Notes under the pieces: model-generated | What the model was told of the DNA's origin: nothing | Database searches by the model: none | Seen by the model: the letters and a program-made list of their open reading frames with translations, nothing else | In this document: piece by piece, positions 1-64,000 of the stretch | Layout of the letters: the number at the start of each line of letters is the position of its first letter | How positions within the stretch are numbered: the first letter of the stretch is position 1 | From: Frankiaceae bacterium | GTDB taxonomy: Bacteria; Actinomycetota; Actinomycetes; BP-191 | Direction of reading: 5' to 3' | Assembly: GCA_035556555.1 (NCBI GenBank) | Contig: DATMES010000002.1 | Coordinates: 62,001 to 126,000 of the forward strand | Length of the DNA: 64,000 nt | Program-made: the position numbers and the translations under genes

Positions 1-553
1 GGAGTGGCAGCGTGGCGGCGTTGCGCTCGGTGAGCGAGTCGAACTGCGACGTCAGCTCCACGACGGCGAACACCGAGGCGATGGCGCTGTTCTTGACCAG
101 CGCGATGAACAGGCTGCCGATCGGCTGCACGACGGTACGCAGCGCCTGCGGCAGGACGACGTAGCCGATGGTCTGGCCGAACGTCAGCCCGAGCGAGCGG
201 GCGGCCTCCGCCTGGCCGGCGGCGACGGTGTTGATGCCCGAGCGCACGGCCTCGGCGACGAACGCGCCGGTGTAGACACCGAGCACCATGACGGCGAAGC
301 CGAAGAACGAGAACGTCACGCCGGCCTTCGGCAGCCCGAAGACCGCGAGCGCGAAGAACGCCGTCAGCGGCACGTTGCGGAACGTCTCGACGTAGATCAG
401 CCCGGCCGCCCGCAGAGGGGCGACCGGGCTGACCCGGAACGTCGCGATGACGAACCCGAGGAGCAGCGCGAGCGCGAACGACACCACGCTCAACCAGACC
501 GTCGAACGGATCCCGGCGCCGTAGGCGTCGAGGTTCCGCAGGACGACGTCCAT
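1..553 (-). CDS. gluC: Amino-acid ABC transporter permease, partial (GluC-like)
   Basis: Inner-membrane permease of a polar amino-acid (glutamate/glutamine type) importer; cut by the window edge, so the C-terminus is missing. The 184 visible residues begin MDVVLRNLDAYG and include an N-terminal membrane segment, the ETFRNVPL stretch typical of the His/Glu/Gln/Arg permease family and the EAA loop (EAARSLGLTFGQ, then LPQALR) that contacts the ATPase. ATG start at 553 follows a GAGG-type ribosome site. It lies 32 nt after the binding protein in a leftward gluA-gluB-gluC order; a second permease (gluD) would be expected beyond the left edge. Family assignment is firm; glutamate as substrate is inferred from gene order and binding-protein similarity. 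Confidence 0.9.
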   Translation of the reverse strand, partial: MDVVLRNLDAYGAGIRSTVWLSVVSFALALLLGFVIATFRVSPVAPLRAAGLIYVETFRNVPLTAFFALAVFGLPKAGVTFSFFGFAVMVLGVYTGAFVAEAVRSGINTVAAGQAEAARSLGLTFGQTIGYVVLPQALRTVVQPIGSLFIALVKNSAIASVFAVVELTSQFDSLTERNAATLPL

Positions 554-585
554 CGCGCTGCCTCGGGTCCGGTGTAGCTAGCCGA

Positions 586-1458
586 CTAGTAGCGGTCGAC
601 CGGCGGCGGGGTCGGCATGGTCGGCTGGACCTTGCCGAGCGCCTTGTCGTACGCGGCCTTGTAGCGGCCGTCGGTGTACGACTTCTCGAGGATGTCGTTG
701 ATGAAGTTGCGGAAGTCGGTGTCGTCCTTCTTCACGCCGATGCCGTACGGCTCGGTGCTGAACGGCGCGTTGACCAGCTTGAACTCGTCGGGCGCCTGCT
801 CGATGAGGCCGAGCAGGATGACGTTGTCGGTCGACACGGCCTCGACCTGGCCGTTGCGCAGCGCCTCGACGCACTCGGTGTACGTGCCGAGGAGCGTGAG
901 CTTGGCCGTCGGGATCTCGGTCTTGATCCGCTCGGCCGGGGTGGAGCCGGTCGCGGAGCAGACCTTCTTGCCGGCGAGGCTGTCCTTGCCGGTGATCGTC
1001 GTGTTGTCCTTCTTCACGAGGATGTCCTGGCCGGCGGTGTAGTACGGCCCGGCGAAGGCGACCTTCGTCTTGCGGTCGTCGTTGATGGTGTACGTCGCGA
1101 CGACGAAGTCGACGGTGCCGTTGATGATGAAGTCCTCGCGGTTCTTCGAGATCGACTCGACGAACTCGATGCCGCTCTCGGCGATGCCGAGCTCCGCCGC
1201 GATCATCTTCGCGATCTCGACGTCGAAGCCCTCGACCTTGCCGGAGACGCCCTTGAGGCCGAACAGCGGCTGGTCGAACTTCGTGCCGATCTTGACCTTG
1301 CCGGCCTTGTTCAGCTTCTCCATCGTCGACCCGGCGGCGAAGTTCTTGTCGCCTCCGGTGCCGACGCCGTCCGAGCCACCGTCGTCGTCGCCACAGGCGA
1401 CCGTGCCGAACGTGAGGGCGGCGGCGACCGCCAGCGTGAGCAACCTGCGTGAGCGCAT
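586..1458 (-). CDS. gluB: Glutamate-type ABC transporter substrate-binding lipoprotein (GluB-like)
   Basis: Extracytoplasmic receptor of the polar amino-acid importer, 290 residues. The N-terminus has a basic n-region (MRSRRLL), a hydrophobic stretch and a lipobox ending TVAC (Cys22) followed by an acidic DDDGG linker, so it should be lipid-anchored outside the membrane. The rest is a family 3 solute-binding fold: GTKFDQPLFG, EGFDVEIAKMIA, DFVVATYTIN and the GIGVKKDD region near the C-terminus. The gene lies 23 nt downstream of the ATPase and 32 nt upstream of the permease, the usual gluABCD order. Substrate (Glu, Gln or Asp) is inferred from family resemblance, not from a visible diagnostic residue. 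Confidence 0.92.
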   Translation of the reverse strand: MRSRRLLTLAVAAALTFGTVACGDDDGGSDGVGTGGDKNFAAGSTMEKLNKAGKVKIGTKFDQPLFGLKGVSGKVEGFDVEIAKMIAAELGIAESGIEFVESISKNREDFIINGTVDFVVATYTINDDRKTKVAFAGPYYTAGQDILVKKDNTTITGKDSLAGKKVCSATGSTPAERIKTEIPTAKLTLLGTYTECVEALRNGQVEAVSTDNVILLGLIEQAPDEFKLVNAPFSTEPYGIGVKKDDTDFRNFINDILEKSYTDGRYKAAYDKALGKVQPTMPTPPPVDRY

Positions 1459-1481
1459 TCGGGTGGCCCTTTCTCTTCTAC

Positions 1482-2225
1482 CTAGTGGGGCAGGATCTTG
1501 GACAGGAAGTCGCGTGCCCGTTCGCTCTCGGGCGCGCTGAAGAACTGGTCGGGCGGCGCCTGCTCCACGATCCGCCCCTCGTCCATGAACACCACACGCT
1601 TCGCGACCCCGCGCGCGAAGCCCATCTCGTGCGTGATGACGAGCATCGTCATGCCGTCCGCGGCCAGCTCCGTCATCACCTCCAGGACCTCCTGGATGAA
1701 CTCCGGGTCGAGCGCGGACGTCGGCTCGTCGAACAGCAGCAGCTTGGGGTCCATCGCGAGCGCGCGGGCGATGGCCGCGCGCTGCTGCTGACCGCCGGAC
1801 AGCTCGGCCGGGTACGCGTGCGCCTTGCCGGCGATCCCCACGCGGTCGAGCAGCTCCATGGCGCGGCGTTCGGCGTCGGCCTTGGAGACCTTGCGCGCCT
1901 TGACCGGTCCCAGCGTGACGTTGCCGAGAACGGTCTTGTGCGCGAACAGGTTGAAGCTCTGGAACACCATCCCCACGTCGGCGCGCAGCCGCGCCAGCGC
2001 CTTGCCCTCCTCGGGCAGCGGCACGCCGTCGATCTCGATGCGGCCGCTCTGGATCGGCTCGAGCCTGTTGATCGTGCGGCAGAGCGTCGACTTGCCGGAG
2101 CCGGACGGCCCGATGATGACGACGACCTCGCCGCGGTCGACCGTGAGGTCGATGTCGCGGAGGACGTGCAGGGGCCCGAAGTGCTTGTTCACCTTCTCCA
2201 TGAGCACGAGGGGTCCGCCTGCCAT
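1482..2225 (-). CDS. gluA: Polar amino-acid ABC transporter ATPase (GluA-like)
   Basis: Cytoplasmic ATPase powering the importer, 247 residues, full length for the family. Walker A GPSGSGKST, signature LSGGQQQR, Walker B LLLFDEPTSALD and the switch histidine (ITHEMGFA) are all present. First gene of the leftward gluA-gluB-gluC unit. ATG at 2225 is used; a second Met (MEKVNKHFG, residue 9) is an alternative start and neither has a strong ribosome site. The 59 bp between this start and the hairpin repeat at 2285-2355 must hold the operon promoter; a possible -10 (TAGGCT on the minus strand) lies just upstream of the start. Confidence 0.93.
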   Translation of the reverse strand: MAGGPLVLMEKVNKHFGPLHVLRDIDLTVDRGEVVVIIGPSGSGKSTLCRTINRLEPIQSGRIEIDGVPLPEEGKALARLRADVGMVFQSFNLFAHKTVLGNVTLGPVKARKVSKADAERRAMELLDRVGIAGKAHAYPAELSGGQQQRAAIARALAMDPKLLLFDEPTSALDPEFIQEVLEVMTELAADGMTMLVITHEMGFARGVAKRVVFMDEGRIVEQAPPDQFFSAPESERARDFLSKILPH

Positions 2226-2284
2226 GGAAGGCAGCCTATTGGAACGCGGGACGGATCAGGACACCGCAGACGTCCCCGCGCCGT

Positions 2285-2355
2285 GGTTACTGGTGAGTAG
2301 CGGCGGGCGCCAGACGCGAACTGGTGAACGGCGACGTCGCTACTCACCAGTAACC
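2285..2355. repeat. Intergenic hairpin repeat, family A, copy 1
   Basis: A 71-bp element with perfect 18-bp arms (2285-2302 GGTTACTGGTGAGTAGCG and 2338-2355, its reverse complement) around a central part that carries a third partial copy, AACTGGTGA. It lies between the 5' end of gluA and the 3' end of arsC. The right arm supplies the last codons and the TAG stop of arsC. Copies 2 and 3 are at 3744-3814 and 44646-44714. The shape is compatible with a terminator or a REP/MITE-like element; no T-run follows. Confidence 0.9.
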
Positions 2356-2762
2356 GCGTCGCCAGGGGCCGACAGCTCGGCCAGCAGCGCCGTGACGCGC
2401 TCGTCGATCTCGTCGCGGATGCGGCGTACGGCGTCCGGCCCCTGACCCGCGGGGTCGTCCAGCGGCCAGTCGAGGTACCGCTTGCCAGGGAACACCGGGC
2501 AGGCGTCGCCGCAGCCCATCGTCACGACGACGTCGGCTTCCTCGACGTCGGCCACCTCCAGCAGGCGCGGACGCCGTGCGGTCAGGTCGATGCCACGCTC
2601 GCGCATGACCTCGACCACCGCCGGATTCAACGACTCCGCCGGCGCGCTGCCCGCGGAGCGCACGTCCACGGCGCCGTCCGCGCGCTCCTCCAGCAGCGCC
2701 GCCGCCATCTGCGAGCGGCCTGCGTTGTGCACGCAGACGAAGAGGACGACGGGCCTGCTCAC
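2340..2762 (-). CDS. arsC: Arsenate reductase, low-molecular-weight phosphatase type
   Basis: Thioredoxin-coupled type arsenate reductase (arsenate to arsenite) of the LMW protein-tyrosine-phosphatase fold, 140 residues. The P-loop VCVHNAGRSQMA gives the nucleophile Cys and Arg; a second Cys pair (MGCGDACPVFPG) and the DWPLDDPAG segment match the family. The GTG start at 2762 overlaps the TGA stop of the upstream channel gene (GTGA), so translation is probably coupled. A longer reading frame upstream is only a shadow inside the channel gene. The last codons (AVTGE, TAG) lie inside hairpin repeat A1, so the repeat has become the gene's 3' end. The pairing with an aquaporin suggests arsenite leaves through that channel; this is inferred from known aqpS-arsC pairs. 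Confidence 0.9.
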   Translation of the reverse strand: MSRPVVLFVCVHNAGRSQMAAALLEERADGAVDVRSAGSAPAESLNPAVVEVMRERGIDLTARRPRLLEVADVEEADVVVTMGCGDACPVFPGKRYLDWPLDDPAGQGPDAVRRIRDEIDERVTALLAELSAPGDAVTGE

Positions 2763-3421
2763 GACGGCTCCTTCGGGTAGAGGACGTGGACGAGCCCGGT
2801 GCCGGCGGCGGCCCCGATCGCCTGGGCCGCGACGAACGCCGCCACCGAGCCCGGCGCGATGCCCGCGAACGTGTCCGACAGCATCCGGCCGATCGTCACC
2901 GCCGGGTTGGCGAACGACGTCGAGGCGGTGAAGAAGTACGCGCCCGCGATGTACGCCGCCACGGCGTACGGCGCCGACGCCGCGCGCCCCGAGCGCACCA
3001 CGCCGAACACCACGAGCACCAGCCCGGCGGTCGCGACGACCTCGGCGAGGAACGTGCCGGCGCCCGCCCGATCGTGCGTCGACAGCGCGACGGCCGGCAC
3101 GCCGAACATCAGGTTGGCGAGCACGGCGCCGCCGCAGGCGCCGATGACCTGCGCGGGGACGTACGTCAGCAGGTCGGCCCACGGCCGCCGCCCGAGCGCG
3201 GCGTCGGCGGCGGTGACGGCCGGGTTGAGGTGCGCACCGGAGACCGCGCCGAGCGCCAGCAGGACTGCGACGAGGGCGCCGGCCGTGGCGAACGCGTTGA
3301 CGAGCAGCCGTACGCCGTCGTCGTCCGTCAGGCGCTCCGCCGCGATGCCCGACCCGACCACGGCCGTGACGAGGAGGAGGGTGCCGACGAGCTCCGCGAG
3401 GGCCGGGCGGAGACGGGTCAC
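2759..3421 (-). CDS. MIP-family channel (aquaglyceroporin/AqpS-like), arsenic-associated
   Basis: Membrane channel of 220 residues with the two half-helix signatures of the MIP family: HLNPAVT in the first half and FANPAVT in the second, embedded in about six hydrophobic segments. Start ATG at 3421. The stop overlaps the start of arsC by 4 nt, so the two form one unit. MIP channels next to arsC are known to release arsenite produced by the reductase (AqpS in Sinorhizobium); the same role is inferred here. Aquaporin or glycerol facilitator function cannot be excluded. Confidence 0.87.
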   Translation of the reverse strand: MTRLRPALAELVGTLLLVTAVVGSGIAAERLTDDDGVRLLVNAFATAGALVAVLLALGAVSGAHLNPAVTAADAALGRRPWADLLTYVPAQVIGACGGAVLANLMFGVPAVALSTHDRAGAGTFLAEVVATAGLVLVVFGVVRSGRAASAPYAVAAYIAGAYFFTASTSFANPAVTIGRMLSDTFAGIAPGSVAAFVAAQAIGAAAGTGLVHVLYPKEPS

Positions 3422-3432
3422 GGCGCGGACCC

Positions 3433-3732
3433 TAGCGCCTCGTCGTGCGCATCCCGCCGGGCGGGACGTTCGACGGCCCGGACAACGTCGTGACGTCGCC
3501 GTACGGCGGCATGTTCCTCTGCGAGGACGGCGACGGCGCGAGCTACGTCGTCGGCGTGGACGACACCGGCTCGCTGTACCCCTTCGCGTTCAACGCCCTC
3601 AACGACAGCGAGTTCGCCGGCGCGTGCTTCGACAGGACCGGGCAGACGATGTTCGTCAACGTGCAGAGCCCGGGCGCGACGTTCGCGATCACGGGGCCGT
3701 GGACGAGCCGGAGCCGCCACCGCCGCGCCTGA
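3433..3732 (+). pseudogene. Remnant of a PhoX/DUF839-type secreted alkaline phosphatase (3' end only)
   Basis: About 95 codons matching the C-terminal end of PhoX-like phosphatases: FDGPDNVVTSPYGG, LFLCEDGDG-like MFLCEDGDG, then the NALNDSEFAGACF and MFVNVQSPG-FAITGPW stretches. The family is normally 450-700 residues with a Tat signal; nothing before the GPDN segment is present, because the channel gene starts at once on the other strand. Met codons at 3445 and 3510 could initiate, but no ribosome site is visible and the catalytic N-terminal part is gone. Read as a decayed fragment, perhaps once part of the phosphate regulon at 13.9-20.4 kb. Hairpin repeat A2 begins 12 bp after its stop. Confidence 0.8.
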
Positions 3733-3743
3733 CGGCCCACGGC

Positions 3744-3814
3744 GGTTACTGGTGAGTAGCGACGCGGGCCGAGCACGAACTGGTGAGTCCCGACGTCGGT
3801 ACTCACCAGTAACC
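3744..3814. repeat. Intergenic hairpin repeat, family A, copy 2
   Basis: A 71-bp copy with 15-bp perfect arms (3744-3758 GGTTACTGGTGAGTA; 3800-3814 reverse complement). The centre again contains CGAACTGGTGA and CGACGTCG, so the similarity to copy 1 covers the whole element, not only the arms. It lies between the convergent phoX remnant and the methyltransferase gene. Confidence 0.9.
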
Positions 3815-3867
3815 TCGGGCAGCGGGCGGGGCGGCGGGGCCCGGCGGAGGGTCTCGGCGGGTCCGCG

Positions 3868-4695
3868 TCAGCCGCGCTTGACGGCCTGCAGCGTGTACGT
3901 GTGCGGCAGGCGCTGGGGGCGGTCGGCGAGGCGCCACTCGTTGACCTCGACCCGCTCCATCCGGCCGGGCAGCGCCTCCCACGGCACGCTGTCGTGCTCG
4001 ACGAGCTGGGTCAGCTCCATGCCGGCGTCGAGCAGCGCGGTGACGATCTCGCCGAGGCCGTGGTTCCAGACGTGCGTCACGGTGTGGGCGAACTCCACGT
4101 CGGTGTCGACGTACGTCCCCGGCTCGTCCCACACCAGCGGCTCGGCCTGCTCGAAGTACGGGTAGTCGAGGACCAGCAGCCGGTCGGTCCGTTCCTCGTC
4201 GAGCGCCCACAGCACCGGGTGCCCCTCGCGCAGGAACAGCCGCCCGCCCGGCTTCAGCAGGCCGGCCACGACCCGCGCCCAGCGCGCGACGTCGGGCAGC
4301 CAGCAGAGCGCGCCGATGCCGGTGAACACGAGGTCGTACGCCGCCGCGCCCAGCACGTCGACGGCGTCGTAGACGTCGGCCTGGTGGAAGTCCACGTCGA
4401 GCCCGAGCTCGCCCGCGAGCGCGGTGGCCGCGGCGACCGCGGGCGCCGAGAAGTCGAGCCCGCTCATCCGCGCGCCGAGCCGCGCGAGCGAGACGGTGTC
4501 GGTCCCGATGTGGCACTGCAGGTGCACGCCGCGCAGCCCGCGGACGTCGCCGAGCCGCGGGAGGTCGTACGTCACGACGTCGCTGAGGTACGCCGGATCC
4601 GTACGGAAGCGGTCGAGCCCGTAGCTCCGCGACGCGACGTGGGCGGGCACGCGCTCGTCCCAGTTGGCGCGGTTGACGGTGCGGTAGTCGCTCAT
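3868..4695 (-). CDS. Class I SAM-dependent methyltransferase
   Basis: Cytoplasmic methyltransferase, 275 residues from ATG 4695 (MSDYRTVNRANWDERV). The AdoMet fold is visible as motif I VHLQCHIGTDT, then MSGLDFSAPAV, VDFHQADVYD and YDLVFTGIGALCWL, followed by KPGGRLFLREGHP. The NRANWDERVPAH start and HPVLW segment are common in a group of small-molecule methyltransferases of unknown substrate. A Met 13 codons upstream is possible but adds residues unlike the family. The gene stands alone; the next gene on its 5' side is divergent. The target is not known. Confidence 0.85.
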   Translation of the reverse strand: MSDYRTVNRANWDERVPAHVASRSYGLDRFRTDPAYLSDVVTYDLPRLGDVRGLRGVHLQCHIGTDTVSLARLGARMSGLDFSAPAVAAATALAGELGLDVDFHQADVYDAVDVLGAAAYDLVFTGIGALCWLPDVARWARVVAGLLKPGGRLFLREGHPVLWALDEERTDRLLVLDYPYFEQAEPLVWDEPGTYVDTDVEFAHTVTHVWNHGLGEIVTALLDAGMELTQLVEHDSVPWEALPGRMERVEVNEWRLADRPQRLPHTYTLQAVKRG

Positions 4696-4950
4696 GACGA
4701 CGAGTCTGCACGGTCCGGATGTCCGCGATGTCATGGTTCGCCCGGCGTCGGGACGTTCAGCCGGTCACGAAGGACCACGCGACCTGGTGCGCTGGGCGGA
4801 CGTCGTCCGGTGCCCTGGGCACACGTCAGATCGCACCCGATGCCCAACCTTGTCCCGAAGACGGGCCCAAGCCTCAAGGACGACGGCCGGGAGCGCGAAG
4901 CCCTCTCCGCCTGCCGCCGACGGGGTGGCGCAACGAGGAGGTGTTAGTCA

Positions 4951-5541
4951 GTGGCCAAGCACAAGGTTCAGCAGTCACGGGGGCTGTCCGGTCCCGCCAA
5001 GGTCGTCGCATCGGCGGTCGTCGTCTCGGCGGCAGCGGCGGTGATCGGCACGGGGGTCTACGCGGCGTGGAACACGACGGGAAGCGTCACCACCGGCACG
5101 TACAGCGCGGCGACGATCAGCAGCTCGTTCGTCAGCAGCGGCACGCCTGTGTTCTCCGCGGCGGTCTCGAACATGGTCCCCGGCGACTCCGCGACGCGGT
5201 ACGCCGACCTGCAGAACACGAGCAGCGTCGCGCTGACGTTCACGCTCGACACCGCGGGGACGGGCACGCTCACCGACGCGCTCCAGCTCAACGTCTACAA
5301 GTGCGCCACGGCGTACGTCGACGGCGTCTGCGGCGAGTCCGGTGACGGCACGCTCGTCACGTCGGGCACGTCGACCGACCAGGACGACCTGGCGCTCGGC
5401 TCCGTCGCCGCGAGCGGCAACGTCTACCTGAAGATGGTGGCCCTGCTGCCGTCCAACGCCGACCAGGCGACCTACGCCGGCACCAGCGGCACCATCACGC
5501 TCACCGAGACCGGTGTGGCGGCCGCGGGCACCGCTCGCTAA
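4951..5541 (+). CDS. TasA/CalY (camelysin)-like SipW-dependent surface protein
   Basis: Secreted protein of 196 residues. The signal region (GLSGPAKVVASAV, then a hydrophobic stretch ending GTGVYAAWNTTGSV) is the SipW-dependent type seen in TasA, CalY and other fibre-forming or surface proteins. The mature part is Ser/Thr-rich with a beta-sandwich-like pattern (MVPGDSATRYADLQNTSS) and a Cys pair (YKCATAYVDGVCGE). GTG start at 4951 follows GAGGAGG. The gene for a SipW-type peptidase lies 85 nt downstream behind a strong hairpin, which fits a substrate-peptidase pair. Fibre formation is inferred from family only. Confidence 0.85.
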   Translation: MAKHKVQQSRGLSGPAKVVASAVVVSAAAAVIGTGVYAAWNTTGSVTTGTYSAATISSSFVSSGTPVFSAAVSNMVPGDSATRYADLQNTSSVALTFTLDTAGTGTLTDALQLNVYKCATAYVDGVCGESGDGTLVTSGTSTDQDDLALGSVAASGNVYLKMVALLPSNADQATYAGTSGTITLTETGVAAAGTAR

Positions 5542-5552
5542 CAGCAGTCCCT

Positions 5553-5597
5553 GGGGCCGTGTCCCGCGCCGCGATGCCCGGCGCGGGGCACGGCCCC
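5553..5597 (+). terminator. Hairpin between the TasA-like gene and its signal peptidase
   Basis: 18-bp arms with one G-T mismatch (5553-5570 and 5580-5597) around a 9-nt loop. There is no T-run. Placed between a structural protein and its processing enzyme, it could be a partial terminator that lowers peptidase expression, or a 3' stabiliser of the upstream mRNA. Confidence 0.75.
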
Positions 5598-5626
5598 GTC
5601 CCACTCGTACAGCAGAGGAGAGAACG

Positions 5627-6193
5627 ATGCGCGCTGCCGCTGTCGTCGTCCGCCGCGCCGCCGGCGCGGCCGTCGTCGCCGCCGCCCTCGCGGCGCTGCT
5701 GGTCAGCCTCGCGGTCCGGATGGACGTGCTGCGGGTCTCGCGGGTGCTCACCGGCTCGATGGCGCCGATGGTGCCCGCCGGCTCGCTCGCCGCGACGCGA
5801 CCGCTGGACGCGACCTCGATCCGTACCGGCGACGTGGTGATGTTCCGGCCGCCGGCGCCGTTCGACACCGGCACCCCCGTGGTGCACCGCGTCATAGACG
5901 CCACGACGGAGAACGGCGACGTGCTCGTCCACACGAAGGGCGACGCCAACGAGGCCGAGGACCCCTGGACGCTGAACGCCTCGAAGAGCACCGTGCACGA
6001 GCTCGCCTGGTCGTCGCTCACGGCGGGCCGCGTGGCCGACGTCGTGGCCCGCGCGGGCGGGTCGCTGCTGCTCTCCGTCGTGGTCGGTCTCGTCGCGCTG
6101 CGCGTGCTGGTGCTGATGTGGCGCCCCCGCGGCCGCGGCAGGCACCGCGAGCCCCGCGGCGTGCGCTGGCTGCGGGACGCCGCCGCCGTCTGA
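5627..6193 (+). CDS. sipW: Signal peptidase I, SipW/ER type
   Basis: Membrane serine protease that would cleave the signal of the upstream TasA-like protein; 188 residues from ATG 5627 (ribosome site AGAGGAGA). An N-terminal membrane segment precedes the nucleophile box TGSMAPMVPAGS. The general base position is His (VVHRVID) instead of Lys, which marks the SipW/ER subgroup. A second hydrophobic segment (LLLSVVVGLVALRVLVL) and a basic tail (RPRGRGRHREPRG) follow. Pairing with its neighbour is the usual arrangement for SipW. Confidence 0.9.
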   Translation: MRAAAVVVRRAAGAAVVAAALAALLVSLAVRMDVLRVSRVLTGSMAPMVPAGSLAATRPLDATSIRTGDVVMFRPPAPFDTGTPVVHRVIDATTENGDVLVHTKGDANEAEDPWTLNASKSTVHELAWSSLTAGRVADVVARAGGSLLLSVVVGLVALRVLVLMWRPRGRGRHREPRGVRWLRDAAAV

Positions 6194-6301
6194 TGGGTTA
6201 GGTTGCGGTCGTCAACGGGGGCTGTACCGGTGCCGGGTCGCGGGCGCGCGTGCCCGGCAGGCCGGTAGCGCCTCCGCAGCGATCGGGCTCGGGGGAGCGT
6301 G

Positions 6302-8554
6302 ATGTCGAACGACGACGCCGCACACCGCCTCGCCGCGATAGTCACCGCGGCGCAGGACGCGATCTTCGAGGTCGGCAAGGACGGCCTCGTCACGTTGTGG
6401 AACCCCGCCGCCGAACGGCTGTTCGGCTGGTCCGCGACGGAGGCCGTCGGCATGCCCGTCGCGCGCCTCGTCCCGCCTGACCGCATGGCCGAGTCGACGG
6501 TGAGCAGGGACGCCGCCCGCACCGGGCAGGCGCCGGCGCCGTACGAGACGGTGCGGCAGGCGAAGGACGGCACGCTCGTACCCGTCTCGATCGTCGTCTC
6601 GCCCGTGCGCTCGGCGACGGGGGAGCCGGAGTCCGCGGCGGTCGTCCTCCGCGACCTCAGGCCGCTGGCCGAGAGCCGTGCCGAGCTGGCCGCGAGCGAG
6701 GCCCGGTTCCGGGCGCTGGTCGAGCGGGCAGGGGACATGTTCGTCATCTGCACTCCCGACGCGGTCATCGGCTACGTCAGCCCGCGGCTGGCCACGCCCG
6801 GCGGCAGGGACCCCGGCGAGCTGGTCGGGATGAGCGCGTTCGCGCTGGTGCACGACGACGACAAGCCGTTCATGCGCGCGGCGTTCGCGGCGTTCGCCGC
6901 CGCGCCGGGCGCGCACGAGCCGGTGCTCGTCCGCGGCGTCGACGCGGTCGGCGGCATCCGCTGGTACCACCTGATCGCGACCAACCTCGTCGACCTGCCG
7001 GCGGTCGGCGGCATCGTCATCGTGGTGCAGGACGTCACCGAGCAGCAGGCGCTGCGCGACGAGCTGGCGCTGTACGCGCGGCACGACCGCCTCACCGGCT
7101 TCCCGACCCGCGCCGCGCTGCCCGACGAGCTGGCGCGGCTGCGCGAGCGGCACCCAGGCCGTACGGCGGTCGTCGTCGTCGAGGTCGACGGCGTCCGCGC
7201 GGTGCAGCGCGAGGCGGGGCACGTCGCCGCCGACGCCGCCCGCCGCGCCCTGGCCGAACGCCTCTGCGGTGCCGTCGCCGACGGAGACGTCGTCGCGCGG
7301 CTCGGCGGGGAGACGTTCGCCGTCGTCCGCGGCGGCGTCGAGGACGACGCGGCCGCGCGCAGGCTCGGCGCCGACGTCGTGGGCGCGGCAGGCGAGCCGG
7401 TCGCCGTGCACGGCAGGGTCTGGGCGCTCACCGCGACCGCCGGCGTCGCGGTGTCGGCCGGCGCCGACGCCGACTCGCTGGTGCGCGACGCCGACCTCGC
7501 GCGGTACGAGGCCATGACGCGCGGCACCGGCCGCGCCGAGCTGTTCGCGCCCGCGCTGCAGAAGGCCGTCAGCGACCGGATGACGCTGACCAGCACGCTG
7601 CGCAAGGGCCTGTCCGAGGACGCGCTGCGGCTGGAGTTCCAGCCCGCCGTACGTCTCGACGACGGCGTCGCGGTCGGCGCGGAGGCGCTGGTGCGCTGGC
7701 GCGCGCCGGACGGCGCGCTGCTGGCGCCGGAGACGTTCCTCCCCGCGGCAGTCGCCAGCGGCCTGATGCCGGCGGTCAGCGAGTGGGTGCTGCGTGCGGC
7801 CTGCGCGGCCGCGGCGGCGTGGCGGGCGGACCCGCTGCCGTACGTCGCCGTCAACCTCTCCGCGCGCGAGCTGGTGGGCGACTCGATCGTCGCGGCCGTG
7901 AAGTACGCGCTCGACGCCGCCGGCCTGGCCCCCGAGCGGCTCGTGCTGGAGGTCAACGAGGCCGCGGTCGTCCGCGAGGGCGGGCTGACGGGGGTCCTCG
8001 AGGCGCTGACCGCGCTCGGCGTGCGGGTGGCGTTCGACGGCGCGGGCGTCGGGTCGATCGTCTACCTGAAGCGCCTGCCCGTGTCGATGCTCAAGATCGG
8101 GCCTGAGTTCATCGCGGGGCTCGGCGAGGACGACGACGACGCGATCGTCGCGAGCCTGCTCAACCTCTCCGACGCCATCGGCATCGACGTCGTCGCCGTC
8201 GGCGTCGAGACGGGTGAGCAGCGGGCGCTGCTCGCGCAGCTCGGCTGCCGTGTCGCGCAGGGGTACCTCCTCGGCAGGCCCGCCGCCGAGCCGCAGTGGA
8301 CGACCGTGCCCGCGGGGAAGCCGGCGGGCACGCGGCGGGCGTTCCGGCACGCGCCCGCGCTCGACCCCGTCGTCGTCGCGCGGATCCGCTCGCTCATGCG
8401 CGAGGGCGCGTCGCTCTACACGATCGCGGCGGCGTTGAACGGCGAGCGGCTCGCCCACCCGGAGGAGCGGCGCTGGCACCCGCGCGCGGTCGCGCGCGCC
8501 ATCGCGACGGCGCCCGAGCTGGCCGGCCCGCGCGAGCGGTGGACGGTGTTGTGA
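6302..8554 (+). CDS. PAS-PAS-GGDEF-EAL protein with degenerate catalytic sites and recombinase-like tail
   Basis: Cytoplasmic signalling protein, 750 residues. Order: PAS (about 10-115), PAS (about 135-250), GGDEF-like (about 255-405), EAL-like (about 420-660), then a tail (about 690-740) of the recombinase helix-turn-helix type (YTIAAALNGERLAHPEERRW). The GGDEF loop reads GGETF (335-339). In the EAL domain the EAL triplet is kept (461-463) but the metal-binding DD of DDFGTG is reduced to D579-G580 (FDGAGVGS), and the glutamate of AEGVE is Val633. Both enzymatic activities are therefore probably lost, leaving a sensor or binding role. ATG 6302 is preferred to the adjacent GTG 6299 because of the GGGGGAG spacing. 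The next gene has the same tail with intact sites. Confidence 0.88.
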   Translation: MSNDDAAHRLAAIVTAAQDAIFEVGKDGLVTLWNPAAERLFGWSATEAVGMPVARLVPPDRMAESTVSRDAARTGQAPAPYETVRQAKDGTLVPVSIVVSPVRSATGEPESAAVVLRDLRPLAESRAELAASEARFRALVERAGDMFVICTPDAVIGYVSPRLATPGGRDPGELVGMSAFALVHDDDKPFMRAAFAAFAAAPGAHEPVLVRGVDAVGGIRWYHLIATNLVDLPAVGGIVIVVQDVTEQQALRDELALYARHDRLTGFPTRAALPDELARLRERHPGRTAVVVVEVDGVRAVQREAGHVAADAARRALAERLCGAVADGDVVARLGGETFAVVRGGVEDDAAARRLGADVVGAAGEPVAVHGRVWALTATAGVAVSAGADADSLVRDADLARYEAMTRGTGRAELFAPALQKAVSDRMTLTSTLRKGLSEDALRLEFQPAVRLDDGVAVGAEALVRWRAPDGALLAPETFLPAAVASGLMPAVSEWVLRAACAAAAAWRADPLPYVAVNLSARELVGDSIVAAVKYALDAAGLAPERLVLEVNEAAVVREGGLTGVLEALTALGVRVAFDGAGVGSIVYLKRLPVSMLKIGPEFIAGLGEDDDDAIVASLLNLSDAIGIDVVAVGVETGEQRALLAQLGCRVAQGYLLGRPAAEPQWTTVPAGKPAGTRRAFRHAPALDPVVVARIRSLMREGASLYTIAAALNGERLAHPEERRWHPRAVARAIATAPELAGPRERWTVL

Positions 8555-8572
8555 CCAGCCCAGGGCCCTCCG

Positions 8573-8626
8573 CACTGGGCCGGACGGCCCCTCGTCCGCT
8601 GGGCAGGACGGACCATGTCCCTGGGC
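8573..8626 (+). promoter_or_regulatory. Degenerate tandem TGGGC units upstream of the REC-EAL gene
   Basis: Three units reading CACTGGGC (8573), CGCTGGGC (8597) and CCCTGGGC (8619), each of the first two followed by GGACGG, at 24- and 22-nt spacing. They lie between the two EAL genes, 60-190 bp before the second start. A similar pair (GCTGGGCGGACG...CCCTGGGCAC) lies at about 4790-4817 before the TasA-like gene. An operator array is possible; chance in GC-rich DNA is not excluded. Confidence 0.3.
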
Positions 8627-8763
8627 GCTTCGGATGGTGTGCGTGGACATGTGGCCTTGGCCTCATTTGACCGGGTTGAGCCATGGTGGGCGCGGTCGTG
8701 CCGGACGAGACTCGGTCGCAGAGCGGCTCCAGTCCAGTGGCCGCCACACGCACGGGGGCCTCG

Positions 8764-11700
8764 ATGGTCACGTCCGCACTGCGCCTCCCCGACCCGAGGT
8801 CCGTCACCAAGGTCCTCCTCGTCGAGGACAGCCCCGGCGACGCCGGTCTCATCAAGAACGCGCTGGGCACCGCCCAGCTCGAGGTGGTCTGGGTCGAGTC
8901 GCTGCGGGCGGCCACGGCACACGCGCGGACCACGCCACCCGACTGCACGGTGCTCGACCTCGGGCTGCCCGACGCCGACGGGTTCGAGGCGCTCGAGTCG
9001 CTGCGCCGTACGGTGCCCACGGTCCCCGTCGTCGTCCTCACCGGCGACTCCGACCCGCAGCGCGGCGTCGAGGCGGTCAAGCGCGGCGCCGACGACTACC
9101 TGCACAAGGGCGACCTCAACGCGCGGATGCTGCGGCGGACCGTCGAGTTCGCCATCGAACGCCGCCGCGCCAGGACGGCGTTGCGGCGCAGCGAGTCGTT
9201 CGCCAGGCACGTCCTCGCGGGGCTCGGCGAGGGCGTCGTCGTGCACGACGCCGAGGGCAGGCTCGTCACCGCCAACGCCGCCGCGCTGCGCCTGCTCGGT
9301 CGCGCGCTCGACGACCCGTCGGGCGACTCGGCGCGCGCCGGCTGGCGCGTCGTCCGGCTCGACGGCTCCGTCGTCGCGTCCGAGGACTTCCCGAACGCCG
9401 TCACGTTGCGGACCGGCGTGCCCGCCGACGGCCTGCTGCTCGGGATCGTCGGCCCCGACGACACCAGGACGTGGGTCGAGGTCAACGCGCACCTGCTCGC
9501 CGACGACGAGCGCAGCGAGCCGTACGGCGTCGTCACGTCGTACCGCGACGTCACGCGCCGCCTCGAGGCCGAGCGCGCGATCCGGTTCCAGGCGGCGCTG
9601 CTCGACGCGGCCGGCCAGGCCATCGTCGCGAGCGACCCGCCGGGCCGCCTCGTCTACTGGAACACCGCCGCCGCGGACATGTTCGGCTGGGCCGGCGACG
9701 CGCCGCGCGGCCAGGACCTCGACGAGGTCATGAGCGTGCGGTGGTCGCCGGAGCAGCGCGCGGAGCGCGCCGCCGCGCTCGACGCCGACCGCGCCTGGTC
9801 GGCCGAGGCCACGCTGACGACGGCGGGGTCGCCGCGGTACGCCGCGCTGACGTACACGACGCTGCGCGACGCGGCGGGCGAGCGGATGGCGACGATCACC
9901 GTCTGCACCGACGTCACCGAGCGCACGCTCGCGCAGGACGGCATGCGGCTGCTCTCCGCGATCGTCGCGTCCACCGCCGACGCCGTCATCGGCACGACGC
10001 CCGACGGCGTCATCACGAGCTGGAACGAGGCCGCGGAACGCCTGCTCGGCTACACCGCCGACGAGGTCCTCGGCCGCGGCATGACGATCCTCATCGGCTC
10101 CGGCGACGCCGACGACACGAGCCTGCTGCTGCGCAGCATCGCCCGCGGCGAGGCGGTGAAGAACGTCGAGACCGTCCGCACCCGCAAGGACGGCGAGCGC
10201 GTGTCCGTGTCGATCACGGTGTCGCCGGTGTACGACTGCGACGGCAACCTCACCGGCACCTCGACCATCGCCCGCGACATCCGCGACCGCAACAGGATGC
10301 TCGGGGAGCTGCGCCACTCGGCGCTGCACGACTCGCTCACCGGCCTGCCCAACCGCCAGCTGCTCACAGACAGGCTCGCCCAGGCCGGCGCGCGGGCGCG
10401 GCGCAACGGCGGCGCCGTCGCGGTGCTGTTCGTGGACCTCGACCACTTCAAGCTCATCAACGACGCCGCGGGCCACGAGGTCGGCGACAAGGTGCTCGTC
10501 GAGGTGGCCGCGCGCATCACGAGCGCGGTCCGCGCAGACGACACCGTGGCGCGGTTCGGCGGCGACGAGTTCGTCGTCGTCTGCGGCGACGGCTCGGTGG
10601 GCACGGCGTCGTACACCGCTCAGCGGGTGCTCGCGACGCTGCGCGACCCGATCGAGGTCGAGGACCAGCGGCTGCACGTGTCCGCGAGCATCGGCATCGC
10701 GCTGGCGCCGCCGACCGACATCGAGACCCTGCTCAGCTCCGCGGACGCGGCGATGTACGACGCGAAGGCGCGCGGGCGGTCGCGGGTGCGGCTGTTCGAC
10801 TCGACGCTGGCGCAGGAGGCGGCGGAGCGGCTCGAGCTGTCCAACGACCTGCGCGACGCGCTGGCAGGCGACGAGCTCGTGCTGCACTACCAGCCGATCG
10901 TCGACCTCGCGACGGGCGCGCTGCTCGGCATGGAGGCGCTGGCGCGCTGGAACCACCCCCGTCGCGGTCACCTGTCACCGGAGCACTTCGTCGGGCTCGC
11001 CGACGAGATCGGCCTCTCCGGCGTGCTCGACCGCTGGGCACTGCGCCGCGGCACCGAGGAGATGGCCGCGCTGCGCGCCGCGGGCGCCGTACCGCAGGAC
11101 TGCTACGTCTCCGTCAACGTCACCGCGCGCAGCCTGCGCGACGCGACGCTGGAGCGCTACGTCACCGACGTCGTCGCGGCGTCCGCGCTGCCGCCGGGCT
11201 CACTCGTCCTCGAGCTCACAGAGACCGGCCTCATGGACGACCCCGTCGAGGCGCGCGAGCTCATGGTGCGGCTGCGCGACGCGGGCATCGGCGTCGCCAT
11301 CGACGACTTCGGCACGGGGTACTCGTCGCTCGCGTACCTGGGGCGGTTCTCCGTGGCGACGTTGAAGATCGACAGGTCGTTCGTGGAGCGGATGCTCGAC
11401 AGCCACGACGACCTCGCGATCGTCGCGGCCATCAGCGACCTCGCCCGCGCCGTCGGCGTCCGTACGGTCGCGGAGGGCATCGAGAGCGAGGAGCAGGCGC
11501 AGCTGCTGCGCAGGCTCGGCTGCCACGCGGGCCAGGGGTTCGTGTGGGCCGCGGCGGTGCCGGCCGGAGAGGTCGCCGCCCTCGTCGCGCGGCAGTCGCG
11601 CGGCCGGTTTCGCGTCCCCGGCGGTCCGCCGGCCCGCGCCGAACGCCGCGGCGACGACGAGCTCGCCGGCCTGTCGGCGGTGCACGGCTTCACGCGCCTG

Positions 11701-11853
11701 CTCGCCCTGCATCGCGACGGCGCCTCGCCGTCGACGATCGCGGCCGCGCTGAACAACGAGGACTTCCGTACGCCGCGCGGCCAGCGCTGGCACCGGCTCA
11801 CCGTCGCGAAGGCCCTGGAGGCCGCGGTCAGGCCGTACGTCACGCAGGGCTGA
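8764..11853 (+). CDS. REC-PAS-GGDEF-EAL c-di-GMP enzyme with recombinase-like tail
   Basis: Response-regulator-type protein, 1029 residues from ATG 8764; an ATG at 8683 would add 27 residues. Order: receiver (LLVEDSPGDAG, phosphoacceptor in VLDLGLPDADG, Lys in LHKGDL), two or three PAS regions (about 145-550), GGDEF (599-603 intact, FGGDEF), EAL (724-726 intact), DDFGTGYSS with D847-D848, KIDRSF and AEGIES. It should both make and degrade c-di-GMP, or be biased to one by phosphorylation. The last 57 residues (TIAAALNNEDFRTPRGQRW, then LTVAKALE) match the segment that ends many large serine recombinases, an unusual ending for an EAL protein and shared with the upstream gene. A bidirectional terminator follows. 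Confidence 0.9.
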   Translation: MVTSALRLPDPRSVTKVLLVEDSPGDAGLIKNALGTAQLEVVWVESLRAATAHARTTPPDCTVLDLGLPDADGFEALESLRRTVPTVPVVVLTGDSDPQRGVEAVKRGADDYLHKGDLNARMLRRTVEFAIERRRARTALRRSESFARHVLAGLGEGVVVHDAEGRLVTANAAALRLLGRALDDPSGDSARAGWRVVRLDGSVVASEDFPNAVTLRTGVPADGLLLGIVGPDDTRTWVEVNAHLLADDERSEPYGVVTSYRDVTRRLEAERAIRFQAALLDAAGQAIVASDPPGRLVYWNTAAADMFGWAGDAPRGQDLDEVMSVRWSPEQRAERAAALDADRAWSAEATLTTAGSPRYAALTYTTLRDAAGERMATITVCTDVTERTLAQDGMRLLSAIVASTADAVIGTTPDGVITSWNEAAERLLGYTADEVLGRGMTILIGSGDADDTSLLLRSIARGEAVKNVETVRTRKDGERVSVSITVSPVYDCDGNLTGTSTIARDIRDRNRMLGELRHSALHDSLTGLPNRQLLTDRLAQAGARARRNGGAVAVLFVDLDHFKLINDAAGHEVGDKVLVEVAARITSAVRADDTVARFGGDEFVVVCGDGSVGTASYTAQRVLATLRDPIEVEDQRLHVSASIGIALAPPTDIETLLSSADAAMYDAKARGRSRVRLFDSTLAQEAAERLELSNDLRDALAGDELVLHYQPIVDLATGALLGMEALARWNHPRRGHLSPEHFVGLADEIGLSGVLDRWALRRGTEEMAALRAAGAVPQDCYVSVNVTARSLRDATLERYVTDVVAASALPPGSLVLELTETGLMDDPVEARELMVRLRDAGIGVAIDDFGTGYSSLAYLGRFSVATLKIDRSFVERMLDSHDDLAIVAAISDLARAVGVRTVAEGIESEEQAQLLRRLGCHAGQGFVWAAAVPAGEVAALVARQSRGRFRVPGGPPARAERRGDDELAGLSAVHGFTRLLALHRDGASPSTIAAALNNEDFRTPRGQRWHRLTVAKALEAAVRPYVTQG

Positions 11854-11859
11854 AAGACG

Positions 11860-11899
11860 CGGCGGCCGCGCGAGGAGACGCTCCCTCGCGCGGCCGCCG
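11860..11899. terminator. Bidirectional terminator between convergent genes
   Basis: Perfect 16-bp arms (11860-11875 CGGCGGCCGCGCGAGG; 11884-11899) with an 8-nt spacer, followed by TTGTTCTT on the plus strand. It separates the EAL gene from the convergent M28 peptidase gene and probably serves both. Confidence 0.9.
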
Positions 11900-11919
11900 G
11901 TTGTTCTTGCCGGGAGGCG

Positions 11920-13488
11920 TTACGCCTCGTCGTGCTCGTGCTCGTCGTGCAGGCCGCCGCCACCGCCGGTGCCGGTGCCGTCGTTGTCGCCCTGGGCCGG
12001 GCGCTTGAAGTTGCCCTTGCCGCGGACGCCGTTGATGAGCTCGGTGCTCTGCGCGAACGTGATGACCGAGTGCGCGATCGCGTCGGAGTTGGTGTCCAGC
12101 GCGACGTCGGAGTTGTTGTCGTACGTGTCGCACGCCGCGTGGTAGCACGGGTCGAACGCGATGCCGGCCGTGCCGCCGTACTTGGCCGCCTGCGCCGCGG
12201 TCTTGATGCCCTCGGCACCGGTGAACAGGCCGCCTGCGGGGATGCCGATGCCGGCCGCGATGAACGGGCCGTAGTCGGAGCGGCCGTTGAACGGCGACGG
12301 CTCGGCGTGCAGGCCCTGCGACTCGAAGTAGCCGTAGAAGACCCGTTCGATGACGTCCGAGCCCGCCGGGCCGACCGCGCCGGTGCCGGTCGAGTTGTCG
12401 CCGTCGTAGACGAAGCGCGCGAAGTTCGGGGAGCCGACCATGTCGAAGTTCAGGTACAGCGCGATCTTGTCGCGCTCGGCCTGCGGCAGCTGCGCGATGT
12501 AGTACGTGCTGCCGATCAGACCCGACTCCTCGGCGCTCCACCACGCGAAGCGCACCTTGTTGCGCGGGCTGACCTTCGCCATCTGGATCGCGGTCTCGAG
12601 GATCGCCGCGGAGCCCGAGCCGTTGTCGTTGATGCCGGGGCCCGCGGTCACGGAGTCGAGGTGCGCGCCGGTCATGACGACGTTGTTCGGGTCGCCGCCG
12701 GCGGTCTCCGCGAACACGTTGCGCGTCGCGAGGCGCTCCGAGCCCGTGTCCGTACGGACCCGCATGACCGTGGGCTGCGACGCGAGCTGCGCGCGCAGGC
12801 TCTGGCCCAGTGCCTGCGTGATGCCGAGGCCCGGGATCTGCGAGAGGCCGGTCGCGCCGAGGGTGCCGTTCACGACACCGGGGACGTTGTTGTAGACGAG
12901 GATGGCGGTCGCGCCGGCCGCGCGGGCGTTGTCGAGCTTGATGCGGAACGTGCACGAGCCGCCGGGGAAGCCGGCCGGCGTGCCGCGCTCGACCAGCGCG
13001 ATCGTGCCCGCGGAGTAGCCGGACCAGTCGGCGGCGTAGCAGCCGCGCGAGTCGCCGCCCGGCACCGCGAGCGGCGCGGTGACGTCGCCGGAGCCGGAGT
13101 ACGACAGCACGCGGAACTCGACGCCGTTCGTGTACGTGGTGGCGTTCGGCGAGATCTGCTGCATCTGCGACGGCGTGCGCTCGAAGAACGCGTCGTACTC
13201 GAACTCCTGGAACGTCGGCGTGTAGCCCGCCGCGCGGAGCTGCTCGGCGACGTACTCGGCGCTGTTGTCGTAGCCAGGCGTGCCGGCGAAGCGGTTGCCG
13301 CCCGCCGCCGTGGCGATCGACTGGAAAGCCGCCTGGTGCCGGCGTACGCCCTGGAGCGTGACGGCGGAGCGGAGCTTCTCGGAGCTGTTGTTGTTGGGGT
13401 CGGCGTACGCCGACGGAGCGAGAGACGGAGCGAGCAGGGTCGACGCGGCGAGCGCGGCGACGGCGAGACTGCGCAACGAGCGGTTCAA
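11920..13488 (-). CDS. Secreted M28-family zinc aminopeptidase with PA domain
   Basis: Exported peptidase, 522 residues. The start is taken as TTG 13488, which has a perfect AGGAGG site and begins a clear signal peptide (LNRSLRSLAVAALAAS, cleavage near AYA-DP, residue 29). A longer upstream frame runs into hairpin repeat B1 and is not credible. A PA-like insert (about 125-245) precedes the M28 catalytic part, whose two-zinc ligands are all present: H276 (AHLDS), D288 (NDNGSG), E320-E321 (AEESG), D349 (NFDMVG) and H450 (CYHAACDT). It resembles Streptomyces aminopeptidase S. The C-terminus is a Gly run followed by an acidic/His tail (LHDEHEHDEA), which could bind metal. Confidence 0.93.
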   Translation of the reverse strand: MNRSLRSLAVAALAASTLLAPSLAPSAYADPNNNSSEKLRSAVTLQGVRRHQAAFQSIATAAGGNRFAGTPGYDNSAEYVAEQLRAAGYTPTFQEFEYDAFFERTPSQMQQISPNATTYTNGVEFRVLSYSGSGDVTAPLAVPGGDSRGCYAADWSGYSAGTIALVERGTPAGFPGGSCTFRIKLDNARAAGATAILVYNNVPGVVNGTLGATGLSQIPGLGITQALGQSLRAQLASQPTVMRVRTDTGSERLATRNVFAETAGGDPNNVVMTGAHLDSVTAGPGINDNGSGSAAILETAIQMAKVSPRNKVRFAWWSAEESGLIGSTYYIAQLPQAERDKIALYLNFDMVGSPNFARFVYDGDNSTGTGAVGPAGSDVIERVFYGYFESQGLHAEPSPFNGRSDYGPFIAAGIGIPAGGLFTGAEGIKTAAQAAKYGGTAGIAFDPCYHAACDTYDNNSDVALDTNSDAIAHSVITFAQSTELINGVRGKGNFKRPAQGDNDGTGTGGGGGLHDEHEHDEA

Positions 13489-13890
13489 CGTTCCTCCTGG
13501 AGACCCCCGGCGACGTACCTGCCGCAGAGGATGTCCTGGCGGGGGCATGTCCGTAAAGCCCCGATCGTCCCGGTATGGGGGCGACGCGTGACCCGCCGCG
13601 GCCTTCGGGGTGCGTAGTGCGCTTCTTCGCCGCACGAGGCGCAACCGGGTTGGCGCCGGCCTCAGTCGTTCTTTGAAGATCACTACGCGTGAGACCGGCT
13701 GCTGGGCTGCAGGGTTGGGCCGACGCGGGTGCGCGGGGCCTGATGTCGCCGGTCGCCTAACGCATCTCCGGAGAACGTGATCTTGGCGACGTCTGTGCTG
13801 CCCGGACGGCAGAAACGTTGCCAAGATCACGAAAAGCGCACCGAGCCGAGCCGACCGCGCCGAGCCGCGCCGAGCCGACCGCGCGACCCC
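13489..13890. other. 402-bp intergenic stretch between M28 peptidase and regX3
   Basis: No gene is supported here. It holds the 5' leader and promoter of the leftward M28 gene (within about 13489-13700), hairpin repeat B1 (13776-13831) and, next to the regX3 stop, a 16-bp direct repeat GCCGAGCCGACCGCGC at 13845-13860 and 13869-13884 in a GCCGA-rich tract. Confidence 0.7.
13776..13831. repeat. Intergenic hairpin repeat, family B, copy 1
   Basis: A 56-bp element with 17-bp arms (13776-13792 CGTGATCTTGGCGACGT; 13815-13831 ACGTTGCCAAGATCACG), one G-T mismatch. Same family as copies at 16524, 47223, 63431 and 63757. It lies downstream of the regX3 stop. Confidence 0.92.
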
Positions 13891-14571
13891 CTACGCGTCG
13901 AACTTGTAGCCGAGGCCGCGCACGGTCGTGACGTAGCGCGGGTTGCCGGGGTCGGGCTCGATCTTGGCGCGCAGGCGCTTCACGTGGACGTCGAGCGTCT
14001 TCGTGTCGCCGACGTACTCCGCGCCCCACACCCGGTCGATGAGCTGCCCGCGGGTGACGACGCGGCCGGCGTTGCGCAGCAGCACCTCCAGCAGCTCGAA
14101 CTCCTTGAGCGGGAACGACGTCGCGACGCCGTTCACCGTGACGACGTGCCGGTCGACGTCGAGGCGTACGGGCCCCGCTTCCAGCACGCCGGGCAGCAGG
14201 TCCTCCTCCTCGCCGTGTCTGCGCAGCACTGCGCGGATGCGCGCGACGAGCTCGCGCGAGGAGAACGGCTTGGTGACGTAGTCGTCCGCGCCGAGCTCGA
14301 GCCCGACCACCTTGTCGATCTCGCTGTCGCGGGCGGTGAGCATGATGACGGGGACGTTCGAACGCTGCCGCAGCGTCCTGCACACCTCCGTGCCGGACAT
14401 GCCCGGGAGCATGAGGTCGAGGAGTACGAGGTCGGGCCCTACACGGTCGAACTCCGTCAGCGCCGCCGGCCCCGTCTCCGCGACGGTGACCTCGAACCCC
14501 TCCTTGCGCAGCATGAACGACAGCGGCTCGGAGAACGACGGCTCGTCCTCCACGACCAGGACGTGCGTCAC
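13891..14571 (-). CDS. regX3: Response regulator RegX3, phosphate-starvation type
   Basis: OmpR/PhoB-family transcription factor, 226 residues. Receiver domain with VVEDEPS, phosphoacceptor D52 (LLDLMLPG), T in MLTARDS and K in YVTKPF; C-terminal winged helix with FPLKEFELLEVLL, TRGQLIDRVWG, VDVHVKRLRAKIE-like TLDVHVKRLRAKIE and RGLGYKF. GTG at 14571 overlaps the TGA of the kinase gene by 4 nt, so kinase and regulator are coupled. Beside phoU and pstSCAB it is expected to bind the 11-nt repeats at 15766-15809 and 16629-16661. Confidence 0.95.
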   Translation of the reverse strand: MTHVLVVEDEPSFSEPLSFMLRKEGFEVTVAETGPAALTEFDRVGPDLVLLDLMLPGMSGTEVCRTLRQRSNVPVIMLTARDSEIDKVVGLELGADDYVTKPFSSRELVARIRAVLRRHGEEEDLLPGVLEAGPVRLDVDRHVVTVNGVATSFPLKEFELLEVLLRNAGRVVTRGQLIDRVWGAEYVGDTKTLDVHVKRLRAKIEPDPGNPRYVTTVRGLGYKFDA

Positions 14572-15692
14572 AAGGCGCCTTCCGTGACAGCGGTCCCCGC
14601 GGGGAACGTCAGCGTGAACGTCGACCCGGTCCCCTCGACGCTCCACACGTCGACCCGGCCGCGGTGGTTGCCGGCGATGTGCTTGACGATCGCGAGCCCG
14701 AGCCCGGTGCCGCCGGTCTCGCGCGAGCGCGCGGGGTCGACCCGGTAGAAGCGTTCGAACACCCGGTCCTGGTCGGCGGGGCTGATGCCGATGCCCTGGT
14801 CGGTCACCGACACCTCGACGTCGCCGCCGCGCCGCCGCGCCGTGACGCCGATGCGCGTGTCCGGCGGGGAGTACGCCACGGCGTTGTCGAGCAGGTTGGA
14901 CAGCGCGGTGCAGAGCTGCGCGGCGTCGCCGTCGACGACGAGGTCGGGGTCGCCCATGCGCACGACGATCTCGATGCCGCTGGCCGCCGCGACGAGCCGC
15001 GCGCGGTCCACGGCCTCGTCCACGAACGACCGTACGAGCACCGGCTCCTGCCTGGTCGGCTCCGCGCCCTGCAGCCGCGACAGGTCGATGAGCTCCTGGA
15101 TGAGCCGCGACAGCCGCCCCGACTCGAGCAGCATCCGGTCCGCGAACCGGCGTACGGCGTCCGGGTCGTCGCCGCAGTTCTGGATCGCCTCGGCGAGCAG
15201 CGACATCGCGCCGACAGGGGTCTTGAGCTCGTGGGAGACGTTCGCGACGAAGTCCCTGCGGACCGCGTCCACGCGCCGGGTCTCGGTCGTGTCGTCCACG
15301 AGCAGCGCGACGCGCGGCCCGGCCGGCGCCGCGACGACATGGACGGAACGCACCTCCCGCCCGTCGGGCAGGTCGACGTCGCCCTCGCGCGGCTCCTGGT
15401 CGCGCCAGGCTCGGCGGGCGAGGCGTTCGAGCTCGGGGCTGGCGAGGCGGCCGTCGCGGACGACGCGCATGGTCGCGGCGGCGGGGTTGGTCCAGACGAT
15501 GGCGTCGTTCTCGAGGATGACGACGGCGGTCAGCGTCGCGGCGAGCGCGGCGTCCACGACGTCGGCGGGCGCCGACGGTCCCGGCGTACCCGGGTCGGCG
15601 ACGACGGCGCGGCGCCGGGCGAGCGCGTAGCCGCCGGCGACGCCCGCGGCCGCGGCGACGACGAGGCCCGCGCCCGCGACGATGACCTCCAC
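14568..15692 (-). CDS. senX3: Phosphate-sensing histidine kinase SenX3
   Basis: Membrane histidine kinase partner of RegX3, 374 residues from GTG 15692. One N-terminal membrane segment (IVAGAGLVVAAAAGVAGGYAL), a PAS-like domain (about 45-135), the phosphorylation box NVSHELKTP (His154), and ATPase motifs NLLDNAVAYSPP, VTDQGIGIS, FERFYRVD and GGTGLGLAIVKHIAG. In SenX3-like kinases activity is repressed by the Pst transporter and PhoU when phosphate is high. A GTG at 15752 would add 20 residues; neither start has a strong ribosome site. Transcribed divergently from phoU. Confidence 0.93.
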   Translation of the reverse strand: MEVIVAGAGLVVAAAAGVAGGYALARRRAVVADPGTPGPSAPADVVDAALAATLTAVVILENDAIVWTNPAAATMRVVRDGRLASPELERLARRAWRDQEPREGDVDLPDGREVRSVHVVAAPAGPRVALLVDDTTETRRVDAVRRDFVANVSHELKTPVGAMSLLAEAIQNCGDDPDAVRRFADRMLLESGRLSRLIQELIDLSRLQGAEPTRQEPVLVRSFVDEAVDRARLVAAASGIEIVVRMGDPDLVVDGDAAQLCTALSNLLDNAVAYSPPDTRIGVTARRRGGDVEVSVTDQGIGISPADQDRVFERFYRVDPARSRETGGTGLGLAIVKHIAGNHRGRVDVWSVEGTGSTFTLTFPAGTAVTEGAL

Positions 15693-15765
15693 GCCGACGA
15701 TGCTAGAGGCGAACGACCGCCCCCACAGCCCGGCATCGAGCCGTCCCCGCACGGCGACCCCTGAT

Positions 15766-15809
15766 CTTCACGGCGCGTGCACCGGGAGTTCACCGGGCCG
15801 TCACCCGGA
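15766..15809 (+). promoter_or_regulatory. PHO-box array between senX3 and phoU
   Basis: Four contiguous 11-nt units: CTTCACGGCGC (15766), GTGCACCGGGA (15777), GTTCACCGGGC (15788), CGTCACCCGGA (15799). They resemble the direct-repeat units bound by PhoP/RegX3-type regulators in actinomycetes (GTTCACC core). Placed 32 bp before the phoU start and in the divergent region, they could control both directions. Binding is inferred. Confidence 0.75.
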
Positions 15810-15840
15810 CAGGCCCCCCAGCGCGACTAGGCTGGCTCGC

Positions 15841-16491
15841 ATGCGTGACGCGTACCACGAGGAGCTCGACAGCCTCACCAACGCCCTCGTCGACCTGGCC
15901 AACCTCGTCGGCTCCGCCATGGGCCGCGCGACGACCGCGCTCCTCGACTCCGACGTGCAGATGGCGGAGACCGTCATCGCCGGCGACCACGTCATCGACG
16001 ACCGCTACCACGAGATCGAGGAGCGGGCGTTCGCGCTGTTCGCGCGGCAGCAGCCGGTCGCGACCGACCTGCGCGTGCTCGTCACGAGCCTGCGCATGGT
16101 CGCCGACATCGAGCGCGCCGGCGACCTCGCGCTGCACGTCGCCAAGGTCGCCCGCCGCAGGCACCCCGCCGCCGCGATCCCGCCGGGGCTGCGTTCGACC
16201 ATCCTCGAGATGGGCCAGGTCGCGCAGCGGATCATGGCGAAGGCCGCCGACGTCATCGCGCAGCGCGACGTCGAGCTGGCCGGCGAGCTCGAGACCGACG
16301 ACGACCAGATGGACGACCTGCACCGCAAGCTGTTCAACGTCATCCTCGGCGAGAAGTGGGAGGGCGGCATCGAGTCCGCCATCGACGTGACGCTGGTGGG
16401 CCGCTACTACGAGCGGTTCGCCGACCATGCCGTCTCCGTCGCCCGCCGCGTCGTCTACCTGGTGACCGGCGAGCGCGTCGTCGCCGACTGA
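15841..16491 (+). CDS. phoU: Phosphate signalling protein PhoU
   Basis: Cytoplasmic helical protein, 216 residues (ATG 15841), the usual length. Two PhoU three-helix repeats are visible: MRDAYHEELDSLTNALVDLA ... RQQPVATDLRVLVTSLRMVADIERAGDLA and the second repeat ending GRYYERFADHAVSVARRVVYL. Acidic E/D-xxx-D clusters for metal binding are present (DIERAGD, ERFADH). It mediates repression of SenX3 by the Pst transporter. Hairpin repeat B2 follows, then pstS. Confidence 0.95.
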   Translation: MRDAYHEELDSLTNALVDLANLVGSAMGRATTALLDSDVQMAETVIAGDHVIDDRYHEIEERAFALFARQQPVATDLRVLVTSLRMVADIERAGDLALHVAKVARRRHPAAAIPPGLRSTILEMGQVAQRIMAKAADVIAQRDVELAGELETDDDQMDDLHRKLFNVILGEKWEGGIESAIDVTLVGRYYERFADHAVSVARRVVYLVTGERVVAD

Positions 16492-16523
16492 CGGCGGCGC
16501 GGCTGGCCCCCGCCCCGCCCATG

Positions 16524-16581
16524 TCGTGATCTTGGCAATGTCTGGTGCACCCGGCGGACCGAAACATTGCCAAGATCACGA
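16524..16581. repeat. Intergenic hairpin repeat, family B, copy 2
   Basis: A 58-bp element with perfect 18-bp arms (16524-16541 TCGTGATCTTGGCAATGT; 16564-16581). Where other copies have GGCGACGT paired with ACGTCGCC, this copy has GGCAATGT paired with ACATTGCC: both sides changed together, so pairing is kept. It lies 33 bp after phoU and upstream of the pstS PHO box. Confidence 0.93.
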
Positions 16582-16628
16582 GGACGGCGCGTCGCGGGCA
16601 GGGCGCCGTACGGCACTGTTCCGCCGTC

Positions 16629-16661
16629 GTTCACCCTGCGTTCACCCTCGGTGAGCCGGGC
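16629..16661 (+). promoter_or_regulatory. PHO box upstream of pstS
   Basis: Two near-perfect 11-nt direct repeats, GTTCACCCTGC (16629-16639) and GTTCACCCTCG (16640-16650), followed by a weaker unit GTGAGCCGGGC (16651-16661). This matches the known actinomycete PHO-box pattern closely. It lies 30 bp before the pstS start. Confidence 0.85.
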
Positions 16662-16690
16662 CGCCACCTGGCCCACCTAGCGTCGGGGTC

Positions 16691-17665
16691 GTGACGAAGA
16701 ACCCCACGTACGCCGCGGCGCTCGCGGCCATTGCCATCGCCACCGCGGCCTGCGGCGGCAACAACGGGACCGCCGGGGCCAGTGACCTCGCCGGCACCAT
16801 CCGGATCGACGGGTCCAGCACCGTCGCGCCACTGAGCGAGGCGGCCGCCGAGCTGTTCCGCGAGGAGAACCCCGACGTCCAGATCACCGTCGGCACGTCC
16901 GGCACGGGCGGCGGCTTCGAGAAGTTCTGCAGCGGCGAGACCGACGTCTCCGACGCCTCCCGTCCGATCAAGGACGAGGAGAAGGCGAAGTGCGACGCCA
17001 AGAACGTCGTCTTCGACGAGCTGCAGGTCGCCAACGACGCGCTCACCGTCGTCGTCAACAAGGAGAACGACTGGATCGACTGCATCACGGTCGACCAGCT
17101 CAAGAAGATCTGGGACCAGGGCTCGAAGGTGAACAACTGGAACCAGGTCGACCCGTCGTTCCCGAACGTCCCGATGAAGCTGTTCGGCGCGGGCACCGAC
17201 TCGGGGACCTTCGACTACTTCACCGACGAGATCAACGGCGAGGAGGGGCGCAGCCGCACCGACTACGAGGCGACCGAGGACGACAACCGCACGGTCACCG
17301 GCGTCAGCGGCGACAAGGGCGGCCTCGGCTACTTCGGCTTCTCGTACTTCGAGGAGAACGCCGACGACCTCAAGGCGCTGAAGGTGGACGGCGGCAGCGG
17401 CTGCGTCGAGCCGAGCGTGGCCACGGTGCAGGACGGCACGTACAAGCCCCTGGCCCGCCCGCTGTTCGTCTACCCGACCGCCGCGCTGCTCGCGAGGCCC
17501 GAGGGGATCGCGTTCGTGCGGTACTACGCGGACCACGCGGTCGAGATCGCCGAGGACGCGCGGTTCGTGCCGCTGACCGACGCGCAGACGGCCGAGCTGA
17601 AGGCCAAGATCGACGCCCTCGAGGCGAAGGCGCCCTCCGGCGTGACGGCGACCCCCACGTCGTGA
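16691..17665 (+). CDS. pstS: Phosphate-binding lipoprotein PstS
   Basis: Extracytoplasmic phosphate receptor, 324 residues from GTG 16691. Lipobox ATAAC (Cys near residue 21) with a Gly/Asn linker gives membrane anchoring. Phosphate-binding elements are present: IDGSSTVAPL, GTSGTGGGFEKFCSGETDVSDASRPI, GTDSGTFDYF and the GGLGYFGFSYF segment. Directly behind the PHO box, so induction on phosphate limitation is expected. Its TGA overlaps the GTG of pstC. The GTG has only a weak ribosome site (GGGG). Confidence 0.95.
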   Translation: MTKNPTYAAALAAIAIATAACGGNNGTAGASDLAGTIRIDGSSTVAPLSEAAAELFREENPDVQITVGTSGTGGGFEKFCSGETDVSDASRPIKDEEKAKCDAKNVVFDELQVANDALTVVVNKENDWIDCITVDQLKKIWDQGSKVNNWNQVDPSFPNVPMKLFGAGTDSGTFDYFTDEINGEEGRSRTDYEATEDDNRTVTGVSGDKGGLGYFGFSYFEENADDLKALKVDGGSGCVEPSVATVQDGTYKPLARPLFVYPTAALLARPEGIAFVRYYADHAVEIAEDARFVPLTDAQTAELKAKIDALEAKAPSGVTATPTS

Positions 17666-18609
17666 CCGCGACGGCAGGCACCGGTCTGCCCGGTTCGGGA
17701 GCCTCGCTCCTGAGCCGGGCACGGCCGCGTTACGGCGAACGTGTCATCAAGGCGGTGCTCGCGGGCGCCGCCGGTATCAGCGTGCTCACGACGGTCGGCA
17801 TCATCGTCGCGCTCGCCGTCCCGACCGTGTCGTTCTTCCGTGACGTCCCGATCGGCGACTTCCTGCTGGGGACGGTGTGGACGCCGCTGTTCGCGGACGC
17901 GGAGTTCGGCGTGCTGCCGCTGGTCTGCGCCACGCTCGTCATCACGGTCATCGCGCTCGCGGTGGCGGTGCCGCTGGGGCTCGGCGCGGCGGCGTACCTC
18001 AGCGAGTTCGCCTCCCGCCGCGCGCGCGGCGTGCTCAAGCCGGTGCTCGAGCTGCTGGCCGGCATCCCGACCGTGGTCTACGGCTTCTTCGCGCTGACGT
18101 TCGTCACGCCGCTGCTGCGCGACCTCTGGCCGGGCAACGACCCGCCCTCGACCTACAACGCCCTGTCTGCCGGCCTGGTCATGGGCGTCATGATCCTGCC
18201 GACCATCGCCTCGCTGTCCGAGGACGCGATGGCGGCGGTCCCGCGGACGCTGCGCGACGGGGCGTACGCCCTCGGCTCCTCGCCGGCGACGGTCACGCGC
18301 AAGGTCGTCTTCCCCGCGGCCCTGTCCGGCATCGTCGCGTCGGTCATCCTCGGGATCTCGCGCGCGCTCGGCGAGACCATGATCGTCGTCGTCGCGGCGG
18401 GCTCCACCGCGCGCCTCACGGCGGATCCGACCGAGGGCATGCAGACGCTGACGTCGTTCATCGCGCAGGCCGCCTCGGGCGACAACCAGGTCGGCACCAC
18501 CGGCTACAACACGATCTTCGCCGTCGGCTCGCTGCTGTTCGTCTCGACGCTGCTCATGAACGTCATCTCGATCCGCCTGGTCCGTCGCTTCCGCGAGGTC
18601 TACGAATGA
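17662..18609 (+). CDS. pstC: Phosphate ABC transporter permease PstC
   Basis: Inner-membrane permease, 315 residues from GTG 17662, which overlaps the pstS stop (GTGA). About six membrane segments; family landmarks include PLGLGAAAYLSEFA, LAGIPTVVYGFFAL, SEDAMAAVPRTLRDGAYALGSS (the EAA loop contacting PstB) and GISRALGETMIVV. The stop (TGA 18607-18609) overlaps an ATG that opens an 18-codon reading frame before pstA. Confidence 0.95.
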   Translation: MTATAGTGLPGSGASLLSRARPRYGERVIKAVLAGAAGISVLTTVGIIVALAVPTVSFFRDVPIGDFLLGTVWTPLFADAEFGVLPLVCATLVITVIALAVAVPLGLGAAAYLSEFASRRARGVLKPVLELLAGIPTVVYGFFALTFVTPLLRDLWPGNDPPSTYNALSAGLVMGVMILPTIASLSEDAMAAVPRTLRDGAYALGSSPATVTRKVVFPAALSGIVASVILGISRALGETMIVVVAAGSTARLTADPTEGMQTLTSFIAQAASGDNQVGTTGYNTIFAVGSLLFVSTLLMNVISIRLVRRFREVYE

Positions 18610-18662
18610 GTACCCCACGACGCCGCTCGCTGCGCTCGCGCCGCCGCGGGGGCCCCCAATGA
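18606..18662 (+). CDS. Possible 18-residue linker ORF between pstC and pstA
   Basis: An ATG at 18606 overlaps the pstC stop (ATGA) and its own TGA (18660-18662) overlaps the pstA ATG (ATGA). The product would be the basic peptide [18 protein letters not shown]. It contains the palindrome-like CGCTCGCTGCGCTCG. The double overlap would let ribosomes pass by coupling from pstC to pstA across the 49-nt gap. Function as a peptide is not supported; it may be only a coupling device or chance. Confidence 0.35.
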   Translation: MSTPRRRSLRSRRRGGPQ

Positions 18663-19525
18663 GCGTCATCCCTCCGGCGCCGAGGTCGCGGGCGGTCCAG
18701 GGCACGGCGTTCCGCGGCGTGCTGTTCGCCTGCCTCGTGTTCGGCATGGTGGCGCTCGGGACGCTGCTGTACGACGTCGTGTCGACCGGCCTCCCGGCGC
18801 TCGACGCCAAGCTGTTCGAACGCTTCCCCTCCGCCTCCCCACGCAGGGCCGGCGCCCAGTCGGCGATCATGGGCACGATCTGGGTGATCTCCCTGACGGC
18901 GCTGTTCACGGTGCCGATCGGCATCGCGACGGCGATCTACCTCGAGGAGTACGCCGACGAGCGCCGCTGGTACAACCGCGCGCTCTCGGTCAACATCCAG
19001 AACCTCGCCGCGGTGCCGTCGATCATCTACGGCATCCTCGCGCTCGGGTTCCTCGTGCGCGGGATCGGCCTCGGACCGAGCGTGCTCGCCGGCTCGCTGG
19101 CGCTGACGCTGCTCGTGCTGCCCGTCGTCATCCTCGCGTCGCGGGAGGCGCTGCGCGCCGTACCCAACAGCATCCGCCAGGGCGCGCTCGCGCTCGGCGC
19201 GACGCAGTGGCAGACGATCTGGAAGCAGGTGCTCCCCAGCGCGCTCCCCGGCATCGCCACGGGCACGATCCTGGCGCTGTCGCGGGCCATCGGCGAGGCG
19301 GCTCCGCTGCTGCTCGTGAGCGGCATCACGTACATCACGTTCAACCCCGACGGGGTCAACAGCGCGTTCACCGTGCTGCCGTTGCAGATCTACAACTGGG
19401 TGACGCGGCCGCAGGACGCGTTCCGGACCCTGGCGGCCGCGGCGATCATCGTGCTCCTCGCCCTGCTGCTGATCATGAACTCGGTGGCTATCGTGCTGCG
19501 TAGCCGTAACCAGAAGCGGTGGTGA
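18659..19525 (+). CDS. pstA: Phosphate ABC transporter permease PstA
   Basis: Inner-membrane permease, 288 residues from ATG 18659. Landmarks: [33 protein letters not shown], the EAA loop [36 protein letters not shown] and a last membrane segment. It pairs with PstC. The gene follows the 18-codon linker frame, and its stop overlaps the pstB start region (GTGA at 19522). Confidence 0.95.
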
Positions 19526-20388
19526 CGGTGACCCTGACCAGGACCGACAGCGGGAGCCGCATGACCGCGCAGGTGCCCCACGTCACCACGACCGCCGCCC
19601 CGGCGAGCGTGCTCGACGCCGTCATCACGCTCGACGACCTCGCCGTGTCGTACTTCGGGCGGCCGGCGATCGAGAACGTCCACCTCGACTTCGGCTTCCG
19701 CGAGATCACCGCGCTCATCGGGCCCTCCGGCTGCGGCAAGAGCACCGTGCTGCGCTGCCTCAACCGGATGAACGACCTCGTGCTCGGCGCCGAGGTCACG
19801 GGGACGGTCAAGTACCACGACCAGGACATCTACGACCCGGCCGTGGACGTCATCGAGCTCCGCCGGCGGATCGGCATGGTGTTCCAGAAGCCGAACCCGT
19901 TCCCGAAGTCGATCTACGACAACATCGCGTTCGGGCCGCGGGTCAAGGGCGTCAAGAAGGGCCTCGACGAGATCGTCGAGGAGGCGCTGACCAAGGCCGC
20001 GCTCTGGGACGAGGTCAAGGACAAGCTCAAGGAGAGCGCGTTCGCGCTGTCCGGCGGGCAGCAGCAGCGCCTGTGCATCGCCCGCTGCATCGCCGTCTCG
20101 CCCGACGTGATCCTCATGGACGAGCCCTGCGCCTCGCTCGACCCGATCGCCACGAGCCGCATCGAGGACCTCATGCAGGACCTCAAGCGCGAGTTCTCGA
20201 TCATCATCGTCACGCACAACATGCAGCAGGCGGCCCGCGTGTCGGACCGCACGGCGTTCTTCACCGCCGAGGCGCTGGAGAACGGCGGCCGCATCGGCCG
20301 GCTCGTGGAGTACGACGTGACGTCGCGCATCTTCACCAACCCGGCGGAGCGGCGTACGGAGGACTACATCACCGGCCGCTTCGGCTGA
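19522..20388 (+). CDS. pstB: Phosphate ABC transporter ATPase PstB
   Basis: ATPase of the Pst importer, 288 residues from GTG 19522 (overlaps the pstA stop). ATG 19561 (MTAQVPHV, good GGGAG spacing) is an alternative that removes 13 residues. Walker [11 protein letters not shown], the family-typical [10 protein letters not shown] and [12 protein letters not shown], signature [13 protein letters not shown], Walker [13 protein letters not shown] and [10 protein letters not shown] are present. It ends DYITGRFG, the usual PstB C-terminus. Last gene of the pst operon. Confidence 0.96.
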
Positions 20389-20459
20389 GCCACCTCCGCT
20401 CAACTTCGGACAACTCGACACAACCCGGTAAAGGCGGCAGGAACCGGGGCGGGGGCATG

Positions 20460-20502
20460 GAAGTACGAGAAGGCCACCACCAGCCTCACCTTGGAGTACT
20501 TC
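20460..20502 (+). promoter_or_regulatory. Inverted repeat enclosing the ribosome site of the M36 peptidase gene
   Basis: GAAGTAC (20460-20466) and GTACTTC (20496-20502) are exact inverted repeats; the right arm ends one base before the GTG start and the TTGGAG ribosome site lies inside. The inner AGGC/GCCT could extend the fold. A structure limiting translation is possible. Further upstream, ACCCGGTAAAGGCGGCAGGAACCGGG can also pair at its ends. No known riboswitch could be assigned. Confidence 0.4.
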
Positions 20503-20503
20503 T

Positions 20504-23500
20504 GTGCGTCGTAGCCGACTGCTCTGGCTAGCGCTGCCGCTCTGCGCGGCGACGCTCCTCGCTCCGACCGGCGGCAACGCCGCCGGCGCCCCGCGAGTCA
20601 GCAAGATCGCCACGGACGTCCTGCGTCCCGGCTTCCAGGGGGAGGACAGCGACGCGCCCGGCACCCTCGACAACCGCGTCGGGTCCGTCAAGCCGACCGC
20701 GACGCAGCTCGCGATCGTGAAGAAGCTCGGCGCCAAGGCGACCTGGAGCCAGTTCGGCTCGCCGCGGTCGCTCTTCAACCGCCACGACCTCTACCTCTCG
20801 GGCCCGATGAAGGGCGACGCCGCGACCGTCGGCCGCGCCTGGATCCGCGACAACGCCGCGCTGTTCGGCCTCACGCCCGAGCTGACGGAGCCCGCGCACC
20901 TCCAGCTGGTGGCCAACAACCGCCTGTACGAGTCGCCGGACAACCGCCGCATCATGGCCGGGCTCGAGCCCCTGGCGAAGGACTCCACGGTGCCGCACGT
21001 GCTGCTGTTCCGGCAGCTGTTCGGCGGGATCGAGGCCGCGCAGGAGGGCATGATCAACCTCACGCTCGACCCCGACAACCGCGTCGTCTACGTCGCGTCG
21101 GGCGTGACCCGCGACACGAAGATCACGAACACCCGGAAGATCGACGTCGTCGAGGCGTGGCGCACCGCCGCCGCCTCCGTCGGCTGGCACGTCCCCGCAT
21201 CGCAGGTGAAGGTGCTCGACGGCCTCCTGCACGGCGAGTGGACCCGCCTGCAGGTCCCGAACGTCAAGGACCCGCAGATCGGCCGTCTCCGCGCGATCCC
21301 GACCCCGAAGGACGGCGTCCGCCTGGCGTGGGAGGTCAACACGGTCGACAACGACCGCGTCGCCACCGGCCAGCACGAGCCGCTCGCGTACATCACGTTC
21401 GTCGACGCGCAGACCAACAAGGTGATCCACCGCGCCAACGCCGTGTTCTACGCCGGCGGCGGCGTCCCCGCGTCGATGTCCGTGCCCTCGGTCGGCCCCA
21501 AGACGCAGGTCCCCGACCCGAAGTGGAAGGTCTTCCCCAACACGCCGCAGTTCGCGACCCCGGGCGTCGCCTCGCCGGACGACCGGCAGATGTGGTGCTG
21601 GTCCGTCGCCGCGACGGGCTGTGACATGGTCATCGGCGGCGCCACCGGCCACCGTGCCAAGCCGCAGCTGAAGTTCGCGTACGACGAGATTCCGGCCGAC
21701 GCCAACCTCGCGACCATCATGTTCCTGAGCAAGGGCAACGACGCCGACACCACGGCGTCGTACTTCAGCCACCTCACGCCGGACCTGCCGCGCTACGCCG
21801 CGTCGGGGACCAGGGAGTACGTCTACCCGTTCACCGACCAGTGGCACACCAGCAACTGCAACCTGTCGGGCAACTACGCGTCGACCGCCCAGAACGACAT
21901 CGACGCCGCGATCATCAACCTGTTCACCAACTACGGGCGCATGCACGACTGGTCGTACTACCTCGGGTTCACCGAGTCGACGTGGAACATGCAGCAGAAG
22001 AACCTCGGCGAAGACCAGGAGACCTCGCAGGAGCCCAAGGACGGGGACCCGGAGAAGGGCCAGGCCCAGGCCGGCGCCGTCGCGGGCTCGGTGCTGTTCA
22101 CCGGCCGTGACAACGCCAACCAGATCTCGCTGCAGGACGGCGCGCCGGGCGTCACCAACCAGTACCTCTGGCACCCGCTGCAGGCGTCGTTCTACTCGCC
22201 GTGCGTCGACGGCGCGTACGACATGGGCGTCGTCGGCCACGAGTACACCCACGCGATCAGCAACCGCATGATCGGCGGCCCGGACGCCGGCATCGGCGGC
22301 TCGGAGGGCCCGAAGATGGGCGAGGCGTGGTCCGACCTCGCGGCGATGGAGTACGTCAACGGCTTCGGCTTCGCGCCGGTCGCCGACGAGAACCCGTACG
22401 CCGTCGGCCCGTACGCCACCGGCAACAAGAACGAGGGCATCCGCAACTACGGGATGAACGACAGCCCGCTCAACTACTCGCAGCTGTTCTACGACGGCAA
22501 CGGCCAGACCGGCCCGCACTCGGACAGCGAGATCTGGAGCGCCGCGAACTTCGAGGTCCGCAAGGCCCTCATCGAGAAGTACGACGCGATGTTCCCGTCG
22601 ACCAACAAGGACCTGCAGTTCGCCTGCGCGAACGGCGAGGTCGACTCCAAGCTCTGCCCGGGCAACCGCCGCTGGATCCAGCTGATGTTCGACGGCTTCC
22701 TCATCCAGGACGCGGCGGCCGGCATGCCCGCGGCGGCCGAGGCGCAGCTCGCGGCCGACGTGGCCCGCTACAAGGGCGCCAACCAGAAGGAGATCTGGGC
22801 CGCGTACGCGAAGCGCGGCCTCGGTGACCTCTCCGACGAGGGCGGCACGCCCGACTGGTCCACCCCGAAGGAGAACAACGAGGCCCAGGTGCGCTTCCGC
22901 ACCGTCGCCGTCGACGGCGGCGGGGTGCCGAAGGACGCGTTCGTGTTCGTCGGCCCGTACACCGCCCGCACCCAGGAGGCGGCCACGTCCTCCAGCGGCG
23001 GCGCCAGCAAGATCGTGCAGTTCGTGCCGGGCAAGTACCTGTTCACCGCCCGCGCCGACGGCTACGGCCAGTACCAGTTCGAGAAGACGTTCGAGGCCGG
23101 ACAGTCGTACCTCGTCGACGTCCCGATGCGGAAGAACCTCGCGTCGGAGACCAACGGCGCGGAGGCCACCGGTGACGGCGGCAACCACTTCGCGCTCATC
23201 GACGACACCGAGGAGACCAACTGGGCCTTCCTCGGCGCCAGCACCGACGAGGTCATCGAGGGCAAGCAGGTCACGGTCGACCTGACCGGTGGCACGCACC
23301 TGGTGAAGGAGATCCAGGTCAGCGCCATCAACCGGCCCCAGCAGTCCAACGACCCGTACGACACGAAGGGCCAGAACCGCTTCGCGTCGCTGCGGTCGTT
23401 CGAGATCCTCACCTGCGACGCCGCCACCGGCGCCGACTGCGAGGAGGAGGACAGCTACACCCTCGTCTACACCAGCCCGGAGGACGCGTTCCCGACCGGC

Positions 23501-23983
23501 CGGCCGCGGCCGACGTCGGAGAACCTCCGGATGAAGACGTTCGACATCCCCGACACGAACGCGTCGCACATCCGCCTGCGGGTGCTCACCAACCAGTGCA
23601 CCGGCAACCCGGTCTACAGCGGCGAGCAGAACCCCGTCGGCGAGGCGTTCTCGTCGCCGGACTGCGTCACCGGCTTCACCGCGGCGACGCTCGTCAGCAC
23701 CGACGTGTCGATCCCTGACCCGGACGCGCCGCCGCAGGCGAACAACACGCAGCGCCACCGCGTTCGCGCGGCGGAGCTGCAGGTCTTCTCGTCGGTGACC
23801 CCTGGTGTCAAGGAAGTCATCCCGCCGAAGAAGCCGACGCCGGACAAGAAGCCCCCGGTCGTCGCCAAGCCGGACGCGAAGCCGCGGATGCCGGCCACCG
23901 GTGTCTCGCCGGTGCTGCCGATCGCCGGTCTGCTCATGGCGGGCGCCGCGGCGTACGTCCTGCGACGCCAGCGCACGGCGTAA
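20504..23983 (+). CDS. Secreted M36 (fungalysin-type) metallopeptidase with sortase-like anchor
   Basis: Large exported zinc peptidase, 1159 residues from GTG 20504. Signal peptide MRRSRLLWLALPLCAATLLA; a propeptide-like region (about 40-330) with FTP/PepSY character; catalytic part with H579-E580-x-x-H583 (GHEYTHAISNRM) and the third ligand E607 in GEAWSDLAA, the fungalysin arrangement. After the catalytic part come a carboxypeptidase-regulatory-like beta domain (about 800-880) and a discoidin-like region. The C-terminus has a Pro/Lys-rich stretch, MPATG (1129-1133), a hydrophobic segment and RRQRTA, which reads as an LPxTG-type sorting signal with Met for Leu. It would act on the cell surface. 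The gene stands alone between pstB and a terminator. Confidence 0.9.
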   Translation: MRRSRLLWLALPLCAATLLAPTGGNAAGAPRVSKIATDVLRPGFQGEDSDAPGTLDNRVGSVKPTATQLAIVKKLGAKATWSQFGSPRSLFNRHDLYLSGPMKGDAATVGRAWIRDNAALFGLTPELTEPAHLQLVANNRLYESPDNRRIMAGLEPLAKDSTVPHVLLFRQLFGGIEAAQEGMINLTLDPDNRVVYVASGVTRDTKITNTRKIDVVEAWRTAAASVGWHVPASQVKVLDGLLHGEWTRLQVPNVKDPQIGRLRAIPTPKDGVRLAWEVNTVDNDRVATGQHEPLAYITFVDAQTNKVIHRANAVFYAGGGVPASMSVPSVGPKTQVPDPKWKVFPNTPQFATPGVASPDDRQMWCWSVAATGCDMVIGGATGHRAKPQLKFAYDEIPADANLATIMFLSKGNDADTTASYFSHLTPDLPRYAASGTREYVYPFTDQWHTSNCNLSGNYASTAQNDIDAAIINLFTNYGRMHDWSYYLGFTESTWNMQQKNLGEDQETSQEPKDGDPEKGQAQAGAVAGSVLFTGRDNANQISLQDGAPGVTNQYLWHPLQASFYSPCVDGAYDMGVVGHEYTHAISNRMIGGPDAGIGGSEGPKMGEAWSDLAAMEYVNGFGFAPVADENPYAVGPYATGNKNEGIRNYGMNDSPLNYSQLFYDGNGQTGPHSDSEIWSAANFEVRKALIEKYDAMFPSTNKDLQFACANGEVDSKLCPGNRRWIQLMFDGFLIQDAAAGMPAAAEAQLAADVARYKGANQKEIWAAYAKRGLGDLSDEGGTPDWSTPKENNEAQVRFRTVAVDGGGVPKDAFVFVGPYTARTQEAATSSSGGASKIVQFVPGKYLFTARADGYGQYQFEKTFEAGQSYLVDVPMRKNLASETNGAEATGDGGNHFALIDDTEETNWAFLGASTDEVIEGKQVTVDLTGGTHLVKEIQVSAINRPQQSNDPYDTKGQNRFASLRSFEILTCDAATGADCEEEDSYTLVYTSPEDAFPTGRPRPTSENLRMKTFDIPDTNASHIRLRVLTNQCTGNPVYSGEQNPVGEAFSSPDCVTGFTAATLVSTDVSIPDPDAPPQANNTQRHRVRAAELQVFSSVTPGVKEVIPPKKPTPDKKPPVVAKPDAKPRMPATGVSPVLPIAGLLMAGAAAYVLRRQRTA

Positions 23984-23999
23984 CGCTCCACCGCTCGTC

Positions 24000-24047
24000 C
24001 CTCGCCCGGTCGCGCGAGCCGTTCCTCGGCTCGCCGGCCGGGCGAGG
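24000..24047 (+). terminator. Terminator after the M36 peptidase gene
   Basis: Long hairpin with arms 24001-24020 and 24028-24046 (CTCGCCCGG... paired with ...CCGGGCGAG, one bulge), followed by TGTTTCT. Intrinsic terminator. Confidence 0.85.
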
Positions 24048-24167
24048 TGTTTCTGTCACCTCGAAGTGACATCTGCGCGAACCCGCGAACTCGCTGGCCT
24101 CGACGCGTAACAAGCGGCGCGTTCCTGCCGTATGGCTTGGTGACGAGCCGAGACGACCGGGGAGCCC

Positions 24168-24407
24168 GTGGTGCGCAGAGTGGCAGCAGGATTGGCGGTG
24201 GCCGCCGCCCTGGCGGCGCCGGGTACGGCACGAGCGGACGAGCTGTGCGTGCGGGTCACCGTCACGGACTTCGCGACCGGGGCGCATGTCCTCATGCCGC
24301 CGTGCGTGGAGGTGCCGCTGTCCCTCACCTACCAGGAGCGGTACGTCCGCTTCCTGCCGTGGATCGAAGTGCGGGTGGAGTTCACTCCTCCGTCGGACAG
24401 TCCCTGA
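24168..24407 (+). CDS. Small secreted two-cysteine protein
   Basis: 79 residues from GTG 24168 (GGGGAG site). A clear signal peptide (VRRVAAGLAVAAALAAPGTARA) precedes a mature part of about 55 residues with two Cys (DELCVRV and MPPCVEV), rich in beta-prone residues (SLTYQERYVRFLPWIEVRVEF). No family recognised. Its 3' end overlaps the end of the convergent sigma-factor gene by 26 nt. Confidence 0.65.
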   Translation: MVRRVAAGLAVAAALAAPGTARADELCVRVTVTDFATGAHVLMPPCVEVPLSLTYQERYVRFLPWIEVRVEFTPPSDSP

Positions 24408-25422
24408 GTCCGAGCGTGCACGTGAACGGGGTCGACTCCCAGTACTCACCCACAGTCAGATCGCCCAGGGGCGTCGGCACCGTGACCTCACGGCGGCTCG
24501 GCTTGTCCGGGTCGTTCACCGGGTCGCCGTCCGAGCTGATACGCACCACGGGCAGCTCGGGGCCGCGCGGGCCGTCGGTGCCCGGGCGGTGCGTCACCGG
24601 CGTCGTCGCGGTAGCGGCACGGACGGGGGCGGCGGCCGGACGGGCGGCGGCGACGGCCCCGACAGGGCGGGTCGCGCGGTCCACGGCCTGGACGACCTCG
24701 CCGCGCGGCGGCGCGAGAGCGGCGGCCGTGGCCGGGGCTGCGGGGCCGCCGAGCACCGTCGCCACGGTCGCGGCGCCGGCCACGGCCATGACGCCGAACG
24801 CCGTGGCGCCGGCCGGACCCGCCGCCGCCGAGAGGTCGTGGAGGCGCCGGGTCAGCCGGTCGAACCGCGCGTGCAGCGCGACGGGCACGATGCCGAGGGT
24901 GGCGCCGACGCGCTGCAGCTCGGCGGCGAGCCGGCCGCGGGCGCGGTGGAGCTGCTGGCGTAGCGCGTTGGGCGTGACGTCGCGGAGGGCGGCCATCTCG
25001 GTGTACGCCATGCCCTCGAGCTCGTGGTCGACGAGCAGCTGCCTGTCGGCGGCGCGGAGGCGCTTCATGGCCGTCCGCAGCGAGTGCCGGCGCTCGAGGA
25101 CGAGGACGGCGTCGTACGTCACGTCCTCGACGCCCCCGACGGCCTCCGGCAGCTCGTCGGTGGAGACGAGGCGGCGGTTGCGGCGCAGGGAGTCGATGGC
25201 GGCGTTGCGGGCGGTGGTGTTGACCCACGGCCACGGGTCGCGGTGCGGGTCGAAGGCGTCGTAGTTGGTGTAGCAGCGCGCCATCGTCTCCTGCGCGATC
25301 TCCTCCGCGTCGCACGCGGGGAAGTGCTTCCTGATCAGCGCGAGCACGCGGACGAAGTACTCCTGGAAGAACTCGTCGAAGCCGGGCGGCCCGTCGGGAC
25401 GGGGCAGCGGGGTGACGGTCAT
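24382..25422 (-). CDS. ECF-type sigma factor with C-terminal membrane segment and outer domain
   Basis: 346 residues from ATG 25422. Sigma region 2 (about 14-85: FFQEYFVRVLALIRKHF, AEEIAQETMARCY, PWPWVNTTARNAAIDSLRR) and region 4 (about 115-172: LRAADRQLLVDHELEGMAYTEMA, then NALRQQLHRARGRL) are typical. Unusually, region 4 is followed by a membrane segment (about 202-226, GATAFGVMAVAGAATVATVLGG), a long Ala/Pro-rich stretch and a small C-terminal part with a Cys pair (CTLGLRDC). The sigma factor would be tethered to the membrane, with its tail outside as a possible sensor. No separate anti-sigma gene is nearby. Divergent from the GAF histidine kinase. Confidence 0.85.
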   Translation of the reverse strand: MTVTPLPRPDGPPGFDEFFQEYFVRVLALIRKHFPACDAEEIAQETMARCYTNYDAFDPHRDPWPWVNTTARNAAIDSLRRNRRLVSTDELPEAVGGVEDVTYDAVLVLERRHSLRTAMKRLRAADRQLLVDHELEGMAYTEMAALRDVTPNALRQQLHRARGRLAAELQRVGATLGIVPVALHARFDRLTRRLHDLSAAAGPAGATAFGVMAVAGAATVATVLGGPAAPATAAALAPPRGEVVQAVDRATRPVGAVAAARPAAAPVRAATATTPVTHRPGTDGPRGPELPVVRISSDGDPVNDPDKPSRREVTVPTPLGDLTVGEYWESTPFTCTLGLRDCPTEE

Positions 25423-25506
25423 GCTCGAAGCTCCGATCAGGTAATTCGCGGGGGGACACCAGAGCGTCCCCGGCCGCATCCATACCGCGCAAGTCGTGGT
25501 ACTGGG

Positions 25507-25556
25507 GGATTCGCGCCAACGACGGAAGTTTCCTGTAACAGGTCGCGGATTCGCGC
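25507..25556. promoter_or_regulatory. Direct repeats and a palindrome in the sigma factor/kinase divergent region
   Basis: GGATTCGCGC occurs at 25507-25516 and again at 25547-25556, exactly 40 bp apart (about four helical turns), with the palindrome CCTGTAACAGG (25532-25542) between them. This lies in the 165-bp region between the divergent starts at 25422 and 25588. Suggests operators for a dimeric or looping regulator; unproven. Confidence 0.45.
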
Positions 25557-25587
25557 GTACTGCTCATCGAAGTACGGGGAGACACCC

Positions 25588-27594
25588 ATGAGCAGCGTGC
25601 TGTCGACGGCCGGGACCCGGCCGCGCGACGAGAGCCAGTCGGCGCCCGAGCAGCGGGCGAGGTCGCTCGCGTCCGCGGCGACCCCCGTACGCCCTGGTCC
25701 AGACACGAACGACCTGCTCATCGACGCCGCCAGGCTCAGCCGCCAGGCGCTCGGCGCCGACCACGCGAGCATCCTGCTGACCGACCCGCGCGGTCGCCTC
25801 GTGCCCACGGTCTCGGTGGCACGCAAGGACGACCAGCTGCTGTGGAGCCGTTTCCGGGCGATGCCGCCGTTACGCCTCGACACCGTTCCGCTGGATAGAA
25901 CGATCCTCACGGGCTCCCGACCAATTGTCATCAATGACGTGGAATCGTCAGCCATCGTGCCCGCGGGGTGGCGGAACGCGTTCGACATTCGCTCCGCCGC
26001 GATTGCGCCGCTCGTCGTGGAGGGCGAGGTCCGCGGCGCGCTCGTCGTCGACTACTCCGGCGTGCACCACGAGTTCACCGAGGCCGAGGTACGCCTCCTC
26101 GAGGCGATGGCCAGCCCGATCCGCTACCTGCTCGGCGTGGACGACGTCGTCGAGGCGGCGGGGCGGCGCCAGGCGCTGCTCGACGTCGTCTGCGCGGCCG
26201 GCCGTGACCTCGCCGCCGCGCGGACCCGCCACGAGGTCCTGCAGACCGGCATGGACGCCGTCGTCGCGGTCCTCGGCGCGACGTCGTGCTCGGTCAACGT
26301 CGTCGCCGACGACGGCACGATCGACACCCTTGCCAGCCGCGGTCCCCGCCAGCCCGAGCCGGGCCGGCACGCGCCCGGCGACGCCGCGGTTCCCGGCGCG
26401 CAGCGCGTCCCGATGGCCGAGTCGCCGGCGGCGTACCTGCTCGTCGGCCGCGACCCCCTGTCCGCCCCGCACCCTGGCGACCTCGACGTCGCGCGGGCGC
26501 TCGCGGCGCAGACCTGGCAGGCGTACGAGCGCGCGGTCGAGACGGCGCGTCTCGACCGGCGGATCGAGTTCCTCGAGGCCGTCTACGCGCTCGCCGAGGA
26601 CGCCCTCCTCGACTCCGACATGGAGCAGCTGCTCCAGCGGCTCGCGCCGGTCGTGCGCGCGACGTCCGGCGCGGAGCTCATCGACGCGTTCCTCGCCGAC
26701 ACCGCCGCCGCGCGGGCGTTCGCGACGCCGACGCCCAACCGCCAGCTCGCCGCGCTCATCCGCCGCTGGCGGCGCGAGCCCGAGCTGCGTCCGGTCGTCG
26801 TCAACGACCTGCTCGTCGTGCCCATGGTCGTCGAGGACCAGGTCCTCGGCGTGCTGCGGGTACGCCCCGGCACCCCCGCCGAGCCCGACGCCGAGCACCT
26901 CGTCCTCGCCGTCGCGTCCGGCATCGCCGGCGTCGTCGCGCGGGTGCTGCTGCGCAAGCGGATGGCGGAGAACGAGCGCGGCCTCGCGGTCGCCGAGGAA
27001 CGCGAGCGGGTCGGCCGCGACCTGCACGACACCCTCGGCCAGCAGCTGTTCGCGCTGCGCGTCGAGCTCGACGCCATCGCCGCCACGGTCACCGACAAGG
27101 GCGTCGCGGCGCGGCTGCATTCGACCGTCTCCGCGGTGTCGCGCGCCAACGCCGACCTCCGGCTGGCGATCCACGCGCTGTCGTTCCTCGAGCACGCCAA
27201 GCGCGGCCTGGTGCCGTCGCTGCGCATGCTCGTCCGCAAGATCTCCGACACGACCGACATCGGCCTGCAGCTGCGGGTCGTCGGCGCGCCCGTACGCCTC
27301 AACCACGGCTGCGAGGAGGCGCTGTTCCGTGTCGCGCACGAGGCGCTGGCCAACGTCGTACGCCACTCGCGCGCGTCGACCGCGACGCTGACGATCTCGT
27401 TCTCGCCCGAACGCACCTCGCTCATCGTCCGCGACGACGGCACCGGCATGTCGGCGCGCTCCGACGAGCAGCGCGGCCTGCACTTCGGCCTGCGGACCAT
27501 GCAGCGGCGGATGGAGGAGATCGGCGGCGGGCTCGACGTCTCCAACTTCCGCCCGCACGGCGTCTGCCTGCACGCGTGGGTGCCGACGCGATGA
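25588..27594 (+). CDS. GAF-domain sensor histidine kinase, NarX/DesK subfamily
   Basis: Soluble histidine kinase, 668 residues from ATG 25588 (GGGGAGA site). GAF domain 1 (about 35-170, with LTDPRGRLVPTVSVARKDDQ), a second GAF-like part (about 185-310) and a third (about 330-450), then HisKA_3 with His480 (GRDLHDTLGQQLFALRVELD) and a HATPase domain (RVAHEALANVVRHSRA, VRDDGTGMS, FGLRTMQRRMEEIGG). GAF domains of this type may sense haem ligands or small molecules; no ligand residue was identified. Its stop overlaps the regulator start (ATGA). Confidence 0.9.
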   Translation: MSSVLSTAGTRPRDESQSAPEQRARSLASAATPVRPGPDTNDLLIDAARLSRQALGADHASILLTDPRGRLVPTVSVARKDDQLLWSRFRAMPPLRLDTVPLDRTILTGSRPIVINDVESSAIVPAGWRNAFDIRSAAIAPLVVEGEVRGALVVDYSGVHHEFTEAEVRLLEAMASPIRYLLGVDDVVEAAGRRQALLDVVCAAGRDLAAARTRHEVLQTGMDAVVAVLGATSCSVNVVADDGTIDTLASRGPRQPEPGRHAPGDAAVPGAQRVPMAESPAAYLLVGRDPLSAPHPGDLDVARALAAQTWQAYERAVETARLDRRIEFLEAVYALAEDALLDSDMEQLLQRLAPVVRATSGAELIDAFLADTAAARAFATPTPNRQLAALIRRWRREPELRPVVVNDLLVVPMVVEDQVLGVLRVRPGTPAEPDAEHLVLAVASGIAGVVARVLLRKRMAENERGLAVAEERERVGRDLHDTLGQQLFALRVELDAIAATVTDKGVAARLHSTVSAVSRANADLRLAIHALSFLEHAKRGLVPSLRMLVRKISDTTDIGLQLRVVGAPVRLNHGCEEALFRVAHEALANVVRHSRASTATLTISFSPERTSLIVRDDGTGMSARSDEQRGLHFGLRTMQRRMEEIGGGLDVSNFRPHGVCLHAWVPTR

Positions 27595-28223
27595 GCGCAA
27601 CGCTGCGGGTCTTCCTCGTCGACGACCACCCGATCGTCCTGGCCGCGCTGGCCGGCGCCATGGAGCCGCTCGCCGGGGTCGAGGTCGTGGGTACGGCGGC
27701 GTCGGCCGAGACGGCGTACGCCACCTTGTCCGACGAGGCCGTCGAGGTCGACGTCTGCATCGTCGACGTCTGCCTGCCCGGGGAGAGCGGCATCGACCTG
27801 TGCCGCCGCCTCGCCGACGCGCGCCCGACCGTCCGCTGCGTCGTGCTGTCCGCCGCCGACGACGTCGCCAACGCCAAGCGCGCGCTGTCCGCCGGTGCCG
27901 CGGGCTACCTCATCAAGGACATCTCCATGGACTCCCTCGTCGCGGCGGTGCGCGCGGCGGCGAGCGGGCAGTTCTTCGTCGACCCGCGTGTCGCGCGCGA
28001 CCTCCTCCAAGGTCCGCGCACCACCGGCATCGGCGCGCTGTCGCCGTCGGACCGCGAGGTGCTGCGCCTCGTCGCCGACGGGCTGTCCAACGCCGAGATC
28101 GGCTCCGCGATCCACGCCGCGCCGTCGACCGTCAAGGCGCGGGTGTCGCGGCTGCTCACCAAGCTCGGCGCGAGGACGCGCGCCGAGGCCGTCGCCATCG
28201 CCGTGCGGAACGGCGCCCTGTGA
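27591..28223 (+). CDS. NarL/FixJ-family response regulator
   Basis: DNA-binding regulator, 210 residues. Receiver with VFLVDDHPIV, phosphoacceptor D59 (CIVDVCLPGESG) and K in YLIKDIS; C-terminal LuxR-type helix-turn-helix (LSPSDREVLRLVADGLSNAEIGSAIHAAPSTVKARVSRLLTKLG). ATG 27591 overlaps the kinase stop, so the two form a cognate pair. The targets may include the secreted-protein genes that follow, but only position suggests this. Confidence 0.93.
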   Translation: MSATLRVFLVDDHPIVLAALAGAMEPLAGVEVVGTAASAETAYATLSDEAVEVDVCIVDVCLPGESGIDLCRRLADARPTVRCVVLSAADDVANAKRALSAGAAGYLIKDISMDSLVAAVRAAASGQFFVDPRVARDLLQGPRTTGIGALSPSDREVLRLVADGLSNAEIGSAIHAAPSTVKARVSRLLTKLGARTRAEAVAIAVRNGAL

Positions 28224-28457
28224 GTGCCGTCGCTGCCCCGGTGCACCCGACGCCGACGGCGTCCCGTGTCGGCCTTTCGGACCGCCGCGACGTGCCCGTC
28301 CGGAACGCCGCGGACGCCCGTCCGGCGCTACCCGGCGGTCTGCCCGGTGTGCCAGCCTGCCCCGTCCGAACCCTGCCGTCGCGGCTCGTCGAAAGGGGGA
28401 CATCGGCCGCGATCGCCACCCCGCTCGCACGCCCTACACCGAACAGGGGAACCATTC

Positions 28458-28919
28458 ATGCGCTCCATCCGCGTTCTCGCCGCCGCGGCGGCACTGCTCA
28501 CTCCGCTCGTCTTCACGACCCCCGCGGCTGCCGTCGACGTCGCCCAGGTGGTCGGCACCGGGACGATCTCGCCCGGGCTGCCGCAGGAGGGCTGCACCCC
28601 CAATCAGGTCGTCAAGTTCACGGCGCTGGCAGCGGTCGCGGTCGGCGACCACACGAACACCTACTCGTTCTCGTTCTCCGGCGGGAGCGGCGCGGGTGTC
28701 TGCGAGAGCCTCGCGCTCGGCTCGGGCACCGGGACGCTGACCGGTGGTGTGTCCGGGACCGTCAACTACAACCGCCAGGGCAGCGCCGTGTCGATCAGCG
28801 GCACGGTCACGGTCGGCGGCGACTCGGCGACCATCCTCGCGGCGCAGTGCGTCTTCGCGCCGACCTCGGCCGACCCGGTCGTCTCGTACGGCCTGCACTG
28901 CACCGCAGTGCTCGGCTGA
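28458..28919 (+). CDS. Secreted protein, paralogue of the gene at 29187
   Basis: 153 residues from ATG 28458 (GGGGAAC site). Signal peptide MRSIRVLAAAAALLTPLVF, cleavage near AAA-VD. The mature part opens with VVGTGTISPGLPQEGC, nearly the same as VVGIGSITPGIPVEPTAC in the gene at 29187, and shares its layout (first Cys, YSFSFSG, central Cys, GTVNY, third Cys near the end). Looks like a single beta-sandwich domain with paired cysteines. Function unknown. Confidence 0.85.
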   Translation: MRSIRVLAAAAALLTPLVFTTPAAAVDVAQVVGTGTISPGLPQEGCTPNQVVKFTALAAVAVGDHTNTYSFSFSGGSGAGVCESLALGSGTGTLTGGVSGTVNYNRQGSAVSISGTVTVGGDSATILAAQCVFAPTSADPVVSYGLHCTAVLG

Positions 28920-28933
28920 ACAGCGCGTCCACG

Positions 28934-28966
28934 ACCTGCCGGCCGGAGGGAATCCGGTCGGCAGGT
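28934..28966 (+). terminator. Terminator after the secreted protein gene at 28458
   Basis: 14-bp arms (28934-28947 ACCTGCCGGCCGGA; 28953-28966) with one G-T pair and a 5-nt loop. No long T-run. Confidence 0.75.
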
Positions 28967-29186
28967 TCGCGGAGCGACGCGTCGTACCTGACATGGACCG
29001 GCGCTCATGTCACCCGATCGGTCATTCCGGTTCGACCCGCACGGTCGTCCAGGAATGCCTCATCGGGGCTAGGCCCCTCCTGGTGCCAGATGCCAGCCTG
29101 CGTCGTCCCTGCGGTGCGGATCGGGCGCGACGGAGAAGCGGCGCCTGCGCGCACCGCACCAGTCTCCACCCGGAGGAATCCCCTAC

Positions 29187-29663
29187 ATGAAGACCCGACT
29201 CATCCGTACGCTCACCGCCGTCGCCGCGCTCGCGGTCTCCGCGGTGCCCTCTCTGCAGGCCCCGGCGTCGGCGGCGGACGCGGCTGTCGTCGTCGGCATC
29301 GGCTCGATCACGCCGGGTATCCCCGTCGAGCCGACTGCCTGCGTCAACGGCGCCACGTTCACCATCCCGCTCACGGCGGCGAACCTCGGCACCCGGTTCG
29401 GCCCTGGCCCGTACTCGTTCACGGTGACGGGCACCAGCCAGACCTGCGCGTCGATCCTCAGCGACGAGGGCTCGGCGACGTTCGTCGGCGAGGTCACGGG
29501 CACGGTGCACTACACGCGAACGACCGGCTTCATCACGCTCAGCGGTTCCGTTCGCGTGAACAACTCCGCCCCGGTCGACGTCACGGTGGTGTGCGGGGTC
29601 GTGATCACCTCCGCCGCCCCGACCTCCACGTTCGCCGTGGTCTGTCCCGCTCTCATGCCGTAG
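29187..29663 (+). CDS. Secreted protein, paralogue of the gene at 28458
   Basis: 158 residues from ATG 29187 with a perfect GGAGG site. Signal peptide MKTRLIRTLTAVAALAVSAV, cleavage near ASA-AD. Mature domain with VVVGIGSITPGIP, four Cys, YSFTVTGTSQTC, EVTGTVHYTRTT and a closing CPALMP. Same fold and cysteine spacing as the preceding gene; each has its own leader and terminator, so this looks like a duplicated monocistronic gene. Both leaders carry TGCCAGCCTGC (28350 and 29091). Confidence 0.85.
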   Translation: MKTRLIRTLTAVAALAVSAVPSLQAPASAADAAVVVGIGSITPGIPVEPTACVNGATFTIPLTAANLGTRFGPGPYSFTVTGTSQTCASILSDEGSATFVGEVTGTVHYTRTTGFITLSGSVRVNNSAPVDVTVVCGVVITSAAPTSTFAVVCPALMP

Positions 29664-29688
29664 CTCCGCGCGGCCATGGCCGCGTCGT

Positions 29689-29730
29689 GGCGCAGTCGTC
29701 GACCGGCACCGTCCGGTCGGCGGCTGCGCC
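29689..29730 (+). terminator. Terminator after the secreted protein gene at 29187
   Basis: 18-bp arms (29689-29706 and 29713-29730) with two G-T pairs and a 6-nt loop, followed by GTTTGTTTCT: a classical intrinsic terminator. A 16-bp perfect palindrome CGCGGCCATGGCCGCG lies just before it (29669-29684). Confidence 0.88.
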
Positions 29731-29781
29731 GTTTGTTTCTGCCGGCCCCTCCCGGCGCCCGACCCAGCCAAGGAGCATCTG

Positions 29782-30390
29782 ATGACCCGTTCCCGCCTCG
29801 TCGCCGTGGCCGCGCTTTCGCTCGTCGCGTCGGCGACGCCCGCGTACGCCGCGAAGAAGCCCGTGATCTGCAACCTCATCAAGGACACCGCGGGCGATGC
29901 CGGCCTCGGCGGCGCCGCGGCGGCAGGAACGACGTACGACCCGAGCCTGGACATCCTGTCGGCGGACCTCGCCGTGAGCAGCAGCATGCTCACCGCGGTC
30001 ATCCGTGTGAAGGACCTCACCAAGGACGACACGCTCGCTCCGACCGGCCGTACGTGGAACATCTCGTTCACGAACGGCACGCAGAGCGTGGGGATGAGCG
30101 CGTACCTGTCGCCCCTGGGTGGTGAGCAGTTCAGCACGAAGAAGGGTGTGTTCGACTACGCGAAGGACCAGATCCGCATTCACGTCGCCCTCGCTGACAT
30201 CCCGAACGCGAAGATCAAGAAGGGCTCCGTCCTCCGCGGCTTCTACCTGGCCACCAATGTCGTCGTCGGCCTCGACCCGTCGCTCAACGCGGGCAGCTCC
30301 TTCGCGCCGCTCGGCGGCTCGACCGACTCCACGACGAGCACCGCGGCGTTCACCGTGGGGTCCCTGTCGTGCGTGAAGGTCGGCAAGTGA
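29782..30390 (+). CDS. Secreted protein heading the fused-transporter operon
   Basis: 202 residues from ATG 29782 (AAGGAG site). Signal peptide MTRSRLVAVAALSLVASATPAYA, then KKPVICNLIKDTAGDAG. The mature part looks like one beta-sandwich domain (DPSLDILSADLAVSSSMLTAVIRVKDL, TWNISFTNG, then IRIHVALADIPN) with two Cys, near the start and the end (SLSCVKVGK). No family is assigned. Its TGA overlaps the GTG of the next gene, tying it to the operon of six genes. Confidence 0.8.
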   Translation: MTRSRLVAVAALSLVASATPAYAAKKPVICNLIKDTAGDAGLGGAAAAGTTYDPSLDILSADLAVSSSMLTAVIRVKDLTKDDTLAPTGRTWNISFTNGTQSVGMSAYLSPLGGEQFSTKKGVFDYAKDQIRIHVALADIPNAKIKKGSVLRGFYLATNVVVGLDPSLNAGSSFAPLGGSTDSTTSTAAFTVGSLSCVKVGK

Positions 30391-32999
30391 GCGGTCCACC
30401 CCGGCCCGCACCCCGTAAGGCAGCGCGCGCGGTCGCAGCCCTAGCCATGGTCGTACCGGCCCTGGCCGTGGTGGCGACCGCCGCCGGCGCGCGGGCGGAC
30501 GACGAGCTGTTCCTCGAGCGCCGCTGGCGTGCGCTGCCGGGCGCGACGAACGCCCAGAACTCTCGTCTCGGACTCGACCTGCGCAACCGCACGGCGTACA
30601 CGTTCTTCTCGACCGCGGACGGCCTGACCGTCCGCGGCTGGGACCTCGACGACCTCCGTCCGAGCACGCAGCCGGTCACAGTTCCCGGAGTGCCGCAGAT
30701 CAAGGCGTCGACACCGATTGCCGTCGACGAGAGACACGCGACGGCGTTCCTCGCGCCCGAGGCGGGGCCGACGCAGTCACCGGCCGTCCACGTCTACGGC
30801 ACCCGCGGGCGCCGCATGACGCTCTTGGGACAACCGGCCACCCGGTTCCCCGGCGGGTACAACGTGCTCGGCATGACCGTGGACGCCGCGCGTGACCGGC
30901 TGCTCGTGCTGGGCGCGCCCGGCGCGGGCACCGTGGTGAAGACGGCCGGCGCGGGGGTGGGCGGCGTCCTGCTGGACACGTGGCGGCTCACCGACCTGGC
31001 CCGCGGCGTCGTCGCATCCGACACCGTGCAACCCCTGCGCGTCCCGGCCGCCTGCGGTCAGGTCATCACGACGACGTTCGCAGCGGCGATCCTGCCGTCG
31101 CCCGACGGGCGTCGCGTGTACTTCGGCTGCCTGAGCAACCGAGGACTCGTCACGCCGCTGGGGCCGAACGTCGGCGACGTCAGCGGCGTTGCCGAGCTCG
31201 ACCTCGCCGCCGCGGCGACCGGCGCCCCCACGGCGCTGCGGATCCGCCCCACCTCCGGCGACTTCGGTCAGGGCGACTCGTTCGCGCTGCCGACCGTCGG
31301 CAGGTTCGTCCTCAGTGCGGGTTCCGCCGTGACCACGACGGTCAAGGTCTTCGATGCCGTCCACGGGTACTACGTCGGCAACGTCGGCCTCAGCGACGGC
31401 ATCGCGGCGAGCGGGTTCAACCCGCGGACCGGCCGTGGCTACTACGTCAACGGCAGTGGCCTCGGGATCTACGACGCGGCCGTGACGCCGGTGCCGCAAG
31501 GCTCGATCTACGAAGACTTCACGACCGACCTGGGCATCCTGCAGCGCGGCATCGACGTCGACCCGAAGACGCGGCGGGTATTCGTCGTCACTGCCGACGA
31601 CGTCGTCAATGGCGTCGACCCGTACGTCGTCGTGTTCCGGGACGGCACACCCACCCAGGGCGACGACGACCGGGTCGACCTGTCGAGCCTCGACGTGGCC
31701 GAGCAGCCCGGCCTCTACGAGGCCTCGTGGTCGGCCGACGGCGCCGCGCTCGGCGCGGAGTTCCGCATGGTCGGCGGGCCCAACAACCTGCTGTTCAACG
31801 CCACCCACTTCGACTCGCGCGGCATCCTCACCAGGCCTGGCACGCGGTGGATGCAGTACGGCGCCGCGCGTGGCGTGCGGCTCACCCGCGACGAGGCCAG
31901 CGCCGAGGTCGTGACGAGCCGTTACGACAACGCCAGCTCGGCCGACGCCAACGGTGCGCAGCTCGCCGCGCCCGTCGTCTGCGCCGACTTCGGCTTCAGC
32001 GGCGGCGAGGTCACCGGCCACGACGCGGCGGTCCACTGCGACACGGCGAAGGCGCGCGCCGGAGGCCGCGCGATCGCCCAGCCCGCCCGCGTCCTCGCCT
32101 CGGTCACCGGCCATCCCGAGGCGGTCCCCGCGGGCGTCACCGTCAAGGTCGCCGACTCCTCCGTGGACGCTGCGCGCGACGCCGACGGCACGCTCGTGTC
32201 GACCGTCCGCGCGGAGGCCGAGGGCATCGACCTGGCCGGCGCCGTGCAGATCGGGCGGGTCGTCGCCAAGGCCACGGTCCGCGCGCACGGGAGGCCGGGG
32301 ACGGCCACGACGTCGTACGAGCGCTCGGTCACCGGCCTCGTCGTCAACGGCGTCAAGGTCTGCGACACCGACTGCCCGCTGCCCCTCGTGAAGCAGGCGG
32401 TCGACCAGGCGTTCGGCGGCCGCGTCGTCGTGGACTTCCCCAAGCCCGACGCGTACGCCGCCCCCGACGGCAGCGCGGCGCGCGTCACCGACAACAGGTA
32501 CCGCCACGTCGAGCGGGTGACGTTCGACGACGTGCCGGACGACATGACGGTCGCGCCGGCGATGGAGGTCACGGTGTACCTCGACGGCACCGCGTCGTCG
32601 CGGATGATCGTCGGGCTGGCCTCGGTCTCCGCGCAGGAGCGGTACCGCATCTACGAGGTCGGCAGCGAGCCGCCTCCGCCGCCCCGGGGGACCGCCCCGC
32701 CGACTCCTCTACCGACGCTGCCCGGCGATCCCACGGGGCCGGTGACCGGCGACGGCGGCACGACCGTCACCCGCACGGACGACGGCGGTGAGCGCCCGCT
32801 CGTCGCTGCGCCGCAGACGCCCGGCGACCTCGTCCAGCGGCTCCGCGACGGGCTGAAGGTGGTCATGCGCTCGCCCGGCCAGCTCGCGGGCGTGGCTGCG
32901 CTCTGGGCGCTGCTCGCGCTGCCCACGTACCTCGCGGCCCGCCGCCGCCTGCTGCTCGACCTGCCGTTCCTGCGCCGTTCCCTGGAGGAGTCCTCGTGA
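30387..32999 (+). CDS. Large exported, C-terminally membrane-anchored surface protein (propeller-like)
   Basis: 870 residues from GTG 30387, which overlaps the preceding stop; GTG 30369 would add six. A long signal peptide (KAARAVAALAMVVPALAVVATAAGARA) is followed by about 400 residues with repeated strand patterns like a beta-propeller: DLRNRTAYTFFST, DAARDRLLVLGA, SPDGRRVYFGC, NPRTGRGYYVNG, DPKTRRVFVVT. A Cys-containing middle region and a Pro-rich linker (PPPPPRGTAPPTPLPTLPG) follow. The tail is amphipathic, then one membrane segment (LAGVAALWALLALPTYLAA) and a basic end. It should stand on the outer face, next to the binding protein encoded by the following gene (GTGA overlap). Function unknown. 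Confidence 0.82.
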   Translation: MSGPPRPAPRKAARAVAALAMVVPALAVVATAAGARADDELFLERRWRALPGATNAQNSRLGLDLRNRTAYTFFSTADGLTVRGWDLDDLRPSTQPVTVPGVPQIKASTPIAVDERHATAFLAPEAGPTQSPAVHVYGTRGRRMTLLGQPATRFPGGYNVLGMTVDAARDRLLVLGAPGAGTVVKTAGAGVGGVLLDTWRLTDLARGVVASDTVQPLRVPAACGQVITTTFAAAILPSPDGRRVYFGCLSNRGLVTPLGPNVGDVSGVAELDLAAAATGAPTALRIRPTSGDFGQGDSFALPTVGRFVLSAGSAVTTTVKVFDAVHGYYVGNVGLSDGIAASGFNPRTGRGYYVNGSGLGIYDAAVTPVPQGSIYEDFTTDLGILQRGIDVDPKTRRVFVVTADDVVNGVDPYVVVFRDGTPTQGDDDRVDLSSLDVAEQPGLYEASWSADGAALGAEFRMVGGPNNLLFNATHFDSRGILTRPGTRWMQYGAARGVRLTRDEASAEVVTSRYDNASSADANGAQLAAPVVCADFGFSGGEVTGHDAAVHCDTAKARAGGRAIAQPARVLASVTGHPEAVPAGVTVKVADSSVDAARDADGTLVSTVRAEAEGIDLAGAVQIGRVVAKATVRAHGRPGTATTSYERSVTGLVVNGVKVCDTDCPLPLVKQAVDQAFGGRVVVDFPKPDAYAAPDGSAARVTDNRYRHVERVTFDDVPDDMTVAPAMEVTVYLDGTASSRMIVGLASVSAQERYRIYEVGSEPPPPPRGTAPPTPLPTLPGDPTGPVTGDGGTTVTRTDDGGERPLVAAPQTPGDLVQRLRDGLKVVMRSPGQLAGVAALWALLALPTYLAARRRLLLDLPFLRRSLEESS

Positions 33000-34519
33000 G
33001 CCGCTTCGGTCCCTCGGTCGACGGGTCGCTGACGACCCTCGGCGTCGTCGCGGCGGGGGTGATCGCGCTCTCCGTCGTGGCGTTGCAGCAGGGCGGCGGC
33101 ACCGTGACCGAGGCCGTCGGCCCCGGTACGTCCGTCGCCGGCACGACGCAGCAGGAGATGTCGCGCACCGACGGCACCACGACCACCACCACCGGCAAGA
33201 ACGGCGCCAAGACCGTCGCCGGCGGCAAGACGGTGAGCGGTGCCGTCAGCGGCCCCGGGGTCGCCCCCGAGGTCGCCAACGGCACCTGCAACTCCTCCAA
33301 CAACGGCGGCAAGACCGACCGCGGCGTCTCCGCCACGTCGATCAAGCTCGGCGCCACCGTCGTGCAGTCCGGCATCGGCGCGTCGTTCCTCGGCCCCGTC
33401 CGCGTCGCGCTCAACGCCGTCAAGAACGACGTCAACCGGTCGGGCGGCATCTGCGGCCGCATGCTCGAGCTGAAGCTCGTCGACGACGGCTGGGACGCCA
33501 ACCGCGGCTTCCAGTTCATCCAGAACCTCGTGCAGAGCGACAACGTCTTCGCGCTCGCGGTCAACCCGTCGTCCGAGGGCGTCCGCGTCGCGAGCATCGG
33601 CGGCTACTTCGGCAAGACGCGCACGCCGGTCGTCGGCAGCGACGGCATGCTCAACGACCAGTACCTCGACCCGTGGGTCTGGCCGATCGCCGCGTCGACC
33701 GTGTCGTCGATGCACGTCATGGCGCACGACGCGTGCAAGCGCCTGAACAAGAAGAACTTCAGCATCGTCTTCGACAACAAGTACCACTTCGGCGTCGAGG
33801 GCGCGTTCGCGTTCAACGCCGCCGTCAAGCGCTGCACGGGCAAGGACATCCCCGGCTACTTCAACCCCAAGACCGGCGGCGGGTGCAGCGCGCGGTTCTG
33901 CGCGATCACCGCCGGCCAGACGTCGTACGACACCGAGAACAAGGCGTGGAACGACGCCTGCTTCGGCGGCGCCGGCAGCGACAAGTGCGACTTCGTCGCG
34001 CTGCTGCTCGAGCCCAACGAGGCCGTCAACTTCTTACGCAACGGCACGCAGATCGAGGTCACGAAGGGCATGGCGCAGACGCTGTTCAACCGCGACTTCG
34101 CCAGCCGCTGCGGCTCCATCTGCGACGACGCGATGGTATGGACCGGCTACTACCCGCCGATCGAGCAGTTCGCCGCGATGCCCGCCGTGAAGAAGTACGT
34201 CTCGACGGTGCGCGGCGAGAGCCCCGACGTCGACGTGACCAACCAGTTCCTCGAGGGCGGCTACGCCGGCATGCAGCTGCTCGTCGACGCGCTGAAGCGC
34301 GTGGGCCCCAACCTCACCCGCGACCGGCTCAAGGCGACGCTCGACGGGATGGACCTCGACATCGGGCTGACCACGCCGCTGCGCTGGCGGCCGGGCAACC
34401 ACCTCGCCAACGCGTCCATGCGGGCGTTCGCGATCCAGTACAAGGGCGGGTTCAACGGCTTCCGCAGCGTGACCGGCTGGATCCGCGACCCGTACCTCGG
34501 CCTCGACATGGAGCGGTGA
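32996..34519 (+). CDS. Membrane-anchored Liv-type (family 6) substrate-binding protein
   Basis: Receptor of the ABC importer, 507 residues. Instead of a lipobox it has an N-terminal hydrophobic segment (LGVVAAGVIALSVVAL) and a long Thr/Gly-rich linker (TDGTTTTTTGKNG), so it probably stays attached by an uncleaved helix. The Peripla_BP_6 fold starts near residue 105 (ATSIKLGATVVQSGIGASFLG) and includes LKLVDDGWDANRGF, FSIVFDNKYHFGVEG, a Cys-rich insert (GGGCSARFCA, GSDKCDF) and ASRCGSICDDAMVWTGYYPP. The Cys insert is uncommon in amino-acid binding members. GTG start overlaps the stop of the surface protein. Substrate unknown. Confidence 0.88.
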   Translation: MSRFGPSVDGSLTTLGVVAAGVIALSVVALQQGGGTVTEAVGPGTSVAGTTQQEMSRTDGTTTTTTGKNGAKTVAGGKTVSGAVSGPGVAPEVANGTCNSSNNGGKTDRGVSATSIKLGATVVQSGIGASFLGPVRVALNAVKNDVNRSGGICGRMLELKLVDDGWDANRGFQFIQNLVQSDNVFALAVNPSSEGVRVASIGGYFGKTRTPVVGSDGMLNDQYLDPWVWPIAASTVSSMHVMAHDACKRLNKKNFSIVFDNKYHFGVEGAFAFNAAVKRCTGKDIPGYFNPKTGGGCSARFCAITAGQTSYDTENKAWNDACFGGAGSDKCDFVALLLEPNEAVNFLRNGTQIEVTKGMAQTLFNRDFASRCGSICDDAMVWTGYYPPIEQFAAMPAVKKYVSTVRGESPDVDVTNQFLEGGYAGMQLLVDALKRVGPNLTRDRLKATLDGMDLDIGLTTPLRWRPGNHLANASMRAFAIQYKGGFNGFRSVTGWIRDPYLGLDMER

Positions 34520-34528
34520 CCCGGCGCC

Positions 34529-37557
<3,029 letters not shown>

Positions 37558-37558
<1 letters not shown>

Positions 37559-38313
37559 TGGCCCTCCTCGACGTCCGCGACCTCACCGTCTCGTACGGCC
37601 CCGTCGTCGCCCTGCGCAACGTCACGCTCTCCGTCGAGCCCGGCGAGATCGTCGCGGTCATCGGCGCCAACGGCGCCGGCAAGTCCACCCTCCTCAAGTC
37701 GGTCTCGGGCCTGCTCGCGCCGCGGTCGGGGTCGATCGAGTTCGGCGGCGTGCCCATCGCGGGCAAGGCGGCGTACGACGTCATCACGCTCGGCCTCGCG
37801 CACCTGCCGGAGGGGCGTGAGCTGTTCCGCGAGCTGACCGTTCTCGAGAACCTCCACCTCGGCTTCTGGACCGGCCGCGCCGACACCGCGCTGCGCGACC
37901 AGCGCGTCGAGCAGGTGTTCGGGTACTTCCCGCGGCTGCGCGAGCGGGCCAAGCAGCGCGCGGCCACGCTGTCCGGCGGCGAGGCGCAGATGCTCGGCGT
38001 CGCGCGGGCGCTCATGTGCGAGCCGCGGCTGCTGCTCGTCGACGAGCTGTCGCTCGGGCTGGCGCCGATGGTCGTGACGCAGCTGTTCGACATCCTGCGG
38101 CAGGCCAACGACCGCGGCATGAGCCTCGTCATCGTCGAGCAGTTCGTGCACCTCGCGCTGGGCAACAGCCACCGCGCGTACGTCCTCGCCAAGGGCGAGG
38201 TGGTCCGCAGCGGCCCGAGCGCCGAGCTGCTCGCCGACCCGGCGCTGGCGGCGTCGTACCTCGGCGACTCCGCGCCCGACGCCGGGCGGCGCCGGGCCCG
38301 CGCGGGTGTCTAG
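37558..38313 (+). CDS. livF: Liv-type ABC transporter ATPase (LivF)
   Basis: Second ATPase of the importer, 251 residues. Walker A IGANGAGKST, LPEGRELFRELTVLENL (typical LivF), signature LSGGEAQMLGVARAL, Walker B LLLVDELSLGLAP and IVEQFVHLAL with the switch position as Gln-Phe. ATG 37558 shares one base with the stop of the fused gene. Its own stop lies inside the start of the next gene (8-nt overlap). Confidence 0.94.
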
Positions 38314-38791
38314 ACGGGGCGTCGCGGCGCTCGCCGGGCTGCTCGTGGTCGTCGGCGCGGTGCTCGCGGTACGCCTCGCCACCGCCTCGGGCTCCCCGCT
38401 CACGCAGGAGGAGCTGGTGGCGTACCAGGCCGCCGTCCACCCGCCGCTGTCCGAGGGCGGCCGGCTCGTGCAGGAGCGGCTCAAGCCCGCCGCCGGCGCC
38501 ACGACCCCGGTCGCCGACGCCGAGGGCTGGGCGCGCGAGCTCGAGGACGTCCGCGCGAAGGTCGCGGCCGTGGAGCCGCCGTCGCAGCTCGCGGAGGCGC
38601 ACCGGCTCTTCGACGCGGCGCTGGCGGCGTACGCGGAGACCGCGCGGCTCGTCGCCGACGGCAGCCCCGGCGCGGTGGCGACGGGGGAGCGTGCCGACAG
38701 GACGTACGACGACGCGAGCCGCATCCTCCAGCGCGAACGCCGCCGCCTCGGCCTCGGCCCGACCGCGGAGTTCCCCGACCCGGAGGCGTAA
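38306..38791 (+). CDS. Exported or membrane-anchored small helical protein, end of the transporter operon
   Basis: 161 residues from GTG 38306, overlapping the livF stop. One N-terminal hydrophobic segment (GVAALAGLLVVVGAVLAVRLA) followed by a helical domain (TQEELVAYQAAVHPPLSEGGRLVQERL, WARELEDVRAKVAAVEPPSQLAEAHRLFDAALAAYAETARL). No family is recognised. The overlap with livF suggests a part in the same uptake system, perhaps an outer accessory subunit. Its TAA stop is also the first bases of the shared GTAATCAACGG leader of the next gene. Confidence 0.78.
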   Translation: MSRRGVAALAGLLVVVGAVLAVRLATASGSPLTQEELVAYQAAVHPPLSEGGRLVQERLKPAAGATTPVADAEGWARELEDVRAKVAAVEPPSQLAEAHRLFDAALAAYAETARLVADGSPGAVATGERADRTYDDASRILQRERRRLGLGPTAEFPDPEA

Positions 38792-38854
38792 TCAACGGGC
38801 CTCTCGCCGTGTGGCGTCAGGCGCCCCGTAGCGCCGCGACCTCCGAGGAGACCC
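38788..38854 (+). promoter_or_regulatory. Shared GTAATCAACGG leader, copy 1
   Basis: GTAATCAACGG (38788-38798), then CGTGTG at +20 (38808), then a GC-rich part and CCGAGGAGAC ribosome site before the GTG at 38855. The same order and spacing recur at 41336 and 41792 before two related genes. It overlaps the TAA stop of the preceding gene. Could be a promoter or an RNA element. Confidence 0.7.
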
Positions 38855-39061
38855 GTGTCCCCGCTTCGCCCGACGTTCGCCCTGCTCGCCGCCGGCCTCG
38901 CGCTCTGTGCCGTCCCCGCCGGCGCGGAGTGCGTCACGTACGAGCCAGGCCCGACGATGAACTACCCGGACTCGCCGGTGCCGCTGCCGTCGACGCCGCT
39001 GCACGTCGTGGCGATCTACGGTCCGGGCACGCTCAGCGTGACGCCTACCGACTGCCCCTGA
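38855..39061 (+). CDS. PTDC-family secreted microprotein A
   Basis: 68 residues from GTG 38855. Signal peptide VSPLRPTFALLAAGLALCAVPAGA, mature part of about 44 residues: ECVTYEPGPTMNYPDSP, a variable Pro-rich stretch, then YGPGTLSVTPTDCP. Two cysteines, one at each end of the mature chain, suggest a single closing disulphide. Same signature as genes at 41410, 41598, 41865 and 42187. No known family. Confidence 0.82.
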   Translation: MSPLRPTFALLAAGLALCAVPAGAECVTYEPGPTMNYPDSPVPLPSTPLHVVAIYGPGTLSVTPTDCP

Positions 39062-39064
39062 CCG

Positions 39065-41320
39065 TCAGGTCACGGTGAGCTTCAGCGTGCGGCCGGTGCC
39101 GGGCGCGTGGTCTGGGGCGCCGCGCCAGTGGATCCGGTACAGGTACGTCCCCCGCGCGGCCGGCGTGACGTAGCGCGAGTACCTGCTCGTCGGCGACAGC
39201 GCCGAGCGGACGACGTTGCGCCACCCGATGCCGGTGTACCAGCGCTGCAGCCAGTACGTCGTCCCCGGGTGCGCCGGCGTGACGGCGCCGTAGATCCGCG
39301 CGGTCGACCCGAGCGGCATGCTCGCCGTCGACAGCGTCGAGGTCACCTTCGCCGCGACGACGACGGTCTGCGCGGGCTGCGTCGCGGGCGCGTACGACGC
39401 GTCGCCGGCCCACACCCACCGCACGGACACGGCGGCGGAGGGCTTGAACGTCACCCGCACCCGCCCGTCCGCGCCGGTGACGGCGGTCGTGATCGCCGGC
39501 CAGGTCGTGGTGCCGTTGCGCTGGCCCTGCAGCGTCAGCGTCCGCCCCGGCACACCGGCCCCGCCGGAGACGAGCCGGCCGGTCACGGTGACCGTGGCGC
39601 CGTACACGACGCTCTTCGGCGAGACCCCGAGCGTGACCGCGGCCGGCGCCGGCGTCGTCGGGATCACGAGGAGCGTGATGCTGTTCGCGGGGTACGACGC
39701 CGACACCGCGCCGCCGGTGACCGGCACGTCGGCGAGGTGCTGGATCGCACCGAGGTCGGCCGCCGAGTACCGCCACACCCGCGCCCCCGCGCCGAACGAC
39801 GCGCCCGACAGCCCCACAGGCGACGACAGCTCCTCGCCGGTCTTGTTGACGACCATGACGGTGACGGCGCCGTCGGAGGAGCGCTGCGCGGCGTACGCCG
39901 CGAGCCGGCCCTGGTCACCCGACGTCGCGCGGACCGACGTGTCGCCGAAGCGGCCGCCGCTGCCGTCGTACTCGCGGTACATCCGGAACGCGTACGCCCC
40001 CGGGTCCTCGTCGTCGAGCCCGCCCCAGAGCATCGCGGCGTCGAGGCGCTCTCGGCCGAATATGCCGAGGACGTCGGCCTGCGCGAGGGCGCCGTTCATC
40101 GACTCGTGGCCGCCGAAGTCGTACTCGCTGACCATCGTCCGCGTGCCCGGGTAGCGCGCAGCGACGATCTCGCGCATCCACGGGATGAGCCTGATCGGCG
40201 GGGCGCCGACGGCGCCGCCGATCCACGACTCGTCGGTGTACGTGGGGTCCCACAGGCTGCGCGTCGACCGCAGCCGCAGCGCCTGCGTCTCCGCCGACCC
40301 CGCGCTCGCCAGGGCGACGCCGGTGGCCTGCGGGTAGTAGTGCTCGTCGAACACGTCGAGCAGCCGCTTGCCTGCCGTGGCCGACGCCGCCTTCATCTCC
40401 GCGAGGTACCACTCGGCCATCGGCACGCCGCCGTGCGCCGTACGGTCCGGGCCGTTGCCGCAGCCCTCGCTGTCGGCGGGGGAGTAGAAGTACGCGCACC
40501 AGCCCCAGTCGCCGGGGCCGCTCACCGCCGCGGCCGCGTCGGCGGCCTTGACCGCCTTGGCCGTCGCGACGGAGCGGTCGCGGAGCTGGTCGTACGTCAC
40601 CGGGGCCGGGTGCACGTCGCGGTGCGTGTCGTCCCAGAGCGCGGGCTCGTTGTCGAGCGCGTACGTCCGCACCCCCGTCGTGGCAGCCGGGCCGTGCGTC
40701 GCGACGAGGTGCTCGACCATCGTCTTCACGAACGCCGGCCCCGCCGCGACCGACGTGTCCAGCGGGTCGTTGCCGGTGATCTCGGCGCCGCCGGGAGAGG
40801 CGAGCCCGTTGCCGCAGTCGGGGTCCCACTGCGAGTCGGTGCCGGTCTGCGCGCCGTACTTCGAGACCGTGAACCCGCACGCGAACGGGTGCGTGGCCGG
40901 CGAGTCCTTGGCGACCCAGCCGGTCATCGGCACGGTGACGACGGGGCGTACGCCGCGTGAGAGGTCGCCCGCGACCTTGCTGTCGAGCGAGTCGCCGGGG
41001 TCGCGGACGATGTTCTCGAAGTACCAGTCGCTCCCGGTGTTGTGCGTGTTGTTGGTCCAGTTGTAGCGGCTCGTCGCGTTGCCGCCCCAGCGGTCTGCCG
41101 TGAGGCCCAGCGAGGTCTGGAGGGATGCGGGCGCGTAGTTCATGCCGTAGACGTCGGGGCTGATGGGGTGGCGGCCGGCGGCGACGTCCACGGCGAGCGC
41201 CGGACCGGCTGTGGCGAGCGCGGGGGCGGCGGGAGCCAGCGCGACGGCGAGCGCGCAGGCGACGACGGCGGCGAGACGGGGCACACCAGCAGTGTCGGCG
41301 TTCGCGCGGTCCGGGTTCAC
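39065..41320 (-). CDS. Secreted GH44-type glycoside hydrolase with C-terminal Ig-like domains
   Basis: 751 residues from GTG 41320; GTG 41284 (PRLAAVVACALAVALA) gives a tidier signal peptide and is an equal candidate. The catalytic part (about 40-430) fits the GH44 endoglucanase/xyloglucanase family: PDVYGMNYAP, DRWGGNATSRYNW, the proton donor in LDNEPALW and the nucleophile in VSEYDFGGHES. A beta-sandwich finishes the GH fold (about 430-510). Two Ig-like domains follow (VSPKSVVYGATVTVTGRL; TSTLSTASMPLGSTARIYGAV), probably for cell-wall or sugar attachment. It lies on the opposite strand inside the microprotein cluster, its stop 3 bp from the stop of microprotein A. Confidence 0.88.
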   Translation of the reverse strand: MNPDRANADTAGVPRLAAVVACALAVALAPAAPALATAGPALAVDVAAGRHPISPDVYGMNYAPASLQTSLGLTADRWGGNATSRYNWTNNTHNTGSDWYFENIVRDPGDSLDSKVAGDLSRGVRPVVTVPMTGWVAKDSPATHPFACGFTVSKYGAQTGTDSQWDPDCGNGLASPGGAEITGNDPLDTSVAAGPAFVKTMVEHLVATHGPAATTGVRTYALDNEPALWDDTHRDVHPAPVTYDQLRDRSVATAKAVKAADAAAAVSGPGDWGWCAYFYSPADSEGCGNGPDRTAHGGVPMAEWYLAEMKAASATAGKRLLDVFDEHYYPQATGVALASAGSAETQALRLRSTRSLWDPTYTDESWIGGAVGAPPIRLIPWMREIVAARYPGTRTMVSEYDFGGHESMNGALAQADVLGIFGRERLDAAMLWGGLDDEDPGAYAFRMYREYDGSGGRFGDTSVRATSGDQGRLAAYAAQRSSDGAVTVMVVNKTGEELSSPVGLSGASFGAGARVWRYSAADLGAIQHLADVPVTGGAVSASYPANSITLLVIPTTPAPAAVTLGVSPKSVVYGATVTVTGRLVSGGAGVPGRTLTLQGQRNGTTTWPAITTAVTGADGRVRVTFKPSAAVSVRWVWAGDASYAPATQPAQTVVVAAKVTSTLSTASMPLGSTARIYGAVTPAHPGTTYWLQRWYTGIGWRNVVRSALSPTSRYSRYVTPAARGTYLYRIHWRGAPDHAPGTGRTLKLTVT

Positions 41321-41335
41321 GGCTTCGCCCGATCT

Positions 41336-41409
41336 GTAATCAACGGCACCGGCGCCGTGTGCCGACCGGTGCCATGTCCGGCGCCGCCGAAACCCCGAGG
41401 AGAAACGCC
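41336..41409 (+). promoter_or_regulatory. Shared GTAATCAACGG leader, copy 2
   Basis: GTAATCAACGG (41336-41346), CGTGTG at +20 (41356), GCCGACCGGTGCC, then CCCCGAGGAGAAACGCC and the TTG start at 41410. Here it is not tied to a stop codon, since the neighbour is the divergent GH44 gene; this shows the motif is kept for itself. Confidence 0.72.
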
Positions 41410-41601
41410 TTGTCCGTCCGTCCCGTCCTCGCCGCGGCGGCGCTGCTCGCCGCCGGCCTCGCCACCGCCGCCCCCGCGCACGCCGCGTGCTACTCGTACC
41501 GGCCGGGCAGCCCCGTCGTCTACCGGCGAATCGGCGACAACGCCGTGCTCGTCGTCTACGGCCCCGGCACCCTCACCGTCACGCCGACGGACTGCCCGTG
41601 A
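41410..41601 (+). CDS. PTDC-family secreted microprotein B
   Basis: 63 residues from TTG 41410 (GAGGAG site). Signal peptide LSVRPVLAAAALLAAGLATAAPAHA, mature part ACYSYRPGSPVVYRRIG then VVYGPGTLTVTPTDCP, ending at the same residue as microprotein A. The TGA overlaps the GTG of microprotein C, so B and C are translated together. Confidence 0.82.
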   Translation: MSVRPVLAAAALLAAGLATAAPAHAACYSYRPGSPVVYRRIGDNAVLVVYGPGTLTVTPTDCP

Positions 41602-41795
41602 ACGCCGCCCGGTTGCTCGCCGTCGCGGCGCTCGCGCTCGCCGCGTACGCCGCCGGTCCCGCGCACGCCGAGTGCGTGACGTACACCCCGGGACCGGTGA
41701 TCGACGGGCCGGACGTGCCGCCGATCCAGTACGTGGTGCGCGGCCCCGGCACCGTCAGCGTCACGCCCACCGACTGCCCTCCCGTCGCCCGGTAA
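41598..41795 (+). CDS. PTDC-family secreted microprotein C
   Basis: 65 residues from GTG 41598, overlapping the stop of B. Signal peptide VNAARLLAVAALALAAYAAGPAHA, mature ECVTYTPGPVIDGPDVPP, then VRGPGTVSVTPTDCPPVAR. The N-terminal ECVTYxPGP is almost identical to A, the C-terminal motif to both. Its TAA stop begins the next shared leader. Confidence 0.82.
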   Translation: MNAARLLAVAALALAAYAAGPAHAECVTYTPGPVIDGPDVPPIQYVVRGPGTVSVTPTDCPPVAR

Positions 41796-41864
41796 TCAAC
41801 GGCGCTTCCGCCCGTGTGCCGTCCGGTCGCCCACCTCCGGGCGCCACGACAAGGAGGAATCCCA
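41792..41864 (+). promoter_or_regulatory. Shared GTAATCAACGG leader, copy 3
   Basis: GTAATCAACGG (41792-41802), CGTGTG at +21 (41813), GCCGTCCGGTCGCC, GGGCGCCACGA, then AAGGAGGAATCCC and GTG 41865. Overlaps the stop codon of microprotein C. Confidence 0.72.
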
Positions 41865-42089
41865 GTGCGCAAGATCTCGACGGTCGTCGCCGCCGCCGCT
41901 CTCATGGGCGGGGCGTTCGTGCTGACCGCGACCCCGGCCTCGGCCGAGTGCCTGACCTACACGGGCACGACCAACCCGATCGTCACCGTCCAGGGCCCCT
42001 ACGGGCCCAACACGGTCTACGCCCCCGGCGACGTCGACGTCGACCCGGCGGACTGCTACAAGACGGTCGTCGACCTCGTCGGCGCGTAA
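41865..42089 (+). CDS. PTDC-family secreted microprotein D (divergent)
   Basis: 74 residues from GTG 41865 (AGGAGG). Signal peptide VRKISTVVAAAALMGGAFVLTATPASA, mature ECLTYTGTTNPIVTVQGPYGPN, then APGDVDVDPADCYKTVVDLVGA. The family motif is relaxed (PGDVDVDPADC for PGTLSVTPTDC) and a short helix-like tail is added. Confidence 0.8.
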   Translation: MRKISTVVAAAALMGGAFVLTATPASAECLTYTGTTNPIVTVQGPYGPNTVYAPGDVDVDPADCYKTVVDLVGA

Positions 42090-42097
42090 GCATCACC

Positions 42098-42128
42098 CGA
42101 GAGGGGCGGACCCGGTCCGCCCCTCTCG
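42098..42128 (+). terminator. Terminator after microprotein D
   Basis: Perfect 13-bp arms (42098-42110 CGAGAGGGGCGGA; 42116-42128) with a 5-nt loop. A second short hairpin CGGCGCCCC/GGGGCGCCG (about 42147-42165) lies in the leader of the next gene. Confidence 0.85.
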
Positions 42129-42186
42129 GCATGTCATCCCCAGCAACGGCGCCCCCGGGGCGCCGCCGACCAGAAGGACAACCCTC

Positions 42187-42417
42187 GTGCGCATGCTCTC
42201 CCTCCGGCTCGCCGCCGGTGCCGTCGCCGCCGCCGCGCTCGCCGTCTCGGCGCCCGCCGCCTCGGCCGGCTGCGTCTCGGCCCCCGGCTCGACCGAGCCG
42301 CTCATCGAGATCTACAAGCCGGTCCACACGACGGTCAACGACCCCGGCACCATCACGATCTCGCCGACCGACTGCCTCACCGACGCCAAGGAAGCCCTCG
42401 AGGTCATCGGGCGCTAG
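42187..42417 (+). CDS. PTDC-family secreted microprotein E (divergent)
   Basis: 76 residues from GTG 42187 (AGAAGGA site). Signal peptide ending SAPAASA, mature GCVSAPGSTEPLIEIYKP, then NDPGTITISPTDCLTDAKEALEVIGR. It keeps the two cysteines and PGT...PTDC, and like D has a C-terminal helical extension. Confidence 0.8.
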   Translation: MRMLSLRLAAGAVAAAALAVSAPAASAGCVSAPGSTEPLIEIYKPVHTTVNDPGTITISPTDCLTDAKEALEVIGR

Positions 42418-42440
42418 CGAGAGCCACGCCGGGCGCCGTC

Positions 42441-43187
42441 TCACCGGCGGCGTCCGGCCTGGCCGTGCACGATGCGCTCCGCGATCTCGCGCAGCTTGAC
42501 GTTCTCGCGCTGCGACGCGGCGCGCAGCAGCGCGAACGCCTCCTCCGGCGTGCACCCCTGCTCGGCCATGAGCACGCCCTTCGCCTGCTCGATGACCGCG
42601 CGCGAGGCCATCGCGTCCTGGAGCTGCTCGGCGAGCGTACGGCTGGCGCGGTAGACCTCGGCGTTCGTGATCGCGACGCTGGCCTGTCCCGCGAAGAGCC
42701 TGCCGACGTCGGTCGCCCCGTCGAAGCCGTCGTGGTCGGTGGAGTAGAGGTTCAGGGCGCCGATCGACCGGCCGCTGACGGACAGTGGCAGCGACAGCGA
42801 CGAACGGATGCCCTGGCGCGTCGCGGCGTCCGCGAAGACCGGCCACCGCGCGTCGGCGGACATCTCGGGGATGACGTAGACCTCGCCGTAGCGGCTCGCG
42901 TCGAGGCAAGGGCCTTCGAGGGTCTCGTACTGCGCGTTGTCGAGCTGCTGGGCCAGGTCGTCGGTGCTGACGACGGTGTACGGCTGCCCCTCGGCCCAGA
43001 GCGTCACGCTGCCGGCCGAGCAGCGGGGGATGGTCGCGCAGGCGAGGTCGGCGAGACGCTGCAGCGTCTCCTCGTACGACTCCTCCGTCTGGAGGAGGCC
43101 CACCAGCTCCGCCCGCCGAGCGGCCAGCTCGTCGGGGGTCTCGGCGGCGACGGGATCAGGGGCGTCGTCGGGACGCGCGGTACTCAC
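42441..43187 (-). CDS. GAF-ANTAR regulator (RNA-binding antiterminator type)
   Basis: 248 residues from GTG 43187 (AAGGTGAAAC site). GAF domain about 40-180 (PRCSAGSVTLWAEGQPYTVVSTDD, EGPCLDASRYGEVYVIPEM, SLSLPLSVSGRSIGALNLYS) and a C-terminal ANTAR domain (about 190-245: LQDAMASRAVIEQAKGVLMAEQG, EEAFALLRAASQRENVKLREIAERIV). ANTAR domains bind paired RNA hexaloop hairpins to prevent termination; the target here is not known. Divergent from gdh. Confidence 0.93.
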   Translation of the reverse strand: MSTARPDDAPDPVAAETPDELAARRAELVGLLQTEESYEETLQRLADLACATIPRCSAGSVTLWAEGQPYTVVSTDDLAQQLDNAQYETLEGPCLDASRYGEVYVIPEMSADARWPVFADAATRQGIRSSLSLPLSVSGRSIGALNLYSTDHDGFDGATDVGRLFAGQASVAITNAEVYRASRTLAEQLQDAMASRAVIEQAKGVLMAEQGCTPEEAFALLRAASQRENVKLREIAERIVHGQAGRRR

Positions 43188-43376
43188 GTTTCACCTTCGA
43201 GGACGGTCCGGGCTCTCGCCGCCTGCGGACTCGAGCGGCGTTTCCTGCGGGTTCATGCCGTGTCGTATGCCCCGCCGGAGGCGGATTCTACCGGTGATCT
43301 GAGCGTGCTTTGTGCCCCGGGGAGGGGTAGGGCTCTACTCTTGTGCGACGCGTTCACCGAGGAGGGTGCGTTCCAC

Positions 43377-44630
43377 GTGGGTAGCGGGCAGACCGCTTGG
43401 GAGTCGGCGCTGATCCAGCTGGAGAACGCCGTTCGCGAGCTGGGTCTCGACGACGGTCTCCACCAGCTGCTGCGGACGCCACGGCGGGCGCTCACCGTGT
43501 CGGTGCCGCTGCGCTACGACGACGGCCACGTCGAGGTGCTCACCGGCTACCGCGTCCAGCACAACCTCGCCCGCGGCCCCGCCAAGGGCGGCGTGCGCTA
43601 CCACCCGGGCACCGACCTCGACGAGGTCAAGGCGCTGGCGATGTGGATGACGTGGAAGTGCGCGCTCATCGGGATCCCGTACGGCGGGGCGAAGGGCGGC
43701 GTCGCGGTCGATCCCAAGCTGCTGTCCCGCAACGAGGTCGAGCGGGTCACCCGGCGGTACGCCTCGGAGATCATCCCGATCATCGGCCCCGAGCGGGACA
43801 TCCCCGCGCCCGACATGGGCACCGACGAGCAGACGATGGCCTGGATGATGGACACGTTCTCGGTCCAGACCGGCTACTCGGTGCCCGGCGTCGTCACCGG
43901 CAAGCCCGTCGCCATCGGCGGCTCCGAGGGTCGTGGCGGTGCCACGTCCCGGGGCGTCATGTACTCGACGTTCTCCGCGCTGCGCGAGGCGGGCGTCGAC
44001 TACCGCGGCGCCTCCGTCGCGGTGCAGGGCTTCGGCAAGGTCGGCGGGCTGGCCGCGCAGTACCTCCACGACGCCGGCTGCAAGGTCGTCGCGGTCAGCG
44101 ACGTCAAGGGTGGCATCTACAACCCGCGCGGCCTCAACCCCATCGCGCTGATGCGCCATCTTCGCGCCGGCGCCGACACCGTCGTCGGCTACCCCGGCAC
44201 CGACACCATCACCAACGACGAGCTGGTCGAGCTCGACGTCGACGTGCTCGTCCCCGCCGCGCTCGAGGGCGTCGTCACCGAGGAGAACGCCGACCGCGTC
44301 CGCGCGAAGTTCATCGTCGAGGGCGCCAACGGCCCCACCACTCCCGCCGCCGACTCGATCCTCGAGGACCGTGGCGTCACCGTCGTCCCCGACGTGCTCG
44401 CCAACTCCGGCGGCGTCGCGGTGTCGTACTTCGAGTGGGTCCAGGACCTGCAGGCGTACTTCTGGAGCGAGGACGAGGTCAACGACCGCCTCAAGGCGCT
44501 CATGGACCGGGCGTACACCGACGTGTCCGGGCTGGCCCGTGAGCGCGGGGTGTCGCTGCGTACGGCGGCGCAGATGATCGGCGTCGGCCGCGTCGCCGAG
44601 GCCCACCGCACCCGCGGCCTCTACCCGTAG
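43377..44630 (+). CDS. gdhA: Glutamate dehydrogenase (Glu/Leu/Phe/Val family)
   Basis: Interconverts glutamate and 2-oxoglutarate plus ammonia using NAD(P); 417 residues from GTG 43377 (GAGGAGGG site), the small hexameric type. Substrate region YRVQHNLARGPAKGGVRYHP and ALIGIPYGGAKGGVAVDP (catalytic Lys), ERDIPAPDMGTDEQTMAWMMD, dinucleotide fold VAVQGFGKVGG, and EGANGPTTPAADSIL, NSGGVAVSYFEWVQ. Cofactor preference cannot be fixed by eye. Monocistronic, followed by hairpin repeat A3. Confidence 0.94.
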   Translation: MGSGQTAWESALIQLENAVRELGLDDGLHQLLRTPRRALTVSVPLRYDDGHVEVLTGYRVQHNLARGPAKGGVRYHPGTDLDEVKALAMWMTWKCALIGIPYGGAKGGVAVDPKLLSRNEVERVTRRYASEIIPIIGPERDIPAPDMGTDEQTMAWMMDTFSVQTGYSVPGVVTGKPVAIGGSEGRGGATSRGVMYSTFSALREAGVDYRGASVAVQGFGKVGGLAAQYLHDAGCKVVAVSDVKGGIYNPRGLNPIALMRHLRAGADTVVGYPGTDTITNDELVELDVDVLVPAALEGVVTEENADRVRAKFIVEGANGPTTPAADSILEDRGVTVVPDVLANSGGVAVSYFEWVQDLQAYFWSEDEVNDRLKALMDRAYTDVSGLARERGVSLRTAAQMIGVGRVAEAHRTRGLYP

Positions 44631-44645
44631 GGGCCGGGCCCGGAT

Positions 44646-44714
44646 GTTACCGGTGAGTACGGGCTGACGCGCGTGCTCAGGCGGTGACTTTGGCCGTCCG
44701 TACCCACCGGTAAC
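44646..44714. repeat. Intergenic hairpin repeat, family A, copy 3
   Basis: A 69-bp element with 17-bp arms (44646-44662 GTTACCGGTGAGTACGG; 44698-44714), one G-T mismatch. Its core GTTACCGGTGAGTA differs from the GTTACTGGTGAGTA of copies 1 and 2 at one base, and the other arm reads ACCGGTAAC to match. The centre keeps a GGTGACT third half-copy. Lies 15 bp after the gdh stop. Confidence 0.85.
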
Positions 44715-44762
44715 TTGCGCGCGGGCGGCGAGCGGCCTTGGCGCGGGGTGCTCGGCGTGCCA

Positions 44763-44782
44763 GAATGACACCGTTGTCATTC
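44763..44782. promoter_or_regulatory. 20-bp perfect palindrome upstream of the DUF3263 gene
   Basis: GAATGACA-CCGT-TGTCATTC, 8-bp perfect arms, 24 bp before the GTG start. The AATGA...TCATT pattern recalls Fur/Zur-type operators, but the downstream genes give no metal link. A dimeric repressor site overlapping the promoter is the simplest reading. Confidence 0.55.
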
Positions 44783-44805
44783 CGCCGGGCACGACAGGAG
44801 CACGC

Positions 44806-45093
44806 GTGGACGCCGTACCCGCCCTCCCGAGCTACGAGACCACCGAGCTGACCGAGCGCGACCGCAAGATCCTCGCGTTCGAGCGCCAGTGGTGGAAGTA
44901 CGCCGGCGCCAAGGAGCAGGCGATCCGCGAGCTGTTCGACATGTCCGCGACGCGCTACTACCAGGTCCTCAACGCGCTCATCGACCGCCCCGAGGCCCTC
45001 GTCCACGACCCGATGCTGGTCAAGCGGCTGCGCCGCCTGCGCGCCACCCGCCAGCGCACCCGCCACGCCCGCCGCCTCGGCCTCGACGGCTAG
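44806..45093 (+). CDS. DUF3263 protein
   Basis: 95 residues from GTG 44806 (CAGGAG site). The conserved family core is visible: TERDRKILAFERQWWKYAGAKEQAI, then LFDMSATRYYQVLNALIDRPEAL, and a basic tail RRLRATRQRTRHARRLG. The middle resembles a sigma-4/helix-turn-helix segment, so DNA binding is plausible. Function unknown; widespread in actinomycetes beside a LytR_C gene, as here. It ends with TAG, and the next coding region continues in the same frame. Confidence 0.9.
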   Translation: MDAVPALPSYETTELTERDRKILAFERQWWKYAGAKEQAIRELFDMSATRYYQVLNALIDRPEALVHDPMLVKRLRRLRATRQRTRHARRLGLDG

Positions 45094-45096
45094 GCG

Positions 45097-45645
45097 CTGA
45101 CGGGCACCCGCGTCCGTACGCCGGCTCTCCACCCGGCGCTCCGCAACGCGCTCGGCGGCGTCCTCGCCGTCGCCCTCGTCTCCGGGGGCATCGTCGCCCT
45201 CCAGTGGCTCGTCCCCGCCGAACGCGACTCGCCGGCCGTCGTCAGCGAGCCGGGCGACACGTTCACCCTCCCCGCGACGCCCTCGCCGCAGCCGCCGCGC
45301 ACCCCGACCCCCAAGCCGACCCCGAGCGCGACGCCGACGCCGACGACGGCGAGCCCCACGGCGGCCGTACGTCCCGCGGTCACCGTGCTCAACAACTCCC
45401 GCATCACCGGCCTCGCCGCCAAGGCCGCGCGGGACTTCGCCGCGGGCGGCTGGCGCATCGCCGCGACCGGCAACCTCTCCGGCAGGCTGCCGCGCACGAC
45501 CGTCTACTTCTCGCCGGGCCAGGAGGCCGACGCGGTGACGCTGCGGCGGCAGTTCCCGGCGATCCAGGACGTGGCGCCGCGCTACGCGGGCCTGCCCGGC
45601 GAGGGCGGCCTGACCGTCGTCGTCACGCGCGACTACCCTTCCTGA
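45097..45645 (+). CDS. LytR_C-domain protein, apparently without ATG/GTG/TTG start
   Basis: About 182 residues. A membrane segment (LGGVLAVALVSGGIVALQWLV) is followed by a Pro/Thr-rich linker (PQPPRTPTPKPTPSATPTPTT) and a LytR_C domain (VTVLNNSRITGLAAKAARDFAAGG, GRLPRTTVYFSPGQEADAVTLRRQF, GGLTVVVTRD). LytR_C domains occur in cell-envelope proteins linked to LytR-CpsA-Psr enzymes. The frame is open from directly after the TAG of DUF3263 and contains no ATG, GTG or TTG before the domain. CTG at 45097 or readthrough of the TAG would express the whole protein; a start at GTG 45385 would lose the membrane segment. Confidence 0.75.
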   Translation: MTGTRVRTPALHPALRNALGGVLAVALVSGGIVALQWLVPAERDSPAVVSEPGDTFTLPATPSPQPPRTPTPKPTPSATPTPTTASPTAAVRPAVTVLNNSRITGLAAKAARDFAAGGWRIAATGNLSGRLPRTTVYFSPGQEADAVTLRRQFPAIQDVAPRYAGLPGEGGLTVVVTRDYPS

Positions 45646-45647
45646 CC

Positions 45648-46466
45648 GTGCTCCCCGCATCCCGTACGGCGTCCGGCGAGGCCGCGCTCGCGGCCATGGT
45701 CGCCGACCCCGCGACCGCCCTGCTGACGCTCGACTACGACGGCACGCTGTCGCCGATCGCCACCCGCCCCGAGGACGCCGTGCCCGCGCCGGGCGCGCTC
45801 GGCGCGCTGACCGCGTGCACACAGGTGTTCGACACCGTCGCGATCGTCACCGGCCGCCCCGCCGCCGTCGTCGTGTCGCTCGCGGGCGCCGCCGCCGTCG
45901 ACAACCTCGTCGTCCTCGGCCACTACGGCGAGGAGCGCTGGACCGCCGCCGAGGGCCTCGTCGCGCCGCCGCAGCACCCTGGTCTGCCCGCCGCCAGGCA
46001 CCTGCTCACCGAACGCCTCCAGCCGCTGTTCGAGCACGGCGTCCGCGTCGAGGAGAAGGGCCTGTCCGTCGCGGTGCACACCCGGGCGTCGGACGACCCG
46101 GAGGGGATGCTCGCGCGGGCGTGCGACATCGTGCTCGCCGTCGCCGACGAGACCCGCCTCGACGTCAACCACGGCCGGTTCCTCGTCGAGCTGCGCGCCC
46201 CCGGCGCCGCCGACAAGAAGACCGCCATCCGCTCGCTCATCGCGGAGCGTTCGCCCAAGTCCGTGCTCTTCGCGGGCGACGACCTCGTGGACCTGCCGGC
46301 GTACGAGGCCGTCGCCGAGTTCCGCGACGGAGGCGGGCTCGGCGTCGGAGTCTTCGTGGACAACCCCGAGGCGGTCAGCGTGCGGGAGATGGCCGACGTC
46401 GTGCTGCCCGACACCGCGGCGTGCGTACGGTTCCTCGCGGACCTCGCCGCCGCGGCGCACGCATGA
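45648..46466 (+). CDS. otsB: Trehalose-6-phosphate phosphatase OtsB
   Basis: HAD-type phosphatase turning trehalose 6-phosphate into trehalose; 272 residues from GTG 45648. Catalytic DxD in LTLDYDGTLSPIA, IVTGRPAAVV, GHYGEERW, EEKGLSVAVHTR, KKTAIRSLI and acidic motif LFAGDDLVDLPAYEAV. The synthase otsA is 3 kb away on the other strand. The stop overlaps the next gene (ATGA). Confidence 0.93.
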   Translation: MLPASRTASGEAALAAMVADPATALLTLDYDGTLSPIATRPEDAVPAPGALGALTACTQVFDTVAIVTGRPAAVVVSLAGAAAVDNLVVLGHYGEERWTAAEGLVAPPQHPGLPAARHLLTERLQPLFEHGVRVEEKGLSVAVHTRASDDPEGMLARACDIVLAVADETRLDVNHGRFLVELRAPGAADKKTAIRSLIAERSPKSVLFAGDDLVDLPAYEAVAEFRDGGGLGVGVFVDNPEAVSVREMADVVLPDTAACVRFLADLAAAAHA

Positions 46467-47209
46467 ACGACGCCCACGACCGCAACCGCGCGCAGTACGG
46501 CGCCGTCGCCGCCAACTACACGACCAGCGCCAGCCACGCCGGGGGTGACGACCTGGCGTGGTTCTCCGCCCGCGCCGCATCCCTCGCGCCCGGCGTCGCG
46601 CTGGACGTCGCGTGCGGCGGCGGCTTCTCGACCCGCGCGCTGGCGGCCGCCGGACATCGGGTCGTCGCGACCGACCTGACGTACGAGTCGGTGGTCGCCG
46701 CGCGCGGCGCGACGGAGGCCCCGGTGATGTGGGCGCAGGGCGCCGCCGAACGCCTCCCTGTCGCGACCGCGAGCGTCGGTATCGCCGCCTGCCGGATCGC
46801 GCCGCACCACTTCGCGGACATCGCGGCGTTCGTCGACGAGGTGGCGCGGGTGCTCGCGCCGGGCGGGACGTTCCTGCTGGTCGACACGACGGTGCCGCTG
46901 GACGAGGACCTCGCCCGCTGGCTGGACGACGTCGAACGCCGCCGCGACCCCTCCCACGAACGTTCCTGGCCGCCCTCCCGCTGGCGCGCCGTCGTGTCCG
47001 GCGCGGGGCTGCGCGTCGAGGAGACGCAGCTGTTCCGCAAGCGGCACGAGATCGAGCCCTGGCTGGCCCGCGCGGGGTGCACGGGGGAGCGGGCCGACGA
47101 GGTCCGCGGGCTCTTCGCCTCCGCGCCACCGGCCGTGAAGGAGGCGTACCTCGTCGACGACGTCTCGTACACCGACACCAAGGTCTGCCTCCGCGCGACG
47201 AAGACGTAA
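46463..47209 (+). CDS. Class I SAM-dependent methyltransferase (UbiE/Methyltransf_11 type)
   Basis: 248 residues from ATG 46463. AdoMet motifs: LDVACGGGFSTRALAAAG, VVATDLTYESVVAA, WAQGAAERLPVATASVG, RVLAPGGTFLLVD. The C-terminal part (SHERSWPPSRWRAVVSGAGLRVEE) is common in methyltransferases acting on small or lipid substrates. Coupled to otsB by a 4-nt overlap, which is not a usual pairing; the substrate is unknown. Confidence 0.88.
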   Translation: MNDAHDRNRAQYGAVAANYTTSASHAGGDDLAWFSARAASLAPGVALDVACGGGFSTRALAAAGHRVVATDLTYESVVAARGATEAPVMWAQGAAERLPVATASVGIAACRIAPHHFADIAAFVDEVARVLAPGGTFLLVDTTVPLDEDLARWLDDVERRRDPSHERSWPPSRWRAVVSGAGLRVEETQLFRKRHEIEPWLARAGCTGERADEVRGLFASAPPAVKEAYLVDDVSYTDTKVCLRATKT

Positions 47210-47222
47210 CCCTCGCGCTTTT

Positions 47223-47278
47223 CGTGATCTTGGCGACGTTCGTGCTGCCCGGGCGACACGAACGTCGCCAAGATCACG
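47223..47278. repeat. Intergenic hairpin repeat, family B, copy 3
   Basis: A 56-bp element with perfect 22-bp arms (47223-47244, starting CGTGATCTTGGCGACGTTCG; 47257-47278) and a 12-nt loop CTGCCCGGGCGA. It lies 13 bp after the methyltransferase stop and between convergent genes. Confidence 0.95.
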
Positions 47279-47358
47279 GAGCGGAGCGGGTGGGACCGGT
47301 CGCGGTCGGCCGTCTCCATCGCTCACGAAAGGCGTGGCGATCGCCGCCCGCCCCGCTC

Positions 47359-49521
47359 TCAGCGGTAGCGCGAGGCCCATGCCTCGGCCGCCGCCGCGGC
47401 GACCGGGTCGATCGACGGGCGGACCGTACGGCGCGCCGCCGCGAAGTGCGCCTTGGTGACGACGGGCGCGGCCATCGACTCGCGCATCGCGACCATCGCG
47501 GCCTCGCGCGCGAGCGCCGCGAGGTCGGCGGCGGAGTACCGCTCGCAGGCGCGCCCCAGCGCGTCCAGCGACACGTCGTCGGCGAGCGGCATGCGCTTCG
47601 TGGCCGTGCGCAGGATGTCGGCGCGGCTGCCCGCGTCGGGCGGCGGTACGTGCACGAGCCGGTCGAAGCGCCCGGGCCGCAGCAGCGCGGGATCGACCAG
47701 CTCGGGCCTGTTGGTCGCGGCGACGACGAACACGTCGTGCCGCTCCTCGATGCCGTCGAGCTCGGTGAGCAGCTGCGCGACGACCCGGTCGGTCGGCGCG
47801 TCGTCGCGCCCGCCGCGCTGCGGCGCCAGCGCGTCGATCTCGTCGAAGAACACCAGCGCAGGCGCCGACCCGCGCGCCCGCCGGAACAGCTCGCGTACGC
47901 CGCGCTCGGACTCGCCGACCCACTTCGACAGCAGCTCGGCGCCGCGGATCGGGAAGAAGTTCGCGTGCGCCTCGTTCGCCAGCGCCTTGACGAGGAACGT
48001 CTTGCCGCACCCGGGCGGCCCGTACAGCAGCACGCCGCGCGCGGGCTCGACGCCGAGGCGTTCGAACGTCTCCGGGTACGCGAGCGGCCACACGACCGTC
48101 TCCAGGAGCTGCCGCTTGGTCTCCTCCATGCCGCCGACGTCGGCCATGGAGACGTCGGCGACCTCGAGCGACGACTGCTCGACGGCGCTCGGGTGGACGT
48201 CCTCCAGCGCCTCCTCGAAGTCCGCGAACGTCACCGACACGTTCTTCTCGCCGGTCGCCGCCAGGCGCGCCGCGGCGCGGACCGACGCCTCGCGGCACAA
48301 CGCCTTGATGTCCGCCGCGACGAACCCCGGCGTCCGCGCCGCGATCTCGTCGAGCCTCACGTCGGGGTCGAGCGGCATCGGCCGGGTGAACACCTCGAGG
48401 ATCCGCTGGCGGAGAGGGCGTTGCGGCAGGGAGACGGTGAGCTCCTGGTCGAGGAGGCCTGGGCGCCGGATGTCGGGGCAGACCTCCTCGGGCCGCGACG
48501 TCGTGCAGACGACGGCGACCTTCGGGTCCTTCATCGCGACCTCGATCTGCTCCTGCAGGATCGACAGCAGCGGGCCTGGCTCCTCGCGCGGCGCGACCGC
48601 CTCGACGTCCTCGATGAGCACCACGGCGGGCGAGCGCGCGATGGCGTCGGCGATGGTCTTCTTCAACGTCGCCATGGCGTCGTTCGGCTCGGACCGCGCC
48701 AGCGCCGGCGCCCAGAGCCTGAAGAGAGCCGCGCCGACCTGGTGTGCCACGGCCTCCACCAGCGGCCCCTTGCCGGAGCCCGCGGGGCCGGTGAGCAGCA
48801 CGCCGACCTCGGGCCGCGCGCCGAGGCGTTCGAGCAGGTGCGCGCGGTGGAACGCGAGGTCGAACCACTCCCGCAGCGTCTCCGCCTGCTCGTCCAGCGC
48901 CGGCAGGTCGGCGACGGTCACCTTCGGCGCGACGGGCGTGGACGACGTCGCGGTCGCGGCGCCGCCGACCTGCACCGTCGTCTGCATGCCGACCCGGACG
49001 AGCCCGCCGGGGGAGACCGCGAGCACCTGCAGGACGAACTGCTGCCACGACTCGCCCCACGCCGCGCCGAACGTCCGGATCATCGCCTGCACCTGCGCGC
49101 CGTCGTCGGGCCGCGCGAAGTCCTGCGGCAGCAGGCTGACGCCGTCGCCGGTCGTCACGACCTTGCCGAGCAGCGCCATCCGCAACGCCGCGGGGTCGAC
49201 TCCCGACGGCAGCGACGGCAGCCCGCCCAGGACGATCGCCGACGCCGGCGCGACGCGCGCGGGCGCGACGAGCACCTGGTCTCCGGGCCGGACGCCGAGG
49301 TTGCCCAGCACCAGCTCGTCGAGGAAGACAAGCCCCGGGTTGTCCTCCTCGCCGGCCATCGCGACCATAGCGCCCGTACGGCGTCTTCCCGTCAGCTCCA
49401 ACGGTTCCCACGGCCGCATGCCGAGCATCGACAGCACGCGCGGGTGGATGCGGACGATGCCGCGGCGCGCGTCGAGCGGCGCGGCGTGCACCGCCGCGCG
49501 CATCGTGATGGGGCCGCTCAC
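47359..49521 (-). CDS. Cdc48/VCP-like double AAA ATPase with degenerate first ATP site
   Basis: 720 residues from GTG 49521, which overlaps the otsA stop. N-terminal double-psi barrel-like domain (about 5-90: MRAAVHAAPLDARRGIVRIH, GVRPGDQVLVAP). D1 (about 200-440): Walker A reads GPAGSGKG (245-252), with Gly in place of Ser/Thr, and Walker B LIEDVEAV has ED in place of DE, so nucleotide handling is probably impaired. D2 (about 460-700): GPPGCGKT (501-508), LVFFDEIDALAP (D560-E561), ATNRPELVDPALLRPGRFDR are all intact. Homologous to the mycobacterial Rv0435c/Msm0858 group. Expected to unfold or remodel proteins; partners unknown. Confidence 0.92.
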   Translation of the reverse strand: MSGPITMRAAVHAAPLDARRGIVRIHPRVLSMLGMRPWEPLELTGRRRTGAMVAMAGEEDNPGLVFLDELVLGNLGVRPGDQVLVAPARVAPASAIVLGGLPSLPSGVDPAALRMALLGKVVTTGDGVSLLPQDFARPDDGAQVQAMIRTFGAAWGESWQQFVLQVLAVSPGGLVRVGMQTTVQVGGAATATSSTPVAPKVTVADLPALDEQAETLREWFDLAFHRAHLLERLGARPEVGVLLTGPAGSGKGPLVEAVAHQVGAALFRLWAPALARSEPNDAMATLKKTIADAIARSPAVVLIEDVEAVAPREEPGPLLSILQEQIEVAMKDPKVAVVCTTSRPEEVCPDIRRPGLLDQELTVSLPQRPLRQRILEVFTRPMPLDPDVRLDEIAARTPGFVAADIKALCREASVRAAARLAATGEKNVSVTFADFEEALEDVHPSAVEQSSLEVADVSMADVGGMEETKRQLLETVVWPLAYPETFERLGVEPARGVLLYGPPGCGKTFLVKALANEAHANFFPIRGAELLSKWVGESERGVRELFRRARGSAPALVFFDEIDALAPQRGGRDDAPTDRVVAQLLTELDGIEERHDVFVVAATNRPELVDPALLRPGRFDRLVHVPPPDAGSRADILRTATKRMPLADDVSLDALGRACERYSAADLAALAREAAMVAMRESMAAPVVTKAHFAAARRTVRPSIDPVAAAAAEAWASRYR

Positions 49522-50969
49522 GGCGTCGCGGGGGGCGCGTCGAGCGCCGCGAGCTGGCGGTCGAGCCACGCCTGCGGCGGCAGCGCGGTCGCGGCCTTGG
49601 CGAGCGCGTCGCAACGCGAGCGGCGTTCCGCGGCGGGCATCCGCAGCCCCTCGTCGATCGCGGCCGCGGTGCCCGACACGTCGAACGGGTTGACCACCAG
49701 CGCCCAGTCGGCCATCTCCGCCGCGGCGCCGGCCTCGCGCGACAACACCAGCGCGCAGCCGTCGCGCGAGAGGGTGGGCCCCTCCTTGGCGACGAGGTTC
49801 ATGCCGTCGCGGACGGGGTTGACGACGAGCACGTCGGCGAGCGACAACGCCGCGAGCGAGCGCGGGTAGTCGTCGCTGACCTCGAGGCGTACGGGCTGCC
49901 AGCCTGGCCGCCCGAACTCCTCGTTGATCTCGTGCGCCGTGCGCTGCACCGAGGCGGTGTACTCGCGGTACTCCGGCAGGTCGTGGCGGCTCGGGTACGC
50001 GAACGCCAGGTGCACCACACGCTCGTGCCACTCCGGCTTGGTACGCAGCAGCTCCCTGAACGCGGCGAGGCCGCGGACGATGTTCTTGGACAGCTCCGTA
50101 CGGTCGATGCGCAGGACGACCTGGCGGTCGCCGGCCCACGTCTCCAGCGCCGTACGGCGCACCGCCACGTCGGGCTGGGACGCGCGCTCGCGCAGCTCGT
50201 CGCCGTCGATGCCGAGCGCGTGCACGCCGACGTTGCAGTCGTGGTCGTCGAGGCCGACGAGGCCGTGCCGCGCGGGCACGCCGAGGATCTTCCGCGCGCA
50301 GTCCATGAACGCGTCCGCCCACCGGTGGGTCAGGAACCCCGCGTGGTCCGCGCCGAGGATGCCCTCGAGCAGCGCGACCGCGACGTCGTCGGGGAGCAGC
50401 GCGAAGTACTCGGGCGTCGCCCACGGCGTGTGCGAGAAGTGCGCGATGCGGACGTCGCGCCGGCGGTCGCGGAGCAGCCGCGGCACCAGCGAGAGGTGGT
50501 AGTCCTGCACGACGACCGACGCGCCGGGCGCGGCCTCCTCGGCGAGCGCGTCGGCGAACGCCGTGTTGACCTCGACGTACGCCGCCCACTCGCGCCGCCA
50601 CGCCGCGTCGAACGACGGCTGCGTCGCGAGGCCGTACAGGTGGTGGGAGGTGAACCAGAGGGTGCCGTTGGCGATGCCGTTGTAGGCGCGGTCGTACGTG
50701 TGCGGCTCCATCGCGAGCATCCGGACGCGCGCGCCGTTGGTGTCGTAGCCGGCCTCGTCGAGGCGCCCGGCAGGCGCGGCCGAGGCGGCGGCGCGGTCGG
50801 CCTCGGAGATCGCGGCGCAGACCCAGACGGCGTCGCCGGACGCGAGCACCGTACGCAGCGCGGAGACGAGCCCGCCGGCGCCGCGGCTCGCGGTGAGCGT
50901 GCCGTCGTCGGCGGCCCGGAACGACACCGGCCCGCGGTTGGACGCGACGACGACCTTGGCGGCTGGCAC
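49518..50969 (-). CDS. otsA: Trehalose-6-phosphate synthase OtsA (GT20)
   Basis: Makes trehalose 6-phosphate from a nucleotide-glucose donor and glucose 6-phosphate; 483 residues from GTG 50969. Family landmarks: VVVASNRGPVSF, GAGGLVSAL, VQDYHLSLVPRLL, IAHFSHTPWATPEYFALLP, GFLTHRWADAFM, VLRIDRTELSKNIVRGLAAF, VVNPVRDGMNLVAKE and LSREAGAA. First gene of an otsA-cdc48 unit (GTGA overlap); otsB lies convergently beyond hairpin B3. Confidence 0.94.
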   Translation of the reverse strand: MPAAKVVVASNRGPVSFRAADDGTLTASRGAGGLVSALRTVLASGDAVWVCAAISEADRAAASAAPAGRLDEAGYDTNGARVRMLAMEPHTYDRAYNGIANGTLWFTSHHLYGLATQPSFDAAWRREWAAYVEVNTAFADALAEEAAPGASVVVQDYHLSLVPRLLRDRRRDVRIAHFSHTPWATPEYFALLPDDVAVALLEGILGADHAGFLTHRWADAFMDCARKILGVPARHGLVGLDDHDCNVGVHALGIDGDELRERASQPDVAVRRTALETWAGDRQVVLRIDRTELSKNIVRGLAAFRELLRTKPEWHERVVHLAFAYPSRHDLPEYREYTASVQRTAHEINEEFGRPGWQPVRLEVSDDYPRSLAALSLADVLVVNPVRDGMNLVAKEGPTLSRDGCALVLSREAGAAAEMADWALVVNPFDVSGTAAAIDEGLRMPAAERRSRCDALAKAATALPPQAWLDRQLAALDAPPATP

Positions 50970-50979
50970 GCCCCGGAGA

Positions 50980-51447
50980 CTACCCAGGGGGAGTGGACAT
51001 ATGGTCGGCCGCGGCGCTGAACCGCTGCACCAGGTCGAGCCGCGCGAGCGCGGTGTCGCGGGTTCCGTCGGTGCCGCCCGACTCCAGCAGGCGGCGCAGC
51101 GTCGCCGCGAGCGCCGTCCCCGTGAACGGCTTCGTCAGGTACGCCGTGGCGCCGGCGTCCCAGCCCTCCTGCTCGGCGTTGATCCCGGCCTTGGCCGTGA
51201 GCAGCACGATCGGCAGGTCGGCCAGCTCGGGGTCCTCGCGCAGCTGGCGGAGGACCTCGATGCCGTCGAGCCCCGGCATCATGACGTCGAGGATCACGGC
51301 GTCCGGCTTGCTCGCGCGGACGGCCTCGATCCCGGCGCTGCCGTCGGGTGCCTCGGTGACGTCGAAGCCCTCGAAGCCGAGCGACACCCTGGTCATGTGC
51401 CTGACGTCCTCGTCGTCGTCGACGAGCAGGACGCGCGGTCTGGTCAT
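50980..51447 (-). CDS. Single-domain response regulator
   Basis: 155 residues from ATG 51447 (GGAG site). Receiver domain with LLVDDDEDVR, phosphoacceptor D54 (VILDVMMPGLDG), LTAKAG and K in YLTKPFTG. No DNA-binding domain; the last 35 residues (DTALARLDLVQRFSAAADHM) look helical. Nearby kinases are cognate to other regulators, so its partner is not evident. Its stop lies 10 bp before the otsA start. Confidence 0.88.
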   Translation of the reverse strand: MTRPRVLLVDDDEDVRHMTRVSLGFEGFDVTEAPDGSAGIEAVRASKPDAVILDVMMPGLDGIEVLRQLREDPELADLPIVLLTAKAGINAEQEGWDAGATAYLTKPFTGTALAATLRRLLESGGTDGTRDTALARLDLVQRFSAAADHMSTPPG

Positions 51448-51524
51448 CAGTGCTCCGCCCCCGCGGGTCGGTGTTCCTGTCCCCGGCTGTCCATGATTGG
51501 TCGTCACACTGTGCTTATCCATGG

Positions 51525-52466
51525 TCACATTGGGCGGTTGACGCTTCGTAGCGGTGGACGGTCCAAAAGGGGCAGGTCGTAGGAAACGACCCGGTAGTCC
51601 TGACGCACCGTACGGAACTGCCGCAAGGTGGTCGCCGCGTCTTCGCTGACTGTTGCCCTGCCCTCGGCCACGAGGCGCCGCAGCATCGCGTGCTGGATGA
51701 CGAACGCCATCCGCCCCAGCTTCTGCACCGACTGGTTGCGGTGCACGCGGCGGTCGAGGTCGACCTGCGCGAGCCCGGCGAGGCCGTGACGGGCGTACGT
51801 GTCGAGCAGCAGCCCGATCTCGACGCCGTAGTGGGCGGCGAACGGCAGCGACTCCAGGTGCGCGCGCCGCCCCGCCTGCTCGCCGGCGAGCGGCTGGACG
51901 ACGTACGCCAGGTCCGGCCAGAACATGTTGAGCAGCGGCCGCGCGACCAGCTCCGTGACGCGCCCGCCGCCGGTGGGTCTCAGGCGATCGCGCTCGGCGA
52001 GCGGGCGCTCGTAGAACCCCTTGACGTACTGCACCGCGGGGTCGGTGAGCAGCGGGCCGAGGATGCCCGTGACGAACTCCGGGCCCGCGCCCTCGACGTC
52101 GGCGTCGACCCACGCGACGAGGTCGCCGGTCGTCGCGGCGAGGGACTTCCACATCGCCTCGCCCTTGCCGGGGACGCGGTCGTACGCGGGGAGGACGTCG
52201 GCCTCGTAGACGACGGTCGCGCCCGCCTTGCGGGCCTCGTCGTCGGTGCCGTCGGTCGAGCCTGGGTCGATGACGACCAGCTCGTCCACGAGCCCGGCGT
52301 CCACCAGCGCGCGGAACGTCGTGACGATCGCGCCGACCGTCCGTGCCTCGTTCAAGGCGGGGAGCACGACGGAGACCGTCGTGCTCCCCTTGGCCTCGAC
52401 CAGCGCGGCGAGCGGGAACGCCGAGTGGTGGAACGTCCTGCGCGCCAGCCACTCCTCGCCCGTCAC
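51525..52466 (-). CDS. gpgS: Glucosyl-3-phosphoglycerate synthase GpgS
   Basis: GT81-type glycosyltransferase making glucosyl-3-phosphoglycerate, precursor of glucosylglycerate and methylglucose lipopolysaccharide; 313 residues from GTG 52466. Landmarks: TVSVVLPALNEARTVGAIV, VIDPGSTDGTDDEA, GKGEAMWKSLAATTGDLVAWVDADVEG (metal-binding DAD), YVKGFYERP, GGGRVTELVARPLLNMFWP and QPLAGEQAGRR. The start region EEWLARRTFHHSAF is typical. With otsA and otsB it forms a compatible-solute cluster. Confidence 0.92.
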   Translation of the reverse strand: MTGEEWLARRTFHHSAFPLAALVEAKGSTTVSVVLPALNEARTVGAIVTTFRALVDAGLVDELVVIDPGSTDGTDDEARKAGATVVYEADVLPAYDRVPGKGEAMWKSLAATTGDLVAWVDADVEGAGPEFVTGILGPLLTDPAVQYVKGFYERPLAERDRLRPTGGGRVTELVARPLLNMFWPDLAYVVQPLAGEQAGRRAHLESLPFAAHYGVEIGLLLDTYARHGLAGLAQVDLDRRVHRNQSVQKLGRMAFVIQHAMLRRLVAEGRATVSEDAATTLRQFRTVRQDYRVVSYDLPLLDRPPLRSVNRPM

Positions 52467-52476
52467 GCGCCCGACC

Positions 52477-53100
52477 CTACGGTGTGATCGTGTACTGCTT
52501 CCGCGAGACGTTCTCCTGGGTCCCGCCGCAGAAGTCGCCCGTGCCGGAGCCTCCCGAGACCAGCATGGCAACGCCGGTGGTGGGCGTGTGCGAGTGCGGT
52601 CCGGCGGTATCGACGTGGATGCCCTCGCAGATGAACACGACGTAGCCGGGGTACGGCCCGCCGGGGCACCCTGGCCGGAAGCCGCCCGGGACGGCCAGCG
52701 GGTTGAAGAACGCGCCGCCGTCAGCGTGGCTGAAGAAGATGTCGTCCCCGCAGGGGCCGCGCTCCGGCGACGTGCAGAAGCCGTCGCCGTTGTTGTCGAG
52801 GCAGACCTGGAACGGCACAGCGGGGCCGAGGGCCGCGTCCACGACGCGGACGGCAGGCGACGGGTTGGCCGGGTCGAACCGCAGGCACGTCCCGCCGTTG
52901 CCGGCGCCGGTCGAGTAGCTGCACGTCATCGAGCCGTCGTCGCGCACCGTGGTGCCCGCGACCCGGATCACGTGGGCGCCGGTGCCTTGGTACCTGGCCT
53001 CCTGCTGCTCGCCGGCGCGGCCGGCCTGGGGGGTGACGATCGTCATGACGCAGGCCGCGAGCAGCGTCACGACGCGTCGCGAGGGAGTGATCGATCTCAT
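52477..53100 (-). CDS. Secreted cysteine-rich protein with EF-hand-like loop
   Basis: 207 residues from ATG 53100 (GAGAGGAAG site). Signal peptide ITPSRRVVTLLAACVMTIV, cleavage near GRA-GE. The mature part has eight Cys, a DNNGDGFC loop (calcium-binding-like), SMTCSYSTGAGNGGTC and PGCPGGPYPGYVVFICEG. The layout recalls other secreted proteins of this window, such as 59737, in having Cys-rich beta-type domains with TGTG/GGT stretches. Function unknown. Divergent from thrC. Confidence 0.82.
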   Translation of the reverse strand: MRSITPSRRVVTLLAACVMTIVTPQAGRAGEQQEARYQGTGAHVIRVAGTTVRDDGSMTCSYSTGAGNGGTCLRFDPANPSPAVRVVDAALGPAVPFQVCLDNNGDGFCTSPERGPCGDDIFFSHADGGAFFNPLAVPGGFRPGCPGGPYPGYVVFICEGIHVDTAGPHSHTPTTGVAMLVSGGSGTGDFCGGTQENVSRKQYTITP

Positions 53101-53217
53101 GTCGGGTCTTCCTCTCGTAGGGGAGACGGAGTCCGCTCCATCTGGTGTTACGCGCGACCCGGGCGCTTCCCTCGCGGTGACGTGTGCGAGACTCGGCCGT
53201 ACAACTCCACAGCACCA

Positions 53218-53348
53218 CTCATCAAGAGGGACTGAGGGAACGGCCCGAAGACGTCCCGGCAACCACCGCGGAAAGCGTGCGCAACCCGCACCGCCCCCGC
53301 GACAGGTGCCAACTCCGGCCCGCGCGACCGCCGCGCGGGGAAGATGAG
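53218..53348 (+). promoter_or_regulatory. SAM-I (S-box) riboswitch upstream of thrC
   Basis: Closing stem CTCATC (53218-53223) pairs with GATGAG (53343-53348). Between them lie the S-box landmarks: AAGAGGGACTGAGGGAACGG, CCCGGCAACC, the AGGTGCCAACTCC segment and GGGGAAGATGAG at the 3' end. This matches the SAM-I aptamer well. Binding of S-adenosylmethionine should reduce thrC expression. Confidence 0.9.
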
Positions 53349-53349
53349 A

Positions 53350-53366
53350 CGAGAGGCTCCTTCTCG
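53350..53366 (+). promoter_or_regulatory. Hairpin sequestering the thrC ribosome site
   Basis: CGAGAGG (53350-53356) pairs with CTTCTCG (53360-53366) around CTC. The GAGAGG is the ribosome site for the ATG at 53369. It begins 2 nt after the riboswitch closing stem, so SAM binding and this hairpin are probably alternative to or stacked on each other, giving translational control. Confidence 0.65.
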
Positions 53367-53368
53367 CG

Positions 53369-54607
53369 ATGACCGCGACCCTGGATCGATCCACCCACGT
53401 CACCGGCCTGCGCTGCCGCGAGTGCGCGGCCGAGTACCCGGCCGACGCCCGGCACGTCTGCGAGCAGTGCTTCGGCCCGCTGGAGGTGGCGTACGAGTTC
53501 GGCGCCATCACCCGTGAGCAGCTCTCGGCGGGGCCGACCACGATGTGGCGGTACGCCGCCCTGCTGCCGGCCGGCCACGACCCGCTGACCCGCGTCGACC
53601 TCGGCGCCGGCTGGACGCCGCTCGTCCGCGCGCACAACCTGGGCAAGGCGCTGGGCATGCGCGAGCTCTGGGTCAAGGACGACTCCGCGAACCCCACCCA
53701 CTCGTTCAAGGACCGGGTCGTCTCCGTCGCCGCGAGCAAGGCCCGCGAGCTCGGCTTCACGACCATCGCCTGCGCCTCGACCGGCAACCTCGCCAACTCC
53801 GTCGCCGCCCACGCCGCGCGCGCCGGGCTGCGCGCGGTGGTGTTCATCCCCGACGACCTCGAAGCCGGCAAGACCGTGACGACCGCCGTCTACGGGCAGA
53901 CCGTCGTCGCCGTCGAGGGCAACTACGACGACGTCAACCGGCTCTGCTCGGAGGTGGGCGACGACCTGCCGTGGGCGTTCGTCAACGTCAACCTCAGGCC
54001 GTACTACGCGGAGGGCTCCAAGACGATCGGGTACGAGATCGCCGAGCAGCTCGGCTGGCGGCTGCCCTCGCAGGTCGTCTCGCCCGTCGCGTCGGGGAGC
54101 CTGCTGACCAAGGTGGACAAGGCGTTCCGCGAGCTGGTCTCGCTCGGTCTCGTGGAGGGGTCGGACTACCGGATCTACGGCGCGCAGCCGACCGGGTGCT
54201 CGCCGGTGTCCGCGGCGTACGCCCACGGCTGGGACGTGCCGAAGCCCGTGAAGCCGAGCACCATCGCCAAGTCGCTCGCCATCGGCAACCCTGCCGACGG
54301 GCCGTACGCGCTCGACGTCGTCCGCCGCACCGGCGGCGCGATCGCCGACGTGTCCGACGAGGAGGTCGTGGCCGGCATCCGGCTGCTGGCCGAGACCGAG
54401 GGCATCTTCGGCGAGACCGCGGGCGGCGTGACGATCGGCACGCTGCGCAAGCTGCTCGCGGACGGGCTCCTCGACCCCGGCGTACCCACCGTCGTCCTCA
54501 ACACGGGCGACGGCCTCAAGACCCTCGACGCCGTCGCGCCGCACGTGGGCCCGACCGTCACCATCCCGCCCTCGCTCGCGGCGTTCCGAGAGGCAGGCCT
54601 GTCATGA
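53369..54607 (+). CDS. thrC: Threonine synthase ThrC
   Basis: PLP enzyme converting O-phosphohomoserine to threonine; 412 residues from ATG 53369. N-terminal zinc-ribbon-like start ([22 protein letters not shown]), PLP lysine in [28 protein letters not shown], and C-terminal [12 protein letters not shown]. Control by a SAM riboswitch fits the branch point: O-phosphohomoserine feeds both threonine and methionine synthesis. Its stop overlaps the next gene (ATGA). Confidence 0.95.
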
Positions 54608-54879
54608 GCGCGTACGTGCGTGTGCCCACCCCGCTGCGCAACCTCACCGGCGGCGCCTCCGAGGTGCCCGTCGCGCCGGGCCCGCTCTCCGTCGTCCTCA
54701 CCGAGCTCGACGCCGCTCACCCCGGCCTCGGCGCGCGGGTCCTGGACGAGGGCGGCGCGCTGCGGCGCTTCGTCAACGTCTACGTCGGCGACGACGACGT
54801 GCGCTTCCTCTCCGGCCTCGACACCGAGGTCGCCGAGGGCGTCACGGTGTCGATCGTGCCGGCCGTCGCGGGGGGCTGA
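54604..54879 (+). CDS. MoaD/ThiS-family sulfur carrier (CysO-like)
   Basis: 91 residues from ATG 54604. Ubiquitin-like beta-grasp sequence ([41 protein letters not shown]) ending in the Gly-Gly that is activated as a thiocarboxylate. CysO supplies sulfur for cysteine synthesis on a CysM-type enzyme with the Mec protease; neither is in the window. Overlap with thrC is seen in other actinomycetes and links sulfur and aspartate-family metabolism. Confidence 0.87.
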
Positions 54880-54965
54880 CGGAGCCGTCCGGGGTCGCTA
54901 CAGTCGTCGCCACCGGTGCGCCGGAGCGGCGCGCCGATACCCCGTTCCGGCAAGGAGAAGTGGCA

Positions 54966-55166
54966 GTGGCACAGGGCACGGTGAAGTGGTTCAACGCGGA
55001 GAAGGGCTACGGCTTCATCGCCGTGGACGGCGGCCAGGACGTCTTCGTCCACTACTCGGCGATCCAGGCCGACGGCTACCGCAGCCTCGACGAGGGGCAG
55101 CGCGTGGAGTTCGAGGTCACGCAGGGCCAGAAGGGCCCGCAGGCCGACGCCGTGCGCCTCGTCTGA
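54966..55166 (+). CDS. Cold-shock protein (CspA family)
   Basis: 66 residues from GTG 54966; the GTG at 54960 is too close to the AAGGAG site. RNA-binding motifs [12 protein letters not shown] and VFVHYSAI (RNP1/RNP2) are present. RNA chaperone in the cytoplasm. Start codon choice gives the standard VAQGTVKWF opening. Confidence 0.95.
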
Positions 55167-55182
55167 CCGTTCCGTCCACGTT

Positions 55183-55207
55183 CGCCCGGGACCTTTGGCC
55201 CCGGGCG
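55183..55207 (+). terminator. Terminator after the cold-shock gene
   Basis: 8-bp arms CGCCCGGG (55183-55190) and CCCGGGCG (55200-55207) with a 9-nt loop containing CTTTGG; followed by TTCGCG. Short but clean. Confidence 0.65.
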
Positions 55208-55318
55208 TTCGCGCGTTCGGAGTAGCCGAAGTTACGCCGCAACGGCCTCGTGTCATCACCGTTAGTAACGATACAGTCACTGAACGTTCTTACACGGGGC
55301 CGACCTGGGGAGGGGCCG

Positions 55319-57115
55319 ATGGCAGCGCTGCGCAAGCACGTGCCCGCGGCGGTCGCGGCGGGACTCACGGTGGCGGCGCTCGCGGGCGCCGTACCGGCAG
55401 CCGCGGGCGCCGACGCCGACGCCGAGGTGAGCCGCGTCGTCGTCGCGACCACCGACGAGCAGGCCGCGGAGCGCGTCAACCGCGCCCTGCGCACGCACGG
55501 CGCCGCCCGCGTCCAGCCGCTGAAGGTCGTCAACGGCTTCGCCGCCGACGTCCCCGCGTCGTACGTCCCCAGCCTGCGCCGCCTGCCCGGCGTGCGTTCC
55601 GTCACCGTCGACAGCCGCCTGCGCCTCATGTCCACCGAGCCGGGCCTCGACGTCGGCAACCCCGGCTCGCTCGCCGCGATCTCCCGCATCGTCAACGCCG
55701 ACCGCGCGTGGGAGGCCGGCGTGACCGGCCAGGGTGTCGACGTCGCGCTCATCGACTCCGGCATCTCGCCGGTCCAGGGCCTCACCAGCGGCAACGTCGT
55801 CAACGGTCCCGACCTGTCGTTCGAGTCGCAGAGCCCGGCGCTGACCCGCCTCGACACGTTCGGCCACGGCACGCACATGGCCTCGATCATCGCGGGCCGC
55901 GACGCCGTCGCCTCCGGCGCCGCGTACGCGGCCGACACGGCGTCGTACAAGGGCATCGCGCCCGACTCGCGGATCGTCAGCGTCAAGGTCGCCGACCACA
56001 GCGGCGCCACCGACGTCTCGCAGGTCATCGCCGGCATCGACTGGGTCGTGCAGCACCGCCGCGACAACGGCCTCAACATCCGCGTCATGAACCTGTCGTT
56101 CGGCACCGACTCGACGCAGTGGTACCGCATCGACCCGCTGTCCTTCGCCGTCGAGAACGCGTGGCGCAAGGGCATCGCGGTCGTCGTCGCCGGCGGCAAC
56201 AACGGCCGCGACACAGGCAGCCTCGCCAACCCGGCGCAGGACCCGTACGTCATCGCCGTCGGCGCCTCCGACTCGAACGGCACGAAGAACGTCCTGGACG
56301 ACACGGTCCCGGCGTTCAGCAGCCGCGGCAGCAGCACGCGCTACGTCGACGTGGTCGCTCCTGGCGTCTCCGTCCACGGTCTGCGCAACCCCGGCTCCGC
56401 GATCGACCAGCAGTTCCCGTCGGCGCGCTCCGGCGAGCGCTTCTTCAAGGGCACCGGCACCTCCCAGGCGGCGGCCGTCGTCTCCGGCTCGGCCGCGCTG
56501 CTCCTCTCGCGCTACCCGTCGCTCACGCCCGACCAGGTCAAGAAGCACCTCATGGACACCGCGACGCCGTTCGACGGCGCGGGCGTCCGCGGCCGCGGGC
56601 AGGGCGTCGTCAACGTCCGCAGGGCCGTCGCCACCGCGCCGCCGTCGCAGTACGCCTCCGCGCAGACGTGGGGCGCCGGCACCGGCACGGGCTCGCTCGA
56701 GGCGTCGCGCGGCTCGTACCACGTCGGCGACTCCACCTCGCAGCTCACCGGCGAGATCGACATCTTCGGCAACGCGTTCGACAGCGCGGCGTGGGCCGCC
56801 GCGACGTCCAGCGGCAACGCCTGGTCCGGCGGCACGTGGAACGGCGCCGCGTGGTCCGGCAACGCGTGGTCGTCGGACGACTGGACCGGCAACGCCTGGT
56901 CCGGCGCGGCCTGGTCCGGCAACGCGTGGTCGGGCAACGCCTGGAGCGACGAGTCGTGGGCCGGGCACGCCTGGTCCGGCGCGTCGTGGACCGGCGCCGC
57001 GTGGTCGGGCTCCGCCTGGTCCGGCGCGGCCTGGTCCGGGGCGGCCTGGTCCGGCGCGTCGTGGACCGGGGCGAGCTGGCTGGGCAGCGCCTGGTCGAGC
57101 TCGTCATGGGAGTGA
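55319..57115 (+). CDS. Secreted S8 subtilisin-like protease with 20 Trp-centred pentapeptide repeats
   Basis: 598 residues from ATG 55319 (GGGAGGGG site). Signal peptide RKHVPAAVAAGLTVAALAGAV, an inhibitor-I9-like propeptide (about 35-100), and the S8 triad: Asp in VALIDSGIS, His in FGHGTHMAS, Ser in GTGTSQAAAV, with oxyanion Asn in AGGNNGRD. The last 100 residues contain 20 Trp at exact 5-residue spacing (56822 to 57109), mostly W-S-G-x-A. The DNA repeats are 15 nt but not identical, so selection is on the protein. The tail may bind the cell wall or polymerise. Its last codons overlap the next gene. Confidence 0.92.
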   Translation: MAALRKHVPAAVAAGLTVAALAGAVPAAAGADADAEVSRVVVATTDEQAAERVNRALRTHGAARVQPLKVVNGFAADVPASYVPSLRRLPGVRSVTVDSRLRLMSTEPGLDVGNPGSLAAISRIVNADRAWEAGVTGQGVDVALIDSGISPVQGLTSGNVVNGPDLSFESQSPALTRLDTFGHGTHMASIIAGRDAVASGAAYAADTASYKGIAPDSRIVSVKVADHSGATDVSQVIAGIDWVVQHRRDNGLNIRVMNLSFGTDSTQWYRIDPLSFAVENAWRKGIAVVVAGGNNGRDTGSLANPAQDPYVIAVGASDSNGTKNVLDDTVPAFSSRGSSTRYVDVVAPGVSVHGLRNPGSAIDQQFPSARSGERFFKGTGTSQAAAVVSGSAALLLSRYPSLTPDQVKKHLMDTATPFDGAGVRGRGQGVVNVRRAVATAPPSQYASAQTWGAGTGTGSLEASRGSYHVGDSTSQLTGEIDIFGNAFDSAAWAAATSSGNAWSGGTWNGAAWSGNAWSSDDWTGNAWSGAAWSGNAWSGNAWSDESWAGHAWSGASWTGAAWSGSAWSGAAWSGAAWSGASWTGASWLGSAWSSSSWE

Positions 57116-59682
57116 CGGAAGGCACCGCCAACCCCGCCGTCACCGAGCCGGTGGCGGCCGGGCCGGCGGACGCCGCCGCCCGGCACGCCACCCTGCGCGT
57201 CGCGTCCCTCATCTCGATCATGGTGGCTGCGTTCTTCGCCGTGACGTCGTTCCTCGTCGCGGAGGAGGGCGTCACCGGCGCGCTGCGGCTGCCGTGGTGG
57301 TCCCTCGCGCTGCTGTTCGTCGTCACGAGCCGCGTGCAGATGCACGTCGAGGTACGCCGTTCCGCCCACTCCGTCACGCTGACCGACCTCGCGGTCGTGC
57401 TGGCGCTGTTCAGCGGCGCGCCGGTGTGGGTGCCGTTGCTGCGCGCCGTGACGTGGGTGCCGATGTGCGCGTGGCGGTACCGCACCAGCCCGCGCCGCGC
57501 CGTCTTCAACGCCGTCCTCGGCCCGCTCGAGACGGCCGTTGCCACGCTCGTCTTCACGTCGATCGCCAGCGGCACCGTGCTGCGCGAGCCGCGCGCGTGG
57601 GCGGCGGCGTACCTCGGCGTCCTCGTCGCCGGCTTCGTCGGCGCGCTGCTCGTCACCGTGGTCATCGCGCTCAACGACGGCTCCGTCTCGGTCAGCTCGC
57701 TGCGTGAGGCGCTCGTCCTCGGCGCGCTCGTCGGCGCCGCCAACTCGACGCTCGGCGTCATCGCCGTCCTGCTCGTCGACGCCAGCCCCGCCGCGCGCTG
57801 GCTGCTCATCGCGCTCGGCGGCGTGCTCGTCGTCGGCTACCGCTCGTACGCCACCCTCCGCGAGCGCCACCGCGGGCTGGAGTCGCTGTTCGGGTTCACG
57901 CGCTCGCTGGCGCGGCGCGCGGACTCCGAGGACGCCGTACCCACGCTGCTCAAGCTCGCCGCCGACCGTCTCGGCGCCGACTCCGCCGAGCTGCTGCTCG
58001 CGACCTGGCCCGGCGAGGTCGGCCCGGTGCTGCTGCGCATCGACGGCGACCGCCTCATGGCCCGCCCCGCGGCACTCGACGACCACTGGCCGCTCGCGCG
58101 GGTGCTCGCCGAGCAGACCCCCATGATCCTCAACGGCTCCCGCTCCAGCGACGAGGCGATCCGCCGCTACCTCACGCGCGTCGGCCACCGCGAGATGCTG
58201 CTCGCCCCGCTGCCCAGTGAGGACGCGCCCGTCGGCGTGCTCGTCGTCGCGGACCGTACGGCGTCGAGCGTCCGCGGCTTCAGCGACGACGACCTGCGGC
58301 TGCTCGAGACCATGGCGACCCACGGCGCCGCCGCGATCTCCAACGCGCGCCTCGTCGACCGCCTCCGTCACGACGCCAACCACGACGCGCTGACCGGGCT
58401 GCGTAACCGCTCCGTCCTGCCCGAGGCCGTCGCCTCGCTCGTCACCGCCGCGGCCGAGCACGGCACCTGCGCGGGCGCCGTCGCGCTGCTCGACCTCGAC
58501 GACTTCAAGCAGGTCAACGACGCCCTCGGCCACCACGTGGGCGACCTCCTGCTGCAGCACGTCGCGACGCGGCTGTCGCGGCTGACCCCGCCGGGCTCCG
58601 CGGTGTGCCGGCTCGGCGGCGACGAGTTCGCGCTCGTCCTCCCCGGCGACGACCCGCAGGCGCTGCTCGACCGCGTCGGGATGCTCAAGGAGGAGCTCGC
58701 CCGCCCCGTCGACCTCGGCCCCGTCACCGTCAGCACGTGCGCGTCCGTCGGCGTCGCGTTCGTCGGTCCGCACGGCGTCTCGGCGCCGTTGCTGCTGCAG
58801 CGCGCCGACGTCGCGATGTACGCCGCCAAGCGCACCAACCGCGGCGTGGTGCCGTTCGACAACGCCATCGACTCGGTCCGGCCCGAGCGGCTCGGCCTCG
58901 CCTCCGACCTGCGCGCGCTGCTGTCCGGCGACCTCGGCCGCGGCAGCCTCGTCGTCCACTATCAGCCGCAGGTCGCGACCTCCGGCGCCGTCGTTGCCGT
59001 CGAGGCGCTCGTCCGCTGGTCGCACCCCGTCATGGGGCTGCTCTCGCCCGACGAGTTCGTGCCCGTCGCCGAGTCCACCGGCCTCGCCGGCCAGCTCACC
59101 GACGCGGTGCTGCGTACGGCGCTCGGCGACCTGCGGACGTTCGACGCCGCCGGCCACCGCCTCGCCGTCTCCGTCAACCTCTCCGCCCGCTCCCTGCACG
59201 ACCCCCAGCTCGTCGAGGACGTGGCGGCGGCGCTGGCGTCGTACGGCGTCTCCCCGGGCCGCCTCACCCTGGAGCTCACCGAGAGCTCCATCGTCTCCGA
59301 CCCCGTCCGCGCGTCCGAGCTGCTCGGGATGCTCTCCAAGAACGGCGTGCGCGTCTCCGTCGACGACTTCGGCACCGGCTACTCGTCGCTGTCGCACCTC
59401 GCGCGGCTGCCCGTGTCCGAGGTCAAGGTGGACAAGTCGTTCGTGCAGCGGATGCGCACCGACGGGCGCGACGCGGCCATCGTGCGTTCGGTCGTACGCC
59501 TCGCCGCCGAGCTCGACATGGCCGTCGTGGCGGAGGGCGTGGAGGACGAGCAGACCGCCGCCGACCTCAACGCGCTCGGCTGCGACCTGCTGCAGGGCTA
59601 CCTGTACAGCCGCCCTGTGCCCGCCGCCGTGCTTCTGGACTGGCTCACGGCCCAGAACCAGGGCCTCCGCGCCGTCGGCTAG
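57106..59682 (+). CDS. Membrane MASE-like-GAF-GGDEF-EAL c-di-GMP enzyme
   Basis: 858 residues from ATG 57106, which overlaps the last codons of the protease gene; GTG 57112 (GTGA overlap) is an alternative. About seven membrane segments in residues 30-245, a GAF domain (about 265-400), GGDEF (504-508 intact, LGGDEF) and EAL (E633 of VEALVRW, D753-D754 of DDFGTGYSS, AEGVEDE intact). Both activities are predicted. Coupling to an exported protease is notable. Confidence 0.92.
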   Translation: MGVTEGTANPAVTEPVAAGPADAAARHATLRVASLISIMVAAFFAVTSFLVAEEGVTGALRLPWWSLALLFVVTSRVQMHVEVRRSAHSVTLTDLAVVLALFSGAPVWVPLLRAVTWVPMCAWRYRTSPRRAVFNAVLGPLETAVATLVFTSIASGTVLREPRAWAAAYLGVLVAGFVGALLVTVVIALNDGSVSVSSLREALVLGALVGAANSTLGVIAVLLVDASPAARWLLIALGGVLVVGYRSYATLRERHRGLESLFGFTRSLARRADSEDAVPTLLKLAADRLGADSAELLLATWPGEVGPVLLRIDGDRLMARPAALDDHWPLARVLAEQTPMILNGSRSSDEAIRRYLTRVGHREMLLAPLPSEDAPVGVLVVADRTASSVRGFSDDDLRLLETMATHGAAAISNARLVDRLRHDANHDALTGLRNRSVLPEAVASLVTAAAEHGTCAGAVALLDLDDFKQVNDALGHHVGDLLLQHVATRLSRLTPPGSAVCRLGGDEFALVLPGDDPQALLDRVGMLKEELARPVDLGPVTVSTCASVGVAFVGPHGVSAPLLLQRADVAMYAAKRTNRGVVPFDNAIDSVRPERLGLASDLRALLSGDLGRGSLVVHYQPQVATSGAVVAVEALVRWSHPVMGLLSPDEFVPVAESTGLAGQLTDAVLRTALGDLRTFDAAGHRLAVSVNLSARSLHDPQLVEDVAAALASYGVSPGRLTLELTESSIVSDPVRASELLGMLSKNGVRVSVDDFGTGYSSLSHLARLPVSEVKVDKSFVQRMRTDGRDAAIVRSVVRLAAELDMAVVAEGVEDEQTAADLNALGCDLLQGYLYSRPVPAAVLLDWLTAQNQGLRAVG

Positions 59683-59690
59683 GAACGCGT

Positions 59691-59720
59691 GAGGGGCAGC
59701 CGGCGGACCGGCTGCCCCTC
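59691..59720. terminator. Bidirectional terminator between convergent genes
   Basis: Perfect 13-bp arms GAGGGGCAGCCGG (59691-59703) and complement (59708-59720) with a CGGA tetraloop. It sits between the GGDEF-EAL gene and the convergent secreted-protein gene. Confidence 0.9.
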
Positions 59721-59736
59721 AGCGCTGTGCTGGTGG

Positions 59737-60540
59737 TCAGGACAGGTCGTACGGCGGGCAGTCCCAGAACGGCTCGCCCAGGCGGAAAACGTCACCCTGG
59801 CTGTTGATCGTCGCCACGCCCGCGTAGTCACCCTGCAGCAGCGAGAGGGCCGGGCAGAAGACCGGGTCGAGGAGGTCCTTGCTGACGCTGCTGACGAGCG
59901 CACCCATCGTGTCGAGCAGGTCGTAGATCGGGTCGAGGATCGGGTCGTGAGTGCCCGCGTTGAGGACGATGTAGCACTCGGCGCCGGCGGTGCCAGCCGG
60001 GACCCACGTGTCGGTGCGCGCGTCGAGGACCCACGTGGTCGTGCCGTCGTTGAACTGATCACAGACGTAGGCGGGCTCGCCCGGGGGCGCGATGTAGGAC
60101 ACGACCCCGGGGGACAGCACCGTGGTGCCGTTGGTGCCGGTGCCGGATCGCGACGCGCCGTTGACATACGCGCCGCCGTGCGTCGAGACGTTGAGCTTGA
60201 TCGTGCAGGTCAGGGTGCCGGTTTGCGTGATGGTTCCGCCGTAGAGGAATCCGATCATCGAGTCGGCCGGCGACTCAAGGCTCGTGTCGCTGACCGCGGT
60301 CAACGAGCAGCCGCCATCTGTGGCGCTGGGGGCCGCCTCGGAGCCGGGCCGGCCCGGCGGCTGGCCGCGACCGTGGCCGTTGGAGGTGTGCACCTGCGAC
60401 TCCCGCGCGTGGCACGGCATGGGGTGCGGGGGGTGCGGCTGCGGGGTGTACCACGGCTCGTTGCAGATCAGCGGATCTGCGCTGGCAACGTTCGTGAGAG
60501 CGGCGGCCGCGAATACCGCGGCGATCACCAAGGACTTCAC
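59737..60540 (-). CDS. Secreted protein of unknown function
   Basis: 267 residues from GTG 60540 with a strong GGAGGAGG site. Signal peptide VKSLVIAAVFAAAALTNVASA. The mature protein starts with a Pro/His-rich stretch (PWYTPQPHPPHPMPCHARESQ), then GGCSLTAVSD, TITQTGTLTCTIKLNVSTHGGAYVNG, YVCDQFNDGTTTWVLDAR and a C-terminal part with CPALSLLQGDY and FWDCPPYDLS; eight Cys in all. A longer frame upstream of the GTG is an AT-poor shadow. No family recognised. Confidence 0.82.
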   Translation of the reverse strand: MKSLVIAAVFAAAALTNVASADPLICNEPWYTPQPHPPHPMPCHARESQVHTSNGHGRGQPPGRPGSEAAPSATDGGCSLTAVSDTSLESPADSMIGFLYGGTITQTGTLTCTIKLNVSTHGGAYVNGASRSGTGTNGTTVLSPGVVSYIAPPGEPAYVCDQFNDGTTTWVLDARTDTWVPAGTAGAECYIVLNAGTHDPILDPIYDLLDTMGALVSSVSKDLLDPVFCPALSLLQGDYAGVATINSQGDVFRLGEPFWDCPPYDLS

Positions 60541-60917
60541 CGGTTCCTCCTCCGGAATTTCTGTGAATTGAGCACGGCGAGATCGCGGCACCAATAAGGG
60601 GTGACGCGGTGATTCGTATTCAGGACGGATGGGTCGCGCGATGCGGTCGATAGCAATGGCTGGGTGTGCTGCCTCCGACGGTAGGGACGCCAGGCTGGGT
60701 GGGTGAGCGGCGGGAACGTACCCACGCGTGTCTGACCGTCGCAAGGCTTTGACGGGTTATGGGCAGAAAAGGAGGGTGAGATATCATCCGTCTGGTGTAT
60801 TCGACGGCATATGTGCGCGACTTCCGTCAAAGCCGGTAAATCTGCGTAGTCACGGCCTTGCGCCGGTCACTAGGGTGCGAAAACTCCGAGCAACAACTTC
60901 CCAGGAGGGGATTCCCT
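60541..60917. other. 377-bp AT-richer divergent intergenic region
   Basis: No gene supported. It separates two divergent secreted-protein genes and is clearly less GC-rich than its surroundings, especially 60755-60860 (GATATCATCC, GGCATATGTG). An 11-bp exact inverted repeat GGCTTTGACGG (60745-60755) / CCGTCAAAGCC (60824-60834) brackets a 68-bp core. Promoters for both genes should lie here; the inverted repeat might also be the scar of a small mobile element. Confidence 0.6.
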
Positions 60918-61505
60918 ATGCGCAAAGCTCTCTCGCGGTTCGGCGGTATCGCTGCCGGCGTCGCGTTGACCTCGCTCCTGCTGCCGGCCGGGACGGCGGC
61001 GGCGGAGACGTCCGCGTCGTGCGACCCGGCGGACTCCCAGGTGCTCCTCGAGCCGACCAACCTCGGCGGGTACCCGGACAACTTCATCTACGTGGACCAG
61101 CAGGGCGACCGCCGCGTCATCTGCTTCAACATCTCGTTCCTCAACACCGCGGCCGGCGCGATCGTCATCGGCCCGGTCACCGGCGGCACCCCCCTGGTGG
61201 CCGTCGACGACACCACTCCGAGCTCCTGCCCGCAGGTGATCATCGACAACGCGACGGTCGGGCTCAGGTTCAGCACGTCGCCGACGGCGCCGGCGTTCTG
61301 CTTCCGCCTTGGCACGTCGGTAGCGAAGAAGATCGGGCTCGACACGAGCCAGGCTCCTGGTGGCCCGACGATCGAGGTGTGGCGGGACGGCGTGTTCAAC
61401 GAGCTCGACCGCTTCGCCTGCCCGCTCGAGTACCTGGCGTACCTCGAGGACCAGACCAACGACGACTGCATGACGACGCCGACTCGGATCTTCCCGCCGG
61501 CGTAA
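60918..61505 (+). CDS. Secreted protein of unknown function
   Basis: 195 residues from ATG 60918 (AGGAGGGG site). Signal peptide RKALSRFGGIAAGVALTSLLLPAG, cleavage near AAA-ET. Mature part begins SCDPADSQVLLEP and contains VICFNISFLNTAAGAIVIGP, CPQVIIDNATVGLRF, FCFRLGTSVAKKIGLD and FACPLEYLAYLEDQTNDDC; six Cys. Looks like a beta-rich extracellular domain. Own terminator follows, then the groEL control region. Confidence 0.83.
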   Translation: MRKALSRFGGIAAGVALTSLLLPAGTAAAETSASCDPADSQVLLEPTNLGGYPDNFIYVDQQGDRRVICFNISFLNTAAGAIVIGPVTGGTPLVAVDDTTPSSCPQVIIDNATVGLRFSTSPTAPAFCFRLGTSVAKKIGLDTSQAPGGPTIEVWRDGVFNELDRFACPLEYLAYLEDQTNDDCMTTPTRIFPPA

Positions 61506-61517
61506 GGCACTCCGTGA

Positions 61518-61547
61518 CGAGGGGCGGTCCGGCCGGGCCGCCCCTCG
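61518..61547 (+). terminator. Terminator after the secreted protein gene at 60918
   Basis: 13-bp arms (61518-61530 CGAGGGGCGGTCC; 61535-61547) with one G-T pair and a GGCC loop. Confidence 0.82.
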
Positions 61548-61559
61548 CGGTGTCCGCGC

Positions 61560-61586
61560 CTTGCACTCTCGGGCGTCGAGTGCTAA
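61560..61586 (+). promoter_or_regulatory. CIRCE (HrcA operator), upstream copy
   Basis: CTTGCACTC-N9-GAGTGCTAA; the consensus is TTAGCACTC-N9-GAGTGCTAA. One base off in the left arm. Bound by the heat-shock repressor HrcA. Confidence 0.82.
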
Positions 61587-61593
61587 ACCTGTC

Positions 61594-61620
61594 TTAGCAC
61601 TCAACAACGGTGAGTGCCAG
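61594..61620 (+). promoter_or_regulatory. CIRCE (HrcA operator), downstream copy
   Basis: TTAGCACTC-AACAACGGT-GAGTGCCAG: left arm perfect, two mismatches at the right end. Starts 7 bp after the first CIRCE and 101 bp before the groEL start. Confidence 0.9.
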
Positions 61621-61672
61621 ACCATCGGCGAGGTCTCGCTCACAACGTGAGGCCGTCCGTCGCGGGCGCTGA

Positions 61673-63349
<1,677 letters not shown>

Positions 63350-63367
63350 GTCCCGTAACACCCCCGC

Positions 63368-63404
63368 CGAGGGCGGTCCCGCGAACGTTGCGGGGCCGCC
63401 CTCG
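63368..63404 (+). terminator. Terminator after groEL
   Basis: 15-bp arms (63368-63382 CGAGGGCGGTCCCGC; 63390-63404) with one G-T pair and a 7-nt loop. Confidence 0.88.
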
Positions 63405-63430
63405 CGACGTTGGGAGCCGGATGGCGATTT

Positions 63431-63488
63431 TCGTGATCTTGGCTACGTTCGTGACGGCCGGGCAGCATGAACGTAGCCAAGATCACGA
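63431..63488. repeat. Intergenic hairpin repeat, family B, copy 4
   Basis: A 58-bp element with perfect 20-bp arms (63431-63450 TCGTGATCTTGGCTACGTTC; 63469-63488). GGCTACG pairs with CGTAGCC, another compensated change against GGCGACG/CGTCGCC. Located 27 bp after the groEL terminator. Confidence 0.95.
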
Positions 63489-63587
63489 CCGATCGCTCCG
63501 CCACGCGCTGCGGCGCGGGCGGCGTTCCGCGCGGGATGCGGTGGGTAGGGTCAGGGCAAACCCCCTCACTCCACCCGGAGGCCCCTC

Positions 63588-63740
63588 GTGCGTACCCGCC
63601 TGCTGCTCGCCACCGCCCTCGCCCTGCCGCTGCTCGGCGGCGTCGCCGACGCCGGCCCCCGCGAGGACTGCTGGGACATCGGCCTCGGCTTCCGCGTCTC
63701 CGCGCTCGTCTGCAACAAACTCCCCGGCGACACCCGCTAA
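63588..63740 (+). CDS. 50-residue secreted two-cysteine peptide
   Basis: GTG 63588 with a CCCGGAGG site, TAA at 63738. Signal peptide VRTRLLLATALALPLLGGVADA, mature part of about 28 residues: GPREDCWDIGLGFRVSALVCNKLPGDTR. Two Cys 14 residues apart. In size and layout it recalls the PTDC microproteins but lacks their motif. Flanked by hairpin repeats B4 and B5. Confidence 0.68.
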   Translation: MRTRLLLATALALPLLGGVADAGPREDCWDIGLGFRVSALVCNKLPGDTR

Positions 63741-63756
63741 GACTGCTCCGCGAGAA

Positions 63757-63814
63757 TCGTGATCTTGACGACGTTCGTGCTGCTCGGCTCGTACGAACGT
63801 CGTCAAGATCACGA
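63757..63814. repeat. Intergenic hairpin repeat, family B, copy 5
   Basis: A 58-bp element with perfect 22-bp arms (63757-63778, starting TCGTGATCTTGACGACGTTC; 63793-63814). TTGACG pairs with CGTCAA, compensated against TTGGCG/CGCCAA of other copies. Lies 16 bp after the microprotein stop and 56 bp before the next gene. Confidence 0.95.
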
Positions 63815-63870
63815 CATGGTCGTCCGCCAATCCCGGCGCGGCCGCCCGCCGACGACCTAGGCTGGGCGGC

Positions 63871-64000
63871 ATGACCGAGACTCCTTCGCAGCCGCCCGCC
63901 GGCTGGTACCCCGACCCGACGTCGCAGTTCGAGCAGCGCTACTGGGACGGCGCGCAGTGGACCGAGCACGTCTCGACGGCCGGCCAGCAGAGCACCAGCC
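63871..64000 (+). CDS. DUF2510-domain protein, partial
   Basis: Starts at ATG 63871 and runs off the right edge; 43 codons visible. MTETPSQPPAGWYPDP then RYWDGAQWTEHVS is the DUF2510 signature (GWYPDP...RYWDGxxWT), found at the N-terminus of many actinomycete membrane proteins. The rest of the protein is not in the window. Confidence 0.9.
   Translation, partial: MTETPSQPPAGWYPDPTSQFEQRYWDGAQWTEHVSTAGQQSTS

Follow-up and report, generated by a model that had tools for sequence, protein, structure and literature searches.

Gene organization in the window

The window, i.e., the whole 64,000-nucleotide stretch of DNA analyzed, is part of a Frankiaceae genome of 3.98 Mb in 71 contigs. Within it lies a tightly coupled unit for s202, p870, a receptor, a fused LivHMG protein, LivF, and c161. 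An earlier note on this DNA had described the unit as a six-gene operon, and we found its open reading frames and overlaps as described there. The features of the region are as follows:

25588 to 27594, + strand: histidine kinase with GAF, HisKA_3, and HATPase_c domains
27597 to 28223, + strand: LuxR/NarL-type response regulator (a similar one is present in loci L004 and L024)
28449 to 28919, + strand (span of the profile match): s158 family, first copy, small secreted protein
29187 to 29663, + strand: s158 family, second copy, small secreted protein
29687 to 29732, + strand: terminator-like hairpin of 20 pairs between s158 and s202
29782 to 30390, + strand: s202, secreted protein (family in 9/26 p870 loci)
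30387 to 32999, + strand: p870, 870 amino acids, GTG start, comprising a signal peptide, a beta-propeller (30501 to 31661), a second beta domain (31662 to 32657), a disordered linker, and a membrane helix (32874 to 32960)
32996 to 34519, + strand: receptor, Peripla_BP_6 domain with six invariant Cys residues; at its N-terminus a membrane helix (33029 to 33085) followed by a Thr/Gly-rich linker
34529 to 37558, + strand: LivH-LivM-LivG in one chain of 1,009 amino acids
37558 to 38313, + strand: LivF-type ATPase
38306 to 38791, + strand: c161, a hydrophobic N-terminal segment and a further domain that is helical as judged by its sequence (family in 10/26 p870 loci)

The longest open reading frame for p870 starts 18 bases upstream of the GTG at 30387; on inspection of the sequence, the GTGA at this position forms a stop-start overlap of s202 and p870. 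Six terminator-like sites were found in the region versus 2.4 expected, and the hairpin at 29687 to 29732 is located just before s202. Internal promoters separating the genes would have spoken against a single unit; a scan for sigma-70-like sites, which is weak in GC-rich DNA, detected none inside it (0.3 expected). The extent given in the earlier note is real, but the conserved neighborhood continues upstream to the s158 pair, the GAF kinase, and the LuxR regulator.

Distribution of p870 and its transporter

Using a single p870 sequence as the query, we detected relatives in 3 of 79 related genomes. A three-row profile gave 10 matches in 8/393 genomes of the class of the window, a ten-row profile gave matches in 9/396 genomes of the phylum, and a 22-row profile detected p870 in the classes of G643 (2/198 genomes) and G415 (3/5). 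Two matches of the ten-row profile below 30 bits were left out of the p870 counts, i.e., those in G426 (25 bits, a propeller-less neighbor protein) and G027 (18 bits, chance), neither of which is a p870. When the contigs of named genomes were scanned, the single p870 sequence gave no match, while the receptor alignment as the query identified 11 loci, all in records labeled as MAGs of Frankiales or Frankiaceae, Actinomycetota, and, in one case each, Acidimicrobiaceae and Acidobacteria. We also left out L025 to L029, L031, and L032, which repeat other loci in a second collection, as well as L033 and L088, in which the contig stops before p870.

After the removal of duplicates, 27 p870 loci in 17 Actinomycetota genomes remained. 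In all 26 loci that are not cut off by a contig edge, p870 is directly followed by genes for the receptor, the permease-ATPase, and LivF; in the 27th, L160, the contig stops at p870. Searches with p870 alone yielded 25 of the 27 loci, and the linkage to the transporter is, therefore, not built into the search. According to the earlier note, homologues of p870 regularly found without the transporter would argue against a dedicated machine. There were none, either in the p870-only searches (24/24 testable loci with the transporter) or with the two receptor-found loci included (26/26). Because the four-gene core recurs in every testable p870 locus, its co-occurrence is far beyond chance.

The converse search gave a similar picture. 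The receptor profile had 13 matches above 500 bits in 396 genomes, the next at 210 bits, and the remainder below 60 bits. p870 is located upstream of 12 of the 13 top-scoring receptors, and the 13th lies at a contig end; p870 is also present next to the receptors of L157 to L159 (430 to 444 bits). The receptor of L089 (210 bits), the closest relative to lack p870, begins with a lipoprotein signal. Thus, such transporters do exist without p870, which we count against the reading of p870 as a capture protein discussed below.

Around the core, the loci differ. The four-gene core of the proposed six-gene operon is constant, while s202 and c161 are not universal parts; together with the small secreted proteins and the upstream GAF sensor, they are lineage specific. 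All counts of accessory genes are lower bounds, as several loci are incomplete upstream. s202 and c161 had no match in Pfam or NCBIfam, and their profiles had no useful match in the PDB. A match to the s158 family (E up to 1e-3) was found in 6/26 loci. In L021 to L023, a lipoprotein-like protein and another small secreted protein are encoded between s202 and p870. A GAF protein is encoded upstream in 8/26 loci, and the kinase and regulator are both complete in the window, L004, and L024, the L004 kinase being identified by BLAST similarity only. These genes fit the possibility that the unit mainly serves sensing, such that the GAF kinase and the LuxR regulator receive a signal from the surface proteins in their occupied state or from the imported ligand. 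We consider this improbable, given that the test used identified no GAF gene in 18/26 loci, some of which have incomplete upstream sequence, and that all 26 encode a complete ABC importer.

To compare the histories of p870 and the receptor, we built trees from 23 of the 27 loci (22 were used for the 22-row alignments). The two trees were strongly correlated (r = 0.936), with none of 2,000 label permutations reaching as high a value, and nearest neighbors agreed in 15/23 cases. p870 has the longer branches. In the genomes with several modules (G000, G002, G643, G415, and G429), the modules belong to separate clades that largely match across the trees; specifically, the paralogues of G000, G643, G415, and G429 fall into matching p870 and receptor clades. 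This supports that modules duplicate or move as a whole, and shared species history alone does not suffice as an explanation. We conclude that the p870-receptor pair is inherited as a unit. The stop-start overlap between the two genes (gap of −4) is present in 9 of the 23 loci examined. Adjacency by itself is no proof of function, and p870 might be a mere hitchhiker in the operon. We regard this as highly improbable, as gene order and overlaps are conserved across divergent lineages and as both the trees and the partition of paralogues match.

Receptor anchoring and p870 architecture

The receptor in the window matches Pfam Peripla_BP_6 (1.6e-36). The Cys-rich insert proposed for it was confirmed: Cys 297, 302, 372, and 376, together with Cys 98 and 153, are conserved without exception in 10 receptors. 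The earlier note had contrasted this receptor with the free or lipid-anchored receptors of known Liv systems, and the comparison bears this out. A lipobox was found in 0/26 p870-linked receptors versus 13/14 receptors of Liv systems without p870, the latter being a non-random sample of weak receptor-profile matches in the loci analyzed. Among these 14, only the receptor of L057 lacks a lipobox, and its system includes an anchored protein without a propeller. In every one of the 26 p870-linked receptors, the binding domain is preceded by a hydrophobic segment, after which most have a low-complexity linker. From their sequences, p870-linked receptors appear to be tied to the membrane by an N-terminal helix, although this segment may be a cleaved signal peptide in some. 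The nearest solved receptor structure is 4n03 (1.2e-8), which we take to be the palmitate-bound protein of Thermomonospora curvata. AMP-binding (acyl-CoA-ligase-like) genes are present near L055 and L087. We do not commit to fatty acids as the ligand.

The fused LivHMG protein contains two BPD_transp_2 stretches, ABC_tran, and BCA_ABC_TP_C in Pfam, and LivF contains ABC_tran. H, M, and G form one chain in 22/26 loci, and H is separate from MG in 4/26. Scores were below the NCBIfam equivalog cutoffs for LivG (245.8 of 362 bits) and LivF (207.6 of 441 bits), and the transporter is, therefore, Liv-type but outside the named equivalog. The unit resembles the Liv/HAAT (LivKHMGF) systems in having the receptor domain, two permeases, and two ATPases; it differs from them in the fusion of the permeases with LivG, the membrane-helix receptor, and the constant p870 partner.

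The predicted model of p870 had a mean pLDDT of 80.3 and a pTM of 0.77. In a fold search with this model, residues 39 to 425 aligned to propellers with Z scores of 23 to 26 (Escherichia coli YncE: Z 24.8, 302 residues, 3.3 Å), in agreement with the earlier description of the protein as propeller-like. The C-terminal membrane anchor was likewise supported by a predicted helix at residues 830 to 858 with an invariant RR at 852 and 853; residues 760 to 814 were of low confidence and represent the linker. The second domain folded alone gave a pLDDT of 86.8 and a pTM of 0.87. A fold search of the PDB with it returned no convincing match, the best being outer-membrane barrels at Z 5.7; as this is below the level that the tool itself treats as meaningful, we do not propose that the domain is a barrel or that its fold is new. 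Pfam and NCBIfam scans gave no match in p870, and when the p870 profile was searched against PDB sequences, the matches were at chance level only (best E 0.4).

Residues G456, R487, C532, C551, G635, P685, G695, D733, A745, R852, and R853 are invariant in p870, and the mean majority fraction is 0.419 in the second domain versus 0.335 in the propeller. The better conservation of the second domain would fit docking through this domain, with the propeller facing outward and free to vary. A large, multidomain surface protein could also act enzymatically on a polymer or conjugate and pass on what results, and in L048 a protein with BNR repeats is encoded upstream of p870. In our judgment, however, the invariant residues suggest no known active site; with no catalytic motif found and no Pfam match, an enzymatic role is quite improbable. 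Alternatively, p870 might stabilize or position the tethered receptor in the wall without binding a ligand. The absence of a catalytic-looking invariant cluster agrees with such a structural role, as does the set of best-conserved columns, among which are those of the second domain, the Cys pairs, and the terminal RR of the membrane helix; propellers, moreover, are often just scaffolds, which also counts against a capture function. Still, this alternative explains neither the faster divergence of the propeller relative to the second domain nor the need for a protein of this size, and we consider it unlikely.

Possible role of p870 and its propeller-less relatives

Liv-type importers are thought to need only a receptor, a channel, and ATPases. 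In some uncultured actinobacteria, we find such an importer always accompanied by a large tethered surface protein, which probably catches something and passes it on. Judging by anatomy and co-evolution, p870 has an even chance of being a dedicated external partner for capture and hand-over in a Liv-type ABC importer. The evidence that argues for capture is the core in 26/26 loci, the presence of p870 upstream of 12 of the 13 top-scoring receptors, the matching trees, the gene overlaps, the switch of the receptor anchor, the propeller, the conserved second domain, and the precedents described below. Of the dedicated uptake or sensing machine proposed in the earlier note, the linkage of p870 to the transporter and the unusual receptor are observed; capture or processing of a ligand and its hand-over are what we infer.

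According to this capture model, p870 and the receptor would both sit on the outside of the cytoplasmic membrane, each held there by a single membrane helix and an extended flexible linker. The variable propeller would most likely bind a scarce ligand or its carrier, and the more conserved second domain would dock onto the tethered receptor. The receptor would then hand the ligand on to the LivHM channel, with LivG and LivF driving transport. c161 and s202 may act as lineage-specific helpers, and in the lineage of the window, control of the unit probably lies with the GAF kinase and the LuxR regulator.

Two systems offer precedents. In Bacteroides, the seven-bladed surface propeller BtuG can catch B12 for a transporter and is encoded beside this transporter in nearly all loci (PMC6143338). 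p870 shares with BtuG a propeller next to its transporter, a likeness of architecture rather than one from sequence comparison. From what is described, BtuG is an outer-membrane lipoprotein working with a TonB-dependent transporter, while p870 is paired with an ABC importer and carries, besides the propeller, an additional domain and a C-terminal membrane helix. The second precedent involves HmuTUV, an importer of a class other than Liv. In Corynebacterium, the heme proteins HtaA and ChtA are presumably tethered by a C-terminal helix and thought to feed HmuTUV (PMC12494546). Like p870, they appear there as C-terminally tethered surface proteins that work with an ABC importer in an actinobacterium; they differ in having a known ligand, heme, and appear to differ in their domains, the HtaA type being marked by the CR (HtaA) domain, while Pfam recognizes no family in p870. 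In the open-licence PMC literature, we found neither p870 nor a Liv importer with a partner of this kind described, and nothing on choice-of-anchor P, a protein family considered next. If the capture model is correct, an external capture step would be added to a Gram-positive-type envelope for one of the most common importer families, in parallel to BtuG and the corynebacterial heme proteins as these are described. The finding also hints at what an unnamed protein family of uncultured bacteria may do.

p870 resembles the NCBIfam choice-of-anchor P family (NF040603) in weak matches of its second domain and in C-terminal anchoring. These matches were found in 4/22 p870s (best 4e-05); all scanned p870s are below the cutoff of 27 bits (best 22.2), and that of the window had no match. 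The propeller-less Liv neighbor in L057 reaches 27.0 bits. The family is present in 45/296 sampled genomes. Among 20 stretches hand-picked from these matches, comprising 15 with weak or partial matches and 5 strong-match controls, a shorter propeller-less protein that resembles the second domain of p870 and has a C-terminal membrane segment is encoded beside a Liv operon in 8 (L126, L127, L129, L131, L132, L133, L135, and L136), a count that, given this selection, is not a rate; L057 and L090 add two. None of the five controls was Liv linked, and we rejected the view that every choice-of-anchor P protein partners a Liv importer.

p870 may, thus, be an elaborate branch of a broader habit of Liv importers to have anchored partners. 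With somewhat less than an even chance, it represents a new class of ABC-importer subunit, i.e., an outward-facing, C-terminally anchored catcher for a receptor in which a helix replaces the lipid anchor; with its propeller, it would perhaps represent one branch of anchored beta-domain partners that are more widespread in actinobacterial Liv systems, have not been described, and are built on a domain that has no clear match among solved folds. Propeller-less proteins are also encoded beside Liv operons whose receptors are lipid anchored; an association, therefore, requires neither a propeller nor a membrane helix in the receptor, which counts against the capture model. Most of these propeller-less Liv-adjacent proteins also have an N-terminal hydrophobic segment.

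Second p870 unit and a possible further propeller

The genome from which the window derives has a second unit for the 870-residue surface protein p870 (L022, contig C42), which is complete and paralogous to the unit in the window and belongs to a different clade. At L021-L023, a lipoprotein-like protein and one more small secreted protein are inserted in the interval between p870 and s202, the secreted protein encoded 5' of it; this insertion is a feature of the second type of unit. At locus L048, a 606-residue protein with BNR repeats (L048:12191-14008), possibly another surface propeller, is encoded 5' of p870.

Neighbors of p870 units and other genes of the window

The window contains the following genes.

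25588-28223: histidine kinase with a GAF domain and a regulator of the LuxR type, both 5' of the p870 unit
28449-28919 and 29187-29663: two mutually related small secreted proteins (s158 family)
39065-41320 (-): glycoside hydrolase family 44 protein, gene convergent with the p870 unit
20504-23983: a large metallopeptidase of the M36 (fungalysin) type
42465-44630: Glu/Leu/Phe/Val dehydrogenase, whose ORF as called adds a long extension at the N-terminus

GAF proteins recur 5' of p870 units at eight loci, in some of which no kinase domain was detected, and small secreted proteins of the type listed adjoin p870 units in other genomes as well.

Propeller-less neighbors of ordinary Liv operons

Propeller-less proteins directly adjoin ordinary Liv operons at ten loci (L126, L127, L129, L131, L132, L133, L135, L136, L057, and L090). 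These proteins, apparently partners so far undescribed, have a C-terminal membrane segment and a region resembling choice-of-anchor P (NF040603).

Follow-up and report, generated by a model that had tools for sequence, protein, structure and literature searches.

Introduction

In Actinobacteria, the ECF sigma factors ECF52 (SCO4117) and ECF48/ECF53 combine an ECF domain with a transmembrane (TM) helix and a proline-rich outer extension (PMC5826349, PMC8999054). Activation through proteolysis of the extension has been proposed (PMC5826349, PMC8999054), and for ECF52 this model is supported (PMC8999054). In Pseudomonas putida, the membrane-fused ECF sigma factor IutY (ECF243) is freed by regulated intramembrane proteolysis (PMC8999054). 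A secreted protein can also be the trigger. In the RsiV/sigma V system of Bacillus subtilis, secreted lysozyme bound outside the cell triggers release of the ECF sigma factor (PMC4183432). Finally, the Streptomyces chaplins are short secreted proteins under the control of an ECF sigma factor (PMC4255298).

We analyzed a 64,000-nucleotide stretch of the genome of an uncultured actinobacterium (here called the window). It contains five genes for tiny secreted proteins with a PGT..PTDC motif (A to E) and a gene for a membrane-tethered ECF sigma factor. By glutamate dehydrogenase, the nearest named relative of this organism is the uncultured Frankiales MAG RYN_151 (81%). Compared by description, the tethered sigma factors of this genome are like ECF52, ECF48, and ECF53 in having a TM helix, assigned by hydropathy, and a proline-rich extension. 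However, their tails end in a Cys pair and a small secreted Cys gene adjoins each, and unlike ECF52, the tails tested have neither a zinc finger nor a carbohydrate-binding domain. IutY is also an ECF sigma factor fused to a membrane part and might share release with the proteins described here, but it belongs to iron-uptake cell-surface signaling and has no tiny secreted Cys protein as a partner. As in the RsiV/sigma V system, a secreted protein may gate an ECF sigma factor here, although in that system a separate anti-sigma factor acts as the receptor and another organism supplies the ligand. Chaplins resemble A to E in being short, secreted, encoded by several gene copies, and perhaps in being under ECF control. 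However, their motif is not the same, and A to E have no Pfam match over the cut-off.

Results

Five genes encode tiny secreted proteins with a common C-terminal motif

A sequence-only reading of the window had described five ORFs with Sec signals, and their coordinates and precursor lengths of 63 to 76 residues were confirmed. All are on the forward strand. Gene A (38855 to 39061) has a GAGGAG ribosome site and encodes a 68-residue precursor with a signal peptide, the motif, and the mature chain ECVTYEPG...GPGTLSVTPTDCP. An element that is described below lies 67 nucleotides upstream. Gene B (41410 to 41601) encodes a 63-residue precursor (mature ACYSYRPG...GPGTLTVTPTDCP), and gene C (41598 to 41795, 65 residues) is coupled to it by a 4-nucleotide GTGA overlap, as the earlier reading had noticed. 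The last two genes, D (41865 to 42089, 74 residues) and E (42187 to 42417, 76 residues), have the relaxed motif APGDVDVDPADC and the motif DPGTITISPTDC, respectively, each with a C-terminal extension, and no copy of the element precedes E. An inverted repeat read from the sequence between D and E, 3' of D (AGAGGGGCGGAC/GTCCGCCCCTCT, 42100 to 42126, forward strand), is a possible terminator, in which a T run is not clear.

B starts at TTG and the other four genes at GTG. A ribosome site (GAGGAG, AGGAGG, or AAGGA) precedes A, B, D, and E, and C overlaps the B stop codon by 4 nucleotides. Our own hydropathy rules, with no dedicated predictor, gave each of the five a Sec-type signal peptide that has an AxA site. 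Each predicted mature chain has two Cys, the first of which is residue 2. The residues ahead of it in the five precursors are AGAE, AHAA, AHAE, ASAE, and ASAG. No lipobox is present before this Cys, as position -3 is not L, V, or I, and therefore A to E are not lipoproteins. Invariant columns of the five-member alignment include C26, G32, P57, G58, P64, D66, and C67 (A numbering). A single disulfide closing the chain had also been proposed. With two Cys per mature chain, a disulfide probably joins the Cys at mature residue 2 to that of the PGTxxVTPTDC end. The mature chains are rich in Pro and Gly. An AlphaFold model of them had a pLDDT of 47 and was unusable.

The five ORFs are very short and have no homologues outside this genome in the collections searched, as might be expected of chance or spurious frames. 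However, their codon composition argues otherwise, because GC3 is 0.93 to 0.99 in A, B, D, and E versus a GC2 of 0.53 to 0.62. In the 12-codon C-terminal motif, synonymous and nonsynonymous differences number 6 and 1 between A and B and 5 and 1 between A and C, so it is at the protein level that the motif is conserved. Because the other pairs have no synonymous excess in the motif, the argument for reality depends on these three genes together with codon composition. A profile of the mature chains alone, searched within this genome, retrieved all five (E values of 1e-10 to 1e-19). The five genes are the training set of this profile, and therefore these values show coherence, not independence. 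Spurious frames are hardly credible given the signal peptides, ribosome sites, codon-position GC, synonymous excess among A, B, and C, five paralogues, and shared element. The five ORFs are real genes.

Searches found the PGT..PTDC family in no other genome

The mature-chain profile had no convincing match in 393 other genomes of the class, two congeners among them, and none in the contigs of the genome collection. Class-wide matches in family f19 covered only profile positions 14 to 34 within long frames and were rejected as pieces of larger proteins. A to E had no match over the cut-off in Pfam or NCBIfam, no match in PDB, and no meaningful match in PHROGs or PADLOC, in keeping with the earlier statement that no family with this signature was known. 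The sequence-only reading had asked for this kind of profile search and had named a lack of homologues outside this genome as grounds for refutation. In the genomes searched, the family did not extend beyond this one, but the frames are nonetheless real. Its one-genome range does not mark the family as an artefact, since the codon usage, the synonymous differences, and the upstream elements in common show that the genes are real.

A large repertoire of tiny secreted proteins with even Cys numbers

A looser profile, with the signal peptides included, first picked out further ORFs of this tiny, secreted, Cys-containing kind within the genus. The repertoire was scanned in sampled DNA by one rule, which combined signal peptide, ribosome site, length, and codon composition. 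In 1.15 Mb of this genome there were 39 matches, 4 of which were judged spurious by inspection, leaving 35. Contigs chosen without a prior match (about 0.64 Mb) had 18 genes, or 28 per Mb. In 0.8 Mb of control DNA from about fifteen other genomes of the class, there were 2 matches, each in a frame that seems to be spurious. The Cys number is even (2, 4, or 6) in 35 of 35 repertoire proteins and odd in none. The corresponding predicted share among exported proteins of mycobacteria is about 64% (PMC12421883). VKOR was not found in this genome. The repertoire families are mostly unrelated to each other, tandem pairs are common, and most of the proteins fall outside every family tested. The best explanation is that A to E belong to a large set of tiny secreted, presumably disulfide-bearing proteins of this uncultured actinobacterium. 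Extrapolated from the sampled part, one genome may carry about a hundred tiny secreted proteins with even Cys numbers.

The repertoire is lineage-specific, and few of its sequences are in common even within the genus. A big set of families that are mostly unrelated, include tandem copies, and are so little shared could be a disulfide mini-protein arsenal with fast turnover, that is, diffusible antimicrobials or inter-strain weapons. However, neither an immunity-like gene nor a dedicated export gene was seen beside A to E, there was no PADLOC match, and some repertoire members are paired with sigma factors (see below), which points to signaling. We consider weapons to be a distinctly unlikely explanation.

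Membrane-tethered ECF sigma factors adjoin small secreted Cys genes

The tethered sigma factor of the window (24382 to 25422, reverse strand) was recognized by Pfam, NCBIfam, and hydropathy. It has a C-terminal TM helix and an outer tail of about 118 residues that ends in STPFTCTLGLRDCPTEE. Matches to PF04542 (Sigma70_r2, 4e-12), PF08281 (Sigma70_r4_2, 3e-7), and TIGR02937 (80 bits) were all over the cut-off. There are about 60 region-2 matches in this genome. Reading of frames revealed at least eight ECF sigma factors in which a TM segment follows the sigma domain and is itself followed by an outer tail of 97 to 201 residues. The TM helices were called by our own hydropathy rules, with no dedicated predictor and one hydrophobic segment each. 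The eight tails have 2 or 4 Cys near the end and 8 to 25% Pro. Pfam and NCBIfam confirmed the sigma domain in the tethered sigma factors scanned. It is weak or degenerate in those of contig C1 and C27:60453, and degeneracy of region 4 means that these two may not bind promoters. Neither Pfam nor NCBIfam showed a domain in the tails tested, and Pfam matched no outer carbohydrate-binding module there. In six tethered sigma factors, Pfam at E 0.1 also showed no zinc finger following the sigma domain.

The window sigma gene overlaps tail-to-tail with a forward-strand gene (24168 to 24407) found by profile and scan. This gene encodes a 79-residue secreted 2-Cys protein of the sigma-partner family (mature DELCVRVTV...PPCVEV...). 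Such proximity is general in this genome, where a secreted Cys gene adjoins 8 of 8 tethered sigma factors, 6 by a fixed 400-nucleotide criterion and 2 by inspection. In the latter two, the partner of C27:60453 is just past the locus edge (L021), and that of C27:124375, at 150 residues, is just outside the criterion. Other sigma genes scored for an adjoining gene in 1 of 34 cases, which is doubtful and not a tiny Cys protein.

An independent test used a profile of four partners (A6), with sigma genes located by a separate profile (A4). Among the best 15 partner matches outside the training set, 7 were on the opposite strand and 366 to 491 nucleotides from a sigma-TM match, a gap that is about the length of the sigma tail. 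Six of these tail-to-tail pairs are in the two congeners and one more is in this genome, and sigma-partner adjacency is thus seen in three species. A rough binomial estimate for the seven pairs is 1e-14. Elsewhere in the class, the partner family appears in a single further family (f13), with one additional occurrence in f16. AlphaFold gave an all-beta model of it (pLDDT 68), which had no match below E 1 when compared with PDB folds. The adjacency of their genes suggests that the tethered sigma factors and their secreted partners form an undescribed outside-to-inside signaling system.

A promoter-like element is shared by PGT..PTDC genes and two sigma partners

Upstream of A, B, and D is a common sequence, GTAATCAACGG followed by CCGTGTG. 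In 3.98 Mb, its first half has just three occurrences, all at these genes. The copies are at 38788 to 38813 before A (GTAATCAACGGGCCTCTCGCCGTGTG), 41336 to 41361 before B and C, and 41792 to 41818 before D, where it overlaps the C stop codon. Another sequence match is at 24107 to 24134 before the sigma partner gene 24168 (GTAACAAGCGGCGCGTTCCTGCCGTATG). All four are on the forward strand. The wider form GTAAY-N13-17-CCGTRTG has six exact matches in 3.98 Mb, compared with one for a reversed control. Four of them belong to A, B, D, and gene 24168, and two are on contig C1. One of these two goes with the small secreted gene C1:149281, and the other, C1:148290, flanks a sigma-like gene on its 3' side.

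The wider form was generalized after the upstream regions were inspected, and therefore the scan was repeated with a matrix built solely from A, B, and D. This is the only held-out test of the element. Across both strands of 1.15 Mb, these three genes took ranks 1 to 3, and ranks 4, 8, and 17 fell to the C1 sigma flank, the C1 small gene, and gene 24168, respectively. In 19 other genomes the element was at background level. Both of the element-bearing small genes outside the PGT..PTDC set, 24168 and C1:149281, abut an ECF sigma factor that has a TM helix and whose outer tail is tipped by a Cys pair. The element probably is an ECF-type promoter that would drive A, B-C, D, and these two sigma-abutting genes. 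It is carried by only 2 of the 8 sigma partners and so cannot serve all pairs.

Other roles for the element were rejected. As an RNA hairpin it had z values of -0.9 to -2.4 and no common fold by eye. It is not one element for all small genes, the others sharing only a CCCT[AC] leader string. Downstream of the C1:148290 copy there is only a 32-codon ORF without a signal peptide.

The element that A, B-C, and D share with two sigma partners, and a general build that is alike (a short chain with a Cys pair), might mean that the PGT..PTDC proteins are several paralogous ligands of one tethered sigma factor, their receptor. However, A to E adjoin no sigma factor and are unrelated to the partner profile (hhalign of A3 versus A5, probability 0.2, 4 aligned columns). 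One pairwise comparison between the two families had a z of 3.7, which the profile comparison did not uphold. That A to E are such ligands seems improbable to us.

An ECF-type element upstream of short two-Cys secreted chains in tandem also recalls the chaplins, whose genes are directly activated by BldN in S. venezuelae (PMC4255298). The tiny secreted Cys proteins might assemble on the cell or spore surface, with a developmental sigma link like that of chaplins and rodlins under BldN. PF03777 had no matches in this genome, although this shows little because it also had none in all control genomes. The three tethered sigma factors with a listed match score 34.6, 73.5, and 40.2 bits against the BldN family TIGR02952, far under its cut-off of 206 bits. 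Furthermore, the PGT mature chains are rich in Pro and Gly, and tens of unrelated families are unlike a coat. We regard a chaplin-like role as unlikely, though worth keeping in mind.

Discussion

The sequence-only reading was right about the likely disulfide, the gene multiplication, and the lack of a known family, but it missed the repertoire, the element, and the link to tethered sigma factors. These suggest a different context for the PGT..PTDC proteins. The explanation that we prefer, tentatively and with rather more doubt than confidence, is that A to E are products of a regulon whose ECF sigma factor is tethered to the membrane and gated by secreted partners. The TM helix would hold the ECF domain at the membrane, with the Pro-rich outer tail ending in its Cys pair. 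A tiny secreted cognate partner, encoded alongside, would contact the outer tail and control proteolytic release of the sigma domain. The released sigma factor, presumably the cognate one, would then transcribe the gene of the partner along with those of other small secreted proteins, the PGT..PTDC set among these.

No tethered sigma factor abuts A to E. We propose that they are tied to the regulon by the shared element and by the sigma gene that the window contains at a distance of 13 kb, and not by adjacency or homology. What they may do outside the cell is a separate matter, for which surface, signal, and antimicrobial roles are alike possible. In a more far-reaching form of this proposal, each tethered ECF sigma factor would read its own adjacent secreted disulfide protein through the Cys-tipped tail, and the released sigma factor would expand the repertoire, including the PGT..PTDC proteins. 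We consider this form doubtful. If it is true, such a self-contained receptor-ligand sigma system would equip the cell with many autocrine or kin-sensing channels in parallel.

Membrane-fused ECF sigma factors are already known, but what their outer tails sense mostly is not. The presence of a small secreted Cys gene beside every tethered sigma factor examined here provides a concrete ligand candidate for each one, and this can be tested directly.

Tiny secreted proteins in the window and in a congener

The tiny secreted two-Cys gene A is separated from its four relatives B to E by a gene on the opposite (minus) strand (window 39065-41320) that encodes a secreted GH44-type glycoside hydrolase. 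The top NCBIfam match of this hydrolase was EpsB (7e-118), under the EpsB cut-off. Another tiny secreted two-Cys ORF lies at window 63588-63740 on the plus strand (GPREDCWDIGLGFRVSALVCNKLPGDTR), and its sequence is unrelated to those of A to E. An array of five tiny secreted two-Cys genes was also present in a congener (L058 3170-4221, on contig G001:C46), with proteins ending in ..WIC, ..WVC, ..YMVC, ..YMVC, and ..YCDY. No tethered sigma factor was seen near this array.

Sigma factors and their partners

The source genome (4 Mb) has approximately 60 sigma-70 region-2 matches, and several more of these sit in frames long enough for additional tethered forms. Two tethered sigma-like proteins (L223 8313-9287 and L050 93-1307) have a degenerate region 4 and may have lost promoter binding. 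Directly 3' of both genes, at the stop codon, is a GTAATCAC..CGTGTR stretch. Relatives of the small secreted sigma-partner proteins occur beyond the genus in G069, G097, G129, and G169, genomes of family f13.

A leader string in secreted-protein genes

In the source genome, a CCCT[AC] string lies about 20-30 nt 5' of the start codon in 18 of the 35 small secreted genes, for example upstream of window ORF 63588. It was found in 16/59 longer signal-peptide genes and in 15/254 longer genes without a signal peptide. In this genome, the string may be a feature of the start site or the leader of genes that encode secreted proteins.
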